Shown here: positions 1 to 64,000 of the stretch, one piece after another
Position numbering within the stretch: the stretch's first letter is position 1
How the letters are laid out: the number at the start of each line of letters is the position of its first letter
From: Limnohabitans sp. WS1
Lineage (GTDB): Bacteria; Pseudomonadota; Gammaproteobacteria; Burkholderiales; Burkholderiaceae_C
Assembly: GCF_003063265.1 (NCBI RefSeq)
Contig: NZ_NERU01000005.1
Location: 1-64,000 of the forward strand
Direction of reading: 5' to 3'
DNA: 64,000 bases
The notes under the pieces: model-generated
Told to the model about the DNA's origin: nothing
What the model saw: the letters and a program-made list of their open reading frames with translations, nothing else
Database searches by the model: none
Program-made: the position numbers and the translations under genes

Positions 1-184
1 GTTTTGGTGTATTTATTTGTAAAATACAGCACATTTAAGAACTCACAATTTTCGATTCAAGGCAAACCGGCAGGGATTGTGATGAATTTGAGAATTTGAA
101 AGAGGCGCAGCTGGGCGCGTGATGAATCGGATTGGGTTTAATGAATTTGGGGATTTGAGAGGTGGGGGCCGTCCCCTGTCCCCT

Positions 185-402
185 GTGGGAGCACCGCCCT
201 CGATGCGATGAGGGGGGTGTGCGAGGCTTGATCGCGGCGGGGGCGCCGCTCCTACAGGGGGGAGAGCAACGCGGCCTGGGCGGTGGCGGTGGTCTGAGGG
301 GCGCTATCGCTGTCCCTTGTGGGAGCACCGCCCTCGGTGCGATGAGGGCGATGGTGGTTTGCGGGGCTTGATCGCGGCGGGGGCGCCGCTCCTACAGGGG
401 GA
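185..402. repeat. REP family A, two units
   Basis: Two imperfect palindromic units, about 185-258 and 319-402. Each has a left arm beginning GTGGGAGC and a right arm TCGCGGCGGGGGC followed by GCTCCTAC, so the ends are inverted copies. They lie just past the 3' end of the IclR gene. The remaining gene-free DNA, 1-170, is AT-richer and shows only an imperfect 25-base direct repeat (about 79-104 and 138-164). No gene is supported there. Confidence 0.8.
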
Positions 403-1198
403 GAGGCAGCAGGGGAAAATGGCTGCGCATCAGAACGGCCAGTTCAGCGGCTCGGCCCAGAGGCAAGCGGCTGCGTGAAGCGCCGATCGACAAGGCTGCC
501 ATCGCCGTCTGGCCCACATGCCAGTGCAGGCCCACTGCGGCAATGCCTGCGGTGCTGCGGTAGGCGTGGCCGCGTTGGCGCGTGGATTGCACCCAGCGCT
601 GCAGTTGAGCCTGAGCGACACCTTCGAGTGCGTACTGCGCTGCGTGGCGGGCATGGTGGGCTTGAATGGCGGCATCGTCCAGCAACGCCAACATGGCAAT
701 GCTGGCCACGCCCAGGCCGAGCAGACGCGTTTCTCCAACAGTCTGGCGGAACGAGGGCACCGCGTGTTGGCCCTGCTCCAGGTGCAGGCAGTGGCTGTAG
801 TCGCCCATGCGCAGTACCAAAAATACGTTATCGCCGGTCAGCCGGGCCAAGGTTTTCATGGCACTTTGGCATTGGCGGACCCAGGCCGCCTGTCCCAAGC
901 TGGCCGCCCCCCAAGCTGTGGCTTGCGTCCCCAAGGTGTAGAGGCCGGAGCTTTCATCGCGTTCAACCAAACCCGTGCCTTGCAGGCTGCCCAGCATGCG
1001 CCAGGCAGTGGTTCGGTCCAGGCCACTGAGTTTCACCAAGGCCTGCAAACTGATGCCCTGATCGTGGTGGCGGGCCACGAGGTTAACCAGGCCCATGGCG
1101 CGTTCGATGCTCTGTGCGCCGGTGCGGGAAGGCGTCACGGTCTTGGCGGAGGAATCTTGGCCGAGCAACTCGTTGGAAGGCTTGGCGTGTCTGCTCAT
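392..1198 (-). CDS. IclR-family transcriptional regulator
   Basis: The 268-residue protein has a winged helix-turn-helix at about residues 28-90, with a recognition segment around LSGLDRTTAWRMLGSL and a wing ending GLYTLG. A C-terminal effector-binding domain of the IclR type follows (about 105-265). IclR proteins usually control an adjacent catabolic operon in response to an acid or acyl-CoA. It is divergent from the carboxylase operon that starts near 1674, so it is the natural candidate regulator (inference). The intervening promoter region is largely a repeat array. The start is the ATG at 1198, and the length fits the family. Confidence 0.85.
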   Translation of the reverse strand: MSRHAKPSNELLGQDSSAKTVTPSRTGAQSIERAMGLVNLVARHHDQGISLQALVKLSGLDRTTAWRMLGSLQGTGLVERDESSGLYTLGTQATAWGAASLGQAAWVRQCQSAMKTLARLTGDNVFLVLRMGDYSHCLHLEQGQHAVPSFRQTVGETRLLGLGVASIAMLALLDDAAIQAHHARHAAQYALEGVAQAQLQRWVQSTRQRGHAYRSTAGIAAVGLHWHVGQTAMAALSIGASRSRLPLGRAAELAVLMRSHFPLLPLPL

Positions 1199-1227
1199 GA
1201 ATTGACCTTGTCTAAGTGGCTCAGGGC

Positions 1228-1560
1228 TGTTGGGGACTATCGCGGCGGGGGCGCCGCTCCTACAAAAAACTGCTGGGGACTATCGCGGCGGGGGCGCCGC
1301 TCCTACAAAAAACTGTTGGGGACTGTCGCGGCGGGGGCGCGGCTCCTACAAAAAAACTGTTGGGGACTGTCGCGGCGGGGGCGTCGCTCCTACAAAAAAC
1401 TGCTGGGGACTGTCGCGGCGGGGGCGTCGCTCCTACAAAAACTGTTGGGGACTGTCGCGGCGGGGGCGCGGCTCCTACAAAAAAATTGTTGGGGACTGTC
1501 GCGGCGGGGGCGCGGCTCCTACAAAAAACTGTTGGGGACTGTCGCGGCGGGGGCGCGGCT
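1228..1560. repeat. Tandem array of REP family A right arms
   Basis: Eight head-to-tail copies of a 42-44 base unit, TGGGGACTGTCGCGG continuing to GCTCCTACAAAAAACTG. The last copy degrades after GCGCGGCT. Copies differ at a few positions (CTATCG or CTGTCG; GCGCCG, GCGCGG or GCGTCG; five to seven A). Only the right half of the family A palindrome is present. The array fills most of the divergent intergenic region between the IclR gene and the acyl-CoA carboxylase operon. Several frames stay open through it, but the peptides are repeat artefacts. Confidence 0.9.
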
Positions 1561-1673
1561 TTCGCAGACAAACATCATCGGGCAGGATCCATAGGGAAAG
1601 CACCATGTGCACATTATGCACACCGGGTTTCCTGCGCATGGTCACGGAGCCCCGGCTGCGCTGCAATCGGGAC

Positions 1674-3296
1674 ATGACCCCTTTTCAGACCCAAATACAG
1701 ACCACGTCGGACGCCTTTGCCGCGCAACGACAAGGCATGCTCGAACTGATTGCCGACTGGCATGCGCTGGAGCAACGCGCCAGTGACGCCTCGGCCAAAT
1801 CGGCCGAGCGTTTTGCCAAACGCGGGGCTTTGCTGCCGCGTGAGCGCCTGGCGCAGTTGCTGGACCCTGGCGCACCGTTTTTGCCTTTGGCCACGCTGGC
1901 CGGTTACGGCATGGACAACCCGGACTTGTCACGCTGCGTGCCCGGCGGCTCGCAGCTGGCAGGCATTGGCCAGGTCAGTGGCGTGCGCTGCATGGTGGTG
2001 GTGACCGACTCGGGCATCGATGCCGGGGCCCTGACCGAAGCGGGCAACCAAAAGCTCATGCGCTGCCAAGAGATTGCGCTGCAAAACAAGCTGCCTTTTG
2101 TGCACCTGGTCGAGTCGGCAGGATCGAACTTGCGCAAGTACCGGGTTGAGAAATTCATCCGGGGCGGCGGCATGTTCTACAACCTGGCGCGCCTGTCTGC
2201 CGCTGGCTTGCCGGTGCTCACGGTGGTGCACGGCTCGTCCACCGCAGGCGGGGCCTACATGCCCGGCCTGTCGGATTACGTGATCATGGTGCGTGGCCAG
2301 GCCAAGGCCTTTTTGGCGGGGCCGCCTTTGCTGAAAGCCGCCACGGGCGAGATCGCCACCGACGAGGCCCTGGGCGGCACCGACATGCACGCCACCGTCA
2401 GCGGCCTGGCCGAATACGTGGCGCAAGACGACGCCCACGCGATTGCCCTGGCCCGCGAGGTGCTGGCCGCCATCGACTGGCCGCGTGCTGCCGTGCCCCC
2501 GCCCAAGCAAGCGCCGCGCCCTCCCCGGCTGTCGCCCGACGAACTGGCGGGCGTGATGGTGCTGGAACACCGCCAGCCCATCGACATGCGCGAAGTCATT
2601 GCCCGGCTGGTGGACGACTCGGCCTGGCTCGACTTCAAGCCCGACTACGGCAGCGCCACCGTGTGTGGCCACGCCCGCATCGACGGGTATGCGGTGGCCT
2701 TCATCAGCAACAACGGCCCCATCGACCCGGCGGGCGCGACCAAGGCGGCGCAGTTCATTCACCTGTGCAACCAGTCGGGCACGCCGATTGTGTTTTTGCA
2801 AAACACCACTGGCTTCATCGTGGGACGCGCCTCCGAAGAGGCCGGCATGATCAAGCACGGGGCCAAGATGATCCAGGCGCTGAGCAACTCGCAGGTGCCG
2901 CACATCACGCTGCACTGCGGCGCGTCTTTTGGCGCGGGCAATTACGGTATGTGCGGGCGTGCGTTTCACCCGCGTTTTTGTTTCTCGTGGCCCAACGCGC
3001 GCTCGGCCGTGATGGGCGGCGAGCAGGCGGCCACCACACTCGACATCGTGGCGCGTCAACAGGCCGAGCGCAGTGGCAAGCCGGTCGACGAGGCGCGGCT
3101 GCAAGCGCAAAAGTCTGAAATCGTGGCCCTGTTCGAGAGCCAAGCCAGTGCCTTCTACACCAGCGGGCATTTGCTGGACGACGGCATCATCGACCCACGC
3201 CAAACCCGCGAGGTGCTCTCACTCTTGCTGGCCACCGTGCGCGAAGCCGCTGCTCGCACCCCGCACGCGATGCAGTTTGCTGTCCCCCGTTTTTGA
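1674..3296 (+). CDS. atuC: Acyl-CoA carboxylase beta subunit (geranyl-CoA carboxylase-like)
   Basis: A 540-residue carboxyltransferase subunit that moves CO2 from biotin to an acyl-CoA. The N-terminal crotonase-like half carries the oxyanion motif HGSSTAGGAYMPG near residues 186-198. The C-terminal half has NTTGF and the FGAGNYGM region. The biotin subunit is four genes downstream. Family members are geranyl-CoA (AtuC) or methylcrotonyl-CoA (LiuB) carboxylases. The neighbouring AtuA-type gene, and a Gly-rich stretch (164-166) where methylcrotonyl enzymes appear to have Phe, favour a larger-pocket geranyl-type enzyme (inference). The ATG at 1674 fits family length; an in-frame ATG at 1605 after GGGAAAG is an alternative start. 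Confidence 0.75.
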   Translation: MTPFQTQIQTTSDAFAAQRQGMLELIADWHALEQRASDASAKSAERFAKRGALLPRERLAQLLDPGAPFLPLATLAGYGMDNPDLSRCVPGGSQLAGIGQVSGVRCMVVVTDSGIDAGALTEAGNQKLMRCQEIALQNKLPFVHLVESAGSNLRKYRVEKFIRGGGMFYNLARLSAAGLPVLTVVHGSSTAGGAYMPGLSDYVIMVRGQAKAFLAGPPLLKAATGEIATDEALGGTDMHATVSGLAEYVAQDDAHAIALAREVLAAIDWPRAAVPPPKQAPRPPRLSPDELAGVMVLEHRQPIDMREVIARLVDDSAWLDFKPDYGSATVCGHARIDGYAVAFISNNGPIDPAGATKAAQFIHLCNQSGTPIVFLQNTTGFIVGRASEEAGMIKHGAKMIQALSNSQVPHITLHCGASFGAGNYGMCGRAFHPRFCFSWPNARSAVMGGEQAATTLDIVARQQAERSGKPVDEARLQAQKSEIVALFESQASAFYTSGHLLDDGIIDPRQTREVLSLLLATVREAAARTPHAMQFAVPRF

Positions 3297-3308
3297 AAGT
3301 CCCCGCAC

Positions 3309-4475
<1,167 letters not shown>

Positions 4476-4486
4476 AAGGGCAGACC

Positions 4487-5368
4487 ATGACGTTTGACAA
4501 CCTTCTCGTTCAACGAGAACACGGCATTTTGTGGATCACGCTGCACCACCCTGCGACCCGCAACGCGCTGTCGCCCGACATGGTGGCCGAGCTGTCGCAA
4601 ACCATTGCGCACGCCGCCCAAGACAGCAGCGTGCGAGCTTTTGTGCTGCGCGGCAGTGCAGGCTTTTTCAGCGCGGGCGGCAATGTGGGCAACTTTCAGT
4701 CGCGCTTGCAGGCCAACGCGGATGATGGCGAAGACCCCGTGGTCAGCCGCAACCGGGCCTTTGGGTATGTGCTGCAGGCCCTCACCACCCTGCCCATGCC
4801 GGTGCTGGCAGTGGTCGAAGGTGCGGCCATGGGCGGCGGCATGGGCCTGGCCTGCTGTGCCGACATGGTGCTGGCCACTGAGGACGCCCGCTTTGCCCTG
4901 AGCGAAACCGGTTTGGGCCTGATCCCAGCGCAGATCGCGCCCTTTGTGCAAGCCCGCGTGGGCCGCCGGGTGGCGCTGCGCCTGGGCCTGAGCGGCGAAC
5001 GCGTGAGCGGTGCGCTGGCCCAGCAGCTGGGCTTGGTGGACGCACTGGCCGCTGACAGCACTGCACTCGAAGCGTTGCAAGCTCAGTGGTTGAACCGCAT
5101 TTTGGCGTGCGGGCCGCAGGCCAACCGCTTGCTCAAAGCTTTGCTGTCGCGTGACGTGGCCGGTGGCGCATCCGTTGACCATGGCCTCGGTGAATGGCTC
5201 GACGACGCGGCGCTGCGTTTTGCGCAATGCATGCGCGGCGAAGGCGCTGAAGGCATTGCCGCTTTCCGCGAACGCCGCGCCCCAAGCTGGTCCGCCACGC
5301 TGCAAGCGGCCGACGTGGCGCGCCTGCATGGCCGCGACACGGCCTCTTCTTCATCTGCCCCAGCCTGA
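4487..5368 (+). CDS. atuE: Enoyl-CoA hydratase/isomerase (AtuE-like)
   Basis: A 293-residue crotonase-fold protein. It has the oxyanion segment GSAGFFSAGG near 56-65 and the second conserved loop EGAAMGGGMGLACCADM near 107-123. In the Atu pathway this position is filled by isohexenylglutaconyl-CoA hydratase; in leucine catabolism by methylglutaconyl-CoA hydratase. The neighbours decide for the former (inference). The start is the ATG at 4487 after GAAAGGG, 11 bases past the dehydrogenase stop. The C-terminus is slightly extended, with a serine/alanine-rich tail. Confidence 0.72.
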   Translation: MTFDNLLVQREHGILWITLHHPATRNALSPDMVAELSQTIAHAAQDSSVRAFVLRGSAGFFSAGGNVGNFQSRLQANADDGEDPVVSRNRAFGYVLQALTTLPMPVLAVVEGAAMGGGMGLACCADMVLATEDARFALSETGLGLIPAQIAPFVQARVGRRVALRLGLSGERVSGALAQQLGLVDALAADSTALEALQAQWLNRILACGPQANRLLKALLSRDVAGGASVDHGLGEWLDDAALRFAQCMRGEGAEGIAAFRERRAPSWSATLQAADVARLHGRDTASSSSAPA

Positions 5369-5375
5369 GTTGCCA

Positions 5376-7484
5376 ATGACCGTGAGCAAAAACATCCGCC
5401 CCTTCCACACCGTGCTGGTGGCCAACCGCGGCGAGATTGCGCTGCGCGTGCTGCGCACCGTGCTCCGCCTGGGCTATGGCACGGTGGCCGTGTATTCCGA
5501 AGCCGACCGTGACAGCCCGCATGTGCAGGCAGCTGAGCGCGCGGTGTGCATCGGCCCGGCAGCGCCTGCACAGTCCTACCTGAACATCGAGGCCATCCTG
5601 CAAGCGGCCCGGCTGGCCGGGGCCGACGCGGTGCACCCGGGTTATGGTTTTTTGTCTGAGAACGACGCCTTTGCCGACGCGGTGGATGCAGCGGGCCTGG
5701 TGTTCATCGGCCCGTCTGGCGACAGCATCCGCGCCATGGGCAACAAGGCCGGGGCCAAGCGGCTGATGCAAGGCTGGGGCATGCCCTGCATTCCCGGCTA
5801 CGAAGGTCAGGATCAAAGCGACGAAGTGTTTGTGCGCGAAGCCGCACGCATCGGTTTTCCGATCATGTGCAAGGCCGCTGCCGGTGGCGGCGGGCGCGGC
5901 ATGCGGCGGGTGGACACGCCCGATGCACTGCCTGCGGCGCTGTCCTCGGCCCGCTCGGAAGCGCGCACGGCTTTTGGGTCGGACGAGCTGATTTTGGAGC
6001 GCGCCCTCATCGACCCGCGCCATGTCGAAATCCAGTTGCTGGCCGACAGCCACGGGCAGGTGGTGCATCTGGGTGAACGGGATTGTTCGGTGCAGCGACG
6101 TCACCAAAAGCTGATCGAAGAAGCCCCCTCACCCGCCGTGAACGCCGAGCTGCGGGCACGCATGGGCCAGTTGGCGGTGGACAGCGCCCGCGCCATGGGC
6201 TATGTCGGCGCGGGCACCATGGAATTTTTGCTCGACGCCGAGGGGCAGTTTTATTTCATGGAGATGAACACCCGGCTGCAGGTCGAACACGCGGTGACCG
6301 AAGCCATCACCGGGATGGATTTGGTGGAGTGGCAGCTGCGTGTGGCCAGCGGTCAGGCTCTGCCCTGGCAGCAGGCCGACATCTGCTTGCAGGGTCACGC
6401 GATGGAGGTGCGGCTGACGGCCGAAGACGTGCCTGCAGGCTTTTTGCCGCAGACCGGCCCGGTGCTGCGCTGGCGGCCTCCGGTGGACCACGATGTGCGC
6501 ATTGACAGTGCACTGCGCGAAGGCGGACAGGTCAGCCCGCACTACGACTCGATGGTGGCCAAGATCGTGGCGCATGGAAGCGACCGCGAAGAAGCACGGC
6601 GCAAGCTGCTGGCGGCTGTGCGCCAGTGCGTGCTGCTGGGGCTGCCCAGCAACCAGGGTTTTTTGGCGGACTGCCTGGCCGATGCGGTGTTTGTGCAGGG
6701 CGTGGGCGTGCACACCGGTTTTGTAGCCGAGCGCATGGGCTTGCCCCCGGCGGCGCCCGCGCCCATTTCGCAGACCGTGGCGCTGGCGGCCCTGGCCGCG
6801 CAAGTGAACAACTTGCCCACCAGCGACCATGGGCATGTGCACGCGGGTGCGCTGGGGCAAGGCCAAGCGCAAGGCCTGCTGCAATGGGGCGAGCAGCGCT
6901 GGCGTTACCGCATCCGCCCGACAAGCTGCCCGCAAGCATCCGATGCGGGCGCGGGCCCTAGCACAGCTTGGGAGGTGCAGTGCACAGCGTTGGGGGGTGT
7001 TGCACCTGCCGCAATCTCTGCTTCAACATCTGCCGCAATTCCTGACCACAATGCCCTGACGCCCGACACCCACACCACAACGCTGACGCATGTGCAGTGG
7101 CAAGACGCTGCACACACCGAACTGGCGCTGGAGTGCCAAGGTCTGCGCGAGCAGATTTGCAGCGCCCCCACCGACAGAGGCGTGCACATTTTTCATGCAG
7201 GCCGCGCCTGGGCTTTTGATTGCCCCGCCGCCCACGGCCAAACCGAGCAGGCCGCTGGCAGCGGCGCTGTGCTGGCCCCACTCACCGCCCGCGTGCTGCA
7301 GGTGATGGTGTCGCCGGGCCAGGCGGTGCAGGCGGGCGAACGCCTGCTGGTGCTCGAAGCCATGAAAATGGAACACACGCTGACCGCGCCGTTCACCGGC
7401 GTGGTGCGCGATCTGCGCGTGCAGTCGGGTGGGCAGGCCCTCAAAGGTGCGCTGCTGCTGCTGATCGAAGCGGAGGCGGCATGA
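5376..7484 (+). CDS. atuF: Acyl-CoA carboxylase alpha subunit (biotin carboxylase plus biotin carrier)
   Basis: A 702-residue protein. The N-terminal biotin carboxylase begins VLVANRGEIALRV, has the ATP-grasp glycine loop GGGGRGMRRV and the EMNTRLQVEH segment. A linker and BT-type middle region follow. The C-terminal biotinyl domain carries EAMKMEH with the biotinyl lysine at about 664. It carboxylates its own biotin with ATP and bicarbonate, for transfer by the beta subunit encoded by the first gene. The start at 5376 lies seven bases after the hydratase stop with a weak ribosome site. Its stop overlaps the next start (ATGA), showing translational coupling. Confidence 0.82.
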   Translation: MTVSKNIRPFHTVLVANRGEIALRVLRTVLRLGYGTVAVYSEADRDSPHVQAAERAVCIGPAAPAQSYLNIEAILQAARLAGADAVHPGYGFLSENDAFADAVDAAGLVFIGPSGDSIRAMGNKAGAKRLMQGWGMPCIPGYEGQDQSDEVFVREAARIGFPIMCKAAAGGGGRGMRRVDTPDALPAALSSARSEARTAFGSDELILERALIDPRHVEIQLLADSHGQVVHLGERDCSVQRRHQKLIEEAPSPAVNAELRARMGQLAVDSARAMGYVGAGTMEFLLDAEGQFYFMEMNTRLQVEHAVTEAITGMDLVEWQLRVASGQALPWQQADICLQGHAMEVRLTAEDVPAGFLPQTGPVLRWRPPVDHDVRIDSALREGGQVSPHYDSMVAKIVAHGSDREEARRKLLAAVRQCVLLGLPSNQGFLADCLADAVFVQGVGVHTGFVAERMGLPPAAPAPISQTVALAALAAQVNNLPTSDHGHVHAGALGQGQAQGLLQWGEQRWRYRIRPTSCPQASDAGAGPSTAWEVQCTALGGVAPAAISASTSAAIPDHNALTPDTHTTTLTHVQWQDAAHTELALECQGLREQICSAPTDRGVHIFHAGRAWAFDCPAAHGQTEQAAGSGAVLAPLTARVLQVMVSPGQAVQAGERLLVLEAMKMEHTLTAPFTGVVRDLRVQSGGQALKGALLLLIEAEAA

Positions 7485-9301
7485 GCGCCGCAGCGCAGCG
7501 CGTGCGCATCGGCGGGGCCTGCGGCTTTTGGGGCGACTCGGCCATGGCCACGCCGCAGCTCTTGCAGGTGCCGGGCCTGCAATATCTGGTGTACGACTAC
7601 CTGGCCGAAACCACCATGGCGATCCTGGCCAAGGCCCGTGCCAAAGACCCGGCGCTGGGTTACGCCACCGACTTTGTGCAGGCCGTCATGACGCCGCACC
7701 TGCAGGCCATCCACGAGCGGGGCATCAAGGTGATTGCCAACGCGGGCGGTCTGAACCCCGAAGGCTGCCGCGATGCGCTGCTGCAGGTGGCTGAGCAGCA
7801 AGGCATCGCCCTGCGTGTGGCGGTGCTCACGGGTGATGACCTGATGCCACAAATGCCTGCGCTGCACGCGCAGGGCCTGCGCACCACCACCGACACACCC
7901 CTTCCCGAGCGCCCCCTGTCGGCCAACGCCTATGTGGGCGCACGCGGCATTGCCCAAGCCCTGGGCGCTGGGGCCGATGTGGTCATCACCGGCCGCTGCG
8001 TGGACAGCGCGGTGGTGCTGGGCGCGTTGGTGCACGAATTCGGCTGGTCCTGGCAAGACTGGGACCGCCTGTCGGCGGGCACGCTGGCAGGCCACCTGAT
8101 CGAATGCGGTGCACAAGCCACGGGCGGGCTGTTCACCGACTGGCAAGACGTGCCCGACTGGGCCAACATCGGCTACCCGGTGATCGACGTGGCCCCCGAT
8201 GGCAGCCTGGTGCTGAGCAAGCCCGAAGGCACGGGCGGCCTGATCCACCCCGGCGCGGTGGCCGAACAAATCCTTTACGAAGTGGGCGATCCGGCGAACT
8301 ACCTCATGCCCGATGTGTGCTGCGACTGGCGGCATGTGCAGGTGGAGCGCACCGGCATGGACACCGTACAAGTCAGCGGCGCACGCGGCCTGCCCGCCCC
8401 CACCCACTACAAAGCCAACGCCACCTGGCAAGACGGCTATCAGCTGCAATTGATGTTGGCGATTCGCGGCATCGACGCGCCGCTCAAGGCCGAGCGCACC
8501 GCGCAAGCCCTGCTGACCCGCTCGCGCACCCTCATGGCTACGCAGGGCTTTGGCGATGACAGCGAGACCTGTGTGGAGCTGCTGGGCGGCGAGTCGCATT
8601 ACGGCCCCCACGCACAGGCGCACACCGCCCGCGAAGTGGTGCTGCGCATCGCGGTGCGGCACGCCCAGGCCAAGGCGCTGGCGGTGTTGCAACGCGAATG
8701 CGCCAGCAGCGGCACTTCCATGGCGCCGGGCACCCGCTCTTCGTTTTCTGGGCGGGCTGATATCCAGCCTGTCATCAAGCTGTGTTCGTTCATGGTGCTC
8801 AAAAGCCAGGTGCACTTGCAGATGCAGTTGGGTGACGATGTGCAGGACGCGAGCGACCTGACCGTGTCACCAGTTGCCAACGCTATTGCCGTGTCCAGCA
8901 CTGCGCCAGCGATGCCCGAGACGACCATTGCAAGCGATGAGCCTCTGCACGATTGCCGTTTAATCGACCTGGCCTGGGCGCGCAGTGGCGACAAGGGCGA
9001 CGATGAAAACATCGGTGTCATCGCACGCCACGCCCGCGCCTGGGACTGGCTGCGCACACAGCTGCAAGCCCATCAGGTGCAGGCCTATTTCAGCCACCTG
9101 GTGCAAGGGCCGGTGCTGCGTTACGAAGTGCCCGGCTTGCAGGCGCTCAACTTTGTCTTGCACCAAGCACTGGGTGGTGGCGGCGTGTGCAGCCTGCGCT
9201 CAGACCCCTTGGGCAAATCCTTTGCGCAGATGCTGCTGGACATGCCGCTGCGCGTGCCCGCCTCGGTGCTGACGGCACCCACTTCTGGAGACCCCCCATG
9301 A
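7481..9301 (+). CDS. atuA: AtuA-family acyclic terpene utilization protein
   Basis: A 606-residue, two-domain protein. The N-terminal AtuA/DUF1446 domain (about 1-440) begins VRIGGACGFWGDS and contains VIANAGGLNPEG and VVITGRCVDSAVVLG. The C-terminal domain (about 495-590) contains LAWARSGDKGDDENIGV. AtuA is required for citronellol/geraniol growth in Pseudomonas and sits in the geranyl-CoA carboxylase cluster; its precise chemistry is not firmly established. The start overlaps the biotin subunit stop (ATGA) and its own stop overlaps the next gene (ATGA), so it belongs to the same operon. The family also occurs with other acyl-CoA carboxylases, so the terpene assignment is not certain. Confidence 0.78.
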   Translation: MSAAAQRVRIGGACGFWGDSAMATPQLLQVPGLQYLVYDYLAETTMAILAKARAKDPALGYATDFVQAVMTPHLQAIHERGIKVIANAGGLNPEGCRDALLQVAEQQGIALRVAVLTGDDLMPQMPALHAQGLRTTTDTPLPERPLSANAYVGARGIAQALGAGADVVITGRCVDSAVVLGALVHEFGWSWQDWDRLSAGTLAGHLIECGAQATGGLFTDWQDVPDWANIGYPVIDVAPDGSLVLSKPEGTGGLIHPGAVAEQILYEVGDPANYLMPDVCCDWRHVQVERTGMDTVQVSGARGLPAPTHYKANATWQDGYQLQLMLAIRGIDAPLKAERTAQALLTRSRTLMATQGFGDDSETCVELLGGESHYGPHAQAHTAREVVLRIAVRHAQAKALAVLQRECASSGTSMAPGTRSSFSGRADIQPVIKLCSFMVLKSQVHLQMQLGDDVQDASDLTVSPVANAIAVSSTAPAMPETTIASDEPLHDCRLIDLAWARSGDKGDDENIGVIARHARAWDWLRTQLQAHQVQAYFSHLVQGPVLRYEVPGLQALNFVLHQALGGGGVCSLRSDPLGKSFAQMLLDMPLRVPASVLTAPTSGDPP

Positions 9302-10518
9302 GCGCCATCCTCGAAGGCATCAAGATCCTCGACCTGACCCGTGTGGTCGCGGGCCCCATGTGCACACAGATCCTGGCCGACATGGGAGCCACGGTCTACA
9401 AAATCGAAAAGCCCGGCGATGGCGACGACACGCGGCGCATGGGGCCTTTTTTGCAAGACCCCGCTACGGGCCAGCCCAGCAACGACTCGGCGCTGTACCT
9501 GGCCTATAACCGGGGCAAGCACTCGGTCACGGTGGACATGGCCACCCCTGAAGGCGCGCAATTGGTGCGCGATTTGGCGCTGCGCTGCGACGTGGTGGTC
9601 GAGAACTACAAAGTCGGCTCGCTGGCCAAATATGGCCTCGACGCAGCCAGCCTGCGGGGCCTGAAACCCGAGCTGATTTACTGCTCGGTCACCGGCTTTG
9701 GGCAAACCGGCCCTGATGCGCCCAAGCCCGCTTACGACTTCATCTTGCAAGGCATGGCCGGGCCGATGAGCACCTGCGGCCTGCCTGACGATGAGCCCGG
9801 TGGCGGCCCCATGCGCACGGCCATCCCGATGACCGACATGGTGACGGGCCTGTACGCCACCATCGGCATTTTGGGCGCGCTCATGCACCGGCAAAAAACC
9901 GGCGAAGGCCAAGTCATCGACGCCGCGATGCTGGACGCCACCGTCGCCTTCAATGGGCACCTGGCCGTGGGCTACCTGATGAACGGCAAGGTGCCACAAC
10001 GCGTGGGCAACACCAATCCGATTGCATCGCCCTCTGAAGTGTTTGAGTGTGCTGAAGGTCGCATCATCATTTCGGCAGGCAACAACCAGCAGTTTCAGCG
10101 GATGTGCACCGTGTTGGGTGCACCCGACATGCCCACCGACCCGCGCTTTGCCACCAACATGCAACGCATCGCCCACCGCCGCGAACTGCAGGACGCCCTG
10201 CAAACGCTGGTGCACGGCCAACCCCGCGCACGGTTGCTGGAACAACTCAGCGCGGCCAACGTCCCGGCCGGACCACTCAACGACATGGCCCAAGTTTTTA
10301 CAAACCCACAAACCCAACACCGCCAAATGGTGGTGGAACTGCCCCACAGCTCAGGCCAGACCGTGCGCCTGGTGCGCAGCCCACTGAACTGGTCGGCATC
10401 GCCCGTGACACACAAAGCGCCGCCACGGCTGGGTGAACACAGCCTGCAAGCCCTGCGCGACGAGCTGGGGCTGAGTGATGCGCAAGTGGCGGGGCTGGTG
10501 GCGCGGGGGGTGGTTTGA
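9298..10518 (+). CDS. CaiB/BaiF family III CoA-transferase
   Basis: A 406-residue family III CoA-transferase. The N-terminal segment is ILDLTRVVAGPMCTQILADMG, and the likely catalytic aspartate is Asp147 in AYDFILQGMAG. It would move CoA between carboxylic acids. Placed last in the carboxylase operon, it may activate the starting acid and stand in for the AtuH-type ligase that is missing here (inference). The ATG at 9298 follows TGGAGACCCCCC and overlaps the upstream stop by four bases. Confidence 0.82.
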   Translation: MSAILEGIKILDLTRVVAGPMCTQILADMGATVYKIEKPGDGDDTRRMGPFLQDPATGQPSNDSALYLAYNRGKHSVTVDMATPEGAQLVRDLALRCDVVVENYKVGSLAKYGLDAASLRGLKPELIYCSVTGFGQTGPDAPKPAYDFILQGMAGPMSTCGLPDDEPGGGPMRTAIPMTDMVTGLYATIGILGALMHRQKTGEGQVIDAAMLDATVAFNGHLAVGYLMNGKVPQRVGNTNPIASPSEVFECAEGRIIISAGNNQQFQRMCTVLGAPDMPTDPRFATNMQRIAHRRELQDALQTLVHGQPRARLLEQLSAANVPAGPLNDMAQVFTNPQTQHRQMVVELPHSSGQTVRLVRSPLNWSASPVTHKAPPRLGEHSLQALRDELGLSDAQVAGLVARGVV

Positions 10519-10856
10519 GGGGGGAGATGGGGTGTTCAACAGCTTATGGTTATTTTGATGCTTTATTTATCATCAAAGAAGTGACGGAACGATCCAATAC
10601 GTGATGCTGTATTCAACATCAATTGATCAAATGGAACGATCAAAAAAATTGACAGCCCAGTGCTCCATCATCATTTTATTCAGTGGATTTCAAGGTAAAT
10701 GCCAAGCTACCGGTGAAAACAGTGATCTTTTAAATGATGATATATTTGCCATCTGATTGGTTGAACTGAGGGGGCTAAACCCTTCGATGAATCACCTCAA
10801 TTGATGATAAATAAAGCACAATTTTCCGTCTGCTGAACCGCCCTGGAGGAGCACCC
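10519..10856. promoter_or_regulatory. AT-rich control region of the hipBA module with nested inverted repeats
   Basis: This 338-base gene-free stretch is much AT-richer than its surroundings. It holds a perfect 18-base inverted repeat, TGCTTTATTTATCATCAA at 10559-10576 and its complement at 10801-10818. Nested inside is a 10-base pair, ATCATCATTT (10667-10676) and AAATGATGAT (10732-10741). TTGACA at 10649-10654 is a possible -35. HipB-type repressors bind inverted repeats in their own promoter, so these are candidate operators (inference). A strong ribosome site, GGAGGAG, precedes the start at 10857. Confidence 0.6.
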
Positions 10857-11177
10857 ATGTCTATGCACCTGTCAAACTTGCCCGAGCTGGGATTGGAAAT
10901 AGCTCGCCTGCGACGTGATCAGGGCCTCTCCCAACGTGAGCTGGGCAAGCTTTCTGGCCTGGCCCAGTCCACGCTGGCTCGGCTGGAGACGGGCCAACTC
11001 AGCGAATTTGGCTCCCGAAAACTCCTGCGTCTGCTGGAGGTGCTGGGGGCGGGCCTGAGCGTCAGCCCATTGCGTGGGTCAGGGGCCAGCTTTACCCTGG
11101 ATGACGCGCTGGCCGAGCGCCGAGCACAGGTTGAATTTGAAGCCCAACACCCGATGACTCAACGGGCCAGGGGATAA
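10857..11177 (+). CDS. XRE-family regulator, HipB-like antitoxin
   Basis: A 106-residue protein with a Cro/CI helix-turn-helix at about residues 14-65, containing LSQRELGKLSGLAQSTLARLE. HipB proteins bind and neutralise HipA kinases and repress their own operon. The HipA-like gene begins two bases after this stop. The start is well set by GGAGGAG seven bases upstream. The C-terminal tail (about 80-106) probably contacts the toxin, by analogy with the family. Confidence 0.8.
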   Translation: MSMHLSNLPELGLEIARLRRDQGLSQRELGKLSGLAQSTLARLETGQLSEFGSRKLLRLLEVLGAGLSVSPLRGSGASFTLDDALAERRAQVEFEAQHPMTQRARG

Positions 11178-11179
11178 CC

Positions 11180-12511
11180 ATGAGACTGACCGTCTTTGTC
11201 CATGACACCCCAGTGGCCACGCTGGACTCACCCGATGGTTTTGGGCATGTGCTCTCCTACTACCCTACGGCCAAGCCCGAGCAATTCACCTCCTTGCTCA
11301 TGCCCGTGCGCACCCAGTCCTACAACTACCCGGAGCTGCACCCGCTCTTTCGGATGAACCTGCCAGAGGGCTTCCTGCTCTCGGTGCTGCAGGAGCGCCT
11401 GGGTCCCCATGTCGGCGCTTCGCCCCTGAACCTGCTGAGCGTGGTCGGACGCAATGCCATCGGGCGCGTGAAGGTCGCTCCTGAAGGCGCAGACCCCAAG
11501 TCGCCACCGGTGGCCTTCGAGGTCCGACACATCTTGCGCGGTGACAACTCGGAGCAGGCCTTCATGAGCTTGGTGCGGGAGTTCGCCGTCAGCGGGGTCA
11601 GCGGCGTGGTGCCCAAGTTCCTTGCGCCGGCAGCTGCGGGCCAGGATGCCAACAAGCTGCCCGGCAAGACCACACTGGCCACCGAAAAATTCATCGTCAA
11701 GGGCACGCCCGCTTCCCTGCCCAAGGTGGCCCTGAACGAGCATTTCTGCATGCAAGTGGCGCAGCGCGCCTTTGGCAATGCCGCAAAAACCGAGGTCTCC
11801 GACGACGCACAGGCCTTGGTCGTGCACCGCTTTGACTACGAAGAAGACGGCCAGACACGTTTGGGCATGGAAGATCTTTGCAGCCTGCTTTCATTGCGCC
11901 CAGAACAGAAATACGACGCCACCTGGGAGCGCGTGGCCAATCGCATCAAGGACGTGACACCAGTTGGACAACAGGCCGCCGCACTCTCGGACTTGGGCAA
12001 CCTTTTGCTGCTGACCTATGCGCTGCGCAACGCGGACTGCCACACCAAGAACATTGCCCTGCTCTACTCGAGCAGACAGGATGTGCGACTGGCGCCTGTC
12101 TACGACATGCTCAGCATCACCGTCTACGATGACTATTGCAACAATCCACCAGGCATGTCCATCCAAGGCCGCCAGACATGGCACCCGGGTAAGGCACTGC
12201 CCCTGTTTTTGCAGCACTACTGTGGCATCGGTTTGGCTGCGGTCCAGGCCAAAGTGGAGCGCGTGTGTGAGGCCATCGTGGAGGTATCACCAGAAGTGTT
12301 GCGCGCCACGCGCGACAACAAGCACTTCACCGAGGTAGGCGTGCGCATGCTGAGAGCCTGGAACGAAGGCATGAACAGCCTTCGTCTGCAAAAAGCCTGG
12401 AGCCTGCCGAACTTGGATCACCTGTTAGAAGATGAGGCACTGGCCAAGGTAGCCGACCCGAAAGCACCCAGAAAGGTCCTGGGCCGCAGCCCTTTGAAAC
12501 TGATGAGTTGA
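11180..12511 (+). CDS. HipA-family serine/threonine kinase toxin
   Basis: A 443-residue HipA-type kinase. It has the N-terminal HipA subdomain (FRMNLPEGFLLSVL), a glycine/serine loop SGVSGVVPKFL near 138-148, a catalytic loop RNADCHTKNIALL, and a metal-binding APVYDML segment. HipA kinases phosphorylate translation-related targets and slow growth, and are held in check by HipB. The catalytic His, Lys and Asn are present, so it should be active (inference). It is coupled to the HipB-like gene with a two-base gap. Confidence 0.82.
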   Translation: MRLTVFVHDTPVATLDSPDGFGHVLSYYPTAKPEQFTSLLMPVRTQSYNYPELHPLFRMNLPEGFLLSVLQERLGPHVGASPLNLLSVVGRNAIGRVKVAPEGADPKSPPVAFEVRHILRGDNSEQAFMSLVREFAVSGVSGVVPKFLAPAAAGQDANKLPGKTTLATEKFIVKGTPASLPKVALNEHFCMQVAQRAFGNAAKTEVSDDAQALVVHRFDYEEDGQTRLGMEDLCSLLSLRPEQKYDATWERVANRIKDVTPVGQQAAALSDLGNLLLLTYALRNADCHTKNIALLYSSRQDVRLAPVYDMLSITVYDDYCNNPPGMSIQGRQTWHPGKALPLFLQHYCGIGLAAVQAKVERVCEAIVEVSPEVLRATRDNKHFTEVGVRMLRAWNEGMNSLRLQKAWSLPNLDHLLEDEALAKVADPKAPRKVLGRSPLKLMS

Positions 12512-12539
12512 GGTATTGGTCGACTCAAGAAGATTGAGC

Positions 12540-12923
12540 ATGGAAATCCGCACCATTCATAACAAAAAAGAATACAAAGCCGCACTGGATGAAATCGAGC
12601 AGCTTTGGTCTGCCCCCGCCAAATCCCCGCAAGCCGAGCGACTGGATGTGCTCACGCTGCTGGTCGAGCATTACGAGAGAACTCACTATCCCATTGCCGA
12701 TCCTGACCCCATTGAATTCATTGAGCATGTCATGGAAAGTCGTGCTCTGACCCGCAAAGACCTGGAACCCATGATTGGGCCTCGTGGCCGTGTTGCCGAC
12801 ATCTTGAACAGAAGGCGCCCGCTGACACTGGAGATGATCCGTCGCTTGGTCACCCAGCTTCAGTTGCCTGCGGAGGTTTTGATCCAGCCTTATCTTTTGC
12901 GGGATGAATTGTTGGCCGCTTGA
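12540..12923 (+). CDS. HigA-like helix-turn-helix antitoxin homologue, third gene of the hip module
   Basis: A 127-residue protein. The N-terminal half (YKAALDEIEQLW) is followed by an acidic/proline segment, DPDPIEFIEHVM. The C-terminal helix-turn-helix contains LTRKDLEPMIGPRGRVADILN. This layout is typical of HigA antitoxins, which normally pair with a HigB ribonuclease. No HigB-like gene is next to it; instead it starts 28 bases after the HipA stop on the same strand. It may be a third component of the hip operon or an orphan antitoxin. The ATG at 12540 is preferred; an upstream in-frame TTG at 12516 would add eight residues. Confidence 0.7.
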   Translation: MEIRTIHNKKEYKAALDEIEQLWSAPAKSPQAERLDVLTLLVEHYERTHYPIADPDPIEFIEHVMESRALTRKDLEPMIGPRGRVADILNRRRPLTLEMIRRLVTQLQLPAEVLIQPYLLRDELLAA

Positions 12924-12932
12924 GGCATGTCC

Positions 12933-13841
12933 TCAAGCCATCGCCAGCCTTGCATCCTCTGACAACAAATCAATCAAGTCCCGCGCAAAGTTGGGCAACT
13001 CGTCGAAGTTGCGCACGCAAATCTGCATGGAACGAATCGCCCATGCGTCGGACAGGGGCACCAGGCGGATGGCCATGCTGCGGGCGTGGCGGCGGGCGGC
13101 CGATTCGGGCAGCACGCCCACGCCCACACCGGCTTCGATCATGCGGCAGGCCGACTCGAAGCTGCTGACCTGGATGCGCACCTTGAGCGGCTTGTTCAGC
13201 TGCTCACATTCGCGGTTCAAGAACCCATGCAGCGCGCTCGCTTCGTGCAGGCCCACATGGTCAAACTCCAGCGCGTCGATCAGCGGCATGCTGGGCAAGT
13301 CGGCCACGGGGTGCAGATGCGGCACCACCAGCACCAGGCTGTCGGAGCGGTAGGGCAGGGTTTGCAGGTTTTCGGTGCGGACTGATCCGGCCACGATGCC
13401 GATGTCAGTCTTGCCGTCCATCACGGCGCGCACGATTTCGTTGGAAAGTTTTTCTTGCAGATCGATGTTCACATCGGGGTGCGTGGCCAGGTAGCGCTTG
13501 AGCACCTCGGGCAAGAACTCGCCCAGGGCCGTGGTGTTGGCGTACACGCGCAGGTGGCCTTTGATGCCACTGGCGTATTCCTGCAGGTCGCCGCGCAGGT
13601 GTTCGATCTGGCCCAGCACCAGCCGCGCCCGGTGCACAAAGGCTTGCCCCGGTGGCGTGAGGGTCACGCCCTGGCTGTGGCGGTTGAGCAGCTTGGCACC
13701 GATGCTTTCTTCAAGGTTTTTGATGCGCGTGCTGGCCGCAGGCAGCGAGATGTGCGAGGCCTCGGCCCCTTTGGTGAGGCTGTTGGCTTCGGCCACCCGC
13801 ACCATGAGGCGCAAATCCACCAGATCGAAATGAACAGACAT
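12933..13841 (-). CDS. LysR-family transcriptional regulator
   Basis: A 302-residue LysR regulator. The N-terminal helix-turn-helix is about 1-62 (LVDLRLMVRVAEANSLTKGAE, then AASTRIKNLEESIG). The periplasmic-binding-protein-like effector domain is about 88-295. It lies at the downstream end of the lyase/MmgE/CoA-transferase cluster on the same strand. P. aeruginosa has a LysR gene (ItcR) at its itaconate locus, so this may be the itaconate-responsive regulator here (inference). The ATG at 13841 lacks an obvious Shine-Dalgarno sequence but gives the normal family length. Confidence 0.8.
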   Translation of the reverse strand: MSVHFDLVDLRLMVRVAEANSLTKGAEASHISLPAASTRIKNLEESIGAKLLNRHSQGVTLTPPGQAFVHRARLVLGQIEHLRGDLQEYASGIKGHLRVYANTTALGEFLPEVLKRYLATHPDVNIDLQEKLSNEIVRAVMDGKTDIGIVAGSVRTENLQTLPYRSDSLVLVVPHLHPVADLPSMPLIDALEFDHVGLHEASALHGFLNRECEQLNKPLKVRIQVSSFESACRMIEAGVGVGVLPESAARRHARSMAIRLVPLSDAWAIRSMQICVRNFDELPNFARDLIDLLSEDARLAMA

Positions 13842-13930
13842 GGGGGGATTGTGCCAGTGGGGTGGGGTTGAGCGGCGACGCGGTCGGAGGTTTGGGTAGT
13901 AGCGCACCCCGTGCGCGATTGTTTTTAAAA

Positions 13931-13974
13931 GGGCGTGTGCCACGCCCATCGCCCACGGGGTGGGCTCCTACAGG
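13931..13974. repeat. REP family A variant
   Basis: A single palindromic element, GGGCGTGTGCCACGCCC, followed by ATCGCCCACGGGGTGGGC and TCCTACAGG. A near-identical element occurs at 55369-55411. It lies between the LysR gene and the CitE-like lyase gene. Confidence 0.65.
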
Positions 13975-14807
13975 ATCAGCAAAATCTGACGCGCCAGCAG
14001 CAGCACCGGTGGGTCGACCATCTTGCCGTCCACACTGAACGCGCCGCCGCCCGCTGCCACTTCGGCGGCCAGCACGCGGCGGGCCCAGTCGCACTCGGCT
14101 TCGGTGGGGGCCAGGGCTTGGTGCACGCCCGCCACTTGTGCAGGGTGGATGCACAGCTTGGCACCAAAGCCAAATCGGCGGCTGCGCTGCGCGTCTTGCG
14201 ACAACACCTGCGCGTCGGTGGTGGCGGTGGTCACGCCGTCCACCGGGGCGGGCAGGACCGCGCGGCGCGAGGCCACCACCATGGCCAGCCGGATGGGGGC
14301 GAGTTCTGCTTCATCGGGGCCGCAGCGCATGCCCAAATCGGCCTGCAGGTCGATGTGGCCCAGACCCAAGCGCAAGGTGCCTGCTGCCCGGGCTATGGCG
14401 TCCATCTGCCCCACACCTTCGGCGCTTTCGATCAAAGGCAAAACCAGCATGCTGCTGGTGCGAAAAGCCTGCTCGACCTGTTGTGCGTTTTCGGCCTTGG
14501 GCAGCATGAGCGCGCCCAGACCCATCAGGCTGGCCACTGCGGCCAGATCGGCTGCGTGCCAGGGTGTGCCCGCCGGGTTCACACGCACCAGCAGGCGCGC
14601 GCGCTCGGCTGCGTCCAAGCCAGACCAAGCGGCCAACAGCGCATCACGCGCCGTGGCTTTGGCATCCAGCGGCACGGCGTCTTCCAGATCGATGATGACC
14701 GCATCGGCACCGCTGGCCAAAGCCTTGGCGAAGCGCTCGGGACGATTGCCGGGCACAAACAAAAAGCTGCGCGCCAGCGACAGTGGCGATGACCCTGGCC
14801 CGCTCAT
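13968..14807 (-). CDS. ccl: CitE-like CoA ester lyase, probable (S)-citramalyl-CoA lyase
   Basis: A 279-residue HpcH/HpaI-type TIM-barrel lyase. It begins SFLFVPGNRPERFAKAL, has IIDLEDAV with acidic metal ligands, LPLIESAEGV, and a C-terminal KLCIHPAQV segment. Members cleave malyl-, methylmalyl- or citramalyl-CoA. With the adjacent MmgE/PrpD, CoA-transferase, dehydrogenase and hydratase genes, the best fit is citramalyl-CoA lyase of itaconate breakdown, giving acetyl-CoA and pyruvate (inference from synteny). The start at 14807 overlaps the upstream stop by four bases (ATGA). Confidence 0.75.
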   Translation of the reverse strand: MSGPGSSPLSLARSFLFVPGNRPERFAKALASGADAVIIDLEDAVPLDAKATARDALLAAWSGLDAAERARLLVRVNPAGTPWHAADLAAVASLMGLGALMLPKAENAQQVEQAFRTSSMLVLPLIESAEGVGQMDAIARAAGTLRLGLGHIDLQADLGMRCGPDEAELAPIRLAMVVASRRAVLPAPVDGVTTATTDAQVLSQDAQRSRRFGFGAKLCIHPAQVAGVHQALAPTEAECDWARRVLAAEVAAGGGAFSVDGKMVDPPVLLLARQILLIL

Positions 14808-16168
14808 GACAGCAAAGCCCCCACCTTGGGCCAAGTGGCCACTTGCCAGAGCGCGTCCACGCTTTGGCGCATGGCCTCAGGCGTAGCACCGCCGCTGAAG
14901 GCGGCCAGGCGCAGGGCTTTGTCGGTGATCTCTTGACGCGAGAGGGTGTTGCCCGGATCGCCCTTGGGCTCGTCCACGCGGCCGTGCAACACGCGGCCGT
15001 CGGTGGTGGTGACGGTGACTTTGCCGATCCAGCGCTTGGGGTAAGCGCCGTCCACTTCGGCGTCGAGCACCATGCTGACCTTGTCGCGCAGGGCCTGCGT
15101 CTGCTGGCTCAAGAAGTCACGGTCGAATTCGGTCAAGCCCGCGTGGCCGTGCTGCGCCACCAGCGCCAGCACCGTGCCCATCGAAAACTTGCTCTGGTGC
15201 ACCGTGGTGGGTTGCACCACCGGGCCGAGGACGTCGATGGCACCTTGGTGCACATGGGTCACCACTTGGGCCAGGTCATCGAGCTTGAGGCCGTTGGTTT
15301 GCATGACGTGCAGCAGCGCATCGGCCGCCGGGTGCGTGTGGCGGCAGCTGGCGTGGTACTTGAACGAGGTCTCGGCCGTGGCCCAGCGTGTGCCCAGGCC
15401 GTCCACCAATCGGCTCGGGTCGGCGTCGCTCGACATGCCCACGGCCATGCCTTGTGGGCCTTCCAGAATTTCTGCAGCGCCCGTGAAGCCGTCTTTGGCC
15501 AAGTAGGCTGACATGAGGCCCGCTGCGGCGGCGTGCGCGGTGTGCAACTGCTTGCTGTCGGCGGCGGTGCGCAAGAACTCCCACAGGCCTGCCGACTGTG
15601 TGCCGGCCGAGCCCAACGCGTGCTGCATTTGCTGCGCGTTCAGGCCCAGCAGGTGGCCCACAGCAGCGGCCGCTGCCAGCGTGCCTGCGGTGCCGGTGGT
15701 GTGGAACACGCGGTAGTGCGAGCGCCCCAAAAATTCACCCACACGGATGCCGACTTCGTAGCCGACCACCGATGCGGCCAGCAGTTGCTGGCCGCTTGCG
15801 CCCAAGGCTTGAGCCACCGCCACGGCGGGCGGAAACACCACCGTGGCCGGGTGGAACACCGAGCCGTTGTGCACATCGTCCTGCTCGGCTACATGCGAGG
15901 CCGCGGCGTTGGCCATGGCCGCCAAATAGGGCGTGGTGCGTGCGCGGTTGATGATCACTTCACTCGGACCTTCGCCCGCGCCCATGGCCTGCGCGAAACG
16001 GGTGATGGACTCCACCGGGCGCGAGCCGTGCCCGGCCACGGCCGAACCAAACCAGTCGACCAACAGGTCTTCGATCTTGCGGACCACCGGCTCGGGGATG
16101 TCTTCGAAACGCAGCGCGGATGCGAAGGCGGCGAGTTGGGCGGTTTTGGATGTCGTGTTGTTTGTCAT
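14804..16168 (-). CDS. MmgE/PrpD-family protein
   Basis: A 454-residue protein of the family that includes 2-methylcitrate dehydratase and cis-aconitate decarboxylase. The N-terminal all-helical domain holds VDWFGSAVAGH and ASHVAEQDDVHNGSVFHP. The segment SFKYHASCRHTHPAADAL and the C-terminal alpha/beta domain are typical. A homologue lies between the itaconate genes of P. aeruginosa (PA0881). Its role there is not essential knowledge; it may handle a C6 tricarboxylate or isomerise a C5 intermediate. A good ribosome site (AAGGAG) precedes the ATG. It is coupled to the lyase gene. Confidence 0.78.
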   Translation of the reverse strand: MTNNTTSKTAQLAAFASALRFEDIPEPVVRKIEDLLVDWFGSAVAGHGSRPVESITRFAQAMGAGEGPSEVIINRARTTPYLAAMANAAASHVAEQDDVHNGSVFHPATVVFPPAVAVAQALGASGQQLLAASVVGYEVGIRVGEFLGRSHYRVFHTTGTAGTLAAAAAVGHLLGLNAQQMQHALGSAGTQSAGLWEFLRTAADSKQLHTAHAAAAGLMSAYLAKDGFTGAAEILEGPQGMAVGMSSDADPSRLVDGLGTRWATAETSFKYHASCRHTHPAADALLHVMQTNGLKLDDLAQVVTHVHQGAIDVLGPVVQPTTVHQSKFSMGTVLALVAQHGHAGLTEFDRDFLSQQTQALRDKVSMVLDAEVDGAYPKRWIGKVTVTTTDGRVLHGRVDEPKGDPGNTLSRQEITDKALRLAAFSGGATPEAMRQSVDALWQVATWPKVGALLS

Positions 16169-16213
16169 GACTGTCTCCTTGTGTTTTGTCTCAAATGGCT
16201 TGGCTGATCCCTG

Positions 16214-16488
16214 TCGGGGCTAAAGCCGCCGACCTACGGGAAACCGCAGGCCTCGCCTTGTGGGTGGGCTGCTTCGGCTCCGACAGCGCCGGTTCTGCGC
16301 AGGTCCATGTCGGGGCTGAAGCCGCCGACCTACGGGAAACCGCAGGCCTCGCCTTGTGGGTGGGCTGCTTCGGCTCCGACAGCGCCGGTTCTGCGCAGGT
16401 CCATGTCGGGGCTAAAGCCACCGACCTACGGGAAACCGCAGGCCTCGCCTTGTAGGTCGGTGGCTTTAGCCCCGACATGTGTCCGCTC
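16214..16488. repeat. REP family B, three units
   Basis: About 97-base units. One arm is TGTCGGGGCTAAAGCCGCC followed by GACCTACGGG; a degenerate partner arm is GGGCTGCTTCGGCTCCGACA. The last unit ends with a clean inverted arm, TAGGTCGGTGGCTTTAGCC. The array fills the gap (16169-16514) between two minus-strand genes of the putative itaconate cluster; nothing else is seen there. Confidence 0.85.
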
Positions 16489-16514
16489 AGGCAAACATCC
16501 ATGGATCGCCTGAC

Positions 16515-17696
16515 TCAAATGGCCTGCTGATGACGCAGCGCTTGCACCGCCGCGTCGTCCAGCCCCAGCTCGCGCAAGATGGCCTCGGTGTGCTCACCCA
16601 CGGCGGGCACGGCGTCCATGCGGTAGTCGTAGCGGTTGTTGCGCCCGGGCGGCAGCAGGGCGGGGATGTCGCCCGCAGGTGAGCCCACCTTGTGCCAGCG
16701 CTCGCGCGCCTTGAGCTGCGGGTGCGCCCAGACACCGGCCATGTCGTTCATGCGGGCGTTGGCAATTTGCGCCTCGTCCAGCCGCGCCTCGACCTCGGAC
16801 GTGGTCATGGGGGCAAACACGCCCAAGATGAGTTGCTTGAGCTGCGCTCGGTTGACGTTGCGCAAGGCGTTGGTGCAAAAGCGCGCATCGCTGGCCAGGG
16901 CGGCATCGCCCAGCACCACCTCGCAAAACACTTTCCACTCGCGTTCGTTTTGCAGGCCCAGCATCACGGTGCCACCGTCGCCCGCCGCAAACGGGCCATA
17001 GGGATAGATGCTGGCGTGTGAGGCGGCGCTGCGTGTCGGGGGAGTGGCGCCGTCGTAGGCGTAGTACAGCGGGTAACCCATCCACTCGGCTAACGCTTCG
17101 AGCATGGACACGTCGATGTGACTGCCCTGGCCGGTTTTGCCGCGCAGCAGCAGAGCCGACAGGATGTTGGTGTAGGCGTACATGCCGGCCGCGATGTCGG
17201 CGATCGAGTTGCCGGTTTTGGACGGGTCTTCGGGCGTGCCCGTGATGGACAACATGCCCGCCTCGCTCTGAATCAAGAGGTCATAGGCTTTCTTGTCGCG
17301 GTAGGGGCCGTCTTCGCCGTAGCCCGAGATGTCGCACACGATCAACTTCGGGTGTTTGGGGCTGAGCGCCTCAAACGACAAACCCATGCGCGCAGCCGCG
17401 CCGGGCGCGAGGTTTTGCACCAGCACGTCGGCGCTTTGCAGCAGGCTGCTGAGCACAGCCATGGCGTCGGGATTTTTGAGGTCCAGCGTCAGGCTTTCTT
17501 TAGAGCGGTTGGTCCACACAAAGTGCGAAGACTGGCCGCGCACCCGCGTGTCGTAGGCGCGGGCAAAGTCGCCCGCGCCGGGGCGTTCGATCTTGATGAC
17601 GCGCGCGCCCAGGTCGGCCAGTTGGCGTGTGCAGAACGGCGCGGCAATCGCGTGTTCGAGAGAGATGACGGTGATGCCGTCGAGGGGTCTGGTCAT
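16515..17696 (-). CDS. ict: Family III CoA-transferase, probable itaconate CoA-transferase
   Basis: A 393-residue CaiB/BaiF protein. It has EHAIAAPFCTRQLADLGARV near the N-terminus, the likely catalytic aspartate in AYDLLIQSEAGMLSITG (Asp139), and the NILSALLLRGKTGQG segment. In the itaconate pathway it would transfer CoA, probably from succinyl-CoA, to itaconate (inference from the neighbouring lyase, hydratase and dehydrogenase). The ATG at 17696 follows AAGGTG; an in-frame GTG at 17705 is also possible. REP arrays lie on both sides, separating it from its cluster partners. Confidence 0.75.
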   Translation of the reverse strand: MTRPLDGITVISLEHAIAAPFCTRQLADLGARVIKIERPGAGDFARAYDTRVRGQSSHFVWTNRSKESLTLDLKNPDAMAVLSSLLQSADVLVQNLAPGAAARMGLSFEALSPKHPKLIVCDISGYGEDGPYRDKKAYDLLIQSEAGMLSITGTPEDPSKTGNSIADIAAGMYAYTNILSALLLRGKTGQGSHIDVSMLEALAEWMGYPLYYAYDGATPPTRSAASHASIYPYGPFAAGDGGTVMLGLQNEREWKVFCEVVLGDAALASDARFCTNALRNVNRAQLKQLILGVFAPMTTSEVEARLDEAQIANARMNDMAGVWAHPQLKARERWHKVGSPAGDIPALLPPGRNNRYDYRMDAVPAVGEHTEAILRELGLDDAAVQALRHQQAI

Positions 17697-17746
17697 CGTG
17701 TGCACCTTATGGAGATGGAGCGATGGGGGTGGTGTGCAAGACGCTC

Positions 17747-18015
17747 ATCGCGGCGGGGGCGCCGCTCCCACAGGGGAACTGCATGCTCTTTGTGGGAGCC
17801 TCACCCCCACAAGGGAACTGCTTGTGCTTTGTGGGAGTCCTACCCCAACAGGGGGACTGCATGTGCTTTGTGGGAGTTCCACCCCAAAAGGAGGGCTGCA
17901 TGTGCTTTGTGGGAGTTCTACCCCAAAAGGAGGGCTGCATGTGCTTTGTGGGAGTTCTACCCCAAAAGGAGGGCTGTACGCTCTTTGTGGGAGCCCCGCC
18001 CTCGGGGCGATGGGT
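17747..18015. repeat. REP family A with a 39-base tandem array
   Basis: A family A right arm (about 17747-17772) is followed by six head-to-tail units with an exact 39-base period starting at 17789. Each begins TTTGTGGGAG and several run on as TTCTACCCCAAAAGGAGGG. The last unit is a normal left arm, GTGGGAGCCCCGCCCTCGG. It fills 17706-18041 between two minus-strand genes. The 39-base period is a multiple of three, so a repetitive open frame runs through it; this is not taken as a gene. Confidence 0.88.
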
Positions 18016-18041
18016 GGTGAACAGCGAAATCAGCATGCGCA

Positions 18042-19202
18042 TCAGAACGAACGTGGCAGCCCAAGGATGTGCTCGGCCACGTAGCTGAAGATCATGTTGG
18101 TCGACACGGGGGCGACTTGGTACAAGCGCGTCTCGCGGAACTTGCGCTCGATGTCGTATTCACACGCAAAACCAAAGCCGCCGTGCGTTTGCAGGCAGAC
18201 GTTGGCCGCTTCCCAGCTGGCCTTGGCCGCGAGGTACTTGGCCATGTTGGCTTCTGCCCCGGCGTTTTGCATGGCGTCGATTTTTTCGCAGGCTTTCCAG
18301 CGCATGAGGTTGGCCGCTTCCAGCTCGATGAAGGCGTCGGCGATTGGGAACTGCACGCCCTGGTTTTGGCCAATGGGGCGGCCAAAGACCACGCGGTCTT
18401 TGGCGTATTTGGTGGCGCGATCGATGAACCAGTAGCCATCGCCAATGCACTCGGCCGCGATCAGGGTGCGCTCGGCGTTCAGGCCGTCGAGCAAGGTCTT
18501 GAATCCTTTGCCTTCTTCGCCCAAGAGCGCGTCTTCGGGGATTTCGAGGTTGTCAAAAAACAGCTCGTTGGTCTCGTGGTTGACCATGTTGAGGATGGGG
18601 CGCACCGTGAGGCCATTGCCAATGGCCTGCTTCAAATCGATGAGGAAGCAGGACAAACCTTCGGAGCGCTTGGTGACCTGGTCGGCGGGCGTGGTGCGGG
18701 CCAGCAGAATCATCAGGTCGCTGTGCTGGATGCGCGAGATCCAGACCTTTTGGCCGTTGATCACCCAGCGGCCGTCTTTCTTGACGGCGGTGGTTTTGAG
18801 CTTGGTGGTGTCGCTGCCCGTGGTGGGTTCGGTCACGCCCATGGACTGGATGCGCAACTCGCCGGTGGCGATCTTGGGCAAGAGCGTGTTTTTCTGCGCG
18901 TCCGAGCCGCTGCGCACAATGGAGTTCATCACGTACATCTGGCCGTGGCACGCGCCCGAGTTGCCACCCGAGCGGTTGATCTCTTCCATGATGACCGAGG
19001 CTTCGGCCATGGACAGGCCCGAGCCGCCGTATTCCTGCGGAATCAGCGCGGCCATCCAGCCCGCCTTGGTCAGGGCGTCGACAAACTCTTCGGGGTAGCC
19101 GCGTTTTTCGTCGACCTTGCGGTGGTATTCGTCAGGGAACTGGGCGCACAGGGCGCGCACGGCGTCACGGATGTCTTGGTATTGGTCGGGTGAGGTTTGC
19201 AT
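18042..19202 (-). CDS. Acyl-CoA dehydrogenase of the putative itaconate cluster
   Basis: A 386-residue acyl-CoA dehydrogenase with PQEYGGSGL near 56-63, TEPTTGSD near 124-131, VWISRI near 153-158 and a C-terminal QTHGGFGF segment. The usual C-terminal YEGT glutamate is replaced by YQVAPVS. Glu244 in NAERT is at the alternative position used by isovaleryl-type enzymes. A similar dehydrogenase accompanies the itaconate genes in P. aeruginosa (PA0879); its substrate is not known to me. The ATG at 19202 was chosen on family length. It is 38 bases downstream of the hydratase gene. Confidence 0.8.
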   Translation of the reverse strand: MQTSPDQYQDIRDAVRALCAQFPDEYHRKVDEKRGYPEEFVDALTKAGWMAALIPQEYGGSGLSMAEASVIMEEINRSGGNSGACHGQMYVMNSIVRSGSDAQKNTLLPKIATGELRIQSMGVTEPTTGSDTTKLKTTAVKKDGRWVINGQKVWISRIQHSDLMILLARTTPADQVTKRSEGLSCFLIDLKQAIGNGLTVRPILNMVNHETNELFFDNLEIPEDALLGEEGKGFKTLLDGLNAERTLIAAECIGDGYWFIDRATKYAKDRVVFGRPIGQNQGVQFPIADAFIELEAANLMRWKACEKIDAMQNAGAEANMAKYLAAKASWEAANVCLQTHGGFGFACEYDIERKFRETRLYQVAPVSTNMIFSYVAEHILGLPRSF

Positions 19203-19240
19203 GGTGGTGGTGTCGGTAAAAATATTCAGTTCAAAAAACG

Positions 19241-20122
19241 TCAGGCCAGCGTGGCTTGCGCTTGCATGGTGAGCCAGCCTTCGTGGTCGCAGGCCCACAG
19301 CTCAATGGTCTTGCCATCGGCAGACGGCCGGCCATTCAGCCGGAAAGGGTGCAAGTCAAACGTGGGGCGCACGGCGCGAAACTGGAACGAGGCTACTCGC
19401 GCCTCAGGCACTTGGCGGCGCACCAGGTCCACCAACAAAGTGGCGATCAGCGGGCCGTGCACGATGAGGCCGGGGTAGCCTTCTTCTTGCGTGACGTAAC
19501 TGCGGTCGTAGTGGATGCGGTGGCCGTTGAAGGTGAGCGCCGAATAGCGAAACAGCGACACCGGGTCGGGGACAAAATCGCGTTGCCAGGGCGCGTCGGT
19601 CTCGGCTGCGGTGGGCGGCACTTCAGGTGCGCCGGGCACTGCTGCTGCGCGGTACACGATGTCGTGTGTTTCGGTCAGGCACAGACCTTGGGCGTTGCTG
19701 AAAGCGTGTTCGACCTCGACAAACAGCAGGTCGCCCGTGCGGCCTGCCTTGTGTTTGACCGAAGCGATGCGCGAATGCTTTTGTGCGGCGTCGCCCACAC
19801 GCAGCGGGTTGTTGGTGTGCCACTGCAGGCGGCCTCCGGCCCACATGCGGCGCGGCAGCGGCACGGGCGGCAAAAAGCCACCGCGCAAAGGGTGGCCGTC
19901 GGGGCCGATCTGGCTTTGTGGGGCCTGCGGCAAAAAGTACAGCCAGTGCCACAGCGGCGGTACGTCGCTGCCTGCGGCTTGGCGGGCGTCATCTCGGTCG
20001 AGCAAGGCGCTTTGGCCACGCAAGGGGGCGGCCACGATCTCGTCGGTCAGCGTTTCGCTGCGGCCTTCCCAGCTGCGCAGGTGGGCGACTTGGGTGGCGT
20101 CAAGGGTGGTGGGGGAGTTCAT
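19241..20122 (-). CDS. ich: Two-hotdog MaoC-type hydratase, probable itaconyl-CoA or mesaconyl-C4-CoA hydratase
   Basis: A 293-residue protein with two hotdog halves. The N-terminal FAS1-like half holds LWHWLYFLP and the RRMWAGGRL motif. The C-terminal half has the MaoC hydratase signature FNGHRIHYDRSYV with GLIVHGPL. Known members are 3-methylfumaryl-CoA, mesaconyl-C4-CoA and itaconyl-CoA hydratases. Given the neighbouring CoA-transferase and CitE-like lyase, hydration of itaconyl-CoA to citramalyl-CoA is the most likely role (inference). It is the first gene of this minus-strand group. Confidence 0.75.
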   Translation of the reverse strand: MNSPTTLDATQVAHLRSWEGRSETLTDEIVAAPLRGQSALLDRDDARQAAGSDVPPLWHWLYFLPQAPQSQIGPDGHPLRGGFLPPVPLPRRMWAGGRLQWHTNNPLRVGDAAQKHSRIASVKHKAGRTGDLLFVEVEHAFSNAQGLCLTETHDIVYRAAAVPGAPEVPPTAAETDAPWQRDFVPDPVSLFRYSALTFNGHRIHYDRSYVTQEEGYPGLIVHGPLIATLLVDLVRRQVPEARVASFQFRAVRPTFDLHPFRLNGRPSADGKTIELWACDHEGWLTMQAQATLA

Positions 20123-20203
20123 GGCCGTATCTTCGCCGAGTTCAATGGTGCGCTGGTCTGTCTTTATGAAAGACCATCTTTAGCGAACGTGAAGGGGGCA
20201 TTT

Positions 20204-20640
20204 CGTTGTGGGAGCCCTGCCCTCGGGGCGATTCTTGGTGGTTTGCGCGGGCCCATCGCGGCGGGGGCGCCGCTCCTACAAGGGGATGTTTCGTTGTGGG
20301 AGACGCGCCCTCGGGGCGATTCTTGGTGGTTTGCGGGGGCGCATCGCGGCGGGGGTGCCGCTCCTACAGGGGGATGTTTCGTTGTGGGAGACGCGCCCTC
20401 GGGGCGATTCTTGGTGGTTTGCGCGTGCACATCGCGGCGGGGGCGCCGCTCCTACAAGGGGATGTTTCGTTGTGGGAGCCCCGCCCTCGGGGCGATTCTT
20501 GGTGGTTTGCGCGTGCACATCGCGGCGGGGGCGCCGCTCCTACAGGGGGATGTTTCGTTGTGGGAGCCCCGCCCTCGGGGCGATTCTTGGTGGTTTGCGC
20601 GTGCACATCGCGGCGGGGGCGCCGCTCCTACAAGGGGATG
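20204..20640. repeat. REP family A, five 88-base tandem units
   Basis: Five head-to-tail units of about 88 bases. Each starts CGTTGTGGGAGCC, runs through CCTCGGGGCGATTCTTGG and TGGTTTGCGC, and ends TCGCGGCGGGGGC plus GCTCCTACA and GGGGATGTTT. Within a unit the two ends are inverted copies. The array fills the gap 20123-20666 between the hydratase gene and the acyl-CoA synthetase gene. Long open frames cross it, but they are repeat artefacts. Confidence 0.92.
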
Positions 20641-20666
20641 AAGGGGCGCGACCATGGCTCAGGGTT

Positions 20667-22190
20667 TCACGCCTGGCTGTACTGCTCCACCAGCTCACGC
20701 TTGAGCACTTTGCCGCTCAGGGTCATGGGCATCTCGGGCACTTGCACCACCATGGAGGGCCGTTTGTAGGGCGACAGGTGTTCGTGGGCGTGGGCCTTGA
20801 GGGCCTGCAGGTCCAGCTGCACACCGGGCTTGGCTTCGATGAAGGCCAGGATGTCTTCGTTGCCGTCGGCCGCTTTGCGACCTGCCACGGCGGCACGCTG
20901 CACGCCGGGCCAGGCGAGGAACACCGCCTCGACCTCGCCGGGGTACACATTGAAGCCCGAGCGGATGATCATTTCTTTCAGGCGTCCCACCACCTGCAAA
21001 GCACCATCGGCGTCTTGTCGGCCCAAGTCGCCGCTGGCGTACCAGCCGCCGGACTTGATGACCTGCGCGGTGATTTCGGGGTCGCGGAAGTAACCCGGCA
21101 TCAAGCCCACGCCACGCATCCAGATCTCGCCCGTCTCGCCTGGGGGCAGGTCGCGCCCATCGGGGCCCATGATGCGCAGCTCAGCACCTTCCACCAGGTA
21201 ACCGGCGCTGGTGTCGTCGCGCCACTCGCCCCGTCGGCACAGGGTCAATGCGCCTGCGTATTCCGACAGGCCATAACCGTGGTGCAGGGGTTTGCCAAAG
21301 CGTGCCTCAATGGCTTTTTTGACGCTCATGTCCAGCGGCGCCGCACCGGTGTAAACGTAACGCAGCTCGGGCGCTGCGGGGTGATCGATGCCCTGCGCAT
21401 CGAGCCAGGCCAGCAGGCGGGTGAACATGGCCGGCGGGCCTTGCAGCTGTGTCATGCCTTGGTGGGCCAGTGCATCGAACACATCGGCTGGGTCAAACTG
21501 GCTGCGCATGAGCAAACCGGCCCCAACGTGCAGCGAGGCCATGAGCACCGTGCCCAGACCGAAGATGTGCGTCATGGGCAGATAGGCGTACGAGCGGTCT
21601 TTAGGGGTCAGCTGGCGGGACTGCGCCGAGACCTTGGCAAACTGCAGCAGCCCCGCATGCGTGAGCATCACGCCTTTGGGCTGGCCCGTGGTGCCCGAAG
21701 TGAAAATGATGGCCGCCACGCGCTCGGCCAGTTCGCCCGTTTGCGCTGTAGCTTCAGGCGCGGCCAAGGTGCGTTGCAACGCCGGTTGCACGCTGGCACG
21801 CGTGTCGTATTGCTGCGCGTGCTGGCGCGCCGCAGCAGACACGCCCACCGTGAAATACAGCACGCGGGCATCGGCCTTGGCGGCAAAGCCCGCGAGTTCG
21901 GACGCGGTCATGCGCGCATTGACCCCACAGGCCCAAGCCCCCACACGGCTGCAGGCCAGCACCAGCGCCACATGCTCGGGGCAGTTTTCGGCGGCCACCA
22001 GCACACGGTCGCCCACACGCACACCCGCTTCGCGCAACTCGGTTTCCAGCGCATTGACCTGCTGCGCCAGCTGGCCCAGCGTCATCACCCGGTCGGGCAT
22101 GAACAAGAAAGGGTGATCGGGTGCCTGCGCGACGCGCTCGTCAAACAGGTGGTGAATGCGCGTGTGGGGTGAGGTCAATTGCACAGCCAT
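20667..22190 (-). CDS. AMP-forming acyl-CoA synthetase
   Basis: A 507-residue ANL-superfamily ligase that activates a carboxylic acid with ATP and CoA. Motifs in order: FTSGTTGQPKGVMLTH (P-loop), YGLSEYAGALT, YASGDLGRQD, GRLKEMIIRSGFNVYPGE, and SGKVLKREL with the catalytic lysine near the C-terminus. It starts three bases after the upstream Bug-protein gene, so uptake and activation genes may be cotranscribed. The ribosome site is weak. The substrate is unknown. Confidence 0.85.
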   Translation of the reverse strand: MAVQLTSPHTRIHHLFDERVAQAPDHPFLFMPDRVMTLGQLAQQVNALETELREAGVRVGDRVLVAAENCPEHVALVLACSRVGAWACGVNARMTASELAGFAAKADARVLYFTVGVSAAARQHAQQYDTRASVQPALQRTLAAPEATAQTGELAERVAAIIFTSGTTGQPKGVMLTHAGLLQFAKVSAQSRQLTPKDRSYAYLPMTHIFGLGTVLMASLHVGAGLLMRSQFDPADVFDALAHQGMTQLQGPPAMFTRLLAWLDAQGIDHPAAPELRYVYTGAAPLDMSVKKAIEARFGKPLHHGYGLSEYAGALTLCRRGEWRDDTSAGYLVEGAELRIMGPDGRDLPPGETGEIWMRGVGLMPGYFRDPEITAQVIKSGGWYASGDLGRQDADGALQVVGRLKEMIIRSGFNVYPGEVEAVFLAWPGVQRAAVAGRKAADGNEDILAFIEAKPGVQLDLQALKAHAHEHLSPYKRPSMVVQVPEMPMTLSGKVLKRELVEQYSQA

Positions 22191-22193
22191 GTT

Positions 22194-23189
22194 TTATTCG
22201 AAGGTCATGCCTTTGGTCACTTCGGCCCACAGCGCGTGTTCGCGGCGCATGCGCTCGGCCAGGTCGGCGGGTTTGGCGTTCCAGATCACATAGCCTTGGT
22301 CCACCCAGCGCTTGTTCAGCTCGGGGTCTTGCAGGGCGCGGGCCGTGGCGGCGGTGATTTTTTGGCTCACTTCTGCGCTCATGCCCAGCGGGCCATACAG
22401 GCCATACCAGCCGCCCACGTCGTAATCACGAATGCCCAACTCGGTCATGCTGGGCAGCTGCGGCAGGGCCGGGTTGCGCTCTTTGGAGGTCACCGCCAAA
22501 GGCTTGACCTTGCCGCCGTCGATGTGGGCCTTGGCCCCGCCCACGATGTCAAACATCATCTGGATCTGCCCGCCCATCACATCGGTCATGGCCGGGGCAT
22601 TGCCCTTGTAGGGCACATGGGTCATGTTGATGCCCGCACGGCGCGCAAACAGCTCGCCGCTCAGGTGGTTGGAGGCGCCCATGCCTGCTGAGCCATAAGC
22701 CAGTTTGCCCGGATTGGCTTTGCCAAAGGCCACCAACTCGGGCAAGGTTTTGAAGGGCTGGTTCTGGTTGATGACCAGCACGTTGGCATAGCTCAGGATG
22801 GTGGCCAGCGGGGTCATGTCCTTGAGTGGATCAAAGGCCATTGCTTTGAGCACATGGGGGCTGATGGTCATGGTGGGGCTGGCGGCATAGAAAATTTCCA
22901 AGCCATTGGGCGCGGACTTGACCACGCTGTTGCCGGCCACCGCACCGCCCGCACCGGGGCGGTTTTCCACGATCACGGGCTGGCCCAGTTCGCGGCTGAG
23001 CACCGGCGCGAAGACCCGCGCCGACGAATCCACGGGCCCGCCTGCGGCATAGCCCACGATGAGCTTGACGGTGTTGCTGCCTGTGGACTGGGCCCAGGCC
23101 GTGCCGCCCCCCAGGGTCAATGCCAGGCCCAGCAAGCCCAAAACGCCTCGGCGAGAAGGCCTCTTCAAAGATGAAGCTTGAATACTCAT
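22194..23189 (-). CDS. Bug/TctC-family periplasmic binding protein
   Basis: A 331-residue exported protein. The signal peptide has KRPSRRGVLGLLGLALTLG with Arg-Arg before the hydrophobic core and cleavage near TAWAQ, so Tat export is possible. The mature part has VKLIVGYAAGGPVDSSARV, VENRPGAGG and THVPYKGNAPAM, all typical of Bug proteins. These bind carboxylates for tripartite tricarboxylate transporters or for sensing. No TctA or TctB membrane gene is in the window. A ribosome site (AGGAG) precedes the ATG. A second Bug gene lies directly upstream. Confidence 0.85.
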   Translation of the reverse strand: MSIQASSLKRPSRRGVLGLLGLALTLGGGTAWAQSTGSNTVKLIVGYAAGGPVDSSARVFAPVLSRELGQPVIVENRPGAGGAVAGNSVVKSAPNGLEIFYAASPTMTISPHVLKAMAFDPLKDMTPLATILSYANVLVINQNQPFKTLPELVAFGKANPGKLAYGSAGMGASNHLSGELFARRAGINMTHVPYKGNAPAMTDVMGGQIQMMFDIVGGAKAHIDGGKVKPLAVTSKERNPALPQLPSMTELGIRDYDVGGWYGLYGPLGMSAEVSQKITAATARALQDPELNKRWVDQGYVIWNAKPADLAERMRREHALWAEVTKGMTFE

Positions 23190-23215
23190 GTCGTTCTCCT
23201 GTTGTTTGTTTCTAC

Positions 23216-24196
23216 TCAGTTCAGCGTGATCTTGGCGTCGCGGATGATGCGGGCGTACACGTCAGCATCGGACTTGACGACCTTGGCAAAGCTGTCGGTG
23301 GTTTCACCGCCGGGGATCAAGCCCATGGCTTCGATCTTCTCGCGCACATCGGGCAGCTTGAGGATGCGCTGGGTCTCGGCCGAGAACTTGTCCACCACCG
23401 GCTTGGGCGTGGCCCCTGGCAAAAACAGACCGAACCAGCCCATGGGCTCGTAAGAGTTGAGGCCTTGCTCTTTGAGCGTGGGCACATTGGGCAGCCAGGA
23501 CAGGCGCTCGGTGCCCGTCACGCCCAGCAGCTTGAACTTGGGCAAATGCTGCTTGGAAGAGCCCGCATCCATGAAGGCCGAAGACAGCTGACCGCCCATC
23601 ATGGCCGTGACCAGTGGCGCACCACCCTGGTAGGGCACATGCGTCAGGTCCAGACCCGACTGCAGATTGAGCAAAGCGCCTTGCAGGTGGGCCGAGGTGC
23701 CCGGGCCATAAGAGCCAATGCTGTGCTTGCCGGGGTTGGCCTTGACCAGGCTGGTGAACTCGGCGAGGTTGTTGATGGGCAGTGTGGGCGATGCGGCCAG
23801 CACGCTGGGGCTGATGGCCACACGGCTGATGGGCGCGAAGTCCTTGATCGGGTCATAGGGCAGCTTCATCAAGGTCATTTGCTGCACCAGGGCCACGATG
23901 CCAAACAAGACCGTGTGGCCATCGGCCGGGGCTTTGGCCACCAGGTTGTTGCCAATGGTGCCGCCTGCGCCAGGCTTGTTCTCGACCACCACGGTTTGCT
24001 GCCAGCTGTCCTGCATTTTTTGCGCGACCATGCGGGCCAGCACATCGGTGGCCCCGCCTGCGGGGTAGGGCACGATGAACTTGATCGGCTGGCTCGGGTA
24101 AGCCGTCTGGGCCTGAGCCAGGGCGCTGCCTGCGCCCATCACGGCCAAACTGCTGAGCGTGGCCAGGGCCATGCGGCGGGTGAATGTCTTTGTCAT
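23216..24196 (-). CDS. Bug/TctC-family periplasmic binding protein
   Basis: A 326-residue exported protein. The signal peptide KTFTRRMALATLSSLAVMG is followed by a cleavage site near ALAQA. The mature protein begins YPSQPIKFIVPYPAGGATDV and has VENKPGAGGTIGNN and LTHVPYQGGAPLV. It is clearly diverged from the adjacent Bug gene, so the two probably bind different acids. The ATG at 24196 follows AAGGAG. It belongs to the minus-strand acyl-CoA catabolic region. Confidence 0.85.
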   Translation of the reverse strand: MTKTFTRRMALATLSSLAVMGAGSALAQAQTAYPSQPIKFIVPYPAGGATDVLARMVAQKMQDSWQQTVVVENKPGAGGTIGNNLVAKAPADGHTVLFGIVALVQQMTLMKLPYDPIKDFAPISRVAISPSVLAASPTLPINNLAEFTSLVKANPGKHSIGSYGPGTSAHLQGALLNLQSGLDLTHVPYQGGAPLVTAMMGGQLSSAFMDAGSSKQHLPKFKLLGVTGTERLSWLPNVPTLKEQGLNSYEPMGWFGLFLPGATPKPVVDKFSAETQRILKLPDVREKIEAMGLIPGGETTDSFAKVVKSDADVYARIIRDAKITLN

Positions 24197-24289
24197 GTCT
24201 TGTCTCCTTGTGTTGTTGTCGAAAGGGTTCACGCTGACGGGGCGGGTGCTTTGGAGCGGCTTTCGCCGCAAAACGAACCCACCCTTGGC

Positions 24290-25456
24290 TCAGCCGCGTG
24301 CTTCACGCACCATGTTGCGGCCAATGATGATTTGTTGTATCTGGGTCGTACCCTCATACAGGCGAAAAAGGCGCACATCGCGGTAGAAGCGCTCGATGCC
24401 GTACTCGGACAAGTAGCCCGCGCCGCCCAAAATTTGCACCGCCCGGTCGGCCACGCGGCCACACATCTCAGACGCGAACATCTTGCAGCACGAGGCCTCG
24501 GTCGACACGCTGCGGCCTTCGTCGCGCTTGCGGGCGGCGTCGATCACCATGCACTCGGCGGCATACAGCTCGGCCTTGCTGTCGGCCAGCATGGCCTGCA
24601 CCAGCTGGAACTCGGCAATGGGCTGGCCAAACTGCTTGCGGTCGATGGCGTAGCGCAGCGCGTCATCCAAGATGCGCTGGGCCACGCCCACACACACGGC
24701 GGCCAAATGGATGCGGCCTTTTTCGAGCACCTTCATCGCAGTCTTGAAACCCTGGCCTTCTTGGCCACCAATCAGGTTGGCGGCCGGGACACGCACGTTG
24801 TCAAACATCACGTCGCAGGTGTGTGCGCCTTTTTGGCCCATCTTCTTGTCGTTCTTGCCCAGGCTGATGCCGGGCGATTGCGCGTCGACGATGAAAGCCG
24901 ACACGCCGCCCGCGCCTTTGTCGGCCGGGTTGGTGCGCGCCATGAGCGTGAAGATTTTGGAATGCGGCGCGTTGGTGATGTAGCGCTTGGTGCCGTTGAC
25001 GATGTAGTGGTCGCCCTCACTGTCCGTGCCTCGGATGGCCGTGGTGCGCAGCGATGCCGCATCTGAGCCCGCGTCGGGTTCGGTCAGCGCAAACGAGGAC
25101 GACAACTCGCCCGTGGCCAGCTTGGGCAGGTAATAGGCTTTTTGTGCTTCGGTGCCGTCCATCAGGATGCCCTGCGAGCCAATGCCCACCGTGGTGCCGA
25201 TCACCGAGCGGAATGCAGGCGAGGTCTTGCACAGCTCAAACAAGAGGCGCGCCTCTTCTTCCATGGTCAGCTCCAGGCCGCCATAGGACTCGGGGATGGT
25301 CAGGCCAAACAGGCCCATCTCGCGCATCTCTTGCACGATGGCTGGCGGGATCTCGTCGGTCTCGGCCACTTCGTTCTCGGCAGGCACCAAACGCTCGCGC
25401 ACAAAACGGCGCACGGAGTCGAGCAAGGCTTCAAAGGTTTCGGGGTCTCGGATCAT
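24290..25456 (-). CDS. Acyl-CoA dehydrogenase
   Basis: A 388-residue acyl-CoA dehydrogenase of ordinary length. It has IPESYGGL, the FAD/substrate segment LTEPDAGSDAASL, and RYITNA. The C-terminal YEGTTQIQQ places the catalytic glutamate near residue 368, as in short- and medium-chain enzymes. It lies 18 bases downstream of the DUF35-thiolase fusion gene on the same strand, so it probably acts on the same acyl chain (inference). Confidence 0.85.
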   Translation of the reverse strand: MIRDPETFEALLDSVRRFVRERLVPAENEVAETDEIPPAIVQEMREMGLFGLTIPESYGGLELTMEEEARLLFELCKTSPAFRSVIGTTVGIGSQGILMDGTEAQKAYYLPKLATGELSSSFALTEPDAGSDAASLRTTAIRGTDSEGDHYIVNGTKRYITNAPHSKIFTLMARTNPADKGAGGVSAFIVDAQSPGISLGKNDKKMGQKGAHTCDVMFDNVRVPAANLIGGQEGQGFKTAMKVLEKGRIHLAAVCVGVAQRILDDALRYAIDRKQFGQPIAEFQLVQAMLADSKAELYAAECMVIDAARKRDEGRSVSTEASCCKMFASEMCGRVADRAVQILGGAGYLSEYGIERFYRDVRLFRLYEGTTQIQQIIIGRNMVREARG

Positions 25457-25474
25457 GGCTTGTGGGTGATGAAT

Positions 25475-27088
25475 TTACAAAGTCTCAAAAGTGCCGAGGA
25501 TGGCCGTGGACTGGCTCGACAGCGTGCCGCCATTGCCGTGGGCCAGCGCGGTTTGCGCACCCGCCACTTGACGCTCGCCGCCTTCGCCGCGCAACTGGCG
25601 CACGGCTTCGATCAGGGTGAAGATGCCGTACATGCCGGGGTGCGTGCACGACAGACCGCCGCCGTTGGTGTTGACCGCCAGGCGGCCACCGGGCGCGATC
25701 GCGCCACCTTCGACAAATGCGCCGCCTTCGCCTTTTTTGCAAAAGCCCAAGTCTTCCAGGAAGAGCAAGGTGTTGATGGTGAAGGCGTCGTACAGCTGCA
25801 CCACGTTCATGTCGGCGGGCGTGAGGCCCGCCATGGCAAAGGCTTCGCGCCCCGACTGGCTGGCCGATGTGACGGTGAGGTCGTGCATGGACGAGACCTG
25901 GCGGTTCCAGTTGGCGGTGGCGTTGCCCAGCACGTAAACAGGTTTCTTCGGCAGGTCACGCGCACGGTCGGCACGCACCATCACAAAGGCTCCGCCGCCG
26001 TCGGTGACCAGGCAGCAGTCGCGCACGGACAAGGGGTCGGACACCATGCGGGCCTTGAGCACCTCGTCGATCGACAGCGGATCGCGCATGAAGGCTTCGG
26101 GATTGCGCTGCGCCCAGGCGCGGGCAGCCACGGCCACTTCGGCCAGCTGGCGGCGGGTGGTGCCGTACTCGTGCATGTGCCGGCGCGTGGCCAGCGCGTA
26201 GGCGCTCAGCGGCTGCATCGGGGCGTAGGGGGTTTCGTAAGGCTGCGGGTCCATCACACGGCGGGCCTGGGCGATCTCGGCGCGGCCAAAGGTGGACGTG
26301 CGCTGCGTGCTGCCGTAGCACACCAGCACCGCGTTGCACTGGCCTGACTGCAAAGCCATCATGGCGGGCAAGAGGTGCGCCACAAAGCTGGAGCCGCCGA
26401 GCATGGTGCCGTTGATGTAGCGGGGGTTGATGCCCAAATACTCGGTCACCGGCATGGGCCACATGGTAGACAGCACACTGGCGGTGCACAGGCCATCGAT
26501 GTCGCTCATCTTCAAACCGGCATCGGCCACCGCGGCGTGTGCGGCGCGGGCCAGTACTTCCATCTCGGTAAAACCCGTGGCTTCGCCACAGCCAAAGGTG
26601 GCCACGCCCGCGATGGCAGCGCTGCCGCGCAAGGCCTTGAGGCCGGTGGACGAGTGCAACGCCGCCGATGCGGCCGGGCCACGCGGCACGGGCTTGGCCG
26701 ACGTGGCCTCTGTGCTGACCGGGTCAAACACCACCACGCCTTGGCCTTTGTCGACCTCCACACGGGCCTGCACCCGCTGGCCCACTTGCACGGCGTCGAC
26801 AGGGTCCATGTCCACGCGGCTCATCAAGCGCACGCCTTCGTCCAGATCGATCAGGCAGACGTTGTAGTCGCCACCCGCATCGGGCTTGCGGCGCACCGTG
26901 GTGACCGAATACACCGTGCCCAGCCCCGTGGGGGCCACCAGCGCCAAGTCGTTGCTGCCGCAGTGCGGGCAAACCTCACGCGGAAAGTAAATGTGCTGGC
27001 TGCAACCACCGCATTGCTGAATCAGAAACCGGCCTTCGGCCAGGGCGGCTTGGTGTTGGGCTTGCACGCCTTGTGGGTTGTCGCTCAT
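25475..27088 (-). CDS. DUF35 OB-fold and thiolase-like fusion (lipid-transfer/aldolase type)
   Basis: A 537-residue protein with two parts. Residues 1-125 are a DUF35 domain: a zinc ribbon with Cys26, Cys29, Cys40 and Cys43, then an OB fold (LGTVYSVTTVRR, VGQRVQARV). Residues 150-537 are an SCP2/Ltp-type thiolase-like domain with YDAFTI (433-438) and GGGLSCTHPG (476-485). The position of the thiolase nucleophile reads GGSSFV (231-236), with no cysteine. Ltp2-type steroid retro-aldolases also lack that cysteine and need a separate DUF35 partner, so an aldolase role is plausible (inference). The ATG follows AAGGAG; the upstream stop overlaps the ribosome site. Confidence 0.8.
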   Translation of the reverse strand: MSDNPQGVQAQHQAALAEGRFLIQQCGGCSQHIYFPREVCPHCGSNDLALVAPTGLGTVYSVTTVRRKPDAGGDYNVCLIDLDEGVRLMSRVDMDPVDAVQVGQRVQARVEVDKGQGVVVFDPVSTEATSAKPVPRGPAASAALHSSTGLKALRGSAAIAGVATFGCGEATGFTEMEVLARAAHAAVADAGLKMSDIDGLCTASVLSTMWPMPVTEYLGINPRYINGTMLGGSSFVAHLLPAMMALQSGQCNAVLVCYGSTQRTSTFGRAEIAQARRVMDPQPYETPYAPMQPLSAYALATRRHMHEYGTTRRQLAEVAVAARAWAQRNPEAFMRDPLSIDEVLKARMVSDPLSVRDCCLVTDGGGAFVMVRADRARDLPKKPVYVLGNATANWNRQVSSMHDLTVTSASQSGREAFAMAGLTPADMNVVQLYDAFTINTLLFLEDLGFCKKGEGGAFVEGGAIAPGGRLAVNTNGGGLSCTHPGMYGIFTLIEAVRQLRGEGGERQVAGAQTALAHGNGGTLSSQSTAILGTFETL

Positions 27089-27097
27089 CGCAGCTCC

Positions 27098-28018
27098 TTA
27101 AATGGGGTCCCAGCTGAACACGTCGCCCGAGCGGTCCAAATCGAAGAAACTGGACTTGAGCGCGGGCATGGCCTGGTCGAGCACGCTCTGCGGCGTCCAG
27201 CCCTCGCTGCGGTGCACCGAGCGGATCGGGCGCGGCTGGCTCATCAAAAAGATTTCGTTGTTGCGCACGGCAAAGACCTGGCCGTTCACATAGGCCGAGT
27301 CGTCGCTGGCCAGGGCCACAGCCATGGGCGCAATCTTGGCGGGCGTCATCTGCTTGATGCGCTCGACGCGGGCTTGCTCTTCGGGCGTCTCGGTCGGGAT
27401 CGAGCCGATCATGCGACTCCAGGCGAAGGGTGAGATGCAGTTGGAGCGCACGTTGAACTTTTGCATGTCGAGCGCGATCGACTTGGACAGCGCCGTCACA
27501 CCCAGCTTGGCCGCCGAGTAGTTGGCCTGACCGAAGTTGCCCACCAGCCCCGAGGTGGACGTCATGTGGATGTAATTGCCGCTTTCCTGCTCCTTGAAGT
27601 GCGGAGCGGCGGCGCGGCTGACGTAGAAAGCGCCGTACAGGTGCACCTTGAGCACGGCATCCCACTCGTCCATGCTCATCTTGTGGAAGAAGCGGTCGCG
27701 CAAGATGCCTGCGTTGTTGACCACCACGTCGATGCGGCCAAAGCTGTCGATGGCCGTTTGGATGATGCGCGCCGCGCCTGCGGCGTCCGACACGCTGTCG
27801 GTGTTCGCCGCTGCCTGACCGCCCATGGCTAAGATTTCGTCCACCACTTTTTGCGCGGGGCCTGCGTCTTGGCCTTCGCCGGAGACGGACGCGCCGATGT
27901 CGTTGACCACCACCTTGGCACCTTCGCGCGCCATGGCCAGCGCGATGTCGCGGCCAATGCCGCCACCTGCGCCGGTGACCACGACGACTTTGTCTTCAAC
28001 CAATCGGGCTTTGCTCAT
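27098..28018 (-). CDS. Short-chain dehydrogenase, HSD17B4/hydroxyacyl-CoA type
   Basis: A 306-residue SDR. The cofactor loop is VTGAGGGIG (14-22), with NNAG (101-104), a serine in HMTSTSG, and catalytic Tyr167 and Lys171. The sequence style (VVNDIG, FHKMSMDEWDAVLKVHL) matches the dehydrogenase domain of peroxisomal multifunctional enzyme 2. A beta-hydroxyacyl-CoA dehydrogenase role is likely. The C-terminus extends about 40 residues past the SDR core. The ATG follows AGGAGAAAAA. It is the first gene of the SDR-fusion-dehydrogenase group. Confidence 0.82.
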   Translation of the reverse strand: MSKARLVEDKVVVVTGAGGGIGRDIALAMAREGAKVVVNDIGASVSGEGQDAGPAQKVVDEILAMGGQAAANTDSVSDAAGAARIIQTAIDSFGRIDVVVNNAGILRDRFFHKMSMDEWDAVLKVHLYGAFYVSRAAAPHFKEQESGNYIHMTSTSGLVGNFGQANYSAAKLGVTALSKSIALDMQKFNVRSNCISPFAWSRMIGSIPTETPEEQARVERIKQMTPAKIAPMAVALASDDSAYVNGQVFAVRNNEIFLMSQPRPIRSVHRSEGWTPQSVLDQAMPALKSSFFDLDRSGDVFSWDPI

Positions 28019-28176
28019 TTTTTCTCCTGTGGGTGCCGGGGTGCTGGCCATTCATGGCGTGCACACCCCATGGGGGTTGATGTATCTTGATGCGTTCAGT
28101 GATTCTGAACAATCTGCCAATGCTGAAGCGGGGGTTCAGCATTGCAAAACTCAGGGATTGCCCTTGGTTTGGGCAC

Positions 28177-28775
28177 TGCTTTTTGCAGGAACCCCGCCCC
28201 GAGGGCGATGGTCGTGGTCTGCAGGCGCTTGATCGCGGCGGGGGCGCCGCTCCTACAAAACTCCGCTTGCACAAAACGCCGTAAGCACTCGGTCTCGGCG
28301 CTGCTTTTTGTAGGAGCCCCGCCCTCGGGGCGATGGGGCGTGGTTTGCGAGCGCTTGATCGCGGCGGGGGCGCCGCTCCTACAAAACTCCGCTTGCACAA
28401 AACGCCGTAAGCATTCGGTTTCGGCGCTGCTTTTTGCAGGAGCCCCGCCCCGAGGGCGATGGTCGTGGTCTGCAGGCGCTTGATCGCGGCGGGGGCGCCG
28501 CTCCTACAAAACTCCGCTTGCACAAAACGCCGTAAGCACTCGGTTTTGTCACTGCTTTTTGCAGGAGCCCCGCCCTCGGGGCGATGGGTCGTGGTCTGCA
28601 GGCGCTTGATCGCGGCGGGGGCGTCGCTCCTACAAAACTCCGCTTGCACAAAACGCCACAAGCACTCGGTCTCGGCGCTGCTTTTTGTAGGAGCCCCGCC
28701 CTCGGGGCGATGGGGCGTGGTCTGCAGGCGCTTGATCGCGGCGGGGGCGCCGCTCCTACAAAACTCCGCTTGCAC
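28177..28775. repeat. REP family A, five units of about 124 bases
   Basis: Five units, each starting CTGCTTTTTG(C/T)AGGAGCC, then CCGCCCTCGGGGCGATGG, CTGCAGGCGCTTGATCG, a right arm ending GCTCCTACA, and a linker AAACTCCGCTTGCACAAAAC. Unit starts are near 28177, 28301, 28426, 28550 and 28678. The array lies between the SDR and crotonase genes; 28019-28176 shows no gene. Confidence 0.92.
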
Positions 28776-28781
28776 CACGCC

Positions 28782-29594
28782 TCAATCCTTGTGGGCTGGC
28801 CAGGCAAAGGCCAACGGTTGTTTGCTCAGAAACCGGTTGACGGCTTCACGGTGTTCGGCGGTGCCTGCGGCCAGCGCTTGCGCTTGGGCTTCGGCCGTCA
28901 ACATGTCTTGCAGACCCCCACCCAAAGCGCTGCCCAAGCTGCGCTTGATGAGCGACACCGCTGTGGGCGATGCACCCACAAAGCTGCGTGCCATGGCGTG
29001 TGCGCGGGCCAACAGTTGTTCGGGCGCGTGCAGCTCCATCACAATGCCCAGCCGCAAGGCTTCTTGCGCGTCGATGTCGCGGGCCGAGAGCATGATTTCT
29101 TTGGCACGCTGCACACCCACCACCCGGGGCAAGGTGTAGAGCGCACCCACATCGGGCACCAAACCGACCTTGAGGAAGGACATGTTGAACCAAGCACGAG
29201 GCGTGGCCAGCACGAAGTCGGCCGACAGCGCCAGACTGAATCCCGCACCGGCGGCCGCGCCATCGACGGCGGCAATCACCGGACGGTCGAGCGTGAGCAA
29301 AATTTGCACCCATTCGTGCAAGGTCTGCATGCGGCTGAGCCAAGCGCCGTTTTCATGCTGGACCTCGGCCATGTTTTTCAGATCACCGCCCGCACAAAAG
29401 TGCCCACCTGCGCCCGTCAGCACCACGGCCCGAATGTCTTTGTTTTGCTGAATGTGACGCAGCGCCACAACCAGACCATCGCGCATGGCCATCTCGAGTG
29501 CATTGCGCTTGGCTGGACTGTTGAAAGTGAGGGTGGCGACTTGGTCACTCACCTCAAATTGAAGTGCTGTTGATGCAAGGGTGTTGGCGGTCAT
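28782..29594 (-). CDS. Enoyl-CoA hydratase/isomerase
   Basis: A 270-residue crotonase-fold protein. It has GAGGHFCAGGDLK near 61-73 and AAVDGAAAGAGFSLALSADF near 105-124, forming the oxyanion hole, and a C-terminal SKQPLAF tail. It hydrates or isomerises an enoyl-CoA. The start at 29594 overlaps the stop of the upstream 2,4-dienoyl-CoA reductase-like gene (ATGA), so the two are translationally coupled and probably act on the same unsaturated intermediates. Confidence 0.85.
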   Translation of the reverse strand: MTANTLASTALQFEVSDQVATLTFNSPAKRNALEMAMRDGLVVALRHIQQNKDIRAVVLTGAGGHFCAGGDLKNMAEVQHENGAWLSRMQTLHEWVQILLTLDRPVIAAVDGAAAGAGFSLALSADFVLATPRAWFNMSFLKVGLVPDVGALYTLPRVVGVQRAKEIMLSARDIDAQEALRLGIVMELHAPEQLLARAHAMARSFVGASPTAVSLIKRSLGSALGGGLQDMLTAEAQAQALAAGTAEHREAVNRFLSKQPLAFAWPAHKD

Positions 29595-30382
29595 GTCAAG
29601 GCTCCTGAGTAATCCCGGCCACCGGCCAGGGAACTGCCACCGTCCACCACCATGATGGCACCGGTGACGAATGCGGCGTGCGGCGACGCCAAAAACAGCG
29701 CCATGTCGGCGATCTCTTCGACCCGGCCCATGCGCTGCAGGGGCACGGACTGCGTCATGCGTTGCAGCGTCTCGGGTGTGGGCGCGAGGCGGCGGATGCC
29801 TTCGGTGTCGCCAATCGGACCGGGCACGATGGAATTCACGCGCACGCCTTCGGGCCCCCACTCCATGGCCAGCACCCGCGTGAGCATGTCCACGCCCGCC
29901 TTGGCCGCACACACATGGGCTTGCAGCTTGGTGGGGTTGAAGGCCTGTGGTGCCGAGATGTTGATGACGCAGGCACCTGGACGGCGCAGGTGTTCGTAGC
30001 CTGCACGCAGCACATGGAAGGTGCCGTTCAGGTCAATGTCGACCACCGTCTTGAATCCGTTGGCCGACATGCCCAAAGCGGGTGCCAGAAAGTTGCCCGC
30101 AGCGCCCGAGACCAGCACGTCAAACGGGCCAATGGCGTCACGCGCCTGCTGCAGCGCAGCGGCAATGCCTGTGGCGTCGCGCACATCGGCGCTGTAGCCC
30201 TCGACCTGCGTGCCATGTTGGCGCAATTGTTCAACCGCTTGGGCCACGCGCTCGGCGTTGCGGCTGGCAATCGCCACGTTTGCCCCGGCCTGGGCAAACG
30301 CGGTGGCGATGCCCAGGTTGATGCCGCTGCTGCCACCGGCCACAAACACCGACTGGCCTTTGAAACTCAAGGGGATGCGCAT
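29591..30382 (-). CDS. 2,4-dienoyl-CoA reductase-like SDR (DECR2 type)
   Basis: A 263-residue SDR. The cofactor loop is AGGSSGINLG, followed by NVAIASRNAERV. The usual Tyr-x3-Lys is changed: Lys161 is present, but the Tyr position is Val157. That, with AAKAGVDMLTRVLAMEWGP and PGPIGDTEGIRRLAP, matches peroxisomal 2,4-dienoyl-CoA reductases, which use NADPH to reduce dienoyl-CoA. This implies a substrate with pre-existing double bonds, as in isoprenoids or unsaturated side chains (inference). The ATG follows AGGAGACCCC. Confidence 0.78.
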   Translation of the reverse strand: MRIPLSFKGQSVFVAGGSSGINLGIATAFAQAGANVAIASRNAERVAQAVEQLRQHGTQVEGYSADVRDATGIAAALQQARDAIGPFDVLVSGAAGNFLAPALGMSANGFKTVVDIDLNGTFHVLRAGYEHLRRPGACVINISAPQAFNPTKLQAHVCAAKAGVDMLTRVLAMEWGPEGVRVNSIVPGPIGDTEGIRRLAPTPETLQRMTQSVPLQRMGRVEEIADMALFLASPHAAFVTGAIMVVDGGSSLAGGRDYSGALT

Positions 30383-30460
30383 GGGGTCTCCTGTTGGGAA
30401 AAGTGCGATTTGCAAATGGATGCTTTGGCGTGGGCTCCTGCAGCTAAGCCGTCTGGCCCT

Positions 30461-30540
30461 CGCAGGTCGGTGGCTTTAGCCCCGACATGCGGCCTGAGCC
30501 GAAGCCCGCCATGTCGGACCTGAAGGTACCGACCTACAAC
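30461..30540. repeat. REP family B, short cluster
   Basis: A family B arm, AGGTCGGTGGCTTTAGCC then CCGACATG, and a degenerate inverted arm, CATGTCGGACCTGAAGG then TACCGACCTAC. It is followed at about 30568-30600 by a worn family A arm ending GGCTCCTACA. It fills the gap between the dienoyl-CoA reductase gene and the acyl-CoA synthetase gene. Confidence 0.75.
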
Positions 30541-30620
30541 TGCAAGCGATGGCTTGCGGGCCACGGGCACCCCATCGCCAGCAGGGCTGGCTCCTACACA
30601 ACAAGCGGGGTGCGGGTGGG

Positions 30621-32336
30621 TCATGGGGTCGCCTGTGGAGGGGTTGCGGCCAAGCGGGCGCGTTCTTGCTCTTGCAACTGCCGCCAGAGGATCTTGCCGG
30701 TGCCCGACTTGGGCAGCACGTCCACAAAACGCACGATGCGGGGGGTTTTGTAGGCGGCCATGTGTTCACGGCTCCAGTCGATGAGGTCTTGCTCGGTGAC
30801 TTGGCCTTGGAAGGCAGGCTTGAGCACCAAGAGGGCCATCACGTTTTCGCCGCGCTTGTCGTCGGGCACAGCAATCACGCAAGCCTCGTGCACGGCCGGG
30901 TGTTCGTACAAGGTGTTTTCTACCTCAGCGGGCCAGACCTTGAAGCCCGAGACGTTGACCATGCGCTTGAGGCGGTCGCGCATGAAGAAGTAACCCTCTT
31001 CGTCCACGCTGGCCAGGTCGCCCGTGCGGAAAAACGTTTGGCCATCCAGCTCAAAAAATGAAGACTGGTTGGCCTGCTCGTTTTGCCAATAGCCGCGCAT
31101 CAGTTGCGCGCCACGCGTGACCAATTCACCCACCTCGCCGACGGGTAACTCGCGCAGGGTCTCAGGGTCCACGATGCGCGCATCCACGCCGGGCGTGATG
31201 ACGCCCAGGCACTGGCGCTTGCCGCGTGCCGGTGGGTTGCCCAGCAAAAATGAAGCGGTCTCGGTCATGCCGTAGGCTTCGTTGTAGGCGATGCCAAAAC
31301 GCGTTTGCAGCAAATTCGCCACCGTCTCGGGCATGGCGGCACCGCCGCCCGACAGGGTGGACAAGCTGCTCAGGTCGCGCTGCGCGGCGGCCGGGTTGGC
31401 AAAAAAGTCGATCAGCATGGCGGGAGGTGCAGACCAAGTCGTGACGCGGTGCTTCTCGATCAAGCGCGCCGCTGACGCTGCATGCCAGCGCGGCAGCATG
31501 ACCACGGTGGCCCCCAGCGTGATCGGCACGTTCAGGCCGCCTTGCATGCCCAGCATGTGGAACAGCGGTGCCACGGCCAGAAACACCGAGTCCATGTGCA
31601 TGCTGCGCCAGACCTGCGCAGCCATGTTGGACGCCAGCACCGTGGCGTGCGTGTGCATGCAGCCCTTGGGGTGACCGGTGGTGCCCGAGGTGTAGGGCAG
31701 CACACACAGGTCGTCGCTGTGTGGGTGCTCTGCGGGCGCGGGCAAGGCCTGTGCGATGGCGTCTTCGAGCCCATGCAGGCCCGGGGCCTCGGGCCACTGG
31801 CGCGGGGCCAACACAACTTCAGGCACCTCATCCGGCACTTCGTCACTGACGGGCTGCGCGGGCAAGCCTTCTGAATAGGCATGCACCAACACGGCTTGCA
31901 AGGCATCCGGGTTGCCAGCTTGCAGCAACGGCATGACCTGCGGCAACAACTCTTGCGCCACCATGGCCACGCGTGCGCCGCTGTCTTGCAGGTAGTAGCG
32001 GATTTCGCTCTGCGTGCACATGGCGTTGACCGGCACCACCACGGCCCCGGCGCGCATGATGCCGTAGTAGGCCGCCACGTATTGCGGGGAGTTCTGGCTC
32101 ATCAACAAGACCCGATCGCCGCGCTGCACACCCAGGCGCTGCACAAGGTAACCGGCCAGCGCCTCCACACGCGTGAGCAGCGTCGCGTAGCTCAGCGTGC
32201 TGCCGCAAAAGATCACGGCGGGCTTGTTCGGAAAGCGCTCGGCCGCGACCTGAACGTAATGCGTGAGCGGTACCTGCGGCAGGTTCAGCGTGCGCGGAAC
32301 GCCTTTGGGCCAATAAGGCAGCGACGATGTGGACAT
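30621..32336 (-). CDS. AMP-forming acyl-CoA synthetase
   Basis: A 571-residue ANL ligase. Motifs are YTSGTTGHPKGCMHTH, YGMTETASFLLGNPP, FFRTGDLASVDEEGYFF, RLKRMVNVSGFKVWPAEVE, and SGTGKILWRQL with the C-terminal catalytic lysine. It is of the medium/long-chain type and could activate a fatty, isoprenoid or cyclic acid; the sequence does not settle which. The ATG at 32336 follows AAAGAG. A GTG at 32372, nine bases past the dehydrogenase stop, would add twelve residues. Confidence 0.83.
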   Translation of the reverse strand: MSTSSLPYWPKGVPRTLNLPQVPLTHYVQVAAERFPNKPAVIFCGSTLSYATLLTRVEALAGYLVQRLGVQRGDRVLLMSQNSPQYVAAYYGIMRAGAVVVPVNAMCTQSEIRYYLQDSGARVAMVAQELLPQVMPLLQAGNPDALQAVLVHAYSEGLPAQPVSDEVPDEVPEVVLAPRQWPEAPGLHGLEDAIAQALPAPAEHPHSDDLCVLPYTSGTTGHPKGCMHTHATVLASNMAAQVWRSMHMDSVFLAVAPLFHMLGMQGGLNVPITLGATVVMLPRWHAASAARLIEKHRVTTWSAPPAMLIDFFANPAAAQRDLSSLSTLSGGGAAMPETVANLLQTRFGIAYNEAYGMTETASFLLGNPPARGKRQCLGVITPGVDARIVDPETLRELPVGEVGELVTRGAQLMRGYWQNEQANQSSFFELDGQTFFRTGDLASVDEEGYFFMRDRLKRMVNVSGFKVWPAEVENTLYEHPAVHEACVIAVPDDKRGENVMALLVLKPAFQGQVTEQDLIDWSREHMAAYKTPRIVRFVDVLPKSGTGKILWRQLQEQERARLAATPPQATP

Positions 32337-32381
32337 GAGCGGCTCTTTAGGCAGGTGCGGTGTGGGGGTCACAAACGGTGA

Positions 32382-33533
32382 TCACAAACTGCGCGAGATC
32401 AACTCTTTCATGACCTCGCTGGTGCCGCCATAGATGCGGGTCACACGCGAGTCCACAAAGGCGCGGGTGATGGGGTACTCCATCATGTAGCCGTAGCCGC
32501 CGTACAGCTGGAGCAACTCGTCGAGCGCCTTGCCCAGCTCTTCGGTGGCAAACAGTTTGGCCATGGCGCCTTCTTGCACGGTGAGCTTGCGGCGCAGGTG
32601 CTCGGCGAGGTACTGGTCCACCATCATGCGCACGGCGGTGGTGCGGACTTTGATTTCGGCCAGTTTGAAGCGGGTGTTCTGAAAGTCAAACAGCGGCTTG
32701 CCAAAAACCACGCGCTCTTTGGTGTAGCGCACGGTCTCGTCAAACATCGCTTCCATCTTGGCGGCGGCACCCAGCGCGATCACAAAACGTTCTTGCGCCA
32801 GCTCTTGCATGAGGTAGGCAAAGCCCTTGTTCTCTTCGCCCAGGATGTTGGTCACGGGCACGCGCACGTCTTCAAAAAACAGCTCGGCGGTGTCGGCCGC
32901 TTCCTGGCCCATTTTGTCGAGCTTGCGGCCTTTGCGAAAACCGGCGCGGTCGGCCTCGACCAAAATCAACGACACGCCTTTGGCACCCAGCTCGGGCTCG
33001 GTCTTGGCCACCACCACGACCAGGTCGCAGTTCAGGCCGTTCGAGATGAAGGTCTTGGCGCCGTTGATGACGTACTCATCGCCCTCGCGGCGCGCCGTGG
33101 TGCGGATGGCTTTGAGGTCGCTGCCCGCGCCGGGCTCGCTCATGGCAATGGCCAGGATCACCTCGCCCATAGCACATTGGGGGAGCCACTGGGCTTTTTG
33201 TTCTGGCGTTCCCAAGCGCTCGATGTAAGGTGCCACCACGTCCGAGTGCAGCCCAAAGCCCAAGCCGCTCACACCCGAGCGGCCAATCTCTTCGACGATC
33301 ACGGCCGCGTGGCCGAAGTCGCCGCCGCCACCGCCCCATTCAGGGTCCATGGTGGCGCAGAGCAAACCTTCGCGCCCGGCCTTGAGCCAGGTTTCGCGGT
33401 CCACCTTGCCGTCTTTGTCCCACTGGGCTTGGCGGGGTTTGCATTCGCGCTCCAGAAAGCGGCGCACGGTGGTGCGCAGCATTTCGTGATCTTCACGGAA
33501 CACGCTGCGGGGGAAAGTCAGGATGCTGTCCAT
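32382..33533 (-). CDS. Acyl-CoA dehydrogenase, long-chain type
   Basis: A 383-residue acyl-CoA dehydrogenase. It has SEPGAGSDLKAI (132-143), TFISNG (161-166) and DKMGQEAADTAELFF (206-220). The C-terminal motif is YGGTSEVM, without the usual glutamate; the likely base is Glu249 in QERF, as in long-chain and isovaleryl enzymes. It lies between an acyl-CoA synthetase and an SDR on the same strand (gaps of 45 and 7 bases), which fits a beta-oxidation operon. Confidence 0.84.
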   Translation of the reverse strand: MDSILTFPRSVFREDHEMLRTTVRRFLERECKPRQAQWDKDGKVDRETWLKAGREGLLCATMDPEWGGGGGDFGHAAVIVEEIGRSGVSGLGFGLHSDVVAPYIERLGTPEQKAQWLPQCAMGEVILAIAMSEPGAGSDLKAIRTTARREGDEYVINGAKTFISNGLNCDLVVVVAKTEPELGAKGVSLILVEADRAGFRKGRKLDKMGQEAADTAELFFEDVRVPVTNILGEENKGFAYLMQELAQERFVIALGAAAKMEAMFDETVRYTKERVVFGKPLFDFQNTRFKLAEIKVRTTAVRMMVDQYLAEHLRRKLTVQEGAMAKLFATEELGKALDELLQLYGGYGYMMEYPITRAFVDSRVTRIYGGTSEVMKELISRSL

Positions 33534-33540
33534 ACGCGCC

Positions 33541-34368
33541 TCAAGGACGGCCGCCGCCGCAAACCAACACCTGGCCGCTGACGTAGTTGGACTCAGGGAT
33601 GCAGAACATGTAGACCGCGCCCGCGGCCTCTTCGGGTGTGCCGCCCCGGCCCAGCGGGATGGTGGATTCGGCGGCCTTCAGGCGATCGGGTTGCACGCCG
33701 ACGGCGATGGTGCGGCCCTGAATCTCCACGCTGGCGTCACCCGCCGTCAGGGGTTGCGTCAGGCGCGTCATGATCAGGCCGAAGGCCACGCTGTTGACGT
33801 TGACCTTGTAACGGCCCCACTCTTTGGCCATGGCTTTGGTCAAACCGTTGATGCCGGCCTTGGCAGCGGCGTAGTTGGCTTGGCCTGCGTTGCCGTACAC
33901 GCCCGAGGTGGACGAGATGTTGACCACCTTGCGGTGCTTGGGCGTGCCCGCTTCGGCCTCTTTCTTGGCCGCTTCGCGGATGAAACCCGAGGCAGCGCGC
34001 AAGATGCGAAACGGTGCCGTCATGTGCACGGCCAGCATGGCATCCCACTGCTCATCGCTCATCTTTTGCAGCACGTTGTCCCAGGTGTAACCGGCGTTGT
34101 TGACGATGATGTCGATGCCGCCAAAGGCGTCGAGCGCGGTCTTGACGAAACGGTCGCCAAAGTCGGTGTCGGTCACGCTGCCGATGCAGGCCACGGCCTG
34201 GCCACCGCTGGCGATGATGTCGGCCACCGTCTGCTCAGCCGGGGCTTGGTCGAGGTCGTTGATGACGACGCGTGCGCCTTCGCTGGCGAGCTTGAGCGCG
34301 ATTTCACGGCCGATGCCTCGGCCAGAACCTGACACCAGGGCCACTTGGCCTTCGAGTTTGCGGGTCAT
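33541..34368 (-). CDS. Short-chain dehydrogenase, FabG/HSD17B4-like
   Basis: A 275-residue SDR. The cofactor loop is SGSGRGIG (13-20, Ser instead of the usual Thr), with NNAG (90-93), ISSTSG (151-156) and catalytic Tyr166 and Lys170. The insertion AAKKEAEAGTPKHRK near 133-147 is longer than in FabG. The likely job is oxidation of a beta-hydroxyacyl-CoA made by the nearby MaoC/FAS1 hydratase. The gene is seven bases upstream of the long-chain-type dehydrogenase. Confidence 0.82.
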   Translation of the reverse strand: MTRKLEGQVALVSGSGRGIGREIALKLASEGARVVINDLDQAPAEQTVADIIASGGQAVACIGSVTDTDFGDRFVKTALDAFGGIDIIVNNAGYTWDNVLQKMSDEQWDAMLAVHMTAPFRILRAASGFIREAAKKEAEAGTPKHRKVVNISSTSGVYGNAGQANYAAAKAGINGLTKAMAKEWGRYKVNVNSVAFGLIMTRLTQPLTAGDASVEIQGRTIAVGVQPDRLKAAESTIPLGRGGTPEEAAGAVYMFCIPESNYVSGQVLVCGGGRP

Positions 34369-34420
34369 GAGGAGTCCTTTTCTATGGCATGTTGAAGTTT
34401 GAAACGTATGCGCAAGTCAT

Positions 34421-34605
34421 TTCGTAGGTCGGTGGCTTCAGCCCCGACATTGCTGACTTTGGCGGAGGCTGCATGTCGGGGCTGAAGCCGCCGACCTACA
34501 ACATCTTTGTGCATCGATCTCGTAGGTCGGTACTCGCAGAGTCCGACATGATGGGTTTCGGCACAGGCCCATGTCGGGGTCTTCGACCGCCGACCTACAA
34601 CATCT
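34421..34605. repeat. REP family B, two palindromic units
   Basis: Two units made of arms GTAGGTCGGTGGCTTCAGCC and its complement CTGAAGCCGCCGACCTAC. The second unit is degenerate (GTAGGTCGGTACTCGCAG and TCGACCGCCGACCTACAA). Both end in CTACAACATCTTTG, a shared tail. They fill the gap 34369-34648 between the SDR and MaoC genes; no gene is seen there. Confidence 0.85.
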
Positions 34606-34648
34606 TTGAGCATTGAAAATTTCACAGAGCCGAATCAATCCTGATGTT

Positions 34649-35068
34649 TCAGGCCAGCGCCACCACGGCGTCGCCTGCCAGCTTGACCTGGCCTTCGGCG
34701 TTGGCGGTGGTGAGCGACAGGCGCACACGGCGCTCGCCATCGACTTCAAACTTTTCGGTCACCTGGCCTGTGCAGGTGATTTTTTCGCCCACCTGCGTCA
34801 TCGCGGCAAAGCGCACGCTGTAGTCGCGAATGGCCGTTTGCGGCACCCAGTTGGTGAGCAGGCGGGCCAGCCAGCCCATGGACAACATGCCGTGGGCGAT
34901 CACATCGGGCAGGCCCGCGATGTGCGCGAAATCGGTGTCGACGTGGATCGGGTTGTGGTCGCCCGAAGCGCCACAGTACAGCGCCAACGTTAGGCGCGAA
35001 ACGGGTGGCAACTCCAGCGCAGGAATGGCGTCGCCCACTTGCAGGGCATCAAAAGAGGGGAGTGTCAT
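34649..35068 (-). CDS. MaoC-like hydratase subunit
   Basis: A 139-residue single hotdog domain with the R-hydratase signature YCGASGDHNPIHVD followed by GLPDVIAHGML; the conserved Asp and His are the expected catalytic pair. It starts 10 bases after the FAS1-like hotdog gene. Adjacent pairs like this usually form one heteromeric enoyl-CoA hydratase, as in steroid side-chain degradation. The ATG at 35068 follows AAGGAAA. Good confidence in family, low in substrate. Confidence 0.84.
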   Translation of the reverse strand: MTLPSFDALQVGDAIPALELPPVSRLTLALYCGASGDHNPIHVDTDFAHIAGLPDVIAHGMLSMGWLARLLTNWVPQTAIRDYSVRFAAMTQVGEKITCTGQVTEKFEVDGERRVRLSLTTANAEGQVKLAGDAVVALA

Positions 35069-35078
35069 GGGGGTTTCC

Positions 35079-35531
35079 TTATGCACTGACGCCGTGGCGC
35101 AAAACGGTCACGGCGCGCAGGTCGGCCACATGCTCGCCACGCTGGTTGCTGACGCGGGTTTTGCGCACGACGAATTCGAGTGCGCCACCCTTTTTGTCGT
35201 AGATGTCTTCGATGCGCTGTTCAAAACGCAGCACATCGCCCGCATAGGCCATGCGGTGAAAAGTGAAGCCCTGCTCGCCGTGCAGCAGCTTGCGGTAGTC
35301 CATGCCCAGCAGGTTGCGGATCGCGGCCGGGTCGGGCGACTCCATCTCCAGGCAAAACAAAAACGTGGGCGGCACGGGCAAGGCCGGGTGCCCGGCAGCG
35401 CGGGCAGCTTCTTCGTCGGTGTAGACCGGGTCGGTCTGGCCCGTGGCCTTGGCGAAGAATTTCAGGCGGCCCTTTTCCACCAGCACCTCGAAGGCGGGCA
35501 TGGTGTGGCCGATGTATTGGCGGTCGATCAT
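35079..35531 (-). CDS. FAS1-like (MaoC N-terminal type) dehydratase subunit
   Basis: A 150-residue single hotdog protein. It has KFFAKATGQTDPVYTDEEAA near 24-43, PVPPTFLFCLEM and GEQGFTFHRMAYAGDVL. It resembles the N-terminal half of two-hotdog hydratases and lacks the full catalytic motif, so it likely pairs with the MaoC subunit encoded just downstream. Both are between the SDR and the SCP-x thiolase genes. Confidence 0.82.
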   Translation of the reverse strand: MIDRQYIGHTMPAFEVLVEKGRLKFFAKATGQTDPVYTDEEAARAAGHPALPVPPTFLFCLEMESPDPAAIRNLLGMDYRKLLHGEQGFTFHRMAYAGDVLRFEQRIEDIYDKKGGALEFVVRKTRVSNQRGEHVADLRAVTVLRHGVSA

Positions 35532-35589
35532 TTTTCACCCCCTTGGGGGGCAGCGACTACACGAAGTGAGGAGCGTGGGGGCTTCATAT

Positions 35590-36783
35590 TCACACCTTTT
35601 GGTACAGCGTGACCACACAAGCACCGCCCAAGCCCAGGTTGTGCTGCAGCGCCAAACGTGCGCCTTCGACCTGGCGCTGGTCGGCTGTGCCGCGCAGCTG
35701 CGAGACCAGCTCGTAACACTGCGCCAGCCCGGTGGCCCCCAGCGGGTGGCCCTTGGACAGCAGACCGCCAGAGGGGTTGGTGACGATGCGCCCGCCGTAA
35801 GTGTTGTCGCCGTCCACGATGAACTTTTCGGCGGTGCCTTCGGGCGTGAGGCCCAGGCCTTCGTAGGTGATGAGTTCATTGGCCGTGAAGCAGTCGTGCA
35901 GCTCCACCACGTCCAGGTCTTCGGGGCCGATGCCAGCGGCTTCGTAGACCTGTTTGGCCGCGTTGGCCGTCATGTCGTAGCCCACCACGCGGCGCATGTC
36001 ATCGCTCTCGAAGGTGCTGGGGGTGTCGGTGGTCATGGCCTGTGCGGCAATCACCACACTGGCGTCCAGCTTGTGCTTTTTGGCAAAGTCGGCCGAGCAG
36101 ACGATGGCGGCCGCCGCGCCGCAGGTGGGCGGACAGCACTGGTAGCGCGTGAGCGGACCAAACACGGTGGGCGAAGCCATCACCTCTTCGAGCGAGAGCG
36201 TCTGGCGAAACACGGCCAGCGGGTTGCGCGCCGCGTGCTGGCGCGCCTTGACCGAGATGCGGCCAAAGGTGTCGGCGCGGATGCCGTGCTCCTTCATGTA
36301 GTCCAGGCCTGCGCCCCCAAAGAACTGCGCGGCACGCGGGGCAGACTCATCAAAACCTTGGTGCGCGGTCATGGCCTCGACAAAGCGGACCATGGGCGCG
36401 GGGCGGTCTTGGTACGCCCCTTTCAGCGGGCCGGGCACCATCTGCTCAAAACCGAGCGCAATGGCGCATTCGACCATGCCACTCTCCACAGCTTGGCGCG
36501 CCAGGTACAGCGCACTCGACCCGGTGGAACAGTTGTTGTTGATATTAAAAACCGGGATGCCGGTCAGGCCCACGCCGTAAATGGCCGCCTGCCCGGCGGT
36601 GGAATCGCCATAAACATAGCCCACATAAGCCTGCTGCACGGCGTCGTAGGGCACGCCCGCGTCGTCAAGCGCCAGCTGAGCCGCCCGCGCACCCATGAGG
36701 TGGTAGGACTCGCTGGCCCCGGGTTTGGTGAAGGGGATCATGCCCACGCCGACGACGTGAACTGCGCGCTTGCTAACGGCCAT
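35590..36783 (-). CDS. SCP-x/lipid-transfer type thiolase
   Basis: A 397-residue thiolase of the sterol carrier protein x type. Nucleophile Cys85 sits in NNNCSTGSSAL. It has HDCFTANEL, the GGLLSKGHPLGATG loop with His346, and a second cysteine near 389 in GLGGACVV, so all catalytic residues are present. It would cleave branched or bulky beta-ketoacyl-CoA. It contrasts with the DUF35-fused relative at 25475-27088, which lacks the nucleophile. The ATG follows AAGGAGCAGGC. It is the first gene of this minus-strand group. Confidence 0.85.
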   Translation of the reverse strand: MAVSKRAVHVVGVGMIPFTKPGASESYHLMGARAAQLALDDAGVPYDAVQQAYVGYVYGDSTAGQAAIYGVGLTGIPVFNINNNCSTGSSALYLARQAVESGMVECAIALGFEQMVPGPLKGAYQDRPAPMVRFVEAMTAHQGFDESAPRAAQFFGGAGLDYMKEHGIRADTFGRISVKARQHAARNPLAVFRQTLSLEEVMASPTVFGPLTRYQCCPPTCGAAAAIVCSADFAKKHKLDASVVIAAQAMTTDTPSTFESDDMRRVVGYDMTANAAKQVYEAAGIGPEDLDVVELHDCFTANELITYEGLGLTPEGTAEKFIVDGDNTYGGRIVTNPSGGLLSKGHPLGATGLAQCYELVSQLRGTADQRQVEGARLALQHNLGLGGACVVTLYQKV

Positions 36784-36912
36784 GCCTGCTCCTTGAAAAG
36801 GTCGATACGGACAAAGTATCGAGCGCCAAGGAGGCTTTACCAATCGCCAATCAGGTCAAGATGATTGGCAGGAAGTGACATTTTTGATGATCACACAGCC
36901 TGAATTAATGTC

Positions 36913-36918
36913 TATAAT
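36913..36918 (+). promoter_or_regulatory. Candidate -10 element for the ParS/RES module
   Basis: A perfect TATAAT stands 11 bases before the ATG at 36930. No good -35 is at standard spacing. If transcription starts about seven bases downstream, the mRNA would be nearly leaderless for the ATG at 36930, or carry a short leader for the in-frame ATG at 36951. Confidence 0.45.
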
Positions 36919-36929
36919 CAGACAATTAA

Positions 36930-37517
36930 ATGACCAAATTGGACAACGCCATGCACTCAATAGCAAAAATCGACGCGCCTGGCTCTTCGAGCAAAAAACC
37001 CCGGCGAATGGCCATCGCCCGAAAAGTCAAGAAAACGGACGTTTTTGTGTCGACATTCGTGAGCAAAAAAACCGCAACCATCGCTCCCCATAAAGCATTG
37101 CCGACCGGTGGTCAAAATCCATCGATTTTTACCGTGGTGCGCTGCAATTTATGGGATCAAACGGTCTTCGTCCGACAAGGCTTATCGTCCAAAACCGTTG
37201 TCGAAATGTGCGATGCATTGGCCATGCCTCGGGCCAGTTTTCTGGATTACCTCCAGCTGCCCAGAAGCACAATTGAAGCACGCATCAAAAATAATACCCC
37301 GCTGACCCCCACCGAAGGGGATGCGGTACTTCGCTCAGCCAAGGCCTTGGTCAGGGCACAAGAGGTCTTTGAAGACAGCCATGCTGCATCGTCCTGGCTG
37401 AAGCGGGAGATCAGATCTCTTGGTGGCGTGACACCGGTGTCGCTCATGGACACGGACAGTGGCTTCGAGCTGGTGATGCACACGCTGGGTCGGATCGAAC
37501 ACGGCGTGGTGGCTTGA
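36930..37517 (+). CDS. ParS/Xre-MbcA antitoxin of a RES toxin module
   Basis: A 195-residue protein. The N-terminal 50 residues are basic (KKPRRMAIARKVKK). A helix-turn-helix-like middle (VVEMCDALAMPRASFLDYLQLPRSTIEARI) is followed by the C-terminal antitoxin/DUF2384-like part with EVFEDSHAASSWLKREIRSLGG. These antitoxins block RES-domain NAD-degrading toxins. Its stop overlaps the toxin start by one base. The start could be 36930 or the ATG at 36951; neither has a clear ribosome site. Confidence 0.82.
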   Translation: MTKLDNAMHSIAKIDAPGSSSKKPRRMAIARKVKKTDVFVSTFVSKKTATIAPHKALPTGGQNPSIFTVVRCNLWDQTVFVRQGLSSKTVVEMCDALAMPRASFLDYLQLPRSTIEARIKNNTPLTPTEGDAVLRSAKALVRAQEVFEDSHAASSWLKREIRSLGGVTPVSLMDTDSGFELVMHTLGRIEHGVVA

Positions 37518-38011
37518 TGCCTGCCAAGAGCGCCGCCCCCACCACAGTCTGGCGAATAGCCAAGCACACCAAAGACTTCCGAGCGGAGGACCTCAGTGGA
37601 GGAGGGGCCGCAGCAGTGGGTGGCCGTTGGAACGCGGTGGGACACCCTGTGGTGTATGCGGGCACATCGATTGCGCTGTGCACATTGGAGACGCTGGCAC
37701 ACATCGGCGATGACATCGCCTGCAGAAACCGGTTTCTGGTGGGCATCGAAATCCCGCACAAGTTGTGGGAGGCACGTCAGGTGGTTGCCCCAGACAGCTT
37801 GCCCAAAACCTGGGTCGCCGAGCCACCCGGCATGGACACGGTCAATGTGGGTAACACATGGCTCAAAAGCTGCGACAGCTTGCTGCTGCTGGTGCCCTCG
37901 GTCATTGTTCACGAAGAGTTCAATGTACTGATCAACCCCAAGCACAAGGATGCAGACAAGATCAAAGCCCAAGTGCACAGGCCCTTCATCTACGACCCTC
38001 GCCTTGCTTGA
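37517..38011 (+). CDS. RES-domain toxin
   Basis: A 164-residue protein with the RES signature: VWRIAKH, GGRWN (Arg37), LETLAH (Glu58), and a serine in LLVPSVIV followed by NVLINPKH. RES toxins consume NAD+ and are paired with Xre/MbcA/ParS antitoxins. The start codon overlaps the antitoxin stop (TGATG). All expected conserved residues are present, so the module looks intact. Confidence 0.83.
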   Translation: MPAKSAAPTTVWRIAKHTKDFRAEDLSGGGAAAVGGRWNAVGHPVVYAGTSIALCTLETLAHIGDDIACRNRFLVGIEIPHKLWEARQVVAPDSLPKTWVAEPPGMDTVNVGNTWLKSCDSLLLLVPSVIVHEEFNVLINPKHKDADKIKAQVHRPFIYDPRLA

Positions 38012-38136
38012 GTGAATTGAGGCGTTCGTTCAATGTCAGTCAGAGAAACTGCGCTGTCAACTTATGCACAGATCTTGCAGCGCATGGTTAGCCATTTCAG
38101 CAAAGAACGAATGCTAGGATCGATTTAGACCAAGAT

Positions 38137-38279
38137 TGCGTGAACTGGTCATCTCCCGCAGGCGCAGCGTCTGTCTGGCGCGCTACGCATGGGTCAATGT
38201 GTTGGACCGGGTCATGGTGGCACGGATTCGGCACCAGCGCGAAGCGGGTTATCAAGATGATGATGTTTGAGCGTTGAGG
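38137..38279 (+). pseudogene. ParE-type toxin C-terminal fragment, copy 1
   Basis: In frame this reads LRELVISRRRSVCLARYAWV and ends ARIRHQREAGYQDDDV, the C-terminal part of a RelE/ParE toxin. No N-terminal half precedes it. The same 143-base stretch recurs at 39121-39263 with about ten substitutions, in direct orientation, on the other side of an intact toxin-antitoxin pair. The flanks 38012-38136 and 38280-38334 hold nothing recognisable. Confidence 0.75.
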
Positions 38280-38334
38280 CCTCAAAACCCGATTCAAGAC
38301 GGGACGGGGTCACGCCGAGTGTGCGCCTTGGCGA

Positions 38335-38667
38335 TCAAGCAGCGAGCAAGCGATCCATCAAATGTCGCCTGAAATTGCGCATGCTCGGTATGAACATGTA
38401 AACGGTCAAAAGCGCATCAGAGGTCTGGTAAACCACATAGGCATTTTTGTGCTGATATCTTTTGAATCCAGTCAAGCCCGTGCCATCGAGTTCAAAGATG
38501 TTGCTGCCCAGTTCCGGATTCGTTGCCAATTTATGGAGTTTGACTTTCCATTCGTGGTTGATTTCAAGCCAAGTTTCAGCCCCAAATTTCTGCGTCACGT
38601 AGGTTTTGATTCTTCGGTAGTCTGATTTTGCCGACTGAAGAATCACAACTTTTCTGGGGCCTGTCAT
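38335..38667 (-). CDS. RelE/ParE-family toxin
   Basis: A 110-residue toxin of the RelE/ParE fold: KVVILQSAKSDYRRIKTYV (first helix), WKVKLHKLATNPELGSNI, GFKRYQHKNAYVVYQ and VYMFIPSMRNF. It would be an mRNA-cleaving or gyrase-targeting toxin; the subclass is not clear. Its start overlaps the antitoxin stop by four bases (ATGA), giving translational coupling. Confidence 0.8.
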   Translation of the reverse strand: MTGPRKVVILQSAKSDYRRIKTYVTQKFGAETWLEINHEWKVKLHKLATNPELGSNIFELDGTGLTGFKRYQHKNAYVVYQTSDALLTVYMFIPSMRNFRRHLMDRLLAA

Positions 38668-38930
38668 TCTTCACGCGCCATTTCGCTGAAGAAGTCATCA
38701 GCCTCTTGAAACTGGCCTTGAGCCAGCTCTTTGTTACCCATGGCAATCAGCTTTAAGAGTGCCATGGTTTCTTGTTGTTGCTCGTAGGCTTGGATATCAA
38801 GCACCACCATCTTGGCTTCACCGTTTTGTGTGATGATCAACGGATCAGGGTTGGTGGCGAAGTTTTTAATGATGTCGGCAGCGTGTGACTTGAGATATGA
38901 AATAGGCTTGATTTGTTGAGCGAGTGACAT
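38664..38930 (-). CDS. Phd/YefM-family antitoxin
   Basis: An 88-residue protein with the Phd/YefM N-terminal DNA-binding fold: ISYLKSHAADIIKNF, PLIITQNGEAKMVVLDIQAYEQ. An acidic C-terminal toxin-binding tail follows (FQEADDFFSEMAREE). The ATG at 38930 follows TGAGG. It precedes and is coupled to the RelE/ParE toxin, and its promoter carries a palindrome that is a candidate autoregulatory operator. Confidence 0.82.
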   Translation of the reverse strand: MSLAQQIKPISYLKSHAADIIKNFATNPDPLIITQNGEAKMVVLDIQAYEQQQETMALLKLIAMGNKELAQGQFQEADDFFSEMAREE

Positions 38931-38957
38931 GGCAGCCTCAGAAATAAATTCAAACCA

Positions 38958-38985
38958 AATATAGACCAAATTTGGTTCACGTCAA
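38958..38985 (-). promoter_or_regulatory. Promoter and operator of the Phd/RelE-type module
   Basis: On the minus strand, TTGACG (38985-38980) is followed by a 16-base spacer and TATATT (38963-38958). The spacer contains the perfect palindrome ACCAAATTTGGT (38965-38976). A second, partial copy (ACCAAATA) is adjacent. Phd/YefM antitoxins repress their own promoter through such palindromes (established for the family); the assignment here is inference. Confidence 0.65.
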
Positions 38986-39047
38986 GTCCACACCCAGCCT
39001 GTAACGTCGTCAACAACTCAGTCTCAGTCGCATTCTCCATCTGCGCT

Positions 39048-39263
39048 TTGTGCTGCTGTAAAGAAAGCTTGCAAGTGTTGACGCATCAACCCGGCATAGG
39101 TCGCCCGGTGGAAGGTGGTTTGCGTGAACTGATCATCTCCCGCAGGCGCAGCGTTTGTCTGGCGCGCTACGCATGGGTCGATGTGTTGGACCGGGTCATG
39201 GTGGCCAGGATTTGGCACCAGCGCGAAGCGGGTTATCAAGATGATGAGGTTTGAGCGGTGAGG
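39048..39263 (+). pseudogene. ParE-type toxin C-terminal fragment, copy 2
   Basis: An open frame of 68 residues from a TTG reads LTHQPGIGRPVEGGLRELII and ends ARIWHQREAGYQDDEV. This is roughly the last two thirds of a ParE/RelE toxin; the N-terminal helices are missing. Positions 39121-39263 match 38137-38279. No partner antitoxin is seen beside it. Confidence 0.7.
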
Positions 39264-39297
39264 AAATCCAAGCGCATGAGGACGATGGATGTGGGTC

Positions 39298-39340
39298 TGC
39301 GAGGGTTGATCGCGGCGAGGGCGCCGCTCCCACAAGGAAA
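39298..39340. repeat. REP family A, single right arm
   Basis: A single arm, GATCGCGGCGAGGGCGCC followed by GCTCCCACAAGG, near the 3' end of the AraC-type gene. Confidence 0.65.
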
Positions 39341-39350
39341 CCCACTCAGC

Positions 39351-40403
39351 TCAGGCCTGCACTTCGCCTTCAGCCGGTTCGTTGTGCGCCTGGCGGTACG
39401 CCCCTGGCGTCAGCCCCGTCCAGCCTTTGAAGGCGCGGTGGAAAGTGCTGGCTTCTGAAAACCCCACGCGGGCTGCTACTTCCAAGAGCGGCAGGTCGGT
39501 CTGGGTGAGGTACTCGACGGCCACGTCGCGGCGCAGGGCGTCTTTGATCATTTGGTAGCCCTGGCCTTCGCGCTGCAGGCGGCGGCGCAGGGTTTGGGGG
39601 GTGGTGGCCAGCATGTCGCTGATGGCTTCGAGCGAGGGCATTTCTTCTGCCAGGTAGCGGCGCAGCATGCGGCGGATGCGCTCGGTCAGGCTGGCCTGGT
39701 CGCGGTATTTGACAAGCAGGCAGGCCGGGGCCTGTTGCAAAAACTCTTCTACGCTTTCGGTGTTTTGCACCACGGGCAGGTCGAGCCATTTGGCGTCGAA
39801 ACGGTAGCCCCATTCACCGTCCATCAGGCGAATGGGGGCCTGGAACAGTTTGGACGCATCGCTGCGCCGGGCCACATCGCGGTCTTGGTAAACGACTTCA
39901 TCCACCGGGATACGCCGCGCCGCCAGCCAGCACATGACGCCGTAGCTGAGGAACATGAAGACCCGCACGGCGTAGGCCTGGCGATCATTCAGGGTGTGGC
40001 GCGGACTCATGCGCAGATAAGCCACGCCGCCGCTGACCACCAAGCGCGGCACAAAATCGGGCAAGAGCGCGTGGTAGTAACGCAGCCCGGCGCGCACGGC
40101 CTCACCCAGTTTGCGGTGGCCCACCAGCATGCGGCAGCCCATGGCAAAAGAGCCCAGGGGCAGCGCGGTGGTGCTCAGGCCCCAAAACTCGTCGCGGTGG
40201 TGGCGCACCAGCGCGGTCATCAGGCGGGCAAACTGGGCTTGGGTGACCCGCGCCAGTTTGGATTCGAGCAGCGCGGGCAGGATGCCTGCACGGCGCAGCA
40301 CGGCAACGCGGGCGTTATCGTCCTCGATGGCCATGAGCATCTGCACCACCTGGTAGGCCGCGATGGTGTGCTGAATGGGCGGGGCGTTGGGCGGGCGGGT
40401 CAT
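39351..40403 (-). CDS. AraC-family transcriptional regulator
   Basis: A 350-residue regulator. The N-terminal arabinose-binding-like effector domain (about 20-205) holds FWGLSTTALPLGSFAMGCRML. The C-terminal AraC domain has two helix-turn-helices, including AISDMLATTPQTLRRRLQREG and the conserved VAARVGFSEASTFHRAFKGWTG. Such regulators control neighbouring catabolic genes. The closest candidates are the upstream racemase and acyl-CoA synthetase genes, on the same strand across a repeat array (inference). Confidence 0.83.
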   Translation of the reverse strand: MTRPPNAPPIQHTIAAYQVVQMLMAIEDDNARVAVLRRAGILPALLESKLARVTQAQFARLMTALVRHHRDEFWGLSTTALPLGSFAMGCRMLVGHRKLGEAVRAGLRYYHALLPDFVPRLVVSGGVAYLRMSPRHTLNDRQAYAVRVFMFLSYGVMCWLAARRIPVDEVVYQDRDVARRSDASKLFQAPIRLMDGEWGYRFDAKWLDLPVVQNTESVEEFLQQAPACLLVKYRDQASLTERIRRMLRRYLAEEMPSLEAISDMLATTPQTLRRRLQREGQGYQMIKDALRRDVAVEYLTQTDLPLLEVAARVGFSEASTFHRAFKGWTGLTPGAYRQAHNEPAEGEVQA

Positions 40404-40493
40404 GAAGCAGTTGTCAGAGGTTCGGTACGGTGAAAGTTCATCAATGGTTTTGCGGGTTTGGCCTCAAAATCAACATGGTTGGCTTTGCCGCTG

Positions 40494-40995
40494 GCTGCAT
40501 GTCGGGGCTGAAGCCGCCGACCTGCGAAAAACCACTGGCTCCCCGTAGGTCGGTAGCTTTAGCTCCGACATGGCTCGCTTCGGCGCAGGTCTCATGTCGG
40601 GGCTGAAGCCGCCGACCTACGAATACCGCCTCCGTAGGTCGGTAGCTTCAGCTCCGACATGGCTCGCTTCGGCGCAGGTCTCATGTCGGGGCTGAAGCCA
40701 CCGACCTGCGAAAAACCACTGGCTCCCCGTAGGTCGGTAGCTTTAGCTCCGACATGGCTCGCTTCGGCGCAGGTCTCATGTCGGGGCTGAAGCCGCCGAC
40801 CTGCGAAAAACCACTGGCTCCCCGTAGGTCGGTAGCTTTAGCTCCGACATGGTTCGCTTCGGCGTAGGTCTCATGTCGGGGCTGAAGCCGCCGACCTACG
40901 AATACCGCCTCCGTAGGTCGGTAGCTTTAGCTCCGACATGGCTCGCTTCGGCGCAGGTCTCATGTCGGGGCTGAAGCCACCGACCTACAAGATGC
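40494..40995. repeat. REP family B, long tandem array
   Basis: Five full units plus a terminal half, alternating arms CATGTCGGGGCTGAAGCC(G/A)CCGACCT and GTAGGTCGGTAGCTTTAGC. Linkers are of two kinds: AAAAACCACTGGCTCCCC and AATACCGCCTC. Arms are joined by GGCTCGCTTCGGCGCAGGTC. Period is about 89-96 bases. It fills 40404-41043 between the AraC and racemase genes; no gene is seen. Confidence 0.92.
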
Positions 40996-41043
40996 GTTGA
41001 TTACGGGGGCAATTCTGACTTCAGGGCCTCGAATACGAGGCCT

Positions 41044-42228
41044 CTATCCTACGACTTTGCGTTGGCACAAAACATCAATCGCGGCGTCATCGAGTCCCGC
41101 AGCGGTCAGCAGCTCGCGAGTGTGCTGGCCCTGCAGGGGCGCGGGGCGTTGCACTTCAAAGCGGTAGCCGCTCATCTGCACTGGCATGGCCAGTTGTGTC
41201 ATGGTCTCGCCCTGCGCGGTTTGCACCTGCACCCACATGCCCCGGTCTTGGAAGTGGGGCAGCTTTTGCGCCTCGTCGAGCTTGAGCACAGGGGTCACGC
41301 AGCAGTCGGCACCATCGAGCAGCTGCGCCCAGTGGGCCAGGGGGTGGGCTTGCACCGCTTGGGCGACTTCGCGCCGCACCCAGTCGTTCAAGGCCTGCGT
41401 TTTGGGGATGTGGTGCTCGGCCAAATCAGGGCGGCCCAGCAAGGTGCAAAAGGTGTCCCAGAACTTGTGCTCAAAAGCGCCCACGGCCAGGTAGCGGCCG
41501 TCTTGTGTGGAGTACAGGCCGTAGCAGGGCAGCGCGCCGGTCAGCTTGTCGCCACCGGGCGCGGGCACGCGGCCCCGGCTGTGCAGGCCAGCGAGCGGGA
41601 TCACCGCGTGGGCCAGCACGCCATCGGCAATGGCCACGTCCACATGGCGGCCTTGGCCGGTACGCTGCGCGTCAAACAGCGCGGCCAAGATGCCCATGAC
41701 GGCGGGCATGGTGCCGCCCAGCAAGTCGCCCATGGGCAAGTTGGACAGGGCCAGCTCGCCCGACGGCGTGCCCACTTGGTCGGCCACGCCGGCATAGCCG
41801 CAGTAGTTCAGGTCGTGACCGGCCTTTTGGCTCAGCGGTCCGGTCTGGCCGTAGCCGCTGATGCTGCAGTACACGAGGCGCGGGTTGCGGCTGTGCACCA
41901 CGTCGTAACCCAAGCCCAGCCGGGCCATCACACCCGGGCGAAAGCCTTCGACCAGCACGTCGGCGGTCTCGCACAGCTTGAGCAAAAGCTGCATGCCTTC
42001 GGGGTGCTTCAGGTCCAGGCGCATGCCGCGTTTGTTGCGGTTGAGCATTTCGCGCACCGGTGGTGAGGCGTAGTCGCCCGCGCCCAGGTCTTCGATCTTG
42101 ATGACGTCGGCGCCCAAGTCGGCCAGGTGCAGGGTGCACATGGGGCCTGGCAGCAGGCGGGTGAGGTCGAGCACGCGCACGCCTTGCAGCGGCGGGCGGT
42201 TGGGCGAATGGGTGGCGGTGCTGCTCAT
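41044..42228 (-). CDS. Alpha-methylacyl-CoA racemase-like enzyme
   Basis: A 394-residue family III protein. It has the racemase motif GHDLNYCGYAGV with His138, and LPMGDLLGG with Asp168, corresponding to the His/Asp base pair of alpha-methylacyl-CoA racemase, rather than the plain CoA-transferase aspartate motif. It would epimerise 2-methyl-branched acyl-CoAs before beta-oxidation, as in isoprenoid and sterol side chains. The start overlaps the acyl-CoA synthetase stop (ATGA), so activation and epimerisation are coupled. A CoA-transferase role remains possible. Confidence 0.72.
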   Translation of the reverse strand: MSSTATHSPNRPPLQGVRVLDLTRLLPGPMCTLHLADLGADVIKIEDLGAGDYASPPVREMLNRNKRGMRLDLKHPEGMQLLLKLCETADVLVEGFRPGVMARLGLGYDVVHSRNPRLVYCSISGYGQTGPLSQKAGHDLNYCGYAGVADQVGTPSGELALSNLPMGDLLGGTMPAVMGILAALFDAQRTGQGRHVDVAIADGVLAHAVIPLAGLHSRGRVPAPGGDKLTGALPCYGLYSTQDGRYLAVGAFEHKFWDTFCTLLGRPDLAEHHIPKTQALNDWVRREVAQAVQAHPLAHWAQLLDGADCCVTPVLKLDEAQKLPHFQDRGMWVQVQTAQGETMTQLAMPVQMSGYRFEVQRPAPLQGQHTRELLTAAGLDDAAIDVLCQRKVVG

Positions 42229-43760
42229 GCGCGTGCTGCGGTCTTGCGCAGTTCGGTTTTTTGGACTTTGCCTGCAGCCGTGAGCGGCAGCTTGTCGCGA
42301 AATTCGTAGCTCTTGGGGCACTTGAAGCCACTGATCAGCGCGTGGCAGTGCGCCGAGAGTTCTTCGCCGCTGGCTTGCGCGCCGGGTTTGAGCACCACAA
42401 CGGCGTGCACGGCCTCGCCCCATTTCTCGTGGGGCACACCAATGACGGCGCACATCGACACCGCCGGGTGGCTGGTGAGGGTGCTTTCCACTTCGGCCGG
42501 GTAGACGTTTTCGCCGCCGGTGATGACCATGTCTTTGATGCGATCGATGACGTACAGGTAGCCGTGGGCGTCCATCACGCCGCCGTCACCGGTGTGCAGC
42601 CAGCCGCCTGCCAAGGCCTTGCGGGTGTCTTCTTCTCGGCCCCAGTAGCCTTGCATCACCGCCGGGCCGCGCACCAGGATCTCGCCGTGCGTGCCTGCGG
42701 GCAGCTCTTGGCCCTCGGCGTCGGCGATGCGGATCTCTGCCGACACCCCGGCCTGCCCCGCCGAGCGGATGCGCTCGCTGTCCAGAAAGGCCGGGTCACG
42801 GGAAATCGGCAAGGTCGAGACGGCGGCCGAGGTTTCGGTCATGCCGTACACATGGATGAAGTCCACATCAGGGAAAGCCTGCAGCGCACGCCGCAGCAGC
42901 GGCAACGTGATGGGTGCCGCGCCCCACAAAATGCGCTCCAGCTTGGGCAGGCCCTGCGGGTCAAAGCCGGGGGTGTCGAGCAGCATTTGCAGCATGCTGG
43001 GCACGATGACCAGGTCGTTCACGCCTTCGCGGGCCATGATCTCGACCACGGGCTGGGGCTGAAATGCTGGAACCGTCACGCAGGTGCCGCCCACCACGGT
43101 CTGTCCCAGCATGCGGCCCAGCCCCGCCACATGGAACATGGGCGAGGTGAGCAAGGTGACGTAATGCGGCGGGTTGGGCACCTCGGCCATGCGCCCCACC
43201 AGCGAGGCCCAAAGGTTGCCGTGCGAGAGCATCACGCCCTTGGGGAAGCCGGTGGTGCCCCCCGTGTAAACGATGGCGGCCAGCGTGTCTGGGGCGCTGC
43301 GCACATCTTCCATGGGCACGGCTGCAGCCCGTTGCGCCTCCAGCGGCAGATAGCCTGCCGGGGCTTGGGCTTCGCCGATGTAAAAACGCTGCCGCAGGGT
43401 CGGCAGGGCGTCGGTCATGGCTTGCGCGGAGGCCATCAGGGCATCGTCCACCGCCAGCGCGTTGGCCCCGCAGTCGTTCAGGGCGTAGGCCACTTCGGCC
43501 GCTGTCCAGCGGGTGTTGATCGGGTTGATCACCAGCCCGGCCCAGGCACCTGCCAGCAGCAATTCGATCATGCGGTCGCTGTTCAGCGCCAGCACCGACA
43601 AGCGCTCGCCCGGTTGCAAGCCCAGCGCACGCAGGGCCGAAGCGGTGCGGGCCACGCGGTCCACCAGTTGCCGGTAGGTCTGGCGGCGCGTACCTGTGAC
43701 GGTGGCGATCTTGTCGGGGTGCCTTTGCATCGAGCGGTGCAAACCAGCGGTGAGGTACAT
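42225..43760 (-). CDS. AMP-forming acyl-CoA synthetase
   Basis: A 511-residue ANL ligase with YTGGTTGFPKGVMLSHGNL (a TGG variant of the P-loop), YGMTETSAAV, HTGDGGVMDAHGYLYV, RIKDMVITGGENVYPAEVE and AAGKVQKTEL with the C-terminal lysine. The ATG at 43760 follows GGAGACACAAGC. Its stop overlaps the racemase start, so the product is probably a branched acyl-CoA (inference). Confidence 0.84.
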   Translation of the reverse strand: MYLTAGLHRSMQRHPDKIATVTGTRRQTYRQLVDRVARTASALRALGLQPGERLSVLALNSDRMIELLLAGAWAGLVINPINTRWTAAEVAYALNDCGANALAVDDALMASAQAMTDALPTLRQRFYIGEAQAPAGYLPLEAQRAAAVPMEDVRSAPDTLAAIVYTGGTTGFPKGVMLSHGNLWASLVGRMAEVPNPPHYVTLLTSPMFHVAGLGRMLGQTVVGGTCVTVPAFQPQPVVEIMAREGVNDLVIVPSMLQMLLDTPGFDPQGLPKLERILWGAAPITLPLLRRALQAFPDVDFIHVYGMTETSAAVSTLPISRDPAFLDSERIRSAGQAGVSAEIRIADAEGQELPAGTHGEILVRGPAVMQGYWGREEDTRKALAGGWLHTGDGGVMDAHGYLYVIDRIKDMVITGGENVYPAEVESTLTSHPAVSMCAVIGVPHEKWGEAVHAVVVLKPGAQASGEELSAHCHALISGFKCPKSYEFRDKLPLTAAGKVQKTELRKTAARA

Positions 43761-43941
43761 GCTTGTGTCTCCATCGGCACGGCCTGATTTCGGCCGTCGC
43801 CATGGGGTGATTGCACCGCGCAGGCGGGGCGGCCGCAATCGCTGCAAGGCTCAAAGGAGTTGGCAGAAAGTGACAGGGCGTCAAGCTCAAACATCCTTTG
43901 GGGGCCCAACAAGCTCTACCCCATGAGCTTTACTCACAGCA

Positions 43942-43970
43942 TTGACACATTGATTTTTAGTAGCTACATT
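43942..43970 (+). promoter_or_regulatory. Promoter of the first BrnTA locus
   Basis: A perfect TTGACA (43942-43947), a 17-base spacer and TACATT (43965-43970). Transcription would begin at or next to the toxin ATG at 43977, suggesting a leaderless or very short-leader mRNA. Confidence 0.6.
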
Positions 43971-43976
43971 AATACA

Positions 43977-44245
43977 ATGCGTATTGAGTTCGATCCGATC
44001 AAAGACGCCTCGAATCAGATCAAACATGGTCTGTCTTTGGGCATGGCCGAAGAACTCGACTGGGAATCCGCGCTGGTATGGGTTGATGATCGGTTTGAGT
44101 CCAACGAGATGCGCATGATCGCTCTCGCGCCCTAGACCGAAACCCTTTACTACGTGGCATTTGTTGACGGGTACCAACGCGAAGAATCATCAGCCTTCGC
44201 CGTGCCAATCGACGGGAGGTAAAGCACTATGTCGAAAATTTCTAA
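43977..44245 (+). pseudogene. brnT: BrnT toxin, broken by a stop codon and a frameshift
   Basis: The first 52 codons read MRIEFDPIKDASNQIKHGLS to MRMIALAP, a clear BrnT N-terminus. An in-frame TAG follows at 44133-44135. The frame then continues TETLYYVAFVDG, after which a one-base shift is needed near 44170-44180 to resume RRIISLRRANRREVKHYVEN, the normal BrnT C-terminus, ending at TAA 44243-44245. Two separate lesions make an active toxin unlikely. The BrnA start lies inside the toxin's 3' end, as in intact operons. Confidence 0.85.
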
Positions 44246-44525
44246 GCGCCCGACTGTCCGCATGCCCAGCGTGCAAGAGGACAAGGCCATCACCGCCGCC
44301 GCCCGCAGCGATCCGCATGCTCAGCCGCTCACGCCCACGCAATTGCAGGCCATGGTCCCGCTCAAAAGTTTGCGCGGTCGCCCCAAGTCCGAGAACAAAA
44401 AACAGCTGGTTTCGGTGCGCTACAGCCCCGAAGTGCTGGCCTATTTCAAGTCAACAGGCGAAGGCTGGCAGTCGCGCATGGACAGCGTGCTGCGCCAATA
44501 TGTGGCCAGCCATTCGAGACCCTAA
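44229..44525 (+). CDS. brnA: BrnA-family antitoxin
   Basis: A 98-residue protein with the BrnA ribbon-helix-helix C-terminus: RGRPKSENKKQLVSVRYSPE, then FKSTGEGWQSRMDSVLRQYV. BrnA neutralises BrnT and represses the operon. A ribosome site, GGGAGG, precedes the ATG. The antitoxin frame is intact although its toxin is broken, so it may persist as a repressor. Confidence 0.83.
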   Translation: MSKISKRPTVRMPSVQEDKAITAAARSDPHAQPLTPTQLQAMVPLKSLRGRPKSENKKQLVSVRYSPEVLAYFKSTGEGWQSRMDSVLRQYVASHSRP

Positions 44526-44563
44526 GTCGCCATCCCCGATAATCACGCCTTCAGATTTCCCCC

Positions 44564-44591
44564 GGCCCGCACGCACTGCGGGCCATTTTTT
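44564..44591 (+). terminator. Intrinsic terminator-like hairpin between brnA and dapD
   Basis: Stem GGCCCGCA (44564-44571) pairs with TGCGGGCC (44577-44584) around CGCAC, followed by a run of T (44586-44591). It ends one base before the dapD ribosome site CGGAG. It either terminates the brnTA transcript or acts as an attenuator if dapD starts upstream; a GATAAT at 44538-44543 is a possible -10. Confidence 0.7.
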
Positions 44592-44603
44592 CGGAGCAAC
44601 ACC

Positions 44604-45581
44604 ATGAGCACTTTCCAAACCACCGGCGCACGCGCCACCGGCCTGGCCACCATCGCCGCTGACGGCACCGTGCTGGACACCTGGTTCCCCGCCCCCGAAC
44701 TGGCCGCCGATGTGGCCGCCAGCGGCAGCACGCGCCTGACCGAAGCAGAAGCCGTGGCGGCCCTGGGCGCTGATGTGGCCCAGGCCTTGGCCCCTTGCGC
44801 TGTGCGCAACGCCACCGTGGTCGCCGTGCGCACCGAAATCAAGTCCTTGGCCGACGCGCCCGCCGACACCCACGACGCTTACCTGCGCCTGCACCTGCTG
44901 AGCCACCGCCTGGTGTTGCCACACGGTGCCAACGTGACCGGCATTTTTGGCCTGCTGCCCAACGTGGCCTGGACCAACTTTGGCCCCTGCGCCCTGGCCG
45001 ATGTGCCCGCCGCCCGCCTGAAAGCCCGTGGCACCGGCCGCGTGCTCGAGATCAAGGGCCTGGACAAGTTCCCGCAGATGACCGACTACGTGATCCCGTC
45101 GGGCGTGCGCATCGCCAACGCCGACCGCGTGCGCCTGGGCGCGCACCTGGCCAGCGGCACCACCGTCATGCACGAAGGTTTTTGCAACTTCAACGCCGGC
45201 ACGCTGGGCTCCAGCATGGTCGAAGGCCGCATCAGCGCGGGCGTGGTGGTGGATGACGCCAGCGACATCGGCGGCGGCTCGTCCATCATGGGCACGCTGT
45301 CGGGTGGCGGCAAAGAAGTCATCAAAGTGGGCAAGCGCTGCCTGCTGGGTGCCAACGCCGGCATCGGCATCTCGCTGGGCGACGACTGCATCGTGGAAGC
45401 CGGTTGCTACATCACCGGCGGCAGCCGCGTTCAGCTGCCCGACGGCAGCGTGGTCAAGGCTAAAGAGCTGTCCGGCAAAAACGGCATCCTGTTCCGCCGC
45501 GATTCACAGTCGGGCGCGCTGCACGCCATTCCGCGCAACAAGAGCTGGGGCGAGTTGAACGCTGAGTTGCACAAGAACTGA
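44604..45581 (+). CDS. dapD: Tetrahydrodipicolinate N-succinyltransferase, long (actinobacterial-like) type
   Basis: A 325-residue enzyme of lysine/diaminopimelate synthesis that succinylates tetrahydrodipicolinate. The N-terminal domain (1-170) is followed by a left-handed beta-helix with hexapeptide repeats: [58 protein letters not shown] and [19 protein letters not shown]. Length and sequence match the longer DapD family known from Actinobacteria rather than the roughly 274-residue proteobacterial form. A strong terminator follows. Decayed BrnTA loci flank it on both sides. Confidence 0.85.
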
Positions 45582-45603
45582 TTTTTCCGGTTTTTTTAAA
45601 ACG

Positions 45604-45637
45604 AACGGCGTGCCCACGAAAGTGGGCACGCCGTTTT
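45604..45637 (+). terminator. Intrinsic terminator after dapD
   Basis: A 14-base perfect stem, AACGGCGTGCCCAC (45604-45617) with GTGGGCACGCCGTT (45622-45635), loop GAAA, then TT. One of the strongest hairpins in the window. Confidence 0.85.
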
Positions 45638-45686
45638 GATGTGGCGAATACGGCAAGTTCTATGACGCCATCACGACCTACGGCGG

Positions 45687-45977
45687 TCAAGGCGTGATCG
45701 GGTGCTCCGCAATGTATTGGCGCAGCGCCGAATCCATTCGGGTTTGCCACCCCTGCCCTGTGGCGCGAAACTGTGTGACCACATCACGGGAGAGTCGGAT
45801 GGTGATGCGCTCTTTGGTCAACTCGGCTTTAGGACGCCCCATGCGCAGGCGAGGCTTAACCGAGGCCCACTGTTCATCCGTGAAAGGCAAGGCGTCGGGG
45901 TCGGTCATCGCAGCAGCGGTGATCGCTGCATCTTCTGTGTCCGTGACAGAAATATGAGTCGGTTTAAGTTTCGGCAT
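45687..45977 (-). CDS. brnA: BrnA-family antitoxin, second locus
   Basis: A 96-residue protein with the BrnA signature: RMGRPKAELTKERITIRLSR, then RATGQGWQTRMDSALRQYI. It is related to but distinct from the first BrnA. The ATG at 45977 follows GAGGAACGCT. The upstream toxin frame is truncated, so this is again an antitoxin without a working partner. Confidence 0.83.
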   Translation of the reverse strand: MPKLKPTHISVTDTEDAAITAAAMTDPDALPFTDEQWASVKPRLRMGRPKAELTKERITIRLSRDVVTQFRATGQGWQTRMDSALRQYIAEHPITP

Positions 45978-46110
45978 AGCGTTCCTCGCCATAGTCTTGA
46001 CGTTGATCAGGCCATGTCACTGCATCCATCCATTCAAAAGCCGCAGCCAGAGACACACCATGCTTTTGGGTGTTTTTGGCGTCCTTCGCTTGGTCAAACT
46101 GGATACTCAT
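45964..46110 (-). pseudogene. brnT: BrnT toxin, truncated N-terminal part
   Basis: A 48-codon frame, MSIQFDQAKDAKNTQKHGVS to YGEERYAET then TAA, matches the first half of BrnT. The second half, including the RIISLRRANRRE-type segment, is absent and the antitoxin start follows at once. A deletion that removed the toxin core but kept the antitoxin ribosome site is the simplest reading. Confidence 0.8.
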
Positions 46111-46117
46111 TTAATTT

Positions 46118-46145
46118 ATCGTACGGACAATAATTTAACAGTCAA
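46118..46145 (-). promoter_or_regulatory. Promoter of the second BrnTA locus
   Basis: On the minus strand, TTGACT (46145-46140), a 16-base spacer and TACGAT (46123-46118) precede the truncated brnT start at 46110. The same arrangement, with a very short leader, is seen at the first locus. Confidence 0.5.
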
Positions 46146-46212
46146 TGACTATTGATCCGGCCCTGAGAAGTTTGAAGTGGAAGGCTTGCCTTGGGGACAG
46201 TGATCAACGATG

Positions 46213-46345
46213 GGGGCTTTGTGGGAGCCCCGCCCTCGGGGCGATGGGTGGTGGTCTACGTGGCTCTATCGCGGCGAGGGCGCCGCTCCCACAAAGAAAG
46301 CGTTCATGCAAACTTCATCGGGCCGGATCAATAGGGTGAGCACCA
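46213..46345. repeat. REP family A unit with conserved tail
   Basis: Left arm GTGGGAGCCCCGCCCTCGG and right arm ending GCTCCCACA (about 46219-46292). A tail containing CATCGGGCCGGATCAATAGG (46317-46336) follows. Similar tails follow family A arms near 1576-1600 and 49072-49095. The surrounding gene-free DNA (46146-46353) shows nothing else. Confidence 0.75.
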
Positions 46346-46353
46346 CGCTTCAC

Positions 46354-47685
46354 TCAAAGCCCCTGCACCACCCCAGCATTGACCCGCGCAACCGCGCGAA
46401 ACTCGTCACCGATCCTTGCATGCACAGCCGCGCTTTGCCAAAACTGCAAGGCCAACTCACGCGCTTTTGGCCAGACATTCAAGGTGTGTGCATTGGGGCG
46501 CGGCAGCTGGCTGGACCAGTCTCGCGCCACCACTTCGCCTGCCACCGGAGCGTAATACATGGGCAACATGTCGTAAGCCGGGGCCAGTTGCCAGCGGTGT
46601 TGGTGCAGCAACAGCGACACATTGCCGTGGTGGCGGTCGGTGTTGGCGATCAGGGCGCCAAAGGCGTCTAGCAGGCACAGGGTCTGAATGTCGGCAGCAC
46701 TCAGGCTTTCGGTGCCTGCCCGCCCAGTCTGCATGGCGGTTGCTGACCATTGCGATCCGATGCCGATGTAGTGGGCGTCGTACATCTCCAAAGACACCAT
46801 GCCAACGCGGCCCTGGCGGGTGCGGTCAAAGCGTCGACTTTGCAAAAAGACGCGGCCACCGGCCTGCACGATGTCGGTCTGTGCGGCGGCAATGCCTGCG
46901 GCTTGCAGTGTTTGCAAGGCCAGTGCCTCGCACACCAGCAAGTCGCGCCAGCGCTGGTCGGCCGGGCCATTGCCTGCGGGCGAGAACTTGACCAGCACAG
47001 GCACGCCATGGGTCACGGCGCAAAACTTGGGTTGCTCACCACCTGCGCTGGAGCCCGGTGCTGCGCTGCCCAGGGCTAGCAGGGCCAGACGCGGGTAGTC
47101 TTGAACAGGTTCACTCACCACCGGGGCGGCGCTGCGGCTGGGTGGCAGGGCCAGGTAACGGTCGAGCGAGGCGCTGCCGATCAGCAGGTTGCCGGGCAAG
47201 TCTTCACCGGCACGCACCAGCGCCAGCAGGATGTGGTCATCGCTCCAGTGCGCCAAATGCGGGGGCAAGACCAACTCGGGGTGCGCTTGGGCAAAAGCCC
47301 GACCCATAAAGCCCTGGGGACGGGTGTCCATCAAAAACCAAGGCAAGCTGGGGTGAAACTCACTGCGGCCATGGGCCTTGTCGGCTTCGTCCATCCAGAA
47401 GCCGCCTCCGGGCAGCGGGTACAAGGTGCCAAAGTTTTGCAGCTCACCACTGGGCAGCACTTGGTGAATGAGCACCTGTCGCCCCACACCCGGCACATCG
47501 CGTGGCAACAGATATCGCTGCGCCCTGGCAGCGCCGACCTTGACTACTTGGCCCGATGCCAACAATGGGGCCAACAGGCGCGAAACCGAGGGCTGGCTCA
47601 CGCCCAGCTGCACCTGCAGCTCGGGGCTGCTGGCATGGCCGTTGTGGCGTCGCAGGATCGCGATCAGGGTGTCTGCGGGGTTCAT
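46354..47685 (-). CDS. yjjJ: YjjJ-type HipA-family kinase with N-terminal DNA-binding domain
   Basis: A 443-residue protein. Residues 1-60 form a winged helix (LIAILRRHNGHASSPELQVQ, VSQPSVSRLLAPL). A HipA-type kinase region follows: SSAGGEQPKF loop, catalytic NTDRHHGNVSLLL, and LAPAYDMLP metal-binding segment. It fits the YjjJ group, which carries its own DNA-binding domain instead of a separate HipB. No HipB gene is adjacent, so it is a single-gene system. Confidence 0.82.
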   Translation of the reverse strand: MNPADTLIAILRRHNGHASSPELQVQLGVSQPSVSRLLAPLLASGQVVKVGAARAQRYLLPRDVPGVGRQVLIHQVLPSGELQNFGTLYPLPGGGFWMDEADKAHGRSEFHPSLPWFLMDTRPQGFMGRAFAQAHPELVLPPHLAHWSDDHILLALVRAGEDLPGNLLIGSASLDRYLALPPSRSAAPVVSEPVQDYPRLALLALGSAAPGSSAGGEQPKFCAVTHGVPVLVKFSPAGNGPADQRWRDLLVCEALALQTLQAAGIAAAQTDIVQAGGRVFLQSRRFDRTRQGRVGMVSLEMYDAHYIGIGSQWSATAMQTGRAGTESLSAADIQTLCLLDAFGALIANTDRHHGNVSLLLHQHRWQLAPAYDMLPMYYAPVAGEVVARDWSSQLPRPNAHTLNVWPKARELALQFWQSAAVHARIGDEFRAVARVNAGVVQGL

Positions 47686-47754
47686 TGAATGGATATATGA
47701 ATAGATATTTCAATGATACAACGCATTCAAGTTCTTGTATTTAAAGGAATATTT

Positions 47755-47877
47755 TCAGAATTTGATAACAACCATGAATTTCAATGGCGTGGTTTTGCCG
47801 ACCTGGCGCGGACCGGTAAGGAACACCATTTTGTGGGCCAGATCGGCCTGCACACGGTCATCAAGGTAGCGTTTCAC
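47755..47877 (-). pseudogene. Fragment of an AAA-type ATPase gene (N-terminal Walker A region)
   Basis: From a GTG at 47877 the frame reads VKRYLDDRVQADLAHKMVF then LTGPRQVGKTTPLKF, then stops at 47755. LTGPRQVGKTT is the Walker A motif typical of the DUF4143-type ATPases. The rest of the gene is absent. The flanks 47686-47754 and 47878-48027 hold no other recognisable feature. Confidence 0.75.
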
Positions 47878-48027
47878 GCCGCCATTTTTCGACTTTTTTA
47901 CAGGACTTTGACAAATAGTCGCGACTTTTATTCAAAGTACTGCATAAAAGTCGTAAATCTGGTGCGGCAGTACCCATGTCGCACCAGGGCCAAAACAGGC
48001 CCAGCCCCCCTCAGCGGCGCCACCCCC

Positions 48028-48981
48028 TCAGCGCACCCGGTCCACCAACTGCTTCATCAAGTTGGTCACCGTTTTGTCCGCACTGTTGATCGAATAGACC
48101 TCGGACATGTGGCTGTGGCCTATGAGTTTGTAGAGGCCCGGGCATTTGCCAGCCTTGCACAAGGCGGTGTTGAGTTGTTCGCTTTGGCGATGGAAATCGG
48201 GCGGGTCCAGCTCGGCATAGGCCAACAGCAAGGGCACCTTGGCCGCCACCAGGCCGGGCACGGCCGATTGGGCAGGGTATTGCGCGGCGTCTTTGCCAAA
48301 GTAGGCTTGCAGGGGCGGGTTGGACTCTGCCGTTGACGGGTCAAAGAGGCCCGAGAGCAGAACGGCACCGGCCAGGCCCGAGCCGGGCACGACATGGAAC
48401 TGCGGGTGCGCCACGTATTGCGCCACATGGGCAGCACCGGCCGAATGGCCCATGAGGATGATGCGCTGGGGGTTGCCACCGCTGGCCGCAATGTTCTCGC
48501 GCACCCACTTCAGGGCGGACTGGATGTCTTGCTGCGCCGCTGGCCAGGGGTGGGCTGGGGCCAGGCGGTAGGTCATGTTGACGCCGACCATGCCCTGGCG
48601 CACGGCCCACAGCATGATGTTGTCGTAAAACGGGCTGTCACCGGTGCGGCGTTCGCCACGCATGAAGGCACCGCCATGCACGAACACCAGCACGGGCTGG
48701 CCCGCTTGCGGTTTGTCGGGGGTGAACACGTCCAGCAGGTTTCGGGCGTCGGTGCCATAACGCACGTCGCGACGCACCTGCACGCCCGCATAAGGCTCGC
48801 GCTCGGCCAGCGGGGCATAGAGTTTTTCGGTGGGCGGCGGCGCGACAACCGGGCCGATTTTGAGCAGTTCAGCGGCGATCTGTGGCGAGACGACCGAAGG
48901 CACTTCGACGGTTTTTGAAGCGGGGACGGCGGCGCATCCTGCCAAAGACAAAGCCACGAGGGCTCCGAGAAATGTACGCAT
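48028..48981 (-). CDS. Alpha/beta-hydrolase (carboxylesterase) lipoprotein
   Basis: A 317-residue enzyme. A lipoprotein signal peptide with lipobox LAGC (Cys16) predicts membrane anchoring. Esterase motifs: HGGAF oxyanion hole (101-105), GHSAG with nucleophile Ser179, an aspartate in AELDPPD, and a histidine in GHSHMSEVY. This is the HSL/BD-FAE-like group acting on small esters. The ATG at 48981 follows AGGAG. Confidence 0.83.
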   Translation of the reverse strand: MRTFLGALVALSLAGCAAVPASKTVEVPSVVSPQIAAELLKIGPVVAPPPTEKLYAPLAEREPYAGVQVRRDVRYGTDARNLLDVFTPDKPQAGQPVLVFVHGGAFMRGERRTGDSPFYDNIMLWAVRQGMVGVNMTYRLAPAHPWPAAQQDIQSALKWVRENIAASGGNPQRIILMGHSAGAAHVAQYVAHPQFHVVPGSGLAGAVLLSGLFDPSTAESNPPLQAYFGKDAAQYPAQSAVPGLVAAKVPLLLAYAELDPPDFHRQSEQLNTALCKAGKCPGLYKLIGHSHMSEVYSINSADKTVTNLMKQLVDRVR

Positions 48982-49019
48982 GAGGCGGTCTCCTGTGAAT
49001 TCGGGGCGATGTGGGGTGA

Positions 49020-49095
49020 TGTGCAAAACGCCATCGCGGCGAGGGCGCCGCTCCCACAAAAAAGCGTTATTGCAATCACCATCGGACCGGCTCAA
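49020..49095. repeat. REP family A arm with tail
   Basis: Arm CATCGCGGCGAGGGCGCC then GCTCCCACAAAAAAGCG, followed by the tail CACCATCGGACCGGCTCAAT, related to the tails near 1576 and 46317. It lies between the acetoacetyl-CoA synthetase and esterase genes. Confidence 0.7.
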
Positions 49096-49120
49096 TGGCC
49101 AGATCAAAAGCGCCTGCGGA

Positions 49121-51229
49121 TCAAGCCTTGGCCAAATGCGCTTTGGCCAAAGCCACATACCAATCCAGACACCCCGGGTTGGCCATGGCGTCCCTGTTGA
49201 CCACCTTTTCGAGTGGCTGACCGAGCATGAGTTTCTTGATCGGCAGCTCCTGCTTTTTGCCGGACAAGGTGCGTGGGATTTCGGCGACCTGGAAGATCTC
49301 GTTCGGGATGAAGCGCGGGCTGAGCGCCACTTTGATGGCGTTGTTGAGCTTGGCTTGGAGCGCGTCGTCGAGTGTGGTGCCGGGGCGCAGCACCACAAAC
49401 AGGGGCATGTAGCTTTCTTTGCCCAGGTATTCCAGGTCCACCACCATCGAGTCCATGACTTCAGGCAGCGCCTCGACGGCGCTGTACAGCTCGCTGGTGC
49501 CCATGCGCAGGCCGTAGCGGTTGATGGTGGCGTCGCTGCGGCCAAAGATCACGCAGCCTTCGCCTTGGCCCTTGGTTTCTGGGTCACCGCTGCCAATGCG
49601 CAGCCAGTCGCCGTGCCGCCAGACGCCGCCCATGCTGGCCGGGCCGTCACCGCCACCGGGCATGCGACCGTGGCCTGCGGGGTACATCTCGAAGTAGCTG
49701 GCCAAGTAGCGGGCGTTGTTCTGGTCACCCCAAAAGTACAGCGGCATGGACGGGATGGGCTGGGTGCAGACCAGCTCGCCCACTTCGCCTTTGACCGGCT
49801 CGCCCGCTTCGTTCCAGGCCTCGACCGCGCAGCCAAGTTCGCGGCATTGCATGACGCCTGGTTCTTGCGGCAGCTCGCGGTGGCCGCCCAAAAAAGCCCC
49901 GGCAAAGTCGGTGCCGCCCGAGATGTTGCACCACCAAATGTCGGTGCCGATGTTCTTGAATTGCGTTGTGCCCCAGCTTTGGGTCTCGGGCGACAAAGGC
50001 GATCCGGTCGTGCCCAAGGCGCGGACCCCCGACAAGTCGCCGCAGCGCGAGATGTCCACGCCCGCCTTTTGGCAGTTGGCAAAAAAGGCCGCACCCGCGC
50101 CGAAGAAACTCACCTTCTCATGCGCGGCCAAGCGCCACAAAATGCCCCAGTCGGGGTTGTCTTTGCTGCCGCCGGGGTTGCCGTCGTAAATCACGCAGGT
50201 CACGCCGTTGAGCAGGCCCGCGACTTGCGCATTCCACATGACCCAACCGGTGGAGCTGTACCAATGAAAGCGCTCGCCCCAGCTGTTGGGGTGGTAACTG
50301 CAGCCGATGTCGTTGTGCAAAATTTTGTTGGCCAACGCCACGATCACGGTGCCGCCGTGGCCATGCACGATGGGCTTGGGCAGTCCGGTGGTGCCGCTGG
50401 AATAGACGATCCACAGCGGGTGGTCAAAGGGCAACCACATCGGCTCAAAGGCCTGCACGGCAGCATCGTCACGCGCCGTGATGGTGGACATCTGCACGCT
50501 GGCACCCACGGCGCAATGGGCCAGGTCGAGCGTGCCCAGGTTGTCGTGCACGATGACGTGTTGCACGCTGGGCAGCGCGTCGCGCAGCTCCTGCACCACA
50601 CCCATGCGGTCAAAGTCGCGCCCGCCGTAGCTCACGCCGTCCACCGCAATCAATACTTTCGGCTCGATCTGCTTGAAGCGGTCGAGCACGGCGTGGGTGC
50701 CCATGTCGGGCGCACAAATGCTCCAGACACCGCCCACGCTGGCGGTGGCCAAAAACGCCACCATGGCTTCGGGGATGTTGGGCAAATAAGCTGCCACCCT
50801 GTCCCCCGGCTGCACGCCCTGGGCCTGCAGGTGCAGCGCCATGGCCGCCACCTGGCGGCGCAGTTCGGGCCAGGTCATTTCGCGGCGCAGGCCTTTTTCG
50901 TTGTGGCTGATGACGGCCAAAAACCCCGCCTCGTGGGCGGGCTGCACATGCCGAAACACCTGTTGCGCGTAATTGGTCTGGGCCCCCGGGAACCACTTGG
51001 CCCTCGGCATGACGTTGCCCGCCAGCACCGCCGTGTGCGGCGTCGGCGACTGGAAATCGAAATAATCCCAGATGCTTTGCCAAAACGCATCGAGCTCGGT
51101 GACCGACCAACGCCAGAGGTCGTTGTAGGTGGCAAAGCTCAGGCCGCGCTCATCGCGCAGCCAGTTTTGGTAGAGCCTGATCTGGGGCAGATAGGGGGCA
51201 GTAGCGGTGGGTCGTGTCGCGGTGTTCAT
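49121..51229 (-). CDS. aacS: Acetoacetyl-CoA synthetase
   Basis: A 702-residue ANL-superfamily ligase converting acetoacetate to acetoacetyl-CoA. Family-specific features are the N-terminal WSVTELDAFWQSIWDYFDF, WFPGAQTNYAQQ, the P-loop YSSGTTGLPKPIVHGHGG, GERFHWYSSTGWVMWN, WWCNISGGTDFAGAF and RTLSGKKQELPIKKL with the C-terminal lysine. It probably lets acetoacetate enter central metabolism or polyhydroxybutyrate synthesis. The ATG at 51229 has GGAG upstream; an in-frame ATG at 51253 is an alternative. Confidence 0.88.
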   Translation of the reverse strand: MNTATRPTATAPYLPQIRLYQNWLRDERGLSFATYNDLWRWSVTELDAFWQSIWDYFDFQSPTPHTAVLAGNVMPRAKWFPGAQTNYAQQVFRHVQPAHEAGFLAVISHNEKGLRREMTWPELRRQVAAMALHLQAQGVQPGDRVAAYLPNIPEAMVAFLATASVGGVWSICAPDMGTHAVLDRFKQIEPKVLIAVDGVSYGGRDFDRMGVVQELRDALPSVQHVIVHDNLGTLDLAHCAVGASVQMSTITARDDAAVQAFEPMWLPFDHPLWIVYSSGTTGLPKPIVHGHGGTVIVALANKILHNDIGCSYHPNSWGERFHWYSSTGWVMWNAQVAGLLNGVTCVIYDGNPGGSKDNPDWGILWRLAAHEKVSFFGAGAAFFANCQKAGVDISRCGDLSGVRALGTTGSPLSPETQSWGTTQFKNIGTDIWWCNISGGTDFAGAFLGGHRELPQEPGVMQCRELGCAVEAWNEAGEPVKGEVGELVCTQPIPSMPLYFWGDQNNARYLASYFEMYPAGHGRMPGGGDGPASMGGVWRHGDWLRIGSGDPETKGQGEGCVIFGRSDATINRYGLRMGTSELYSAVEALPEVMDSMVVDLEYLGKESYMPLFVVLRPGTTLDDALQAKLNNAIKVALSPRFIPNEIFQVAEIPRTLSGKKQELPIKKLMLGQPLEKVVNRDAMANPGCLDWYVALAKAHLAKA

Positions 51230-51313
51230 GGGCTCCAGCGTATCAGCGGCCATGCACCGCTGTCACGCGCCACAAGACCGAAACATGCACCTAAGTGACA
51301 GTGCGCACACCAC

Positions 51314-51655
51314 TCAAGCCGGCGACTTTTCGCAACGGCCCTGACCCGTGGCTTGGCCCCGAAAATCACTTTGCCATTGCAGCGCGGCCAGATCGATCTG
51401 GATGCGCTCGTTGTCGATCGCAGTCATCACACCGCTGGGCAAGAGAGAAAAGCCATAAGGCTCCACGCCGTCGATGCGCAAACGGCGCACGGCTTTGGCG
51501 TCCCAGTCGATGCGCACCTCACGCACCCAGGTGCTGCGCTGCGGCATGTAGGCCACCGCGCAAGTCAGGACCACCGACGAGGGGGCCGCCAAGGCCGAGC
51601 TGAGCGCAGCCCAGCTCAACAGCCCCAAACTCAGGGTGTGGCCAAGCATGCGCAT
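51314..51655 (-). CDS. Small exported protein of unknown function
   Basis: A 113-residue protein with a signal peptide (MRMLGHTLSLGLLSWAAL, cleavage near ALAAP). The mature part is about 90 residues with two cysteines, SVVLTCAVAY and QGRCEK, that could form a disulfide. I do not recognise the family. Its start overlaps the stop of the adenosyltransferase gene by one base (TGATG), so the two are cotranscribed. Confidence 0.65.
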   Translation of the reverse strand: MRMLGHTLSLGLLSWAALSSALAAPSSVVLTCAVAYMPQRSTWVREVRIDWDAKAVRRLRIDGVEPYGFSLLPSGVMTAIDNERIQIDLAALQWQSDFRGQATGQGRCEKSPA

Positions 51656-52221
51656 CAAGCCGCCGGTTCTTTTTGCATGCGCTGGCTTTTCCAGTACACG
51701 TCGTCGCCGCCGTTCATGCGGTTGAGCACACGGGCCAGCACAAACATCAGGTCCGACAGGCGGTTGAGGTATTGGCGCGGCGTGTCGTTCAAGGCCTCTT
51801 CGTTGCCCAAGGCCACACAAGCGCGCTCAGCGCGGCGGGCCACAGTGCGGCACACATGCGCTTGAGATGCGCCACGGGTGCCTGCGGGCAAGATGAATTC
51901 TTCGAGCTTGGGCAATTGCGCGTTGTACTTTTCAAGGGCCTCGTCCAGGGCCGCCACCGCTTCTTCCTTGAGCAATTCAAAGCCGGGAATGGACAGCTCG
52001 CCGCCCAGGTTGAAGAGCTGGTGCTGCACCTCGACCAATACCTCGCGCACGTCGGCAGGCATGTCTTCGCACAGCAGCACACCGATGTGAGAGTTCAGCT
52101 CGTCCACCTCGCCCATGGCGTGCACGCGCAGGCTGTTTTTGGACACGCGCTGGTTGTTGCCCAGGCCAGTGGTGCCGTTGTCGCCGGTGCGGGTGGCGAT
52201 TTGTGTGAGTCGGTTGCCCAT
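51655..52221 (-). CDS. pduO: PduO-type ATP:cob(I)alamin adenosyltransferase
   Basis: A 188-residue protein that makes adenosylcobalamin. It has the N-terminal ATP loop TRTGDNGTTGLG, then VDELNSHIG, QHQLFNLGGELS, the RTVARRAERACV segment and LNRLSDLMFVLARVLN, all hallmarks of the PduO/MMAB family. Adenosylcobalamin would serve methylmalonyl-CoA mutase, which branched-chain and odd-chain catabolism needs, but no mutase is in the window. Confidence 0.9.
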   Translation of the reverse strand: MGNRLTQIATRTGDNGTTGLGNNQRVSKNSLRVHAMGEVDELNSHIGVLLCEDMPADVREVLVEVQHQLFNLGGELSIPGFELLKEEAVAALDEALEKYNAQLPKLEEFILPAGTRGASQAHVCRTVARRAERACVALGNEEALNDTPRQYLNRLSDLMFVLARVLNRMNGGDDVYWKSQRMQKEPAA

Positions 52222-52267
52222 GGAATTGCTCTCTTTTTGTGTTCGCTCAAGCGTGCAGGGTCAAAAA

Positions 52268-52293
52268 ATTGCCCACAGGGGTGGGCTCCTACA
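52268..52293. repeat. REP family A variant, single arm
   Basis: TTGCCCACAGGGGTGGGC followed by TCCTACAAAG, in the divergent gap (52222-52420) between the adenosyltransferase and D-lactate dehydrogenase genes. Confidence 0.55.
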
Positions 52294-52420
52294 AAGAGGG
52301 TTGATTGTCGACCAAGTGGCTGCAACTTGTCTGACAGCGGACAGCAAGGCCTGTATTTGCGGCGTAAACTGCCGTTCAGCATGTCTGGCGGCCTTGCCCC
52401 GCCACCACCGGAGACACCCT

Positions 52421-53848
52421 ATGAACGCCCCCACCCCCGCCGCCCACCTGGCCCCCGAAATCTCGCAACGCGCCGTACCCGAAGCGTTTTTGGCCGCCCT
52501 GAAGGCCCGATTTGGTGACAACTGCTCCACCGCCTTGGTGGTGCGCGAGCAACACGGCCGCGACGAGTCGGCCTTCACCCATGTGCCACCACCGGCAGCG
52601 GTGGTGTTTGCCGAGTGCACACAAGACGTGGCCGATGCCGTCAAGCTGTGCGCCGAGCACAAAGTGCCCGTCATTCCCTTTGGCGTGGGTTCGTCACTTG
52701 AAGGCCATTTGCTGGCGGTGCAAGGCGGCATCAGCATCGACCTGATGCGCATGAACAAGGTACTGGCCGTCAATGCCGAAGACCTGACGGTGACGGTGCA
52801 GCCTGGCGTGACGCGCAAGCAGCTGAATGAAGAAATCAAATCCACCGGGCTGTTTTTCCCGATCGACCCGGGTGCCGACGCGACCATTGGCGGCATGAGC
52901 GCCACCCGCGCCAGCGGCACCAACGCCGTGCGCTACGGCACCATGCGCGAGAACGTGCTGGCCCTGGAAGTGGTCACCTCGTCTGGCGAAGTCATCCGCA
53001 CCGGCACCCGCGCCAAAAAGTCGAGCGCCGGCTACGACCTCACACGCCTGATGGTGGGCAGCGAAGGCACGCTGGGTGTGCTCACCGAAGTCACCGTGCG
53101 CCTGTACCCCCTGCCCGAAGCCATCTCGGCGGCCATTTGCTCTTTCCCCAGCATCGAAGCCGCTGTGCACACGGTCATCCAAACGATTCAGCTGGGTGTG
53201 CCGATTGCACGGGTGGAGTTGCTGGACCACAACAGCATACGCATGGTCAATGCCTACGCCAAACTGGGCCTGCGCGAAGAGCCCATGTTGCTGATGGAGT
53301 TTCACGGCTCACCCGCTGGCGTGAAGGAACAAGCCGAGACGGTGCAGGAAATCGCCAGCGAGTTCGGTGGCAACGCCTTTGAATGGGCCACCACCCCCGA
53401 AGAGCGCACGCGCCTGTGGACGGCTCGGCACAACGCCTACTTTGCCGCAGTGCAAAGCCGGCCTGGCTGCCGCGCCATCAGCACCGACACCTGCGTGCCC
53501 ATCAGCCGCCTGGCCGATTGCCTGCTCGACTCCATCACCGAAACCGATGCCAGCGGCATCCCCTACTTTTTGGTCGGCCATGTGGGCGACGGCAATTTCC
53601 ACTTCGGCTATTTGATCGACCCCAACAACCCCGAGGAATGCGCCACGGCCGAAGCTTTAAATCAGCAACTGGTCAACCGCGCCCTGCGCTTAGGGGGCAC
53701 CTGCACCGGCGAGCACGGCATTGGCCTGCACAAGATGGACTTTTTGCGGACCGAAACCGGCGAAGGTGCCGTCGACATGATGCGCACCATCAAGCGGGCG
53801 CTGGACCCGCACAACATCATGAATCCGGGAAAAATTTTCTCGATGTGA
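52421..53848 (+). CDS. FAD-linked D-lactate dehydrogenase (DLD/GlcD family)
   Basis: A 475-residue flavoprotein. The FAD-binding PCMH domain holds PFGVGSSLEGHLLAVQGGIS, then PGADATIGGMSATRASGTNA and VGSEGTLGVLTEVTV. The C-terminal oxidase domain has HVGDGNFHFGY and TGEHGIGLHKMDF, ending NPHNIMNPGKIF-like (DPHNIMNPGKIF). It oxidises D-lactate to pyruvate and passes electrons to cytochrome c or quinone. The ATG at 52421 has GGAG seven bases upstream. Confidence 0.87.
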   Translation: MNAPTPAAHLAPEISQRAVPEAFLAALKARFGDNCSTALVVREQHGRDESAFTHVPPPAAVVFAECTQDVADAVKLCAEHKVPVIPFGVGSSLEGHLLAVQGGISIDLMRMNKVLAVNAEDLTVTVQPGVTRKQLNEEIKSTGLFFPIDPGADATIGGMSATRASGTNAVRYGTMRENVLALEVVTSSGEVIRTGTRAKKSSAGYDLTRLMVGSEGTLGVLTEVTVRLYPLPEAISAAICSFPSIEAAVHTVIQTIQLGVPIARVELLDHNSIRMVNAYAKLGLREEPMLLMEFHGSPAGVKEQAETVQEIASEFGGNAFEWATTPEERTRLWTARHNAYFAAVQSRPGCRAISTDTCVPISRLADCLLDSITETDASGIPYFLVGHVGDGNFHFGYLIDPNNPEECATAEALNQQLVNRALRLGGTCTGEHGIGLHKMDFLRTETGEGAVDMMRTIKRALDPHNIMNPGKIFSM

Positions 53849-53879
53849 TGGCCAGGGGGTTTGCGCAAGCAAAGCCGCT

Positions 53880-55049
53880 TCAGGCTTTGCGCGCAGACAA
53901 GGCCCACAGCGCCACGATGCCCACCAGCAGGCCCCAAAAAGCCGCGCCCCCCCCCGCGATGCTCAGACCCGAAAGGGTCACCAGAAAAGTCAGCAAAGCC
54001 GCATCGCGGTGGCCCTCGTCTTTCATGGCTGTGGACAGGCTCGACGCGATGGTCGAGACCAAGGCCAAGCCGGCAACGGCCAGCACCATCGCCTTGGGAA
54101 ATGCGGCCAGCAAGCTGACAATGGTGGCACCCGCCAAGCCCAAGAGAATGTAAAAAATGCCCGCTGCTGCCGAGGCCGTGTACCGTCGTGCGGGATCGGC
54201 ATGCGCCTCACGGCCCATGCAAATGGCCGCCGTGATGGCCGCCAAATTGAGCGCATACCCGCCAAAGGGGGCCAACAGCAAGGTGACCCCGCCAGTGACG
54301 CCGATCACGGGCGAAATCGGTGTGTTGTAACCCGCACTGCGCTGCGCGGCCACACCGGGCAAATTTTGTGATGCCATGGTCACGATGAACAGCGGCAAGG
54401 CCACACTGACCATGGCGCCCAGACGCCACTCGGGTGACACCCACACCGGCGTGGCCCACGCCCAGGCGATCTGAGCCACATTCAATTGACCCTGCAAAGC
54501 CGCCACCACCATGCCGACCGCCAGCACACAAGGCACCGCCCAACGGGGGAAAAAGCGACGGCCCATCAGGTACGCAGCCGCCATGCTGAGCACCAAGACC
54601 GGCGCTTGGCCAACAGCACCCACCGCATCCAAAGCAAAGCGGGCCAAAACCCCGGCCAACAAGGCACTGGCCAAAGCCAAGGGAATCCGCGCCATCCACC
54701 GCTCAAACAGGCCGCTGTAGCCCACGCCCATGATGAGCAACGCACTCACGATGAAGGCCCCTGTGGCTTCCGGCAGGGTCACGCCCTGCGTCACCGCCAG
54801 CACCGCCGCACCGGGCGTTGACCAAGCCGTCAACACCGGTTGCCGATACCAAAGGCTCAAGACCAAACTGGTGCCGCCCATGCCCAAACCCAGGGCCCAC
54901 ATCCAGGAGGCCATTTGCGCCTCGTTGGCACCCAGGGCCTGTGCCGCCGCAAAAACAATGGCCGCTGAACTGGTGAACCCCACCAGCACAGCCACAAAGC
55001 CAGCAACGACCGTGGACAGCGACACATCGCGCAGCCATTTTTTCAACAT
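53880..55049 (-). CDS. BenE-family (benzoate/H+ symporter type) membrane transporter
   Basis: A 389-residue hydrophobic protein with about eleven to twelve membrane segments. Family marks are VGFTSSAAIVFAAAQALGA, YRQPVLTAWSTPGAAVLA and the later NLPGVAAQRSAGYNTPISP with APFGGYALNLAAITAAICMG. BenE-type proteins import benzoate or related acids. It lies convergent to the D-lactate dehydrogenase gene. The ATG at 55049 fits family length; the ribosome site is weak. Confidence 0.83.
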   Translation of the reverse strand: MLKKWLRDVSLSTVVAGFVAVLVGFTSSAAIVFAAAQALGANEAQMASWMWALGLGMGGTSLVLSLWYRQPVLTAWSTPGAAVLAVTQGVTLPEATGAFIVSALLIMGVGYSGLFERWMARIPLALASALLAGVLARFALDAVGAVGQAPVLVLSMAAAYLMGRRFFPRWAVPCVLAVGMVVAALQGQLNVAQIAWAWATPVWVSPEWRLGAMVSVALPLFIVTMASQNLPGVAAQRSAGYNTPISPVIGVTGGVTLLLAPFGGYALNLAAITAAICMGREAHADPARRYTASAAAGIFYILLGLAGATIVSLLAAFPKAMVLAVAGLALVSTIASSLSTAMKDEGHRDAALLTFLVTLSGLSIAGGGAAFWGLLVGIVALWALSARKA

Positions 55050-55082
55050 GGGTTTTTTCTCACAGAAGCCTTGCACCAGGCA

Positions 55083-55101
55083 CGAGGATTTTTTGTCCTC
55101 G
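55083..55101 (-). promoter_or_regulatory. Small hairpin in the leader of the BenE-type gene
   Basis: CGAGGA (55083-55088) and TCCTCG (55096-55101) form a six-base stem with an A-rich loop when read on the minus strand, 34 bases before the transporter start. Its role is unknown; it is noted as leader structure only. Confidence 0.3.
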
Positions 55102-55296
55102 CACACCTCACCGCTAGGTGCAGGGTTCTGCAGCAAAACGGGCATCGCTGAAGTATGGCACTGCGCGGTGCGCCGTTTGCTCGCACCCGCAAAGCAGCTA
55201 CCGGGATCGACAGACTCGGAATGCCGACGTTTTTGTCCGGCCCCTTGAAGTTTTAAAAGCCCCTCATTTTGCGCGCCATGCGGTTATTTTTGTTGC

Positions 55297-55411
55297 TGTG
55301 GGAGCCCACCCCTGTGGGCGATGGCTTTTGTTTTGTGGGAGCCCGCCCCTGTGGGCGATGGTTTGCAGGGCGTGTGCCACGCCCATCGCCCACAGGGTGG
55401 GCTCCTACAAA
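55297..55411. repeat. REP family A variant, three arms
   Basis: Two direct left arms, GTGGGAGCCCACCCCTGTGG and GTGGGAGCCCGCCCCTGTGG, followed by an inverted arm, CCCACAGGGTGGGCTCCTAC. The stretch GGCGTGTGCCACGCCCATCG also occurs near 13932. The rest of the gap 55050-55646 holds a D-lactate dehydrogenase fragment and no gene. Confidence 0.8.
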
Positions 55412-55520
55412 AACACATCCTTTGCCTGCAGCACAAGGCTTCAATGGGCCGGATCTGCAGGAGTACCGATGTGGGTGCCAGGGTCGGTGAGAAAGAGACA
55501 GGTGGCCAAGGTGTCACATG

Positions 55521-55600
55521 GCCACCCGCACCGACGAGCACGGTATGGGCCTGCACACGATGGATTTTTTGCACACCGTCATTGATGGGGGTGTTCAAGT
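55521..55600 (+). pseudogene. Fragment resembling the D-lactate dehydrogenase C-terminus
   Basis: In frame the DNA reads TRTDEHGMGLHTMDFLH, closely matching the CTGEHGIGLHKMDFLR segment of the D-lactate dehydrogenase at 52421-53848, and the DNA itself is similar over about 55 bases. No upstream or downstream homology is visible, so it looks like a relic of a second or duplicated DLD gene. Confidence 0.65.
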
Positions 55601-55646
55601 TTTCAAAGGCACCCTAGAGTCAGCCGTTTTTGATGCTTGACGCCTT

Positions 55647-57056
55647 ATGGACCCTCTCGAACTCACGCTGCTGGAAGCGGCCGCAGCGCTGCGCACGCGA
55701 AAACTCGGGCACCTGGAGTACGTCCAGGCCTTGCTTGCGCAAACCGAACGGCTGACCTCTCTGAATGCCTGGATCAGCCGCGATCCTGAAGGCCTGGTCC
55801 TGCAAGCCAAGGCCTTCGATCAGGCCTCGAGTGCACCATCTGAACATCTCCCTTTGGCGGGCATACCTGTGGCCATCAAGGACAACATCGACACCGCCAA
55901 TCTGCCCACCAGTGGTGGCACTCGGGCCTTGCTCGCATCCAGGCCCCAGCGCAATGCGGCTGTGGTCGAGCGCCTGCTTCAGTCGGGCGGCTTGATCGCT
56001 GGCAAAACCAATCTGCACGAACTGGCCTTGGGCGGCACCACGAACAACGCGGTCACGGGTGCTTGTCGCAACCCCTGGAACGCCCTGCGCGTCCCGGGTG
56101 GCAGCTCAGGTGGATCGGCCGTGGCCGTGGCTGCGCGCATGGTGCCCGCCGCCTTGGGCACTGACACAGGTGCCTCGGTTCGCCTGCCTGCCGCCTTGTG
56201 TGGTGTGGTCGGGTTCAGACCCAGCACAGGCCGCTATGCATCACAAGGCCTCTTGCACCTGTCACCCACCAAAGACACCGCAGGGCCCATGGCCCGCAGC
56301 GTTGCCGACGTGGCCTGGCTGGACGGTCTTTTGGCAAAAGACCGCCTGCACATGCCAAACGTGTCACTCAAAGGCCTGCGTCTGGGCATTCCGCGCGGGG
56401 ACTTTTTTGAAGGCGCTGACCCGCAAGTTCTGGCGGTCATTGAGCAAGTGCTGGATACGCTGGTCGCTGAAGGCGTTGTCTGCGTAACGCTGGATGTGCC
56501 AGACCTGAAACAGCACAACGATGCCACGGGATCGACCTTGGTGATGTTCGAAATGATGCAAAGCCTGCCCGCTTATGCCAAGGCACAGGGCTTGTCGATG
56601 GACGCCCTGCTGGCAGGTGTGGGCAGCCCGGACGTGGCCCTGCTTTTGTCGCGCCAATTGGGCCGGGGACGCGTCACGGCGACCGCTTATGCTGCGGCAC
56701 AGGCCCGTCGCCAGAAACTGCAAACCGCCTACGCCAAGCATTTTGCTGTCCACCGCCTGGATGCCTTGGCTTTCCCAACCTGCCTCATGACGGCCCCACC
56801 CATAGGTCACGACGAGCTGGTGGATTTGCATGGGCAAGCCTTGCCCACATTCAAAACCTTGATCCGCAACACAGACCCTGGCAGCAATGCCGGACTGCCT
56901 GGCATCAGCCTTCCGGCGGGTTTGACGGCCGAGGGCTTACCTGTCGGTCTGGAGTTGGACGGCGCTTTGGGCTCGGATCGCCACCTTTTGGCTGTGGCGG
57001 CGGCCATTGAGCGGGTTTTGCCAGCGCTGCCGCGGCCACCGATGGTTCAGGCCTGA
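55647..57056 (+). CDS. Amidase signature family enzyme, cytoplasmic
   Basis: A 469-residue amidase. The Ser-cisSer-Lys triad is visible: Lys78 in VAIKDNI, the cis-serine in GGSSGGSA (151-158), and nucleophile Ser177 in GTDTGASVRLPA. There is no signal peptide. It hydrolyses an amide to acid and ammonia; the substrate is unknown. It ends tail-to-tail with the LuxR gene, overlapping by ten bases. A related, exported amidase lies at 59024-60652. Confidence 0.87.
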   Translation: MDPLELTLLEAAAALRTRKLGHLEYVQALLAQTERLTSLNAWISRDPEGLVLQAKAFDQASSAPSEHLPLAGIPVAIKDNIDTANLPTSGGTRALLASRPQRNAAVVERLLQSGGLIAGKTNLHELALGGTTNNAVTGACRNPWNALRVPGGSSGGSAVAVAARMVPAALGTDTGASVRLPAALCGVVGFRPSTGRYASQGLLHLSPTKDTAGPMARSVADVAWLDGLLAKDRLHMPNVSLKGLRLGIPRGDFFEGADPQVLAVIEQVLDTLVAEGVVCVTLDVPDLKQHNDATGSTLVMFEMMQSLPAYAKAQGLSMDALLAGVGSPDVALLLSRQLGRGRVTATAYAAAQARRQKLQTAYAKHFAVHRLDALAFPTCLMTAPPIGHDELVDLHGQALPTFKTLIRNTDPGSNAGLPGISLPAGLTAEGLPVGLELDGALGSDRHLLAVAAAIERVLPALPRPPMVQA

Positions 57057-57826
57057 TGCAAAAGCTGCCCAATGTGGGCAGCCAGTTTGTTGCGCCCCTG
57101 AACGCCGAGTTTTTCAAACGCGTGGCCCAAGTGATAACGCACGGTGGTAAAGCCAATGTGGAGCTGCCGCGCAATGTCCTTGTCTGAGCAACCGTTCAGG
57201 CAAAGCAGCACCACATCGGCCTCGCGCTGGCTGAGCTGACAAGGACCGCTCAACAAGCGGCGCAGCTCGGCTTCGTCATGGCCCAACCATGTGGTCTTGG
57301 TGGATTCATCGGTGTCCAGTCGGCTCATTGCGGCCGTGAACACGGGCGCGAGGATGTTGAGGCAGGCCATGTCTTGACGGCTGAAGTCGTCTCGTCCCCT
57401 CGCCCGGTAAATGACCAAATCGCCCAAACAGTCATCACCACGGTAGGCGTACAGGTTCACGCCCCAGTGAATACCGTCCTGACGCAGGTGGTCGTTGTAA
57501 AACTCGGAGCGCTCCAGCTCTTGCACTGAACACACATCGCTGACCCGTACCGGTGTGCGCATGGCCTGCAAGCGCGGTGTGATGGGGTCGCAAAACTGAA
57601 AGTGCTCTTCATAAGCCCGGATTCTGGACGGCTTGACGTTGTACGAAGCGCAGATGGCGTAGCGATGGGTGGTGGCATTCCATTGGCGAGACACCAGATG
57701 ATCGGCCTGCATGAACTGGGCCAGGGGTTGCGCCAAGGTCTGGAGCAGTTGTGCTTTCGAGACGTCCGAGGCCATCACCGCGCACAGGTCTGCCAGCATT
57801 TTGGATCGTTGTGTGTTCAGGTACAT
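57047..57826 (-). CDS. LuxR-family transcriptional regulator
   Basis: A 259-residue regulator. A sensor-like N-terminal domain (about 10-165) contains YEEHFQFCDPITPRLQAM and HWGVNLYAYRGDDCLGDLVI. The C-terminal LuxR helix-turn-helix is LSQREADVVLLCLNGCSDKD, then ARQLHIGFTTVRYHL. It is paralogous to the LuxR at 60758-61492: both have a DPITP motif and a WGVNLYA motif. It lies between an amidase and a Bug protein and may control either or both (inference). Confidence 0.84.
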   Translation of the reverse strand: MYLNTQRSKMLADLCAVMASDVSKAQLLQTLAQPLAQFMQADHLVSRQWNATTHRYAICASYNVKPSRIRAYEEHFQFCDPITPRLQAMRTPVRVSDVCSVQELERSEFYNDHLRQDGIHWGVNLYAYRGDDCLGDLVIYRARGRDDFSRQDMACLNILAPVFTAAMSRLDTDESTKTTWLGHDEAELRRLLSGPCQLSQREADVVLLCLNGCSDKDIARQLHIGFTTVRYHLGHAFEKLGVQGRNKLAAHIGQLLHQA

Positions 57827-58004
57827 GGGGGGCTTCTCACAAGCACTTCAAGTTAACAAATGCAAAGGCAAGGTCAAGAGAGATTACCCGCTGTCTGGGC
57901 GCCTTGAACTTGACCAACCGTCAATTTTGAGGGTGTTCGCTGGCGGCAGAAAACCCTAAAGTCATCTCGTGTGTTTTTTAACTTTTGAACCTCAAGGATG
58001 CGCG

Positions 58005-58961
58005 ATGAAAACGAAACTCTGGTTGGGCAGCGTGTTGCTGCTGTTGTCTGGGCTGGCGCAAGCCAACGACCCGGTGCCCCTCAAAGTGTTGGTGGGGTTT
58101 GGCGCAGGCGGCTCGGCCGATTTGGCCGCACGTCTGCTGGCCGAACGCCTCAAGGACGAATTGGGCCGTCCTGTGGTGGTTGAAAACCGCGTGGGTGCGG
58201 GTGGCCGCATCGCCGCTGAAGCCTTGAAAAATGCCCCGCCCAACGGCTCCACCGTCATGCTGGCACCCATTGTGGTTCCCGTGCTGGCACCGCTGGTGTT
58301 CAAGAAACTCAACTACGACGCGCAAAAAGACCTCGCACCTGTGGCGCACATTGCCGACTTCCAGTTTGGGGTGTCCGTCAAGGCAGACAGCCCGATTCGC
58401 AGCATTGCGGACTTGGTGCCCGTGGTCAAAAAGAATCCCAAAACCGGCTCATTTGGTTCACCCGCCCCAGGCAGTTTGCCGCATTTCTTTGGCGTCATGA
58501 TCGGCCAAAAGACCGGGCTCGATTTGACCCATGTGCCCTATAACGGCGGCGCGCAATTGATGACGGCCCTCATCGGCGATCAAGTCACGCTGGGCATTGA
58601 CACCTTGGTGGACCAAGGCGAAATGCACCGCGCGGGCAAAAGCCGCATCCTGGCCACCTCAGGCCCTCAGCGCAATGCCTTGTTTCCGGATGTGCCCACG
58701 CTTCGTGAGTCGGGCTTCAAGGATTTGGTCGGCGTGGGCTGGTTTGCCTTGTTTGCACCGGGCGGCACCGATTCCGCACAGATCGCCTCTCTGAACGCCG
58801 CCGTGAACCGCGCTTTGAAAAACCCGGCCCTCAAGGACCGCTTCACCAAAATGGGCCTGGAAATCGGTGGCGGCAGCCCGCAAGACCTTCAAGCGCTGAT
58901 CAGCTCAGAAACTGCCCGCTGGGCACCTGTGGTCAAGGCCTCGGGTTTCACGGCAGACTGA
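58005..58961 (+). CDS. Bug/TctC-family periplasmic binding protein
   Basis: A 318-residue protein with a signal peptide (KLWLGSVLLLLSGLAQAND). The mature part has LKVLVGFGAGGSADLAARLL, VENRVGAGGRIAAEAL and LTHVPYNGGAQLM. It starts at the ATG after CAAGGATG. It stands alone between two amidase/LuxR pairs, suggesting it presents an amide-derived acid or senses one (inference). A strong bidirectional terminator follows. Confidence 0.86.
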   Translation: MKTKLWLGSVLLLLSGLAQANDPVPLKVLVGFGAGGSADLAARLLAERLKDELGRPVVVENRVGAGGRIAAEALKNAPPNGSTVMLAPIVVPVLAPLVFKKLNYDAQKDLAPVAHIADFQFGVSVKADSPIRSIADLVPVVKKNPKTGSFGSPAPGSLPHFFGVMIGQKTGLDLTHVPYNGGAQLMTALIGDQVTLGIDTLVDQGEMHRAGKSRILATSGPQRNALFPDVPTLRESGFKDLVGVGWFALFAPGGTDSAQIASLNAAVNRALKNPALKDRFTKMGLEIGGGSPQDLQALISSETARWAPVVKASGFTAD

Positions 58962-58983
58962 GCTGCCGCTCAAGCGCGCATTT

Positions 58984-59018
58984 AAAAGGCCAAGCGGTAT
59001 GGATTCGCTTGGCCTTTT
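58984..59018. terminator. Bidirectional intrinsic terminator
   Basis: AAAAGGCCAAGCG (58984-58996) pairs with CGCTTGGCCTTTT (59006-59018), giving a nine-base GC stem plus A/T tracts on both sides. It can end both the plus-strand Bug gene (stop 58961) and the minus-strand amidase gene (stop 59024). Confidence 0.87.
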
Positions 59019-59023
59019 TTGCA

Positions 59024-60652
59024 TCAGATCGCGGGTGCTTTCACCGAACCCCAAACCGCTTCAATGCCCATGCCAATGGCCAGCAAATTGGTATCCGAGC
59101 CCAAGGGGCCGTCGATTTGCATGCCAACGGGCAAACCGCCTGCCGTCAAACCTGCGGGGATCGACAAGCTGGGAATGCCGGCATTGGTGCAAGGGTCGGT
59201 GTTGAAAATGCAGGTGCCAAAGGTGTCACGCGCGGTTTGCTTGGCAACACCGCCAACCGTGTAGGGAAGTTTTCCAGCACTGGAGCCCTCCACCACATCG
59301 ATCTTGGGTGCGGGCAAGAGGGTCGTTGGAAACAACACGCACTCCACGCCTTGCGCAGCAAAGTAGTCTTTGTAGAGTTTTTGCAGTTGTGCACGGCCAC
59401 CTGTGGTGGGAACCATGGCGGCGGCATAAGCGGCGGCAAACACATCCCCTGCAATCGCACCAAATGCACCCACCACATCAGGGCTGGCCAAGCCGGCCTG
59501 CACTTGTGCAACGGTGGTGACGGGCGCGCTGTTGGCGCTCAAGTAGGCAGGAATGGCTGCCACCGGTTCGTGCAAGGCAATCGGGAATGACATGGTGTCA
59601 TTGAGGTCCATGATGCCCACCAAGTCGGCGTCCACAAACACCACGCCCGCATCGGCCAGCTTTTTCTTGGCTGCATCAGCCACTGTTCTGACGCTGTCAT
59701 CGAGATCCGTCCAGAAGGCGGCAGGAAGACCGATCTTCAAGCCTTTGAGTGCCTTGGCCGTGGGTACCGCACCGCCCGTGATGACGGCATCGAGCAAGGC
59801 CAGGTCGGCCACGGTGCGGCCCATGGGGCCCACGGTGTCGCGTGTGGTGCTTATGGGCAAGGCGTCAGTTGCCGTGTCAGGATAACGGCGACCTTGGCCT
59901 GCGCCATCGCCCACCGAGGGGCGAAAGCCCGCAATGCCGCAGAACGACGCCGGCACGCGGGTTGATCCACCGGTGTCGGTGCCCAAACCTGCAGGGGCAA
60001 AGCGTGCGGCCACGGCAATGGCTGTTCCGCCCGATGAACCACCAGGAATGCGGCTGAAGTCGTAGGGGTTTTTGCCAGGGCGGTTGGCTGCTTTGGTGAT
60101 GGGGTCAATGCCCAGTGTGAAGTTGGTGGTGGTGATGCCAAAGGCCCACTCGTGCAGGTTGGACTTGCCCAAAATGATGGCCCCTGCATCCAGCAGCTTT
60201 TGAACAGAAGGCGCATTGGTTTTGGGCTGGAAATTGCGCAGCGACGATGTGCCGCCCGTGGTTTTCATGCCTTTGGTGTTGATGTTGTCTTTGACCACAA
60301 TCGGCAAACCCGCCAACGCGCCCAATGTTTTGCCTGCAGCGCGGTCTGCATCGACTTGCTTGGCTGCGGCCAATGCACCCGCCTCGTCAAGACTGATCAT
60401 GGCGTTGAGATCAGACAATGACTTGGCGCGGTTGATCAGGTTGGCAACATAGTCAGTTGCCGTCATCTTGCCCGCCTTCAAGGCGGCAACCGCTTCAGAG
60501 GCCGTCAAGTTCAGTTGTTCGGCTGAAGTCAGTGTGGTGCTGGAATTGCCACCACAAGCCGTCAGGCTTGCGCCAACACCGCCCAGCATGGCCGCAGCAG
60601 ACACGGCTCCCGTGTTTTTAAAGAAATTCCGACGTGATGTGTTTGTAGGCAT
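59024..60652 (-). CDS. Amidase signature family enzyme, Tat-exported lipoprotein
   Basis: A 542-residue amidase. The N-terminus SRRNFFKNTGAVSAAAMLGG is a twin-arginine signal, followed by a lipobox-like LTAC, so it is probably exported folded and lipid-anchored. Triad: Lys in VVKDNINTKG, GGSSGGTA, and the nucleophile in GTDTGGSTRVPA. It resembles the cytoplasmic amidase at 55647 in the core. The extracytoplasmic site implies hydrolysis of an external amide before uptake (inference). Confidence 0.87.
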   Translation of the reverse strand: MPTNTSRRNFFKNTGAVSAAAMLGGVGASLTACGGNSSTTLTSAEQLNLTASEAVAALKAGKMTATDYVANLINRAKSLSDLNAMISLDEAGALAAAKQVDADRAAGKTLGALAGLPIVVKDNINTKGMKTTGGTSSLRNFQPKTNAPSVQKLLDAGAIILGKSNLHEWAFGITTTNFTLGIDPITKAANRPGKNPYDFSRIPGGSSGGTAIAVAARFAPAGLGTDTGGSTRVPASFCGIAGFRPSVGDGAGQGRRYPDTATDALPISTTRDTVGPMGRTVADLALLDAVITGGAVPTAKALKGLKIGLPAAFWTDLDDSVRTVADAAKKKLADAGVVFVDADLVGIMDLNDTMSFPIALHEPVAAIPAYLSANSAPVTTVAQVQAGLASPDVVGAFGAIAGDVFAAAYAAAMVPTTGGRAQLQKLYKDYFAAQGVECVLFPTTLLPAPKIDVVEGSSAGKLPYTVGGVAKQTARDTFGTCIFNTDPCTNAGIPSLSIPAGLTAGGLPVGMQIDGPLGSDTNLLAIGMGIEAVWGSVKAPAI

Positions 60653-60757
60653 GGAGGTCTCCTTTTAAGGTTGAAACGCCTGAATGGGCGTTGACTCCAT
60701 GCTAGAGACGCGACTGGAGAGCGACCATCCTTGGTTTTCAGGAGGCCTGCATGCCCT

Positions 60758-61492
60758 TCATGGCCTGAGTTTGTGCACCAGCGCGGCCCGGTTGCTCACG
60801 CCCACTTTGCGAAACGCGTTTTCCAAGTGGGTGCGCACGGTGGTGGTGGAAATGTGCAGCGCCCGGGCAATTTCCTTGTCGGTCATGCCCAACATCACCA
60901 GACGAGCGGTGTCTTGTTCGCGCGTGGTCAAGCGTTGCGACAAGATGTTCAAGGTCAAGGCCTCGGGCTGACTGGACCTTTGCGCACGGGCGAGTGCCGT
61001 CACAAAAGCCGGTTGCAGCATGTCAAGCAAACGCATTTCGTCGGGTGTGAAGTTATCCCGGCGCTTGTCGCGCCAGATGCGCATGTCACCCAGGTTTTGG
61101 CCCTGGTGCCAGGCATAAAGGTTCACGCCCCAGTACAAGCCGTCTTTGTTCAGGAAGTCGTTGAAGAATTCGGTTTTCTTCAGTTCTTCGATGGGCAACA
61201 CATCGGTGGCACGCACCGCCACCTGGTAACGCTGCATGAGGGGTGTGATGGGGTCATGGAACTGGTAATAGCTTTCATAGGCCCGCAGGTTCATCGGGTC
61301 CATGTTGATCTGGATGGGCTGGGCAAAACTCTGGCTGCCGGGCTGCCAGACAAAGCTGGCGTAGAACTGCGCCCCGAGCAGCTGCATGACCAAATCACCC
61401 ATGATCTCGCGGATCTCGGTTTCTTCGTGCGGCTCGGCCAGGGTTTGCATGATCTGGCCAAGCAGTGTGGTTTGTTTTCCGGTCAGGTACAC
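60758..61492 (-). CDS. LuxR-family transcriptional regulator
   Basis: A 244-residue regulator with an N-terminal sensor-like domain (YESYYQFHDPITPLMQRY, YWGVNLYAWHQGQNLGDMRI) and a C-terminal LuxR helix-turn-helix (LTTREQDTARLVMLGMTDKE, ARALHISTTTVRTHL). The GTG at 61492 is chosen as start: AAGGAG lies eight bases upstream, and the resulting N-terminus YLTGKQ aligns with MYLNTQ of the paralogue at 57826. It sits 105 bases upstream of the exported amidase gene on the same strand. Confidence 0.84.
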   Translation of the reverse strand: MYLTGKQTTLLGQIMQTLAEPHEETEIREIMGDLVMQLLGAQFYASFVWQPGSQSFAQPIQINMDPMNLRAYESYYQFHDPITPLMQRYQVAVRATDVLPIEELKKTEFFNDFLNKDGLYWGVNLYAWHQGQNLGDMRIWRDKRRDNFTPDEMRLLDMLQPAFVTALARAQRSSQPEALTLNILSQRLTTREQDTARLVMLGMTDKEIARALHISTTTVRTHLENAFRKVGVSNRAALVHKLRP

Positions 61493-61589
61493 GGGCCCTT
61501 CTCCTTGGCTTGTGGGTCTTTTCGTATTACAAGGTGATCTGGCACCGGTGCACAGCGGGTTTACATCCTCCTGAAAATCAAGGAGGCGT

Positions 61590-63353
61590 TCACAACCCTC
61601 TTGTTGATGAGCCACCCACCAGGCATTGCTCGATCTTGCTGCACAGCACCGCCGGTTCAAAGGGTTTGAGCATGACGTCACTCAGACCTGCCGACTTGAA
61701 GGCGGCCAAGTCCAGGGGGTTCACATTGGCGGTCAGCCCCAACACCGGCACGTCACGCACTCGGGGCAAAGGGTCTTGCCGAATGACGCGTGTTGCATCA
61801 ATGCCATCCATGACGGGCATGACCATGTCCATGAGCACCAGATCCACATGTTTTTGATGCAAGGTGTCCAAAGTACTTTGCCCGTCCAGCGCCTCCAGCA
61901 CCACGCTGAATGGCCAGGCGTTTTGCAACACTTGCTTGAGCAGCAAACGGTTGACCGGATGGTCATCGGCCACCAAAAAAGTCCAGGCCTTGTCTGAACT
62001 GAGCACACGCAGATGCACCGAAGACAATTTTTGACCCGGTGCCTCCTCGGCCGTCAAGGGCAGGCGCAACCAAAACCTTGAGCCCTGGCCCGGTTCGCTT
62101 TCAAAGCCAATGTCACCTCCCAGCAAGTGCGCCAGTTTTTGCGAGATGGCCAAGCCCAGGCCGTTGCCGCCGTACAGGGTTTGCGTATCACTTTCGGCTT
62201 GGCTAAAGCGCTTGAAAATTTGGGCTTGTCTTTCCTTGGCAATGCCAATGCCTGTGTCCTTGACCGAAAACTCCACACCCGGTGCTTGCCAACGCACCTG
62301 CAGTTGCACCGCACCCTGGTGGGTGAACTTGAGGGCATTGCCCAACAAATTGACCAACACCTGCATCAGGCGATGGCGGTCGGTGTGCACCCAGGTGGGC
62401 AGGGCATCATCGAGCACCAGGCGGTAGTCGATGTCCATGCTTTTCACGCGGGGCTTGAACAGCTCAAAGGCATGCTCCACCGTTTTTCGCAGCTCAAAGG
62501 TTTCGGGGTGGGTGACCAGTTGACCGGCCTGCAGCTGGGAATAGTCCAGGATGTCGTTGATCACCGTCATCAAGTGATCGGCCGATTGGTGGGTGTGGTT
62601 GAGCACCTTGACCGCTTCGGGTTTGTCCCGGACACGGGACAGCAGCAGCGCATTGAAGCCCAAAATGGCATTCATGGGTGTTCGCAACTCATGGCTGACG
62701 TTGGCAATGAAATGCTCACGCATCTTCAACGCCATCTCCAATTCCTGACGCTTGGTTTCCAGCTCGGTTTGGTAAAGCAGGCTTTGGCTCAAGGTGGCTT
62801 GGTAAAGGCGGTCATAGATCAGCGGCACAATGACCAGCACCCCGGTCACCAAACTGAAGGTCATCCAAGACGACACCGCATGCTCGACACCCAAGACATA
62901 CGGGGGTGTCCACCCCACCCAATTGGCCCAGCCCATGCCCAACTGAGCCAACCACACCAACACCAACCAGACAGCCCCTGCCCGACGACCCATGATGTAG
63001 AACGGCGTCAAGGGCAGCACCAACATCCAGGCCAAGCGTGGCGACGAAACGCCCCCTGTCGTCCAAGCGGCGTATGCCAGCACACACAAGCTGGTGGTGG
63101 TGCCGATGTGCACCGCCCAGTTCAGGGGCATTCCACGGTCAATCAAGACCAGCAGCAGCAACAAGACCCCGGCCATCAACAAAAACATGGGTGTGGCCGT
63201 TTGTTGCAGGTTCGTCACCACATGCAGCAAGAGTACGCCAATGATCAAAAGGCCAAACAGGAACACATAGGGCATCTTGCCCTGGCGGTAACTGGCAGGC
63301 AGTCGGGCGACGATTTGTTCAAACCGTGAAGGGGCGGCCTTGTCTTGGTGCAC
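61590..63353 (-). CDS. Hybrid sensor histidine kinase/response regulator
   Basis: A 587-residue membrane kinase. About six membrane segments lie between residues 28 and 180, a short coiled coil near 186-212, then HisKA with FIANVSHELRTPMNAILG (His221). The ATPase has N box NLLGNALKF (336-344), DTGIG (366-370) and GGNGLGL (395-401). The C-terminal receiver has phospho-acceptor Asp509 in LVLMDMVMP. The input signal is unknown. It starts with a GTG at 63353, three bases after the stop of another hybrid kinase, so the two are cotranscribed. Confidence 0.86.
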   Translation of the reverse strand: MHQDKAAPSRFEQIVARLPASYRQGKMPYVFLFGLLIIGVLLLHVVTNLQQTATPMFLLMAGVLLLLLVLIDRGMPLNWAVHIGTTTSLCVLAYAAWTTGGVSSPRLAWMLVLPLTPFYIMGRRAGAVWLVLVWLAQLGMGWANWVGWTPPYVLGVEHAVSSWMTFSLVTGVLVIVPLIYDRLYQATLSQSLLYQTELETKRQELEMALKMREHFIANVSHELRTPMNAILGFNALLLSRVRDKPEAVKVLNHTHQSADHLMTVINDILDYSQLQAGQLVTHPETFELRKTVEHAFELFKPRVKSMDIDYRLVLDDALPTWVHTDRHRLMQVLVNLLGNALKFTHQGAVQLQVRWQAPGVEFSVKDTGIGIAKERQAQIFKRFSQAESDTQTLYGGNGLGLAISQKLAHLLGGDIGFESEPGQGSRFWLRLPLTAEEAPGQKLSSVHLRVLSSDKAWTFLVADDHPVNRLLLKQVLQNAWPFSVVLEALDGQSTLDTLHQKHVDLVLMDMVMPVMDGIDATRVIRQDPLPRVRDVPVLGLTANVNPLDLAAFKSAGLSDVMLKPFEPAVLCSKIEQCLVGGSSTRGL

Positions 63354-63356
63354 GGT

Positions 63357-64000
63357 TCAGGCCCTCGCTTTTCGAATGTGCCGACTCACGCAACGCACCA
63401 AGATTTCGGGGTCCATGGGTTTGTCCAGCACCTCATCCATGCCTGCATCGAGACAGCGTTGTCGGTCAACCGGGTTGGTGTTGGCTGTGAGCGCCAAAAT
63501 CGGCATGCGGGCCGTGATGGCCGGAAATTGTTGGCGAATTTGTGCCGTCAATTGCATGCCATCCATCTCGGGCATGATCATGTCGACCAAGGCAATGTCA
63601 AAGCTTTGAGTGTCCAACAAGCTCAGCGCTTGTGCAGCCCCGTCTGCGGTGACGATCTGCGCTTTGGGCCAGCACTTCTTGAGCTGCAAGCGTGCCACCA
63701 TCAGGTTCATGGTGTTGTCATCGACCACCAGAATGCGCAAGGCCTCGTCTTGCAAACTGTCCGAAGATTTGGGGTGCGCTTCTGAGGGTGTGCTCGCGGC
63801 TTCAAGGGGTATTTGGAACCAGAACGTGGCGCCATGGCCAGGCTCACTTTGAAGCCCGATCTGCCCCCCCTGCAAATTCACCAGTTTCTCGCAAATGGAC
63901 AAGCCCAGTCCTGTCCCACCATAAGCGCGGGTGGTTTGGATATTGGCATGCTCAAACCGTTTGAAGATCTGGCGATGCTCTGCGGGCGCGATGCCGCGAC
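63357..64000 (-). CDS. Hybrid histidine kinase, C-terminal part (cut by window end)
   Basis: The visible frame begins within the ATPase domain (IFKRFEHANIQTTRAYGGTG, LGLSICEKLV) and continues through a receiver: ILVVDDNTMNLMVARL, DIALVDMIMPEMDG with the acceptor Asp, and LALTANTNPVD. The stop is three bases before the next kinase start. Kinase core architecture matches the downstream gene, suggesting a duplicated pair. The N-terminal sensor lies outside the window. Confidence 0.85.
   Translation of the reverse strand, partial: RGIAPAEHRQIFKRFEHANIQTTRAYGGTGLGLSICEKLVNLQGGQIGLQSEPGHGATFWFQIPLEAASTPSEAHPKSSDSLQDEALRILVVDDNTMNLMVARLQLKKCWPKAQIVTADGAAQALSLLDTQSFDIALVDMIMPEMDGMQLTAQIRQQFPAITARMPILALTANTNPVDRQRCLDAGMDEVLDKPMDPEILVRCVSRHIRKARA

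Follow-up and report, generated by a model that had tools for sequence, protein, structure and literature searches.

Two acyl-CoA aldolases that combine a thiolase fold with a DUF35 protein are the closest characterised counterparts of the protein described here. TcLtp2-ChsH2 (6OK1) is a steroid C3 side-chain aldolase made of two proteins, in which Gly takes the place of the thiolase nucleophile, the Tyr of a YDxF motif is the base, and the DUF35 domain, with a C4 zinc ribbon, is carried on a MaoC hydratase. CtSal-CtShy (9MYR) is a proteobacterial bile-acid C5 side-chain aldolase, again made of two proteins, with the same Tyr base in YDxF and a Cys3His zinc site. According to the available part of PMC12329534, Gly89 of CtSal occupies the place of the nucleophilic Cys of SCP2-thiolases, and the C304A variant had no detectable activity. 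The same partial text also describes BbsAB (7PXP) as a thiolase with a DUF35 subunit, named benzoylsuccinyl-CoA thiolase by its depositors. In the ibuprofen pathway of plasmid pIBU218, IpfD and IpfE are held to remove the acyl-CoA group from dihydroxylated ibuprofen-CoA, and an ipfD insertion mutant is Ibu-minus, a genetic result that may include a polar effect of the insertion (available parts of PMC6063337 and PMC9195938). Judging from the position of the ring hydroxyl, this removal would be a retro-aldol step. DUF35 homologues fused to members of the thiolase superfamily were reported in 2010 in the SSO2064 paper, which, in the part available, proposes acyl-CoA binding and no aldolase function for DUF35 (PMC2954200). 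Both DUF35-thiolase fusions and proteobacterial two-protein aldolases are already known. A sequence-only reading of our locus had presented the aldolase pair as a system of actinobacteria. Proteobacterial forms also exist, namely Sal-Shy and Ltp2-ChsH2 of Comamonas testosteroni (PMC12329534, PMC11321319, PMC12502768, each available in part).

We analysed a window of 64,000 nucleotides from Limnohabitans sp. WS1, a bacterium of freshwater type. A single frame on its minus strand, uninterrupted from ATG to stop, encodes a DUF35 region followed by a thiolase-fold domain (Table 1). Both DUF35 Pfam domains are above their gathering scores (PF12172, 46.6 against 23.2 bits; PF01796, 50.9 against 27.1 bits), Thiolase_C_1 matches residues 390-533 (Pfam, E 5e-69), and residues 151-537 score 679.9 bits against NCBIfam PRK06158, for which the curated cut-off is 421. 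The sequence-only reading had placed a DUF35 domain and a nucleophile-less thiolase in one chain between an acyl-CoA dehydrogenase and an SDR. The exact single ORF and the Pfam and PRK06158 matches bear this out, and both flanking genes lie on the strand of the fusion. A chance frame is ruled out by the family scores and by 19 fused loci elsewhere. Neither chance nor an assembly slip would account for the chain, because 19 of the 80 nearest loci of other records (the best 80 among 544 confirmed, from one-per-species genomes) have it too, as does another genome of its genus, with 93% identity over residues 1-537.

Table 1. Coordinates in the window of the fused protein, its domains and proposed active-site places, and the neighbouring genes.
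Feature	Position	Strand	Basis or remark
Fused DUF35-thiolase-like protein (P0001)	25475..27088	-	537 aa; ORF, Pfam and NCBIfam matches
zf-ChsH2 zinc ribbon, residues 14-47	26948..27049	-	Pfam, E 3e-12; Cys26/29/40/43, C-x2-C-x10-C-x2-C
OB_ChsH2_C OB-fold, residues 54-110	26759..26929	-	Pfam, E 1.5e-13
Low-confidence linker, residues 127-146	26651..26710	-	pLDDT <50 in the model
Thiolase-fold domain, residues 151-537	25478..26638	-	NCBIfam PRK06158 and predicted fold
Gly232, place of the thiolase nucleophile Cys	26393..26395	-	HMMER alignments; 107/107 relatives
Tyr433 of YDAF, place of catalytic base Tyr294 (TcLtp2) / Tyr302 (CtSal)	25790..25792	-	HMMER alignments; 107/107
His483, place of catalytic acid Tyr344 (TcLtp2) / Gln352 (CtSal)	25640..25642	-	HMMER alignments; 107/107
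ACAD1, acyl-CoA dehydrogenase	24290..25456	-	Family match
SDR1	27098..28051	-	Nearest solved structure (3R)-hydroxyacyl-CoA dehydrogenase 2et6, then HSD17B4
Enoyl-CoA hydratase/isomerase family protein	28782..29561	-	Longest ORF extends to 29912
AMP-forming acyl-CoA ligase 1, PRK08314	30621..32372	-	Family scan on 30621-32330
ACAD2, acyl-CoA dehydrogenase	32382..33533	-	Family match
MaoC_B, MaoC_dehydratas/HadB-like	34649..35086	-	Family match
MaoC_A, FAS1_DH/HadA-like	35079..35531	-	Weak matches to ChsH1/ChsH2
SCP2-type thiolase PRK08256, intact Cys and HDCF	35590..36843	-	Same cluster; family match
AMP-forming acyl-CoA ligase 2	20667..22190	-	Family match

The place of the catalytic Cys is taken by the motif GGSSFV (residues 231-236). 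In HMMER alignments counted residue by residue, Gly232 stands opposite the Cys of NNNCST in zebrafish SCP2-thiolase (6hsj_A) and opposite Gly89 of CtSal (9myr_A), and the SCP2-type thiolase signature NNNC[SA] is absent. In a MAFFT alignment of all rows the SCP2 Cys is shifted by a few columns, beside a gap, and there too the window protein has no Cys. The sequence-only reading had named a Cys at the nucleophile place as the observation that would speak against it; sequence alignment found none. Conservation was followed in 159 distinct thiolase-like rows from the loci, after dropping rows below 75 bits, shorter than 330 residues or identical. By score to the thiolase part of the window protein, 107 rows reach at least 360 bits (one being the window's own copy), 15 fall between 200 and 360, and 37 score less. 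Position 232 is Gly in all 107 relatives and in 15 of 15 sister rows; since the 107 were picked by similarity (most at 74% identity or more, down to about 52%), part of this agreement, and of that at the active-site places below, is kinship. Any Cys within residues 224-242 is confined to three of the 107 (loci L019 and L111 at 225 and 226, L115 at 233). Three other cysteines were rejected as substitute nucleophiles: Cys359 is invariant, but the same Cys pair is present in zebrafish SCP2-thiolase; Cys450 is Val in 3 of the 107 relatives; and Cys481 is Trp or Phe in 7. A sister group (L116-L122) carries a Cys one residue past the nucleophile place (GGCSF), together with YDAFA, and its chemistry may differ.

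The remaining active-site places were counted by hand off the HMMER alignments, with the numbering of PMC12329534. Tyr433, Asp434, Ala435, Phe436 and His483 are each found in 107 of the 107 relatives, and the sister rows keep Tyr433 (15/15) and His483 (14/15), while the Ala435 place holds Ala in seven, Ser in seven and Cys in one. The motif YDAF thus contrasts with the HDCF of SCP2-type thiolases. Compared with CtSal, the fusion has counterparts of Gly89, Tyr302 and the oxyanion Gly391 in Gly232, Tyr433 and Gly521, but oxyanion Gln161 is replaced by Pro293, the essential Cys304 by Ala435 and Gln352 by His483. As the C304A variant of CtSal shows no detectable activity and the window protein has Ala at that place, a simple transfer of function is disfavoured. 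Likeness to Ltp2, also put forward by the sequence-only reading, holds for the Gly at the nucleophile place, the Tyr base and the Cys spacing of the C4 ribbon; it does not extend to the rest of the active site, which in TcLtp2 is YDHF with acid Tyr344 (His296 aligning with Ala435) and here YDAF with His483. Because the known acids are replaced, at the Tyr344 place of Ltp2 and at the Cys place of Sal, the fusion is neither an Ltp2 nor a Sal, and may instead be a third type. True SCP2-thiolases have a His at the place of His483 as well, within their GHP motif, and keeping this residue therefore does not mark out an aldolase.

IpfD is informative in this respect. Its Cys-less thiolase domain, 37% identical to that of the window, reads YDAF like the fusion and is followed by an adjoining DUF35-type gene; YDAF therefore seems compatible with aldolase-type chemistry. 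It differs in having Tyr at the His483 (Ltp2-344) place, and IpfE, a separate gene, lacks the zinc Cys, whereas the fused DUF35 keeps all four, as do 76 of the 77 aligned DUF35 domains. We assigned IpfD by gene order beside the gene matched by the published ipfE primers: the order on pIBU218 (dioxygenase alpha, beta, Cys-less thiolase, DUF35-type, ligase) fits ipfABDEF, the ipfE primers match the DUF35-type gene, and the ipfA primers match the start of the dioxygenase alpha gene. The same plasmid carries a second set of Cys-less thiolase, DUF35, enoyl-CoA hydratase and CaiB genes (L139:939-4557), whose thiolase part is above the PRK07855 cut-off and groups with TcLtp2 in our tree. DUF35 domains that have lost the zinc Cys were seen at L072, L023 and IpfE (L139:13229-13627).

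Both sequence scores and the predicted-fold ranking put the Ltp2/Sal aldolases closest among characterised proteins, in support of the sequence-only reading. In HMMER searches the nearest PDB sequences are 4u4e_A (362 bits), CtSal (201) and TcLtp2 (186), and the best named true thiolase is BbsB at 134 bits. An AlphaFold2 model built on an alignment of 32 sequences (mean pLDDT 86.3, pTM 0.73) has as its first four Foldseek rows in the PDB 4u4e, CtSal (9myr_A) and two TcLtp2 chains (6ok1_A and 6ok1_C), followed by an archaeal thiolase and TbSLP. The closest solved structure, 4U4E from Sphaerobacter thermophilus, is deposited as a 'putative thiolase'; it shares GGSSF and THPGMYG with the fusion and differs in reading YDSF where the fusion reads YDAF. 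A search for '4u4e' found no paper among the matches listed from the open-licence literature. The PRK06158 model spans the thiolase part alone, not DUF35, and its name, 'acetyl-CoA acetyltransferase', points to thiolase activity, for which the residues give no support; the label is probably wrong. Its cut-off was passed in 26 of 150 family genomes, own genome included. In a phylum draw of 299 genomes, 103 had some thiolase-like match and, among the matches listed, 13 (own included) had one of at least 52% identity over the thiolase part.

A search for the same fusion in other genomes, proposed with the sequence-only reading, shows that the single chain is real and not the rule. Most of the nearest relatives are two adjacent genes, and such fusions were in print in 2010 (PMC2954200, available in part). 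The best 80 of 544 loci divide into 19 with a fused chain, 58 with separate frames and 3 that are incomplete, so that a DUF35 partner is fused or adjacent in 77. In all 58 split loci the DUF35 frame precedes the thiolase frame as its neighbour on one strand, with at most 88 bases between the aligned parts. A family search of 150 genomes, with our own locus left out, gave 19 loci, 17 split and 2 fused, one of the latter in the window's genus. The fused state requires three changes on a tree built from 133 thiolase parts, and well-supported branches force three; the tree was made by a quick method with SH-aLRT values only and has long branches (SCP2-thiolase, IpfD, L132), so the order of its deep branches is unsure. 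The fused lineages are a Limnohabitans-Simplicispira-Curvibacter group that includes the window, Polaromonas jejuensis (L045) and L020. As the last two, one genome each, both sit among split rows, three separate gains are the natural reading, although the count alone is no proof. The spacing seen in three annotated plasmids (gaps of 3 or 15 bases, or an overlap of 4) is such that a single small indel could fuse the two genes. On this sequence evidence we consider the single chain a derived, late form, in a few Comamonadaceae, of a common two-gene enzyme. Two Comamonadaceae-like copies, at L031 and L066 (93% and 78% identity), lie in metagenome bins named Akkermansia and Hymenobacter and are probably misplaced contigs.

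The genes around the fusion recur with it in part. Flanks were counted at 54 of the best 80 of 544 loci (43 split, 11 fused), with at least 9.9 kb on each side, a homologue being a same-strand protein of at least 50% identity. Homologues were found of ACAD1 in 38 loci, SDR1 in 37, ACAD2 and ligase 1 in 31 each, MaoC_A and MaoC_B in 30 each, the SCP2-type thiolase in 29, the enoyl-CoA hydratase in 28 and SDR3 in 26; about half of the 54 loci thus carry the larger cluster. SDR1 lies directly upstream in 31 loci and ACAD1 directly downstream in 33, with both in place in 24 and neither in 14. In Roseovarius indicus and Comamonas antarctica the DUF35/thiolase pair is beside MaoC or enoyl-CoA hydratase genes, and in Variovorax paradoxus VAI-C it has an SDR on one side and a ligase on the other, while the annotation of the 19.7 kb covered shows no hydratase. 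We take 2et6, the nearest structure to SDR1, to be a fungal MFE-2; by analogy, SDR1, the SCP2-type thiolase and the MaoC pair resemble a bacterial version of the peroxisomal branched-chain route. This conserved catabolic cluster of Burkholderiales and Alcanivorax probably does not serve steroids. Following the fusion, 14804-24271 holds two Bug-type (tripartite tricarboxylate) binding proteins, a CaiB-type CoA-transferase, a second MaoC-type protein and an MmgE/PrpD-like protein; the Bug-type and PrpD labels come from reading the sequence, and PrpD gave no family match.

We consider it reasonably probable, from the residues and the predicted model, that the fusion belongs with the DUF35-dependent acyl-CoA retro-aldolases such as Ltp2 and Sal, forming its own branch (PRK06158) with DUF35 fused at the N-terminus. 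In such a pathway a ligase would make the acyl-CoA and ACAD1 would put in the 2,3-double bond; after hydration by one of the cluster's hydratases, the fusion would cleave the C-alpha/C-beta bond of the 3-hydroxyacyl-CoA to give a ketone or aldehyde plus acetyl- or propionyl-CoA. The beta-hydroxyl, bound to the backbone NH of Gly232, would give up its proton to Tyr433; a backbone NH of glycines 520-521 would hold the enolate, and His483, standing at the place of the Ltp2 acid, would protonate C-alpha. The zinc-ribbon/OB domain would pack on the thiolase domain like the separate DUF35 subunits in 9MYR and 6OK1, and would bound the substrate cleft. It is tempting, if more speculative, to propose a third catalytic type among the DUF35-thiolase-fold aldolases, one that relies on a Tyr/His pair and has turned the former thiolase His into its general acid. 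It would act last in an undescribed acyl-CoA breakdown pathway, widespread among planktonic and soil Burkholderiales and Alcanivorax, and would apparently have been joined to DUF35 three separate times.

The neighbouring SDR1 counts against an aldolase. The reaction expected of it, oxidation of a secondary 3-hydroxyacyl-CoA, fits a beta-ketothiolase route that the cluster's own SCP2-type thiolase could finish. The fusion might then break or form a C-C bond in a 3-ketoacyl-CoA without a covalent Cys intermediate, for instance with activated water (as a beta-ketoacyl-CoA hydrolase) or in another Claisen-type reaction. SDR1, directly upstream in 31 of the 54 loci, would supply the 3-keto compound, and the thiolase His is kept as His483. 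The base place, however, holds an invariant Tyr, shared with Ltp2, Sal and IpfD, in contrast to the His of HDCF in SCP2-thiolases. In addition, 29 of the 54 loci (of the best 80 of 544) have the cluster's ordinary SCP2-type thiolase no more than about 10 kb from the pair. We regard this reading as unlikely. The fusion might instead work in reverse and condense by an aldol-type reaction, as thiolase-fold enzymes often run in both directions, or it might decarboxylate a malonyl-type CoA ester. TbSLP, which has the catalytic residues of CtSal, decarboxylates malonyl-CoA very slowly, but CtSal itself does not (PMC12329534, in the part available). The neighbourhood, with its ligases, dehydrogenases and hydratases, reads as one of breakdown, and synthesis or decarboxylation is improbable.

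Loss of the nucleophile could also mean a catalytically dead thiolase domain kept as a scaffold or carrier, like PhlA, the inactive thiolase-superfamily partner described in the available part of PMC2954200. Yet the whole acid/base set is invariant in 107 of 107 relatives, and a search restricted to homologues of the cluster's SCP2-type thiolase found none within about 10 kb in 25 of the 54 loci (of the best 80 of 544). The DUF35/thiolase pair is therefore often not an accessory of that thiolase, and we hold a dead domain to be very improbable. Least probable of all is a role in a steroid or bile-acid side-chain pathway like those of Ltp2 and Sal, to which family resemblance and the weak match of MaoC_A to ChsH1/ChsH2 would point. 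Sal and Ltp2 fall in other branches of the tree. With a KstD-like query from a Sal-bearing genome, the highest score in the window's genome (99.99% complete) was 34.8 bits; this query is a single ring gene and itself scores 518.7 bits to PRK12844, under the cut-off of 789. Queries with the window protein and IpfD found no second Cys-less relative in the own genome, the only matches being the fusion and two SCP2-type thiolases (NNCST, HDCF). The protein encoded here is real and well conserved, and its most likely function is that of a retro-aldolase whose acid/base set is its own.

Among the matches listed from the open-licence literature we found no paper on the PRK06158-type branch or on a single-chain DUF35-aldolase; in that literature we likewise found no published activity for any member of the branch and no paper joining DUF35, Variovorax and acyl-CoA. 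In the parts available, no such gene is named in the pristane proteome of Alcanivorax borkumensis (PMC6850023), in the thiodipropionate proteome of Variovorax (PMC6370202) or in a deoxyribonate fitness paper (PMC6365646). If the fusion is a retro-aldolase, it marks a non-steroid route for acyl-CoAs whose hydroxyl cannot undergo further oxidation. Moreover, a single-chain enzyme may be easier to handle than the two-protein aldolases; the CtSal-DUF35 complex loses activity upon dilution (PMC12329534, available in part). That the two parts seem to have fused repeatedly is independent evidence for DUF35 and the thiolase domain acting as a unit. Database labels such as 'acetyl-CoA acetyltransferase' or 'thiolase' for this branch are probably wrong and, across many genomes, mislead the reconstruction of pathways.

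No tRNA was found when the window was scanned for them. Outside the listed genes, the window contains tandem arrays of GC-rich units of 39-126 nt, which we take to be REP-like, at 1227-1560, 16208-16457, 17770-17994, 20201-20640, 28166-28793 and 40498-40988; those at 17.8, 20.2 and 28.2 kb have a 40 nt core in common.
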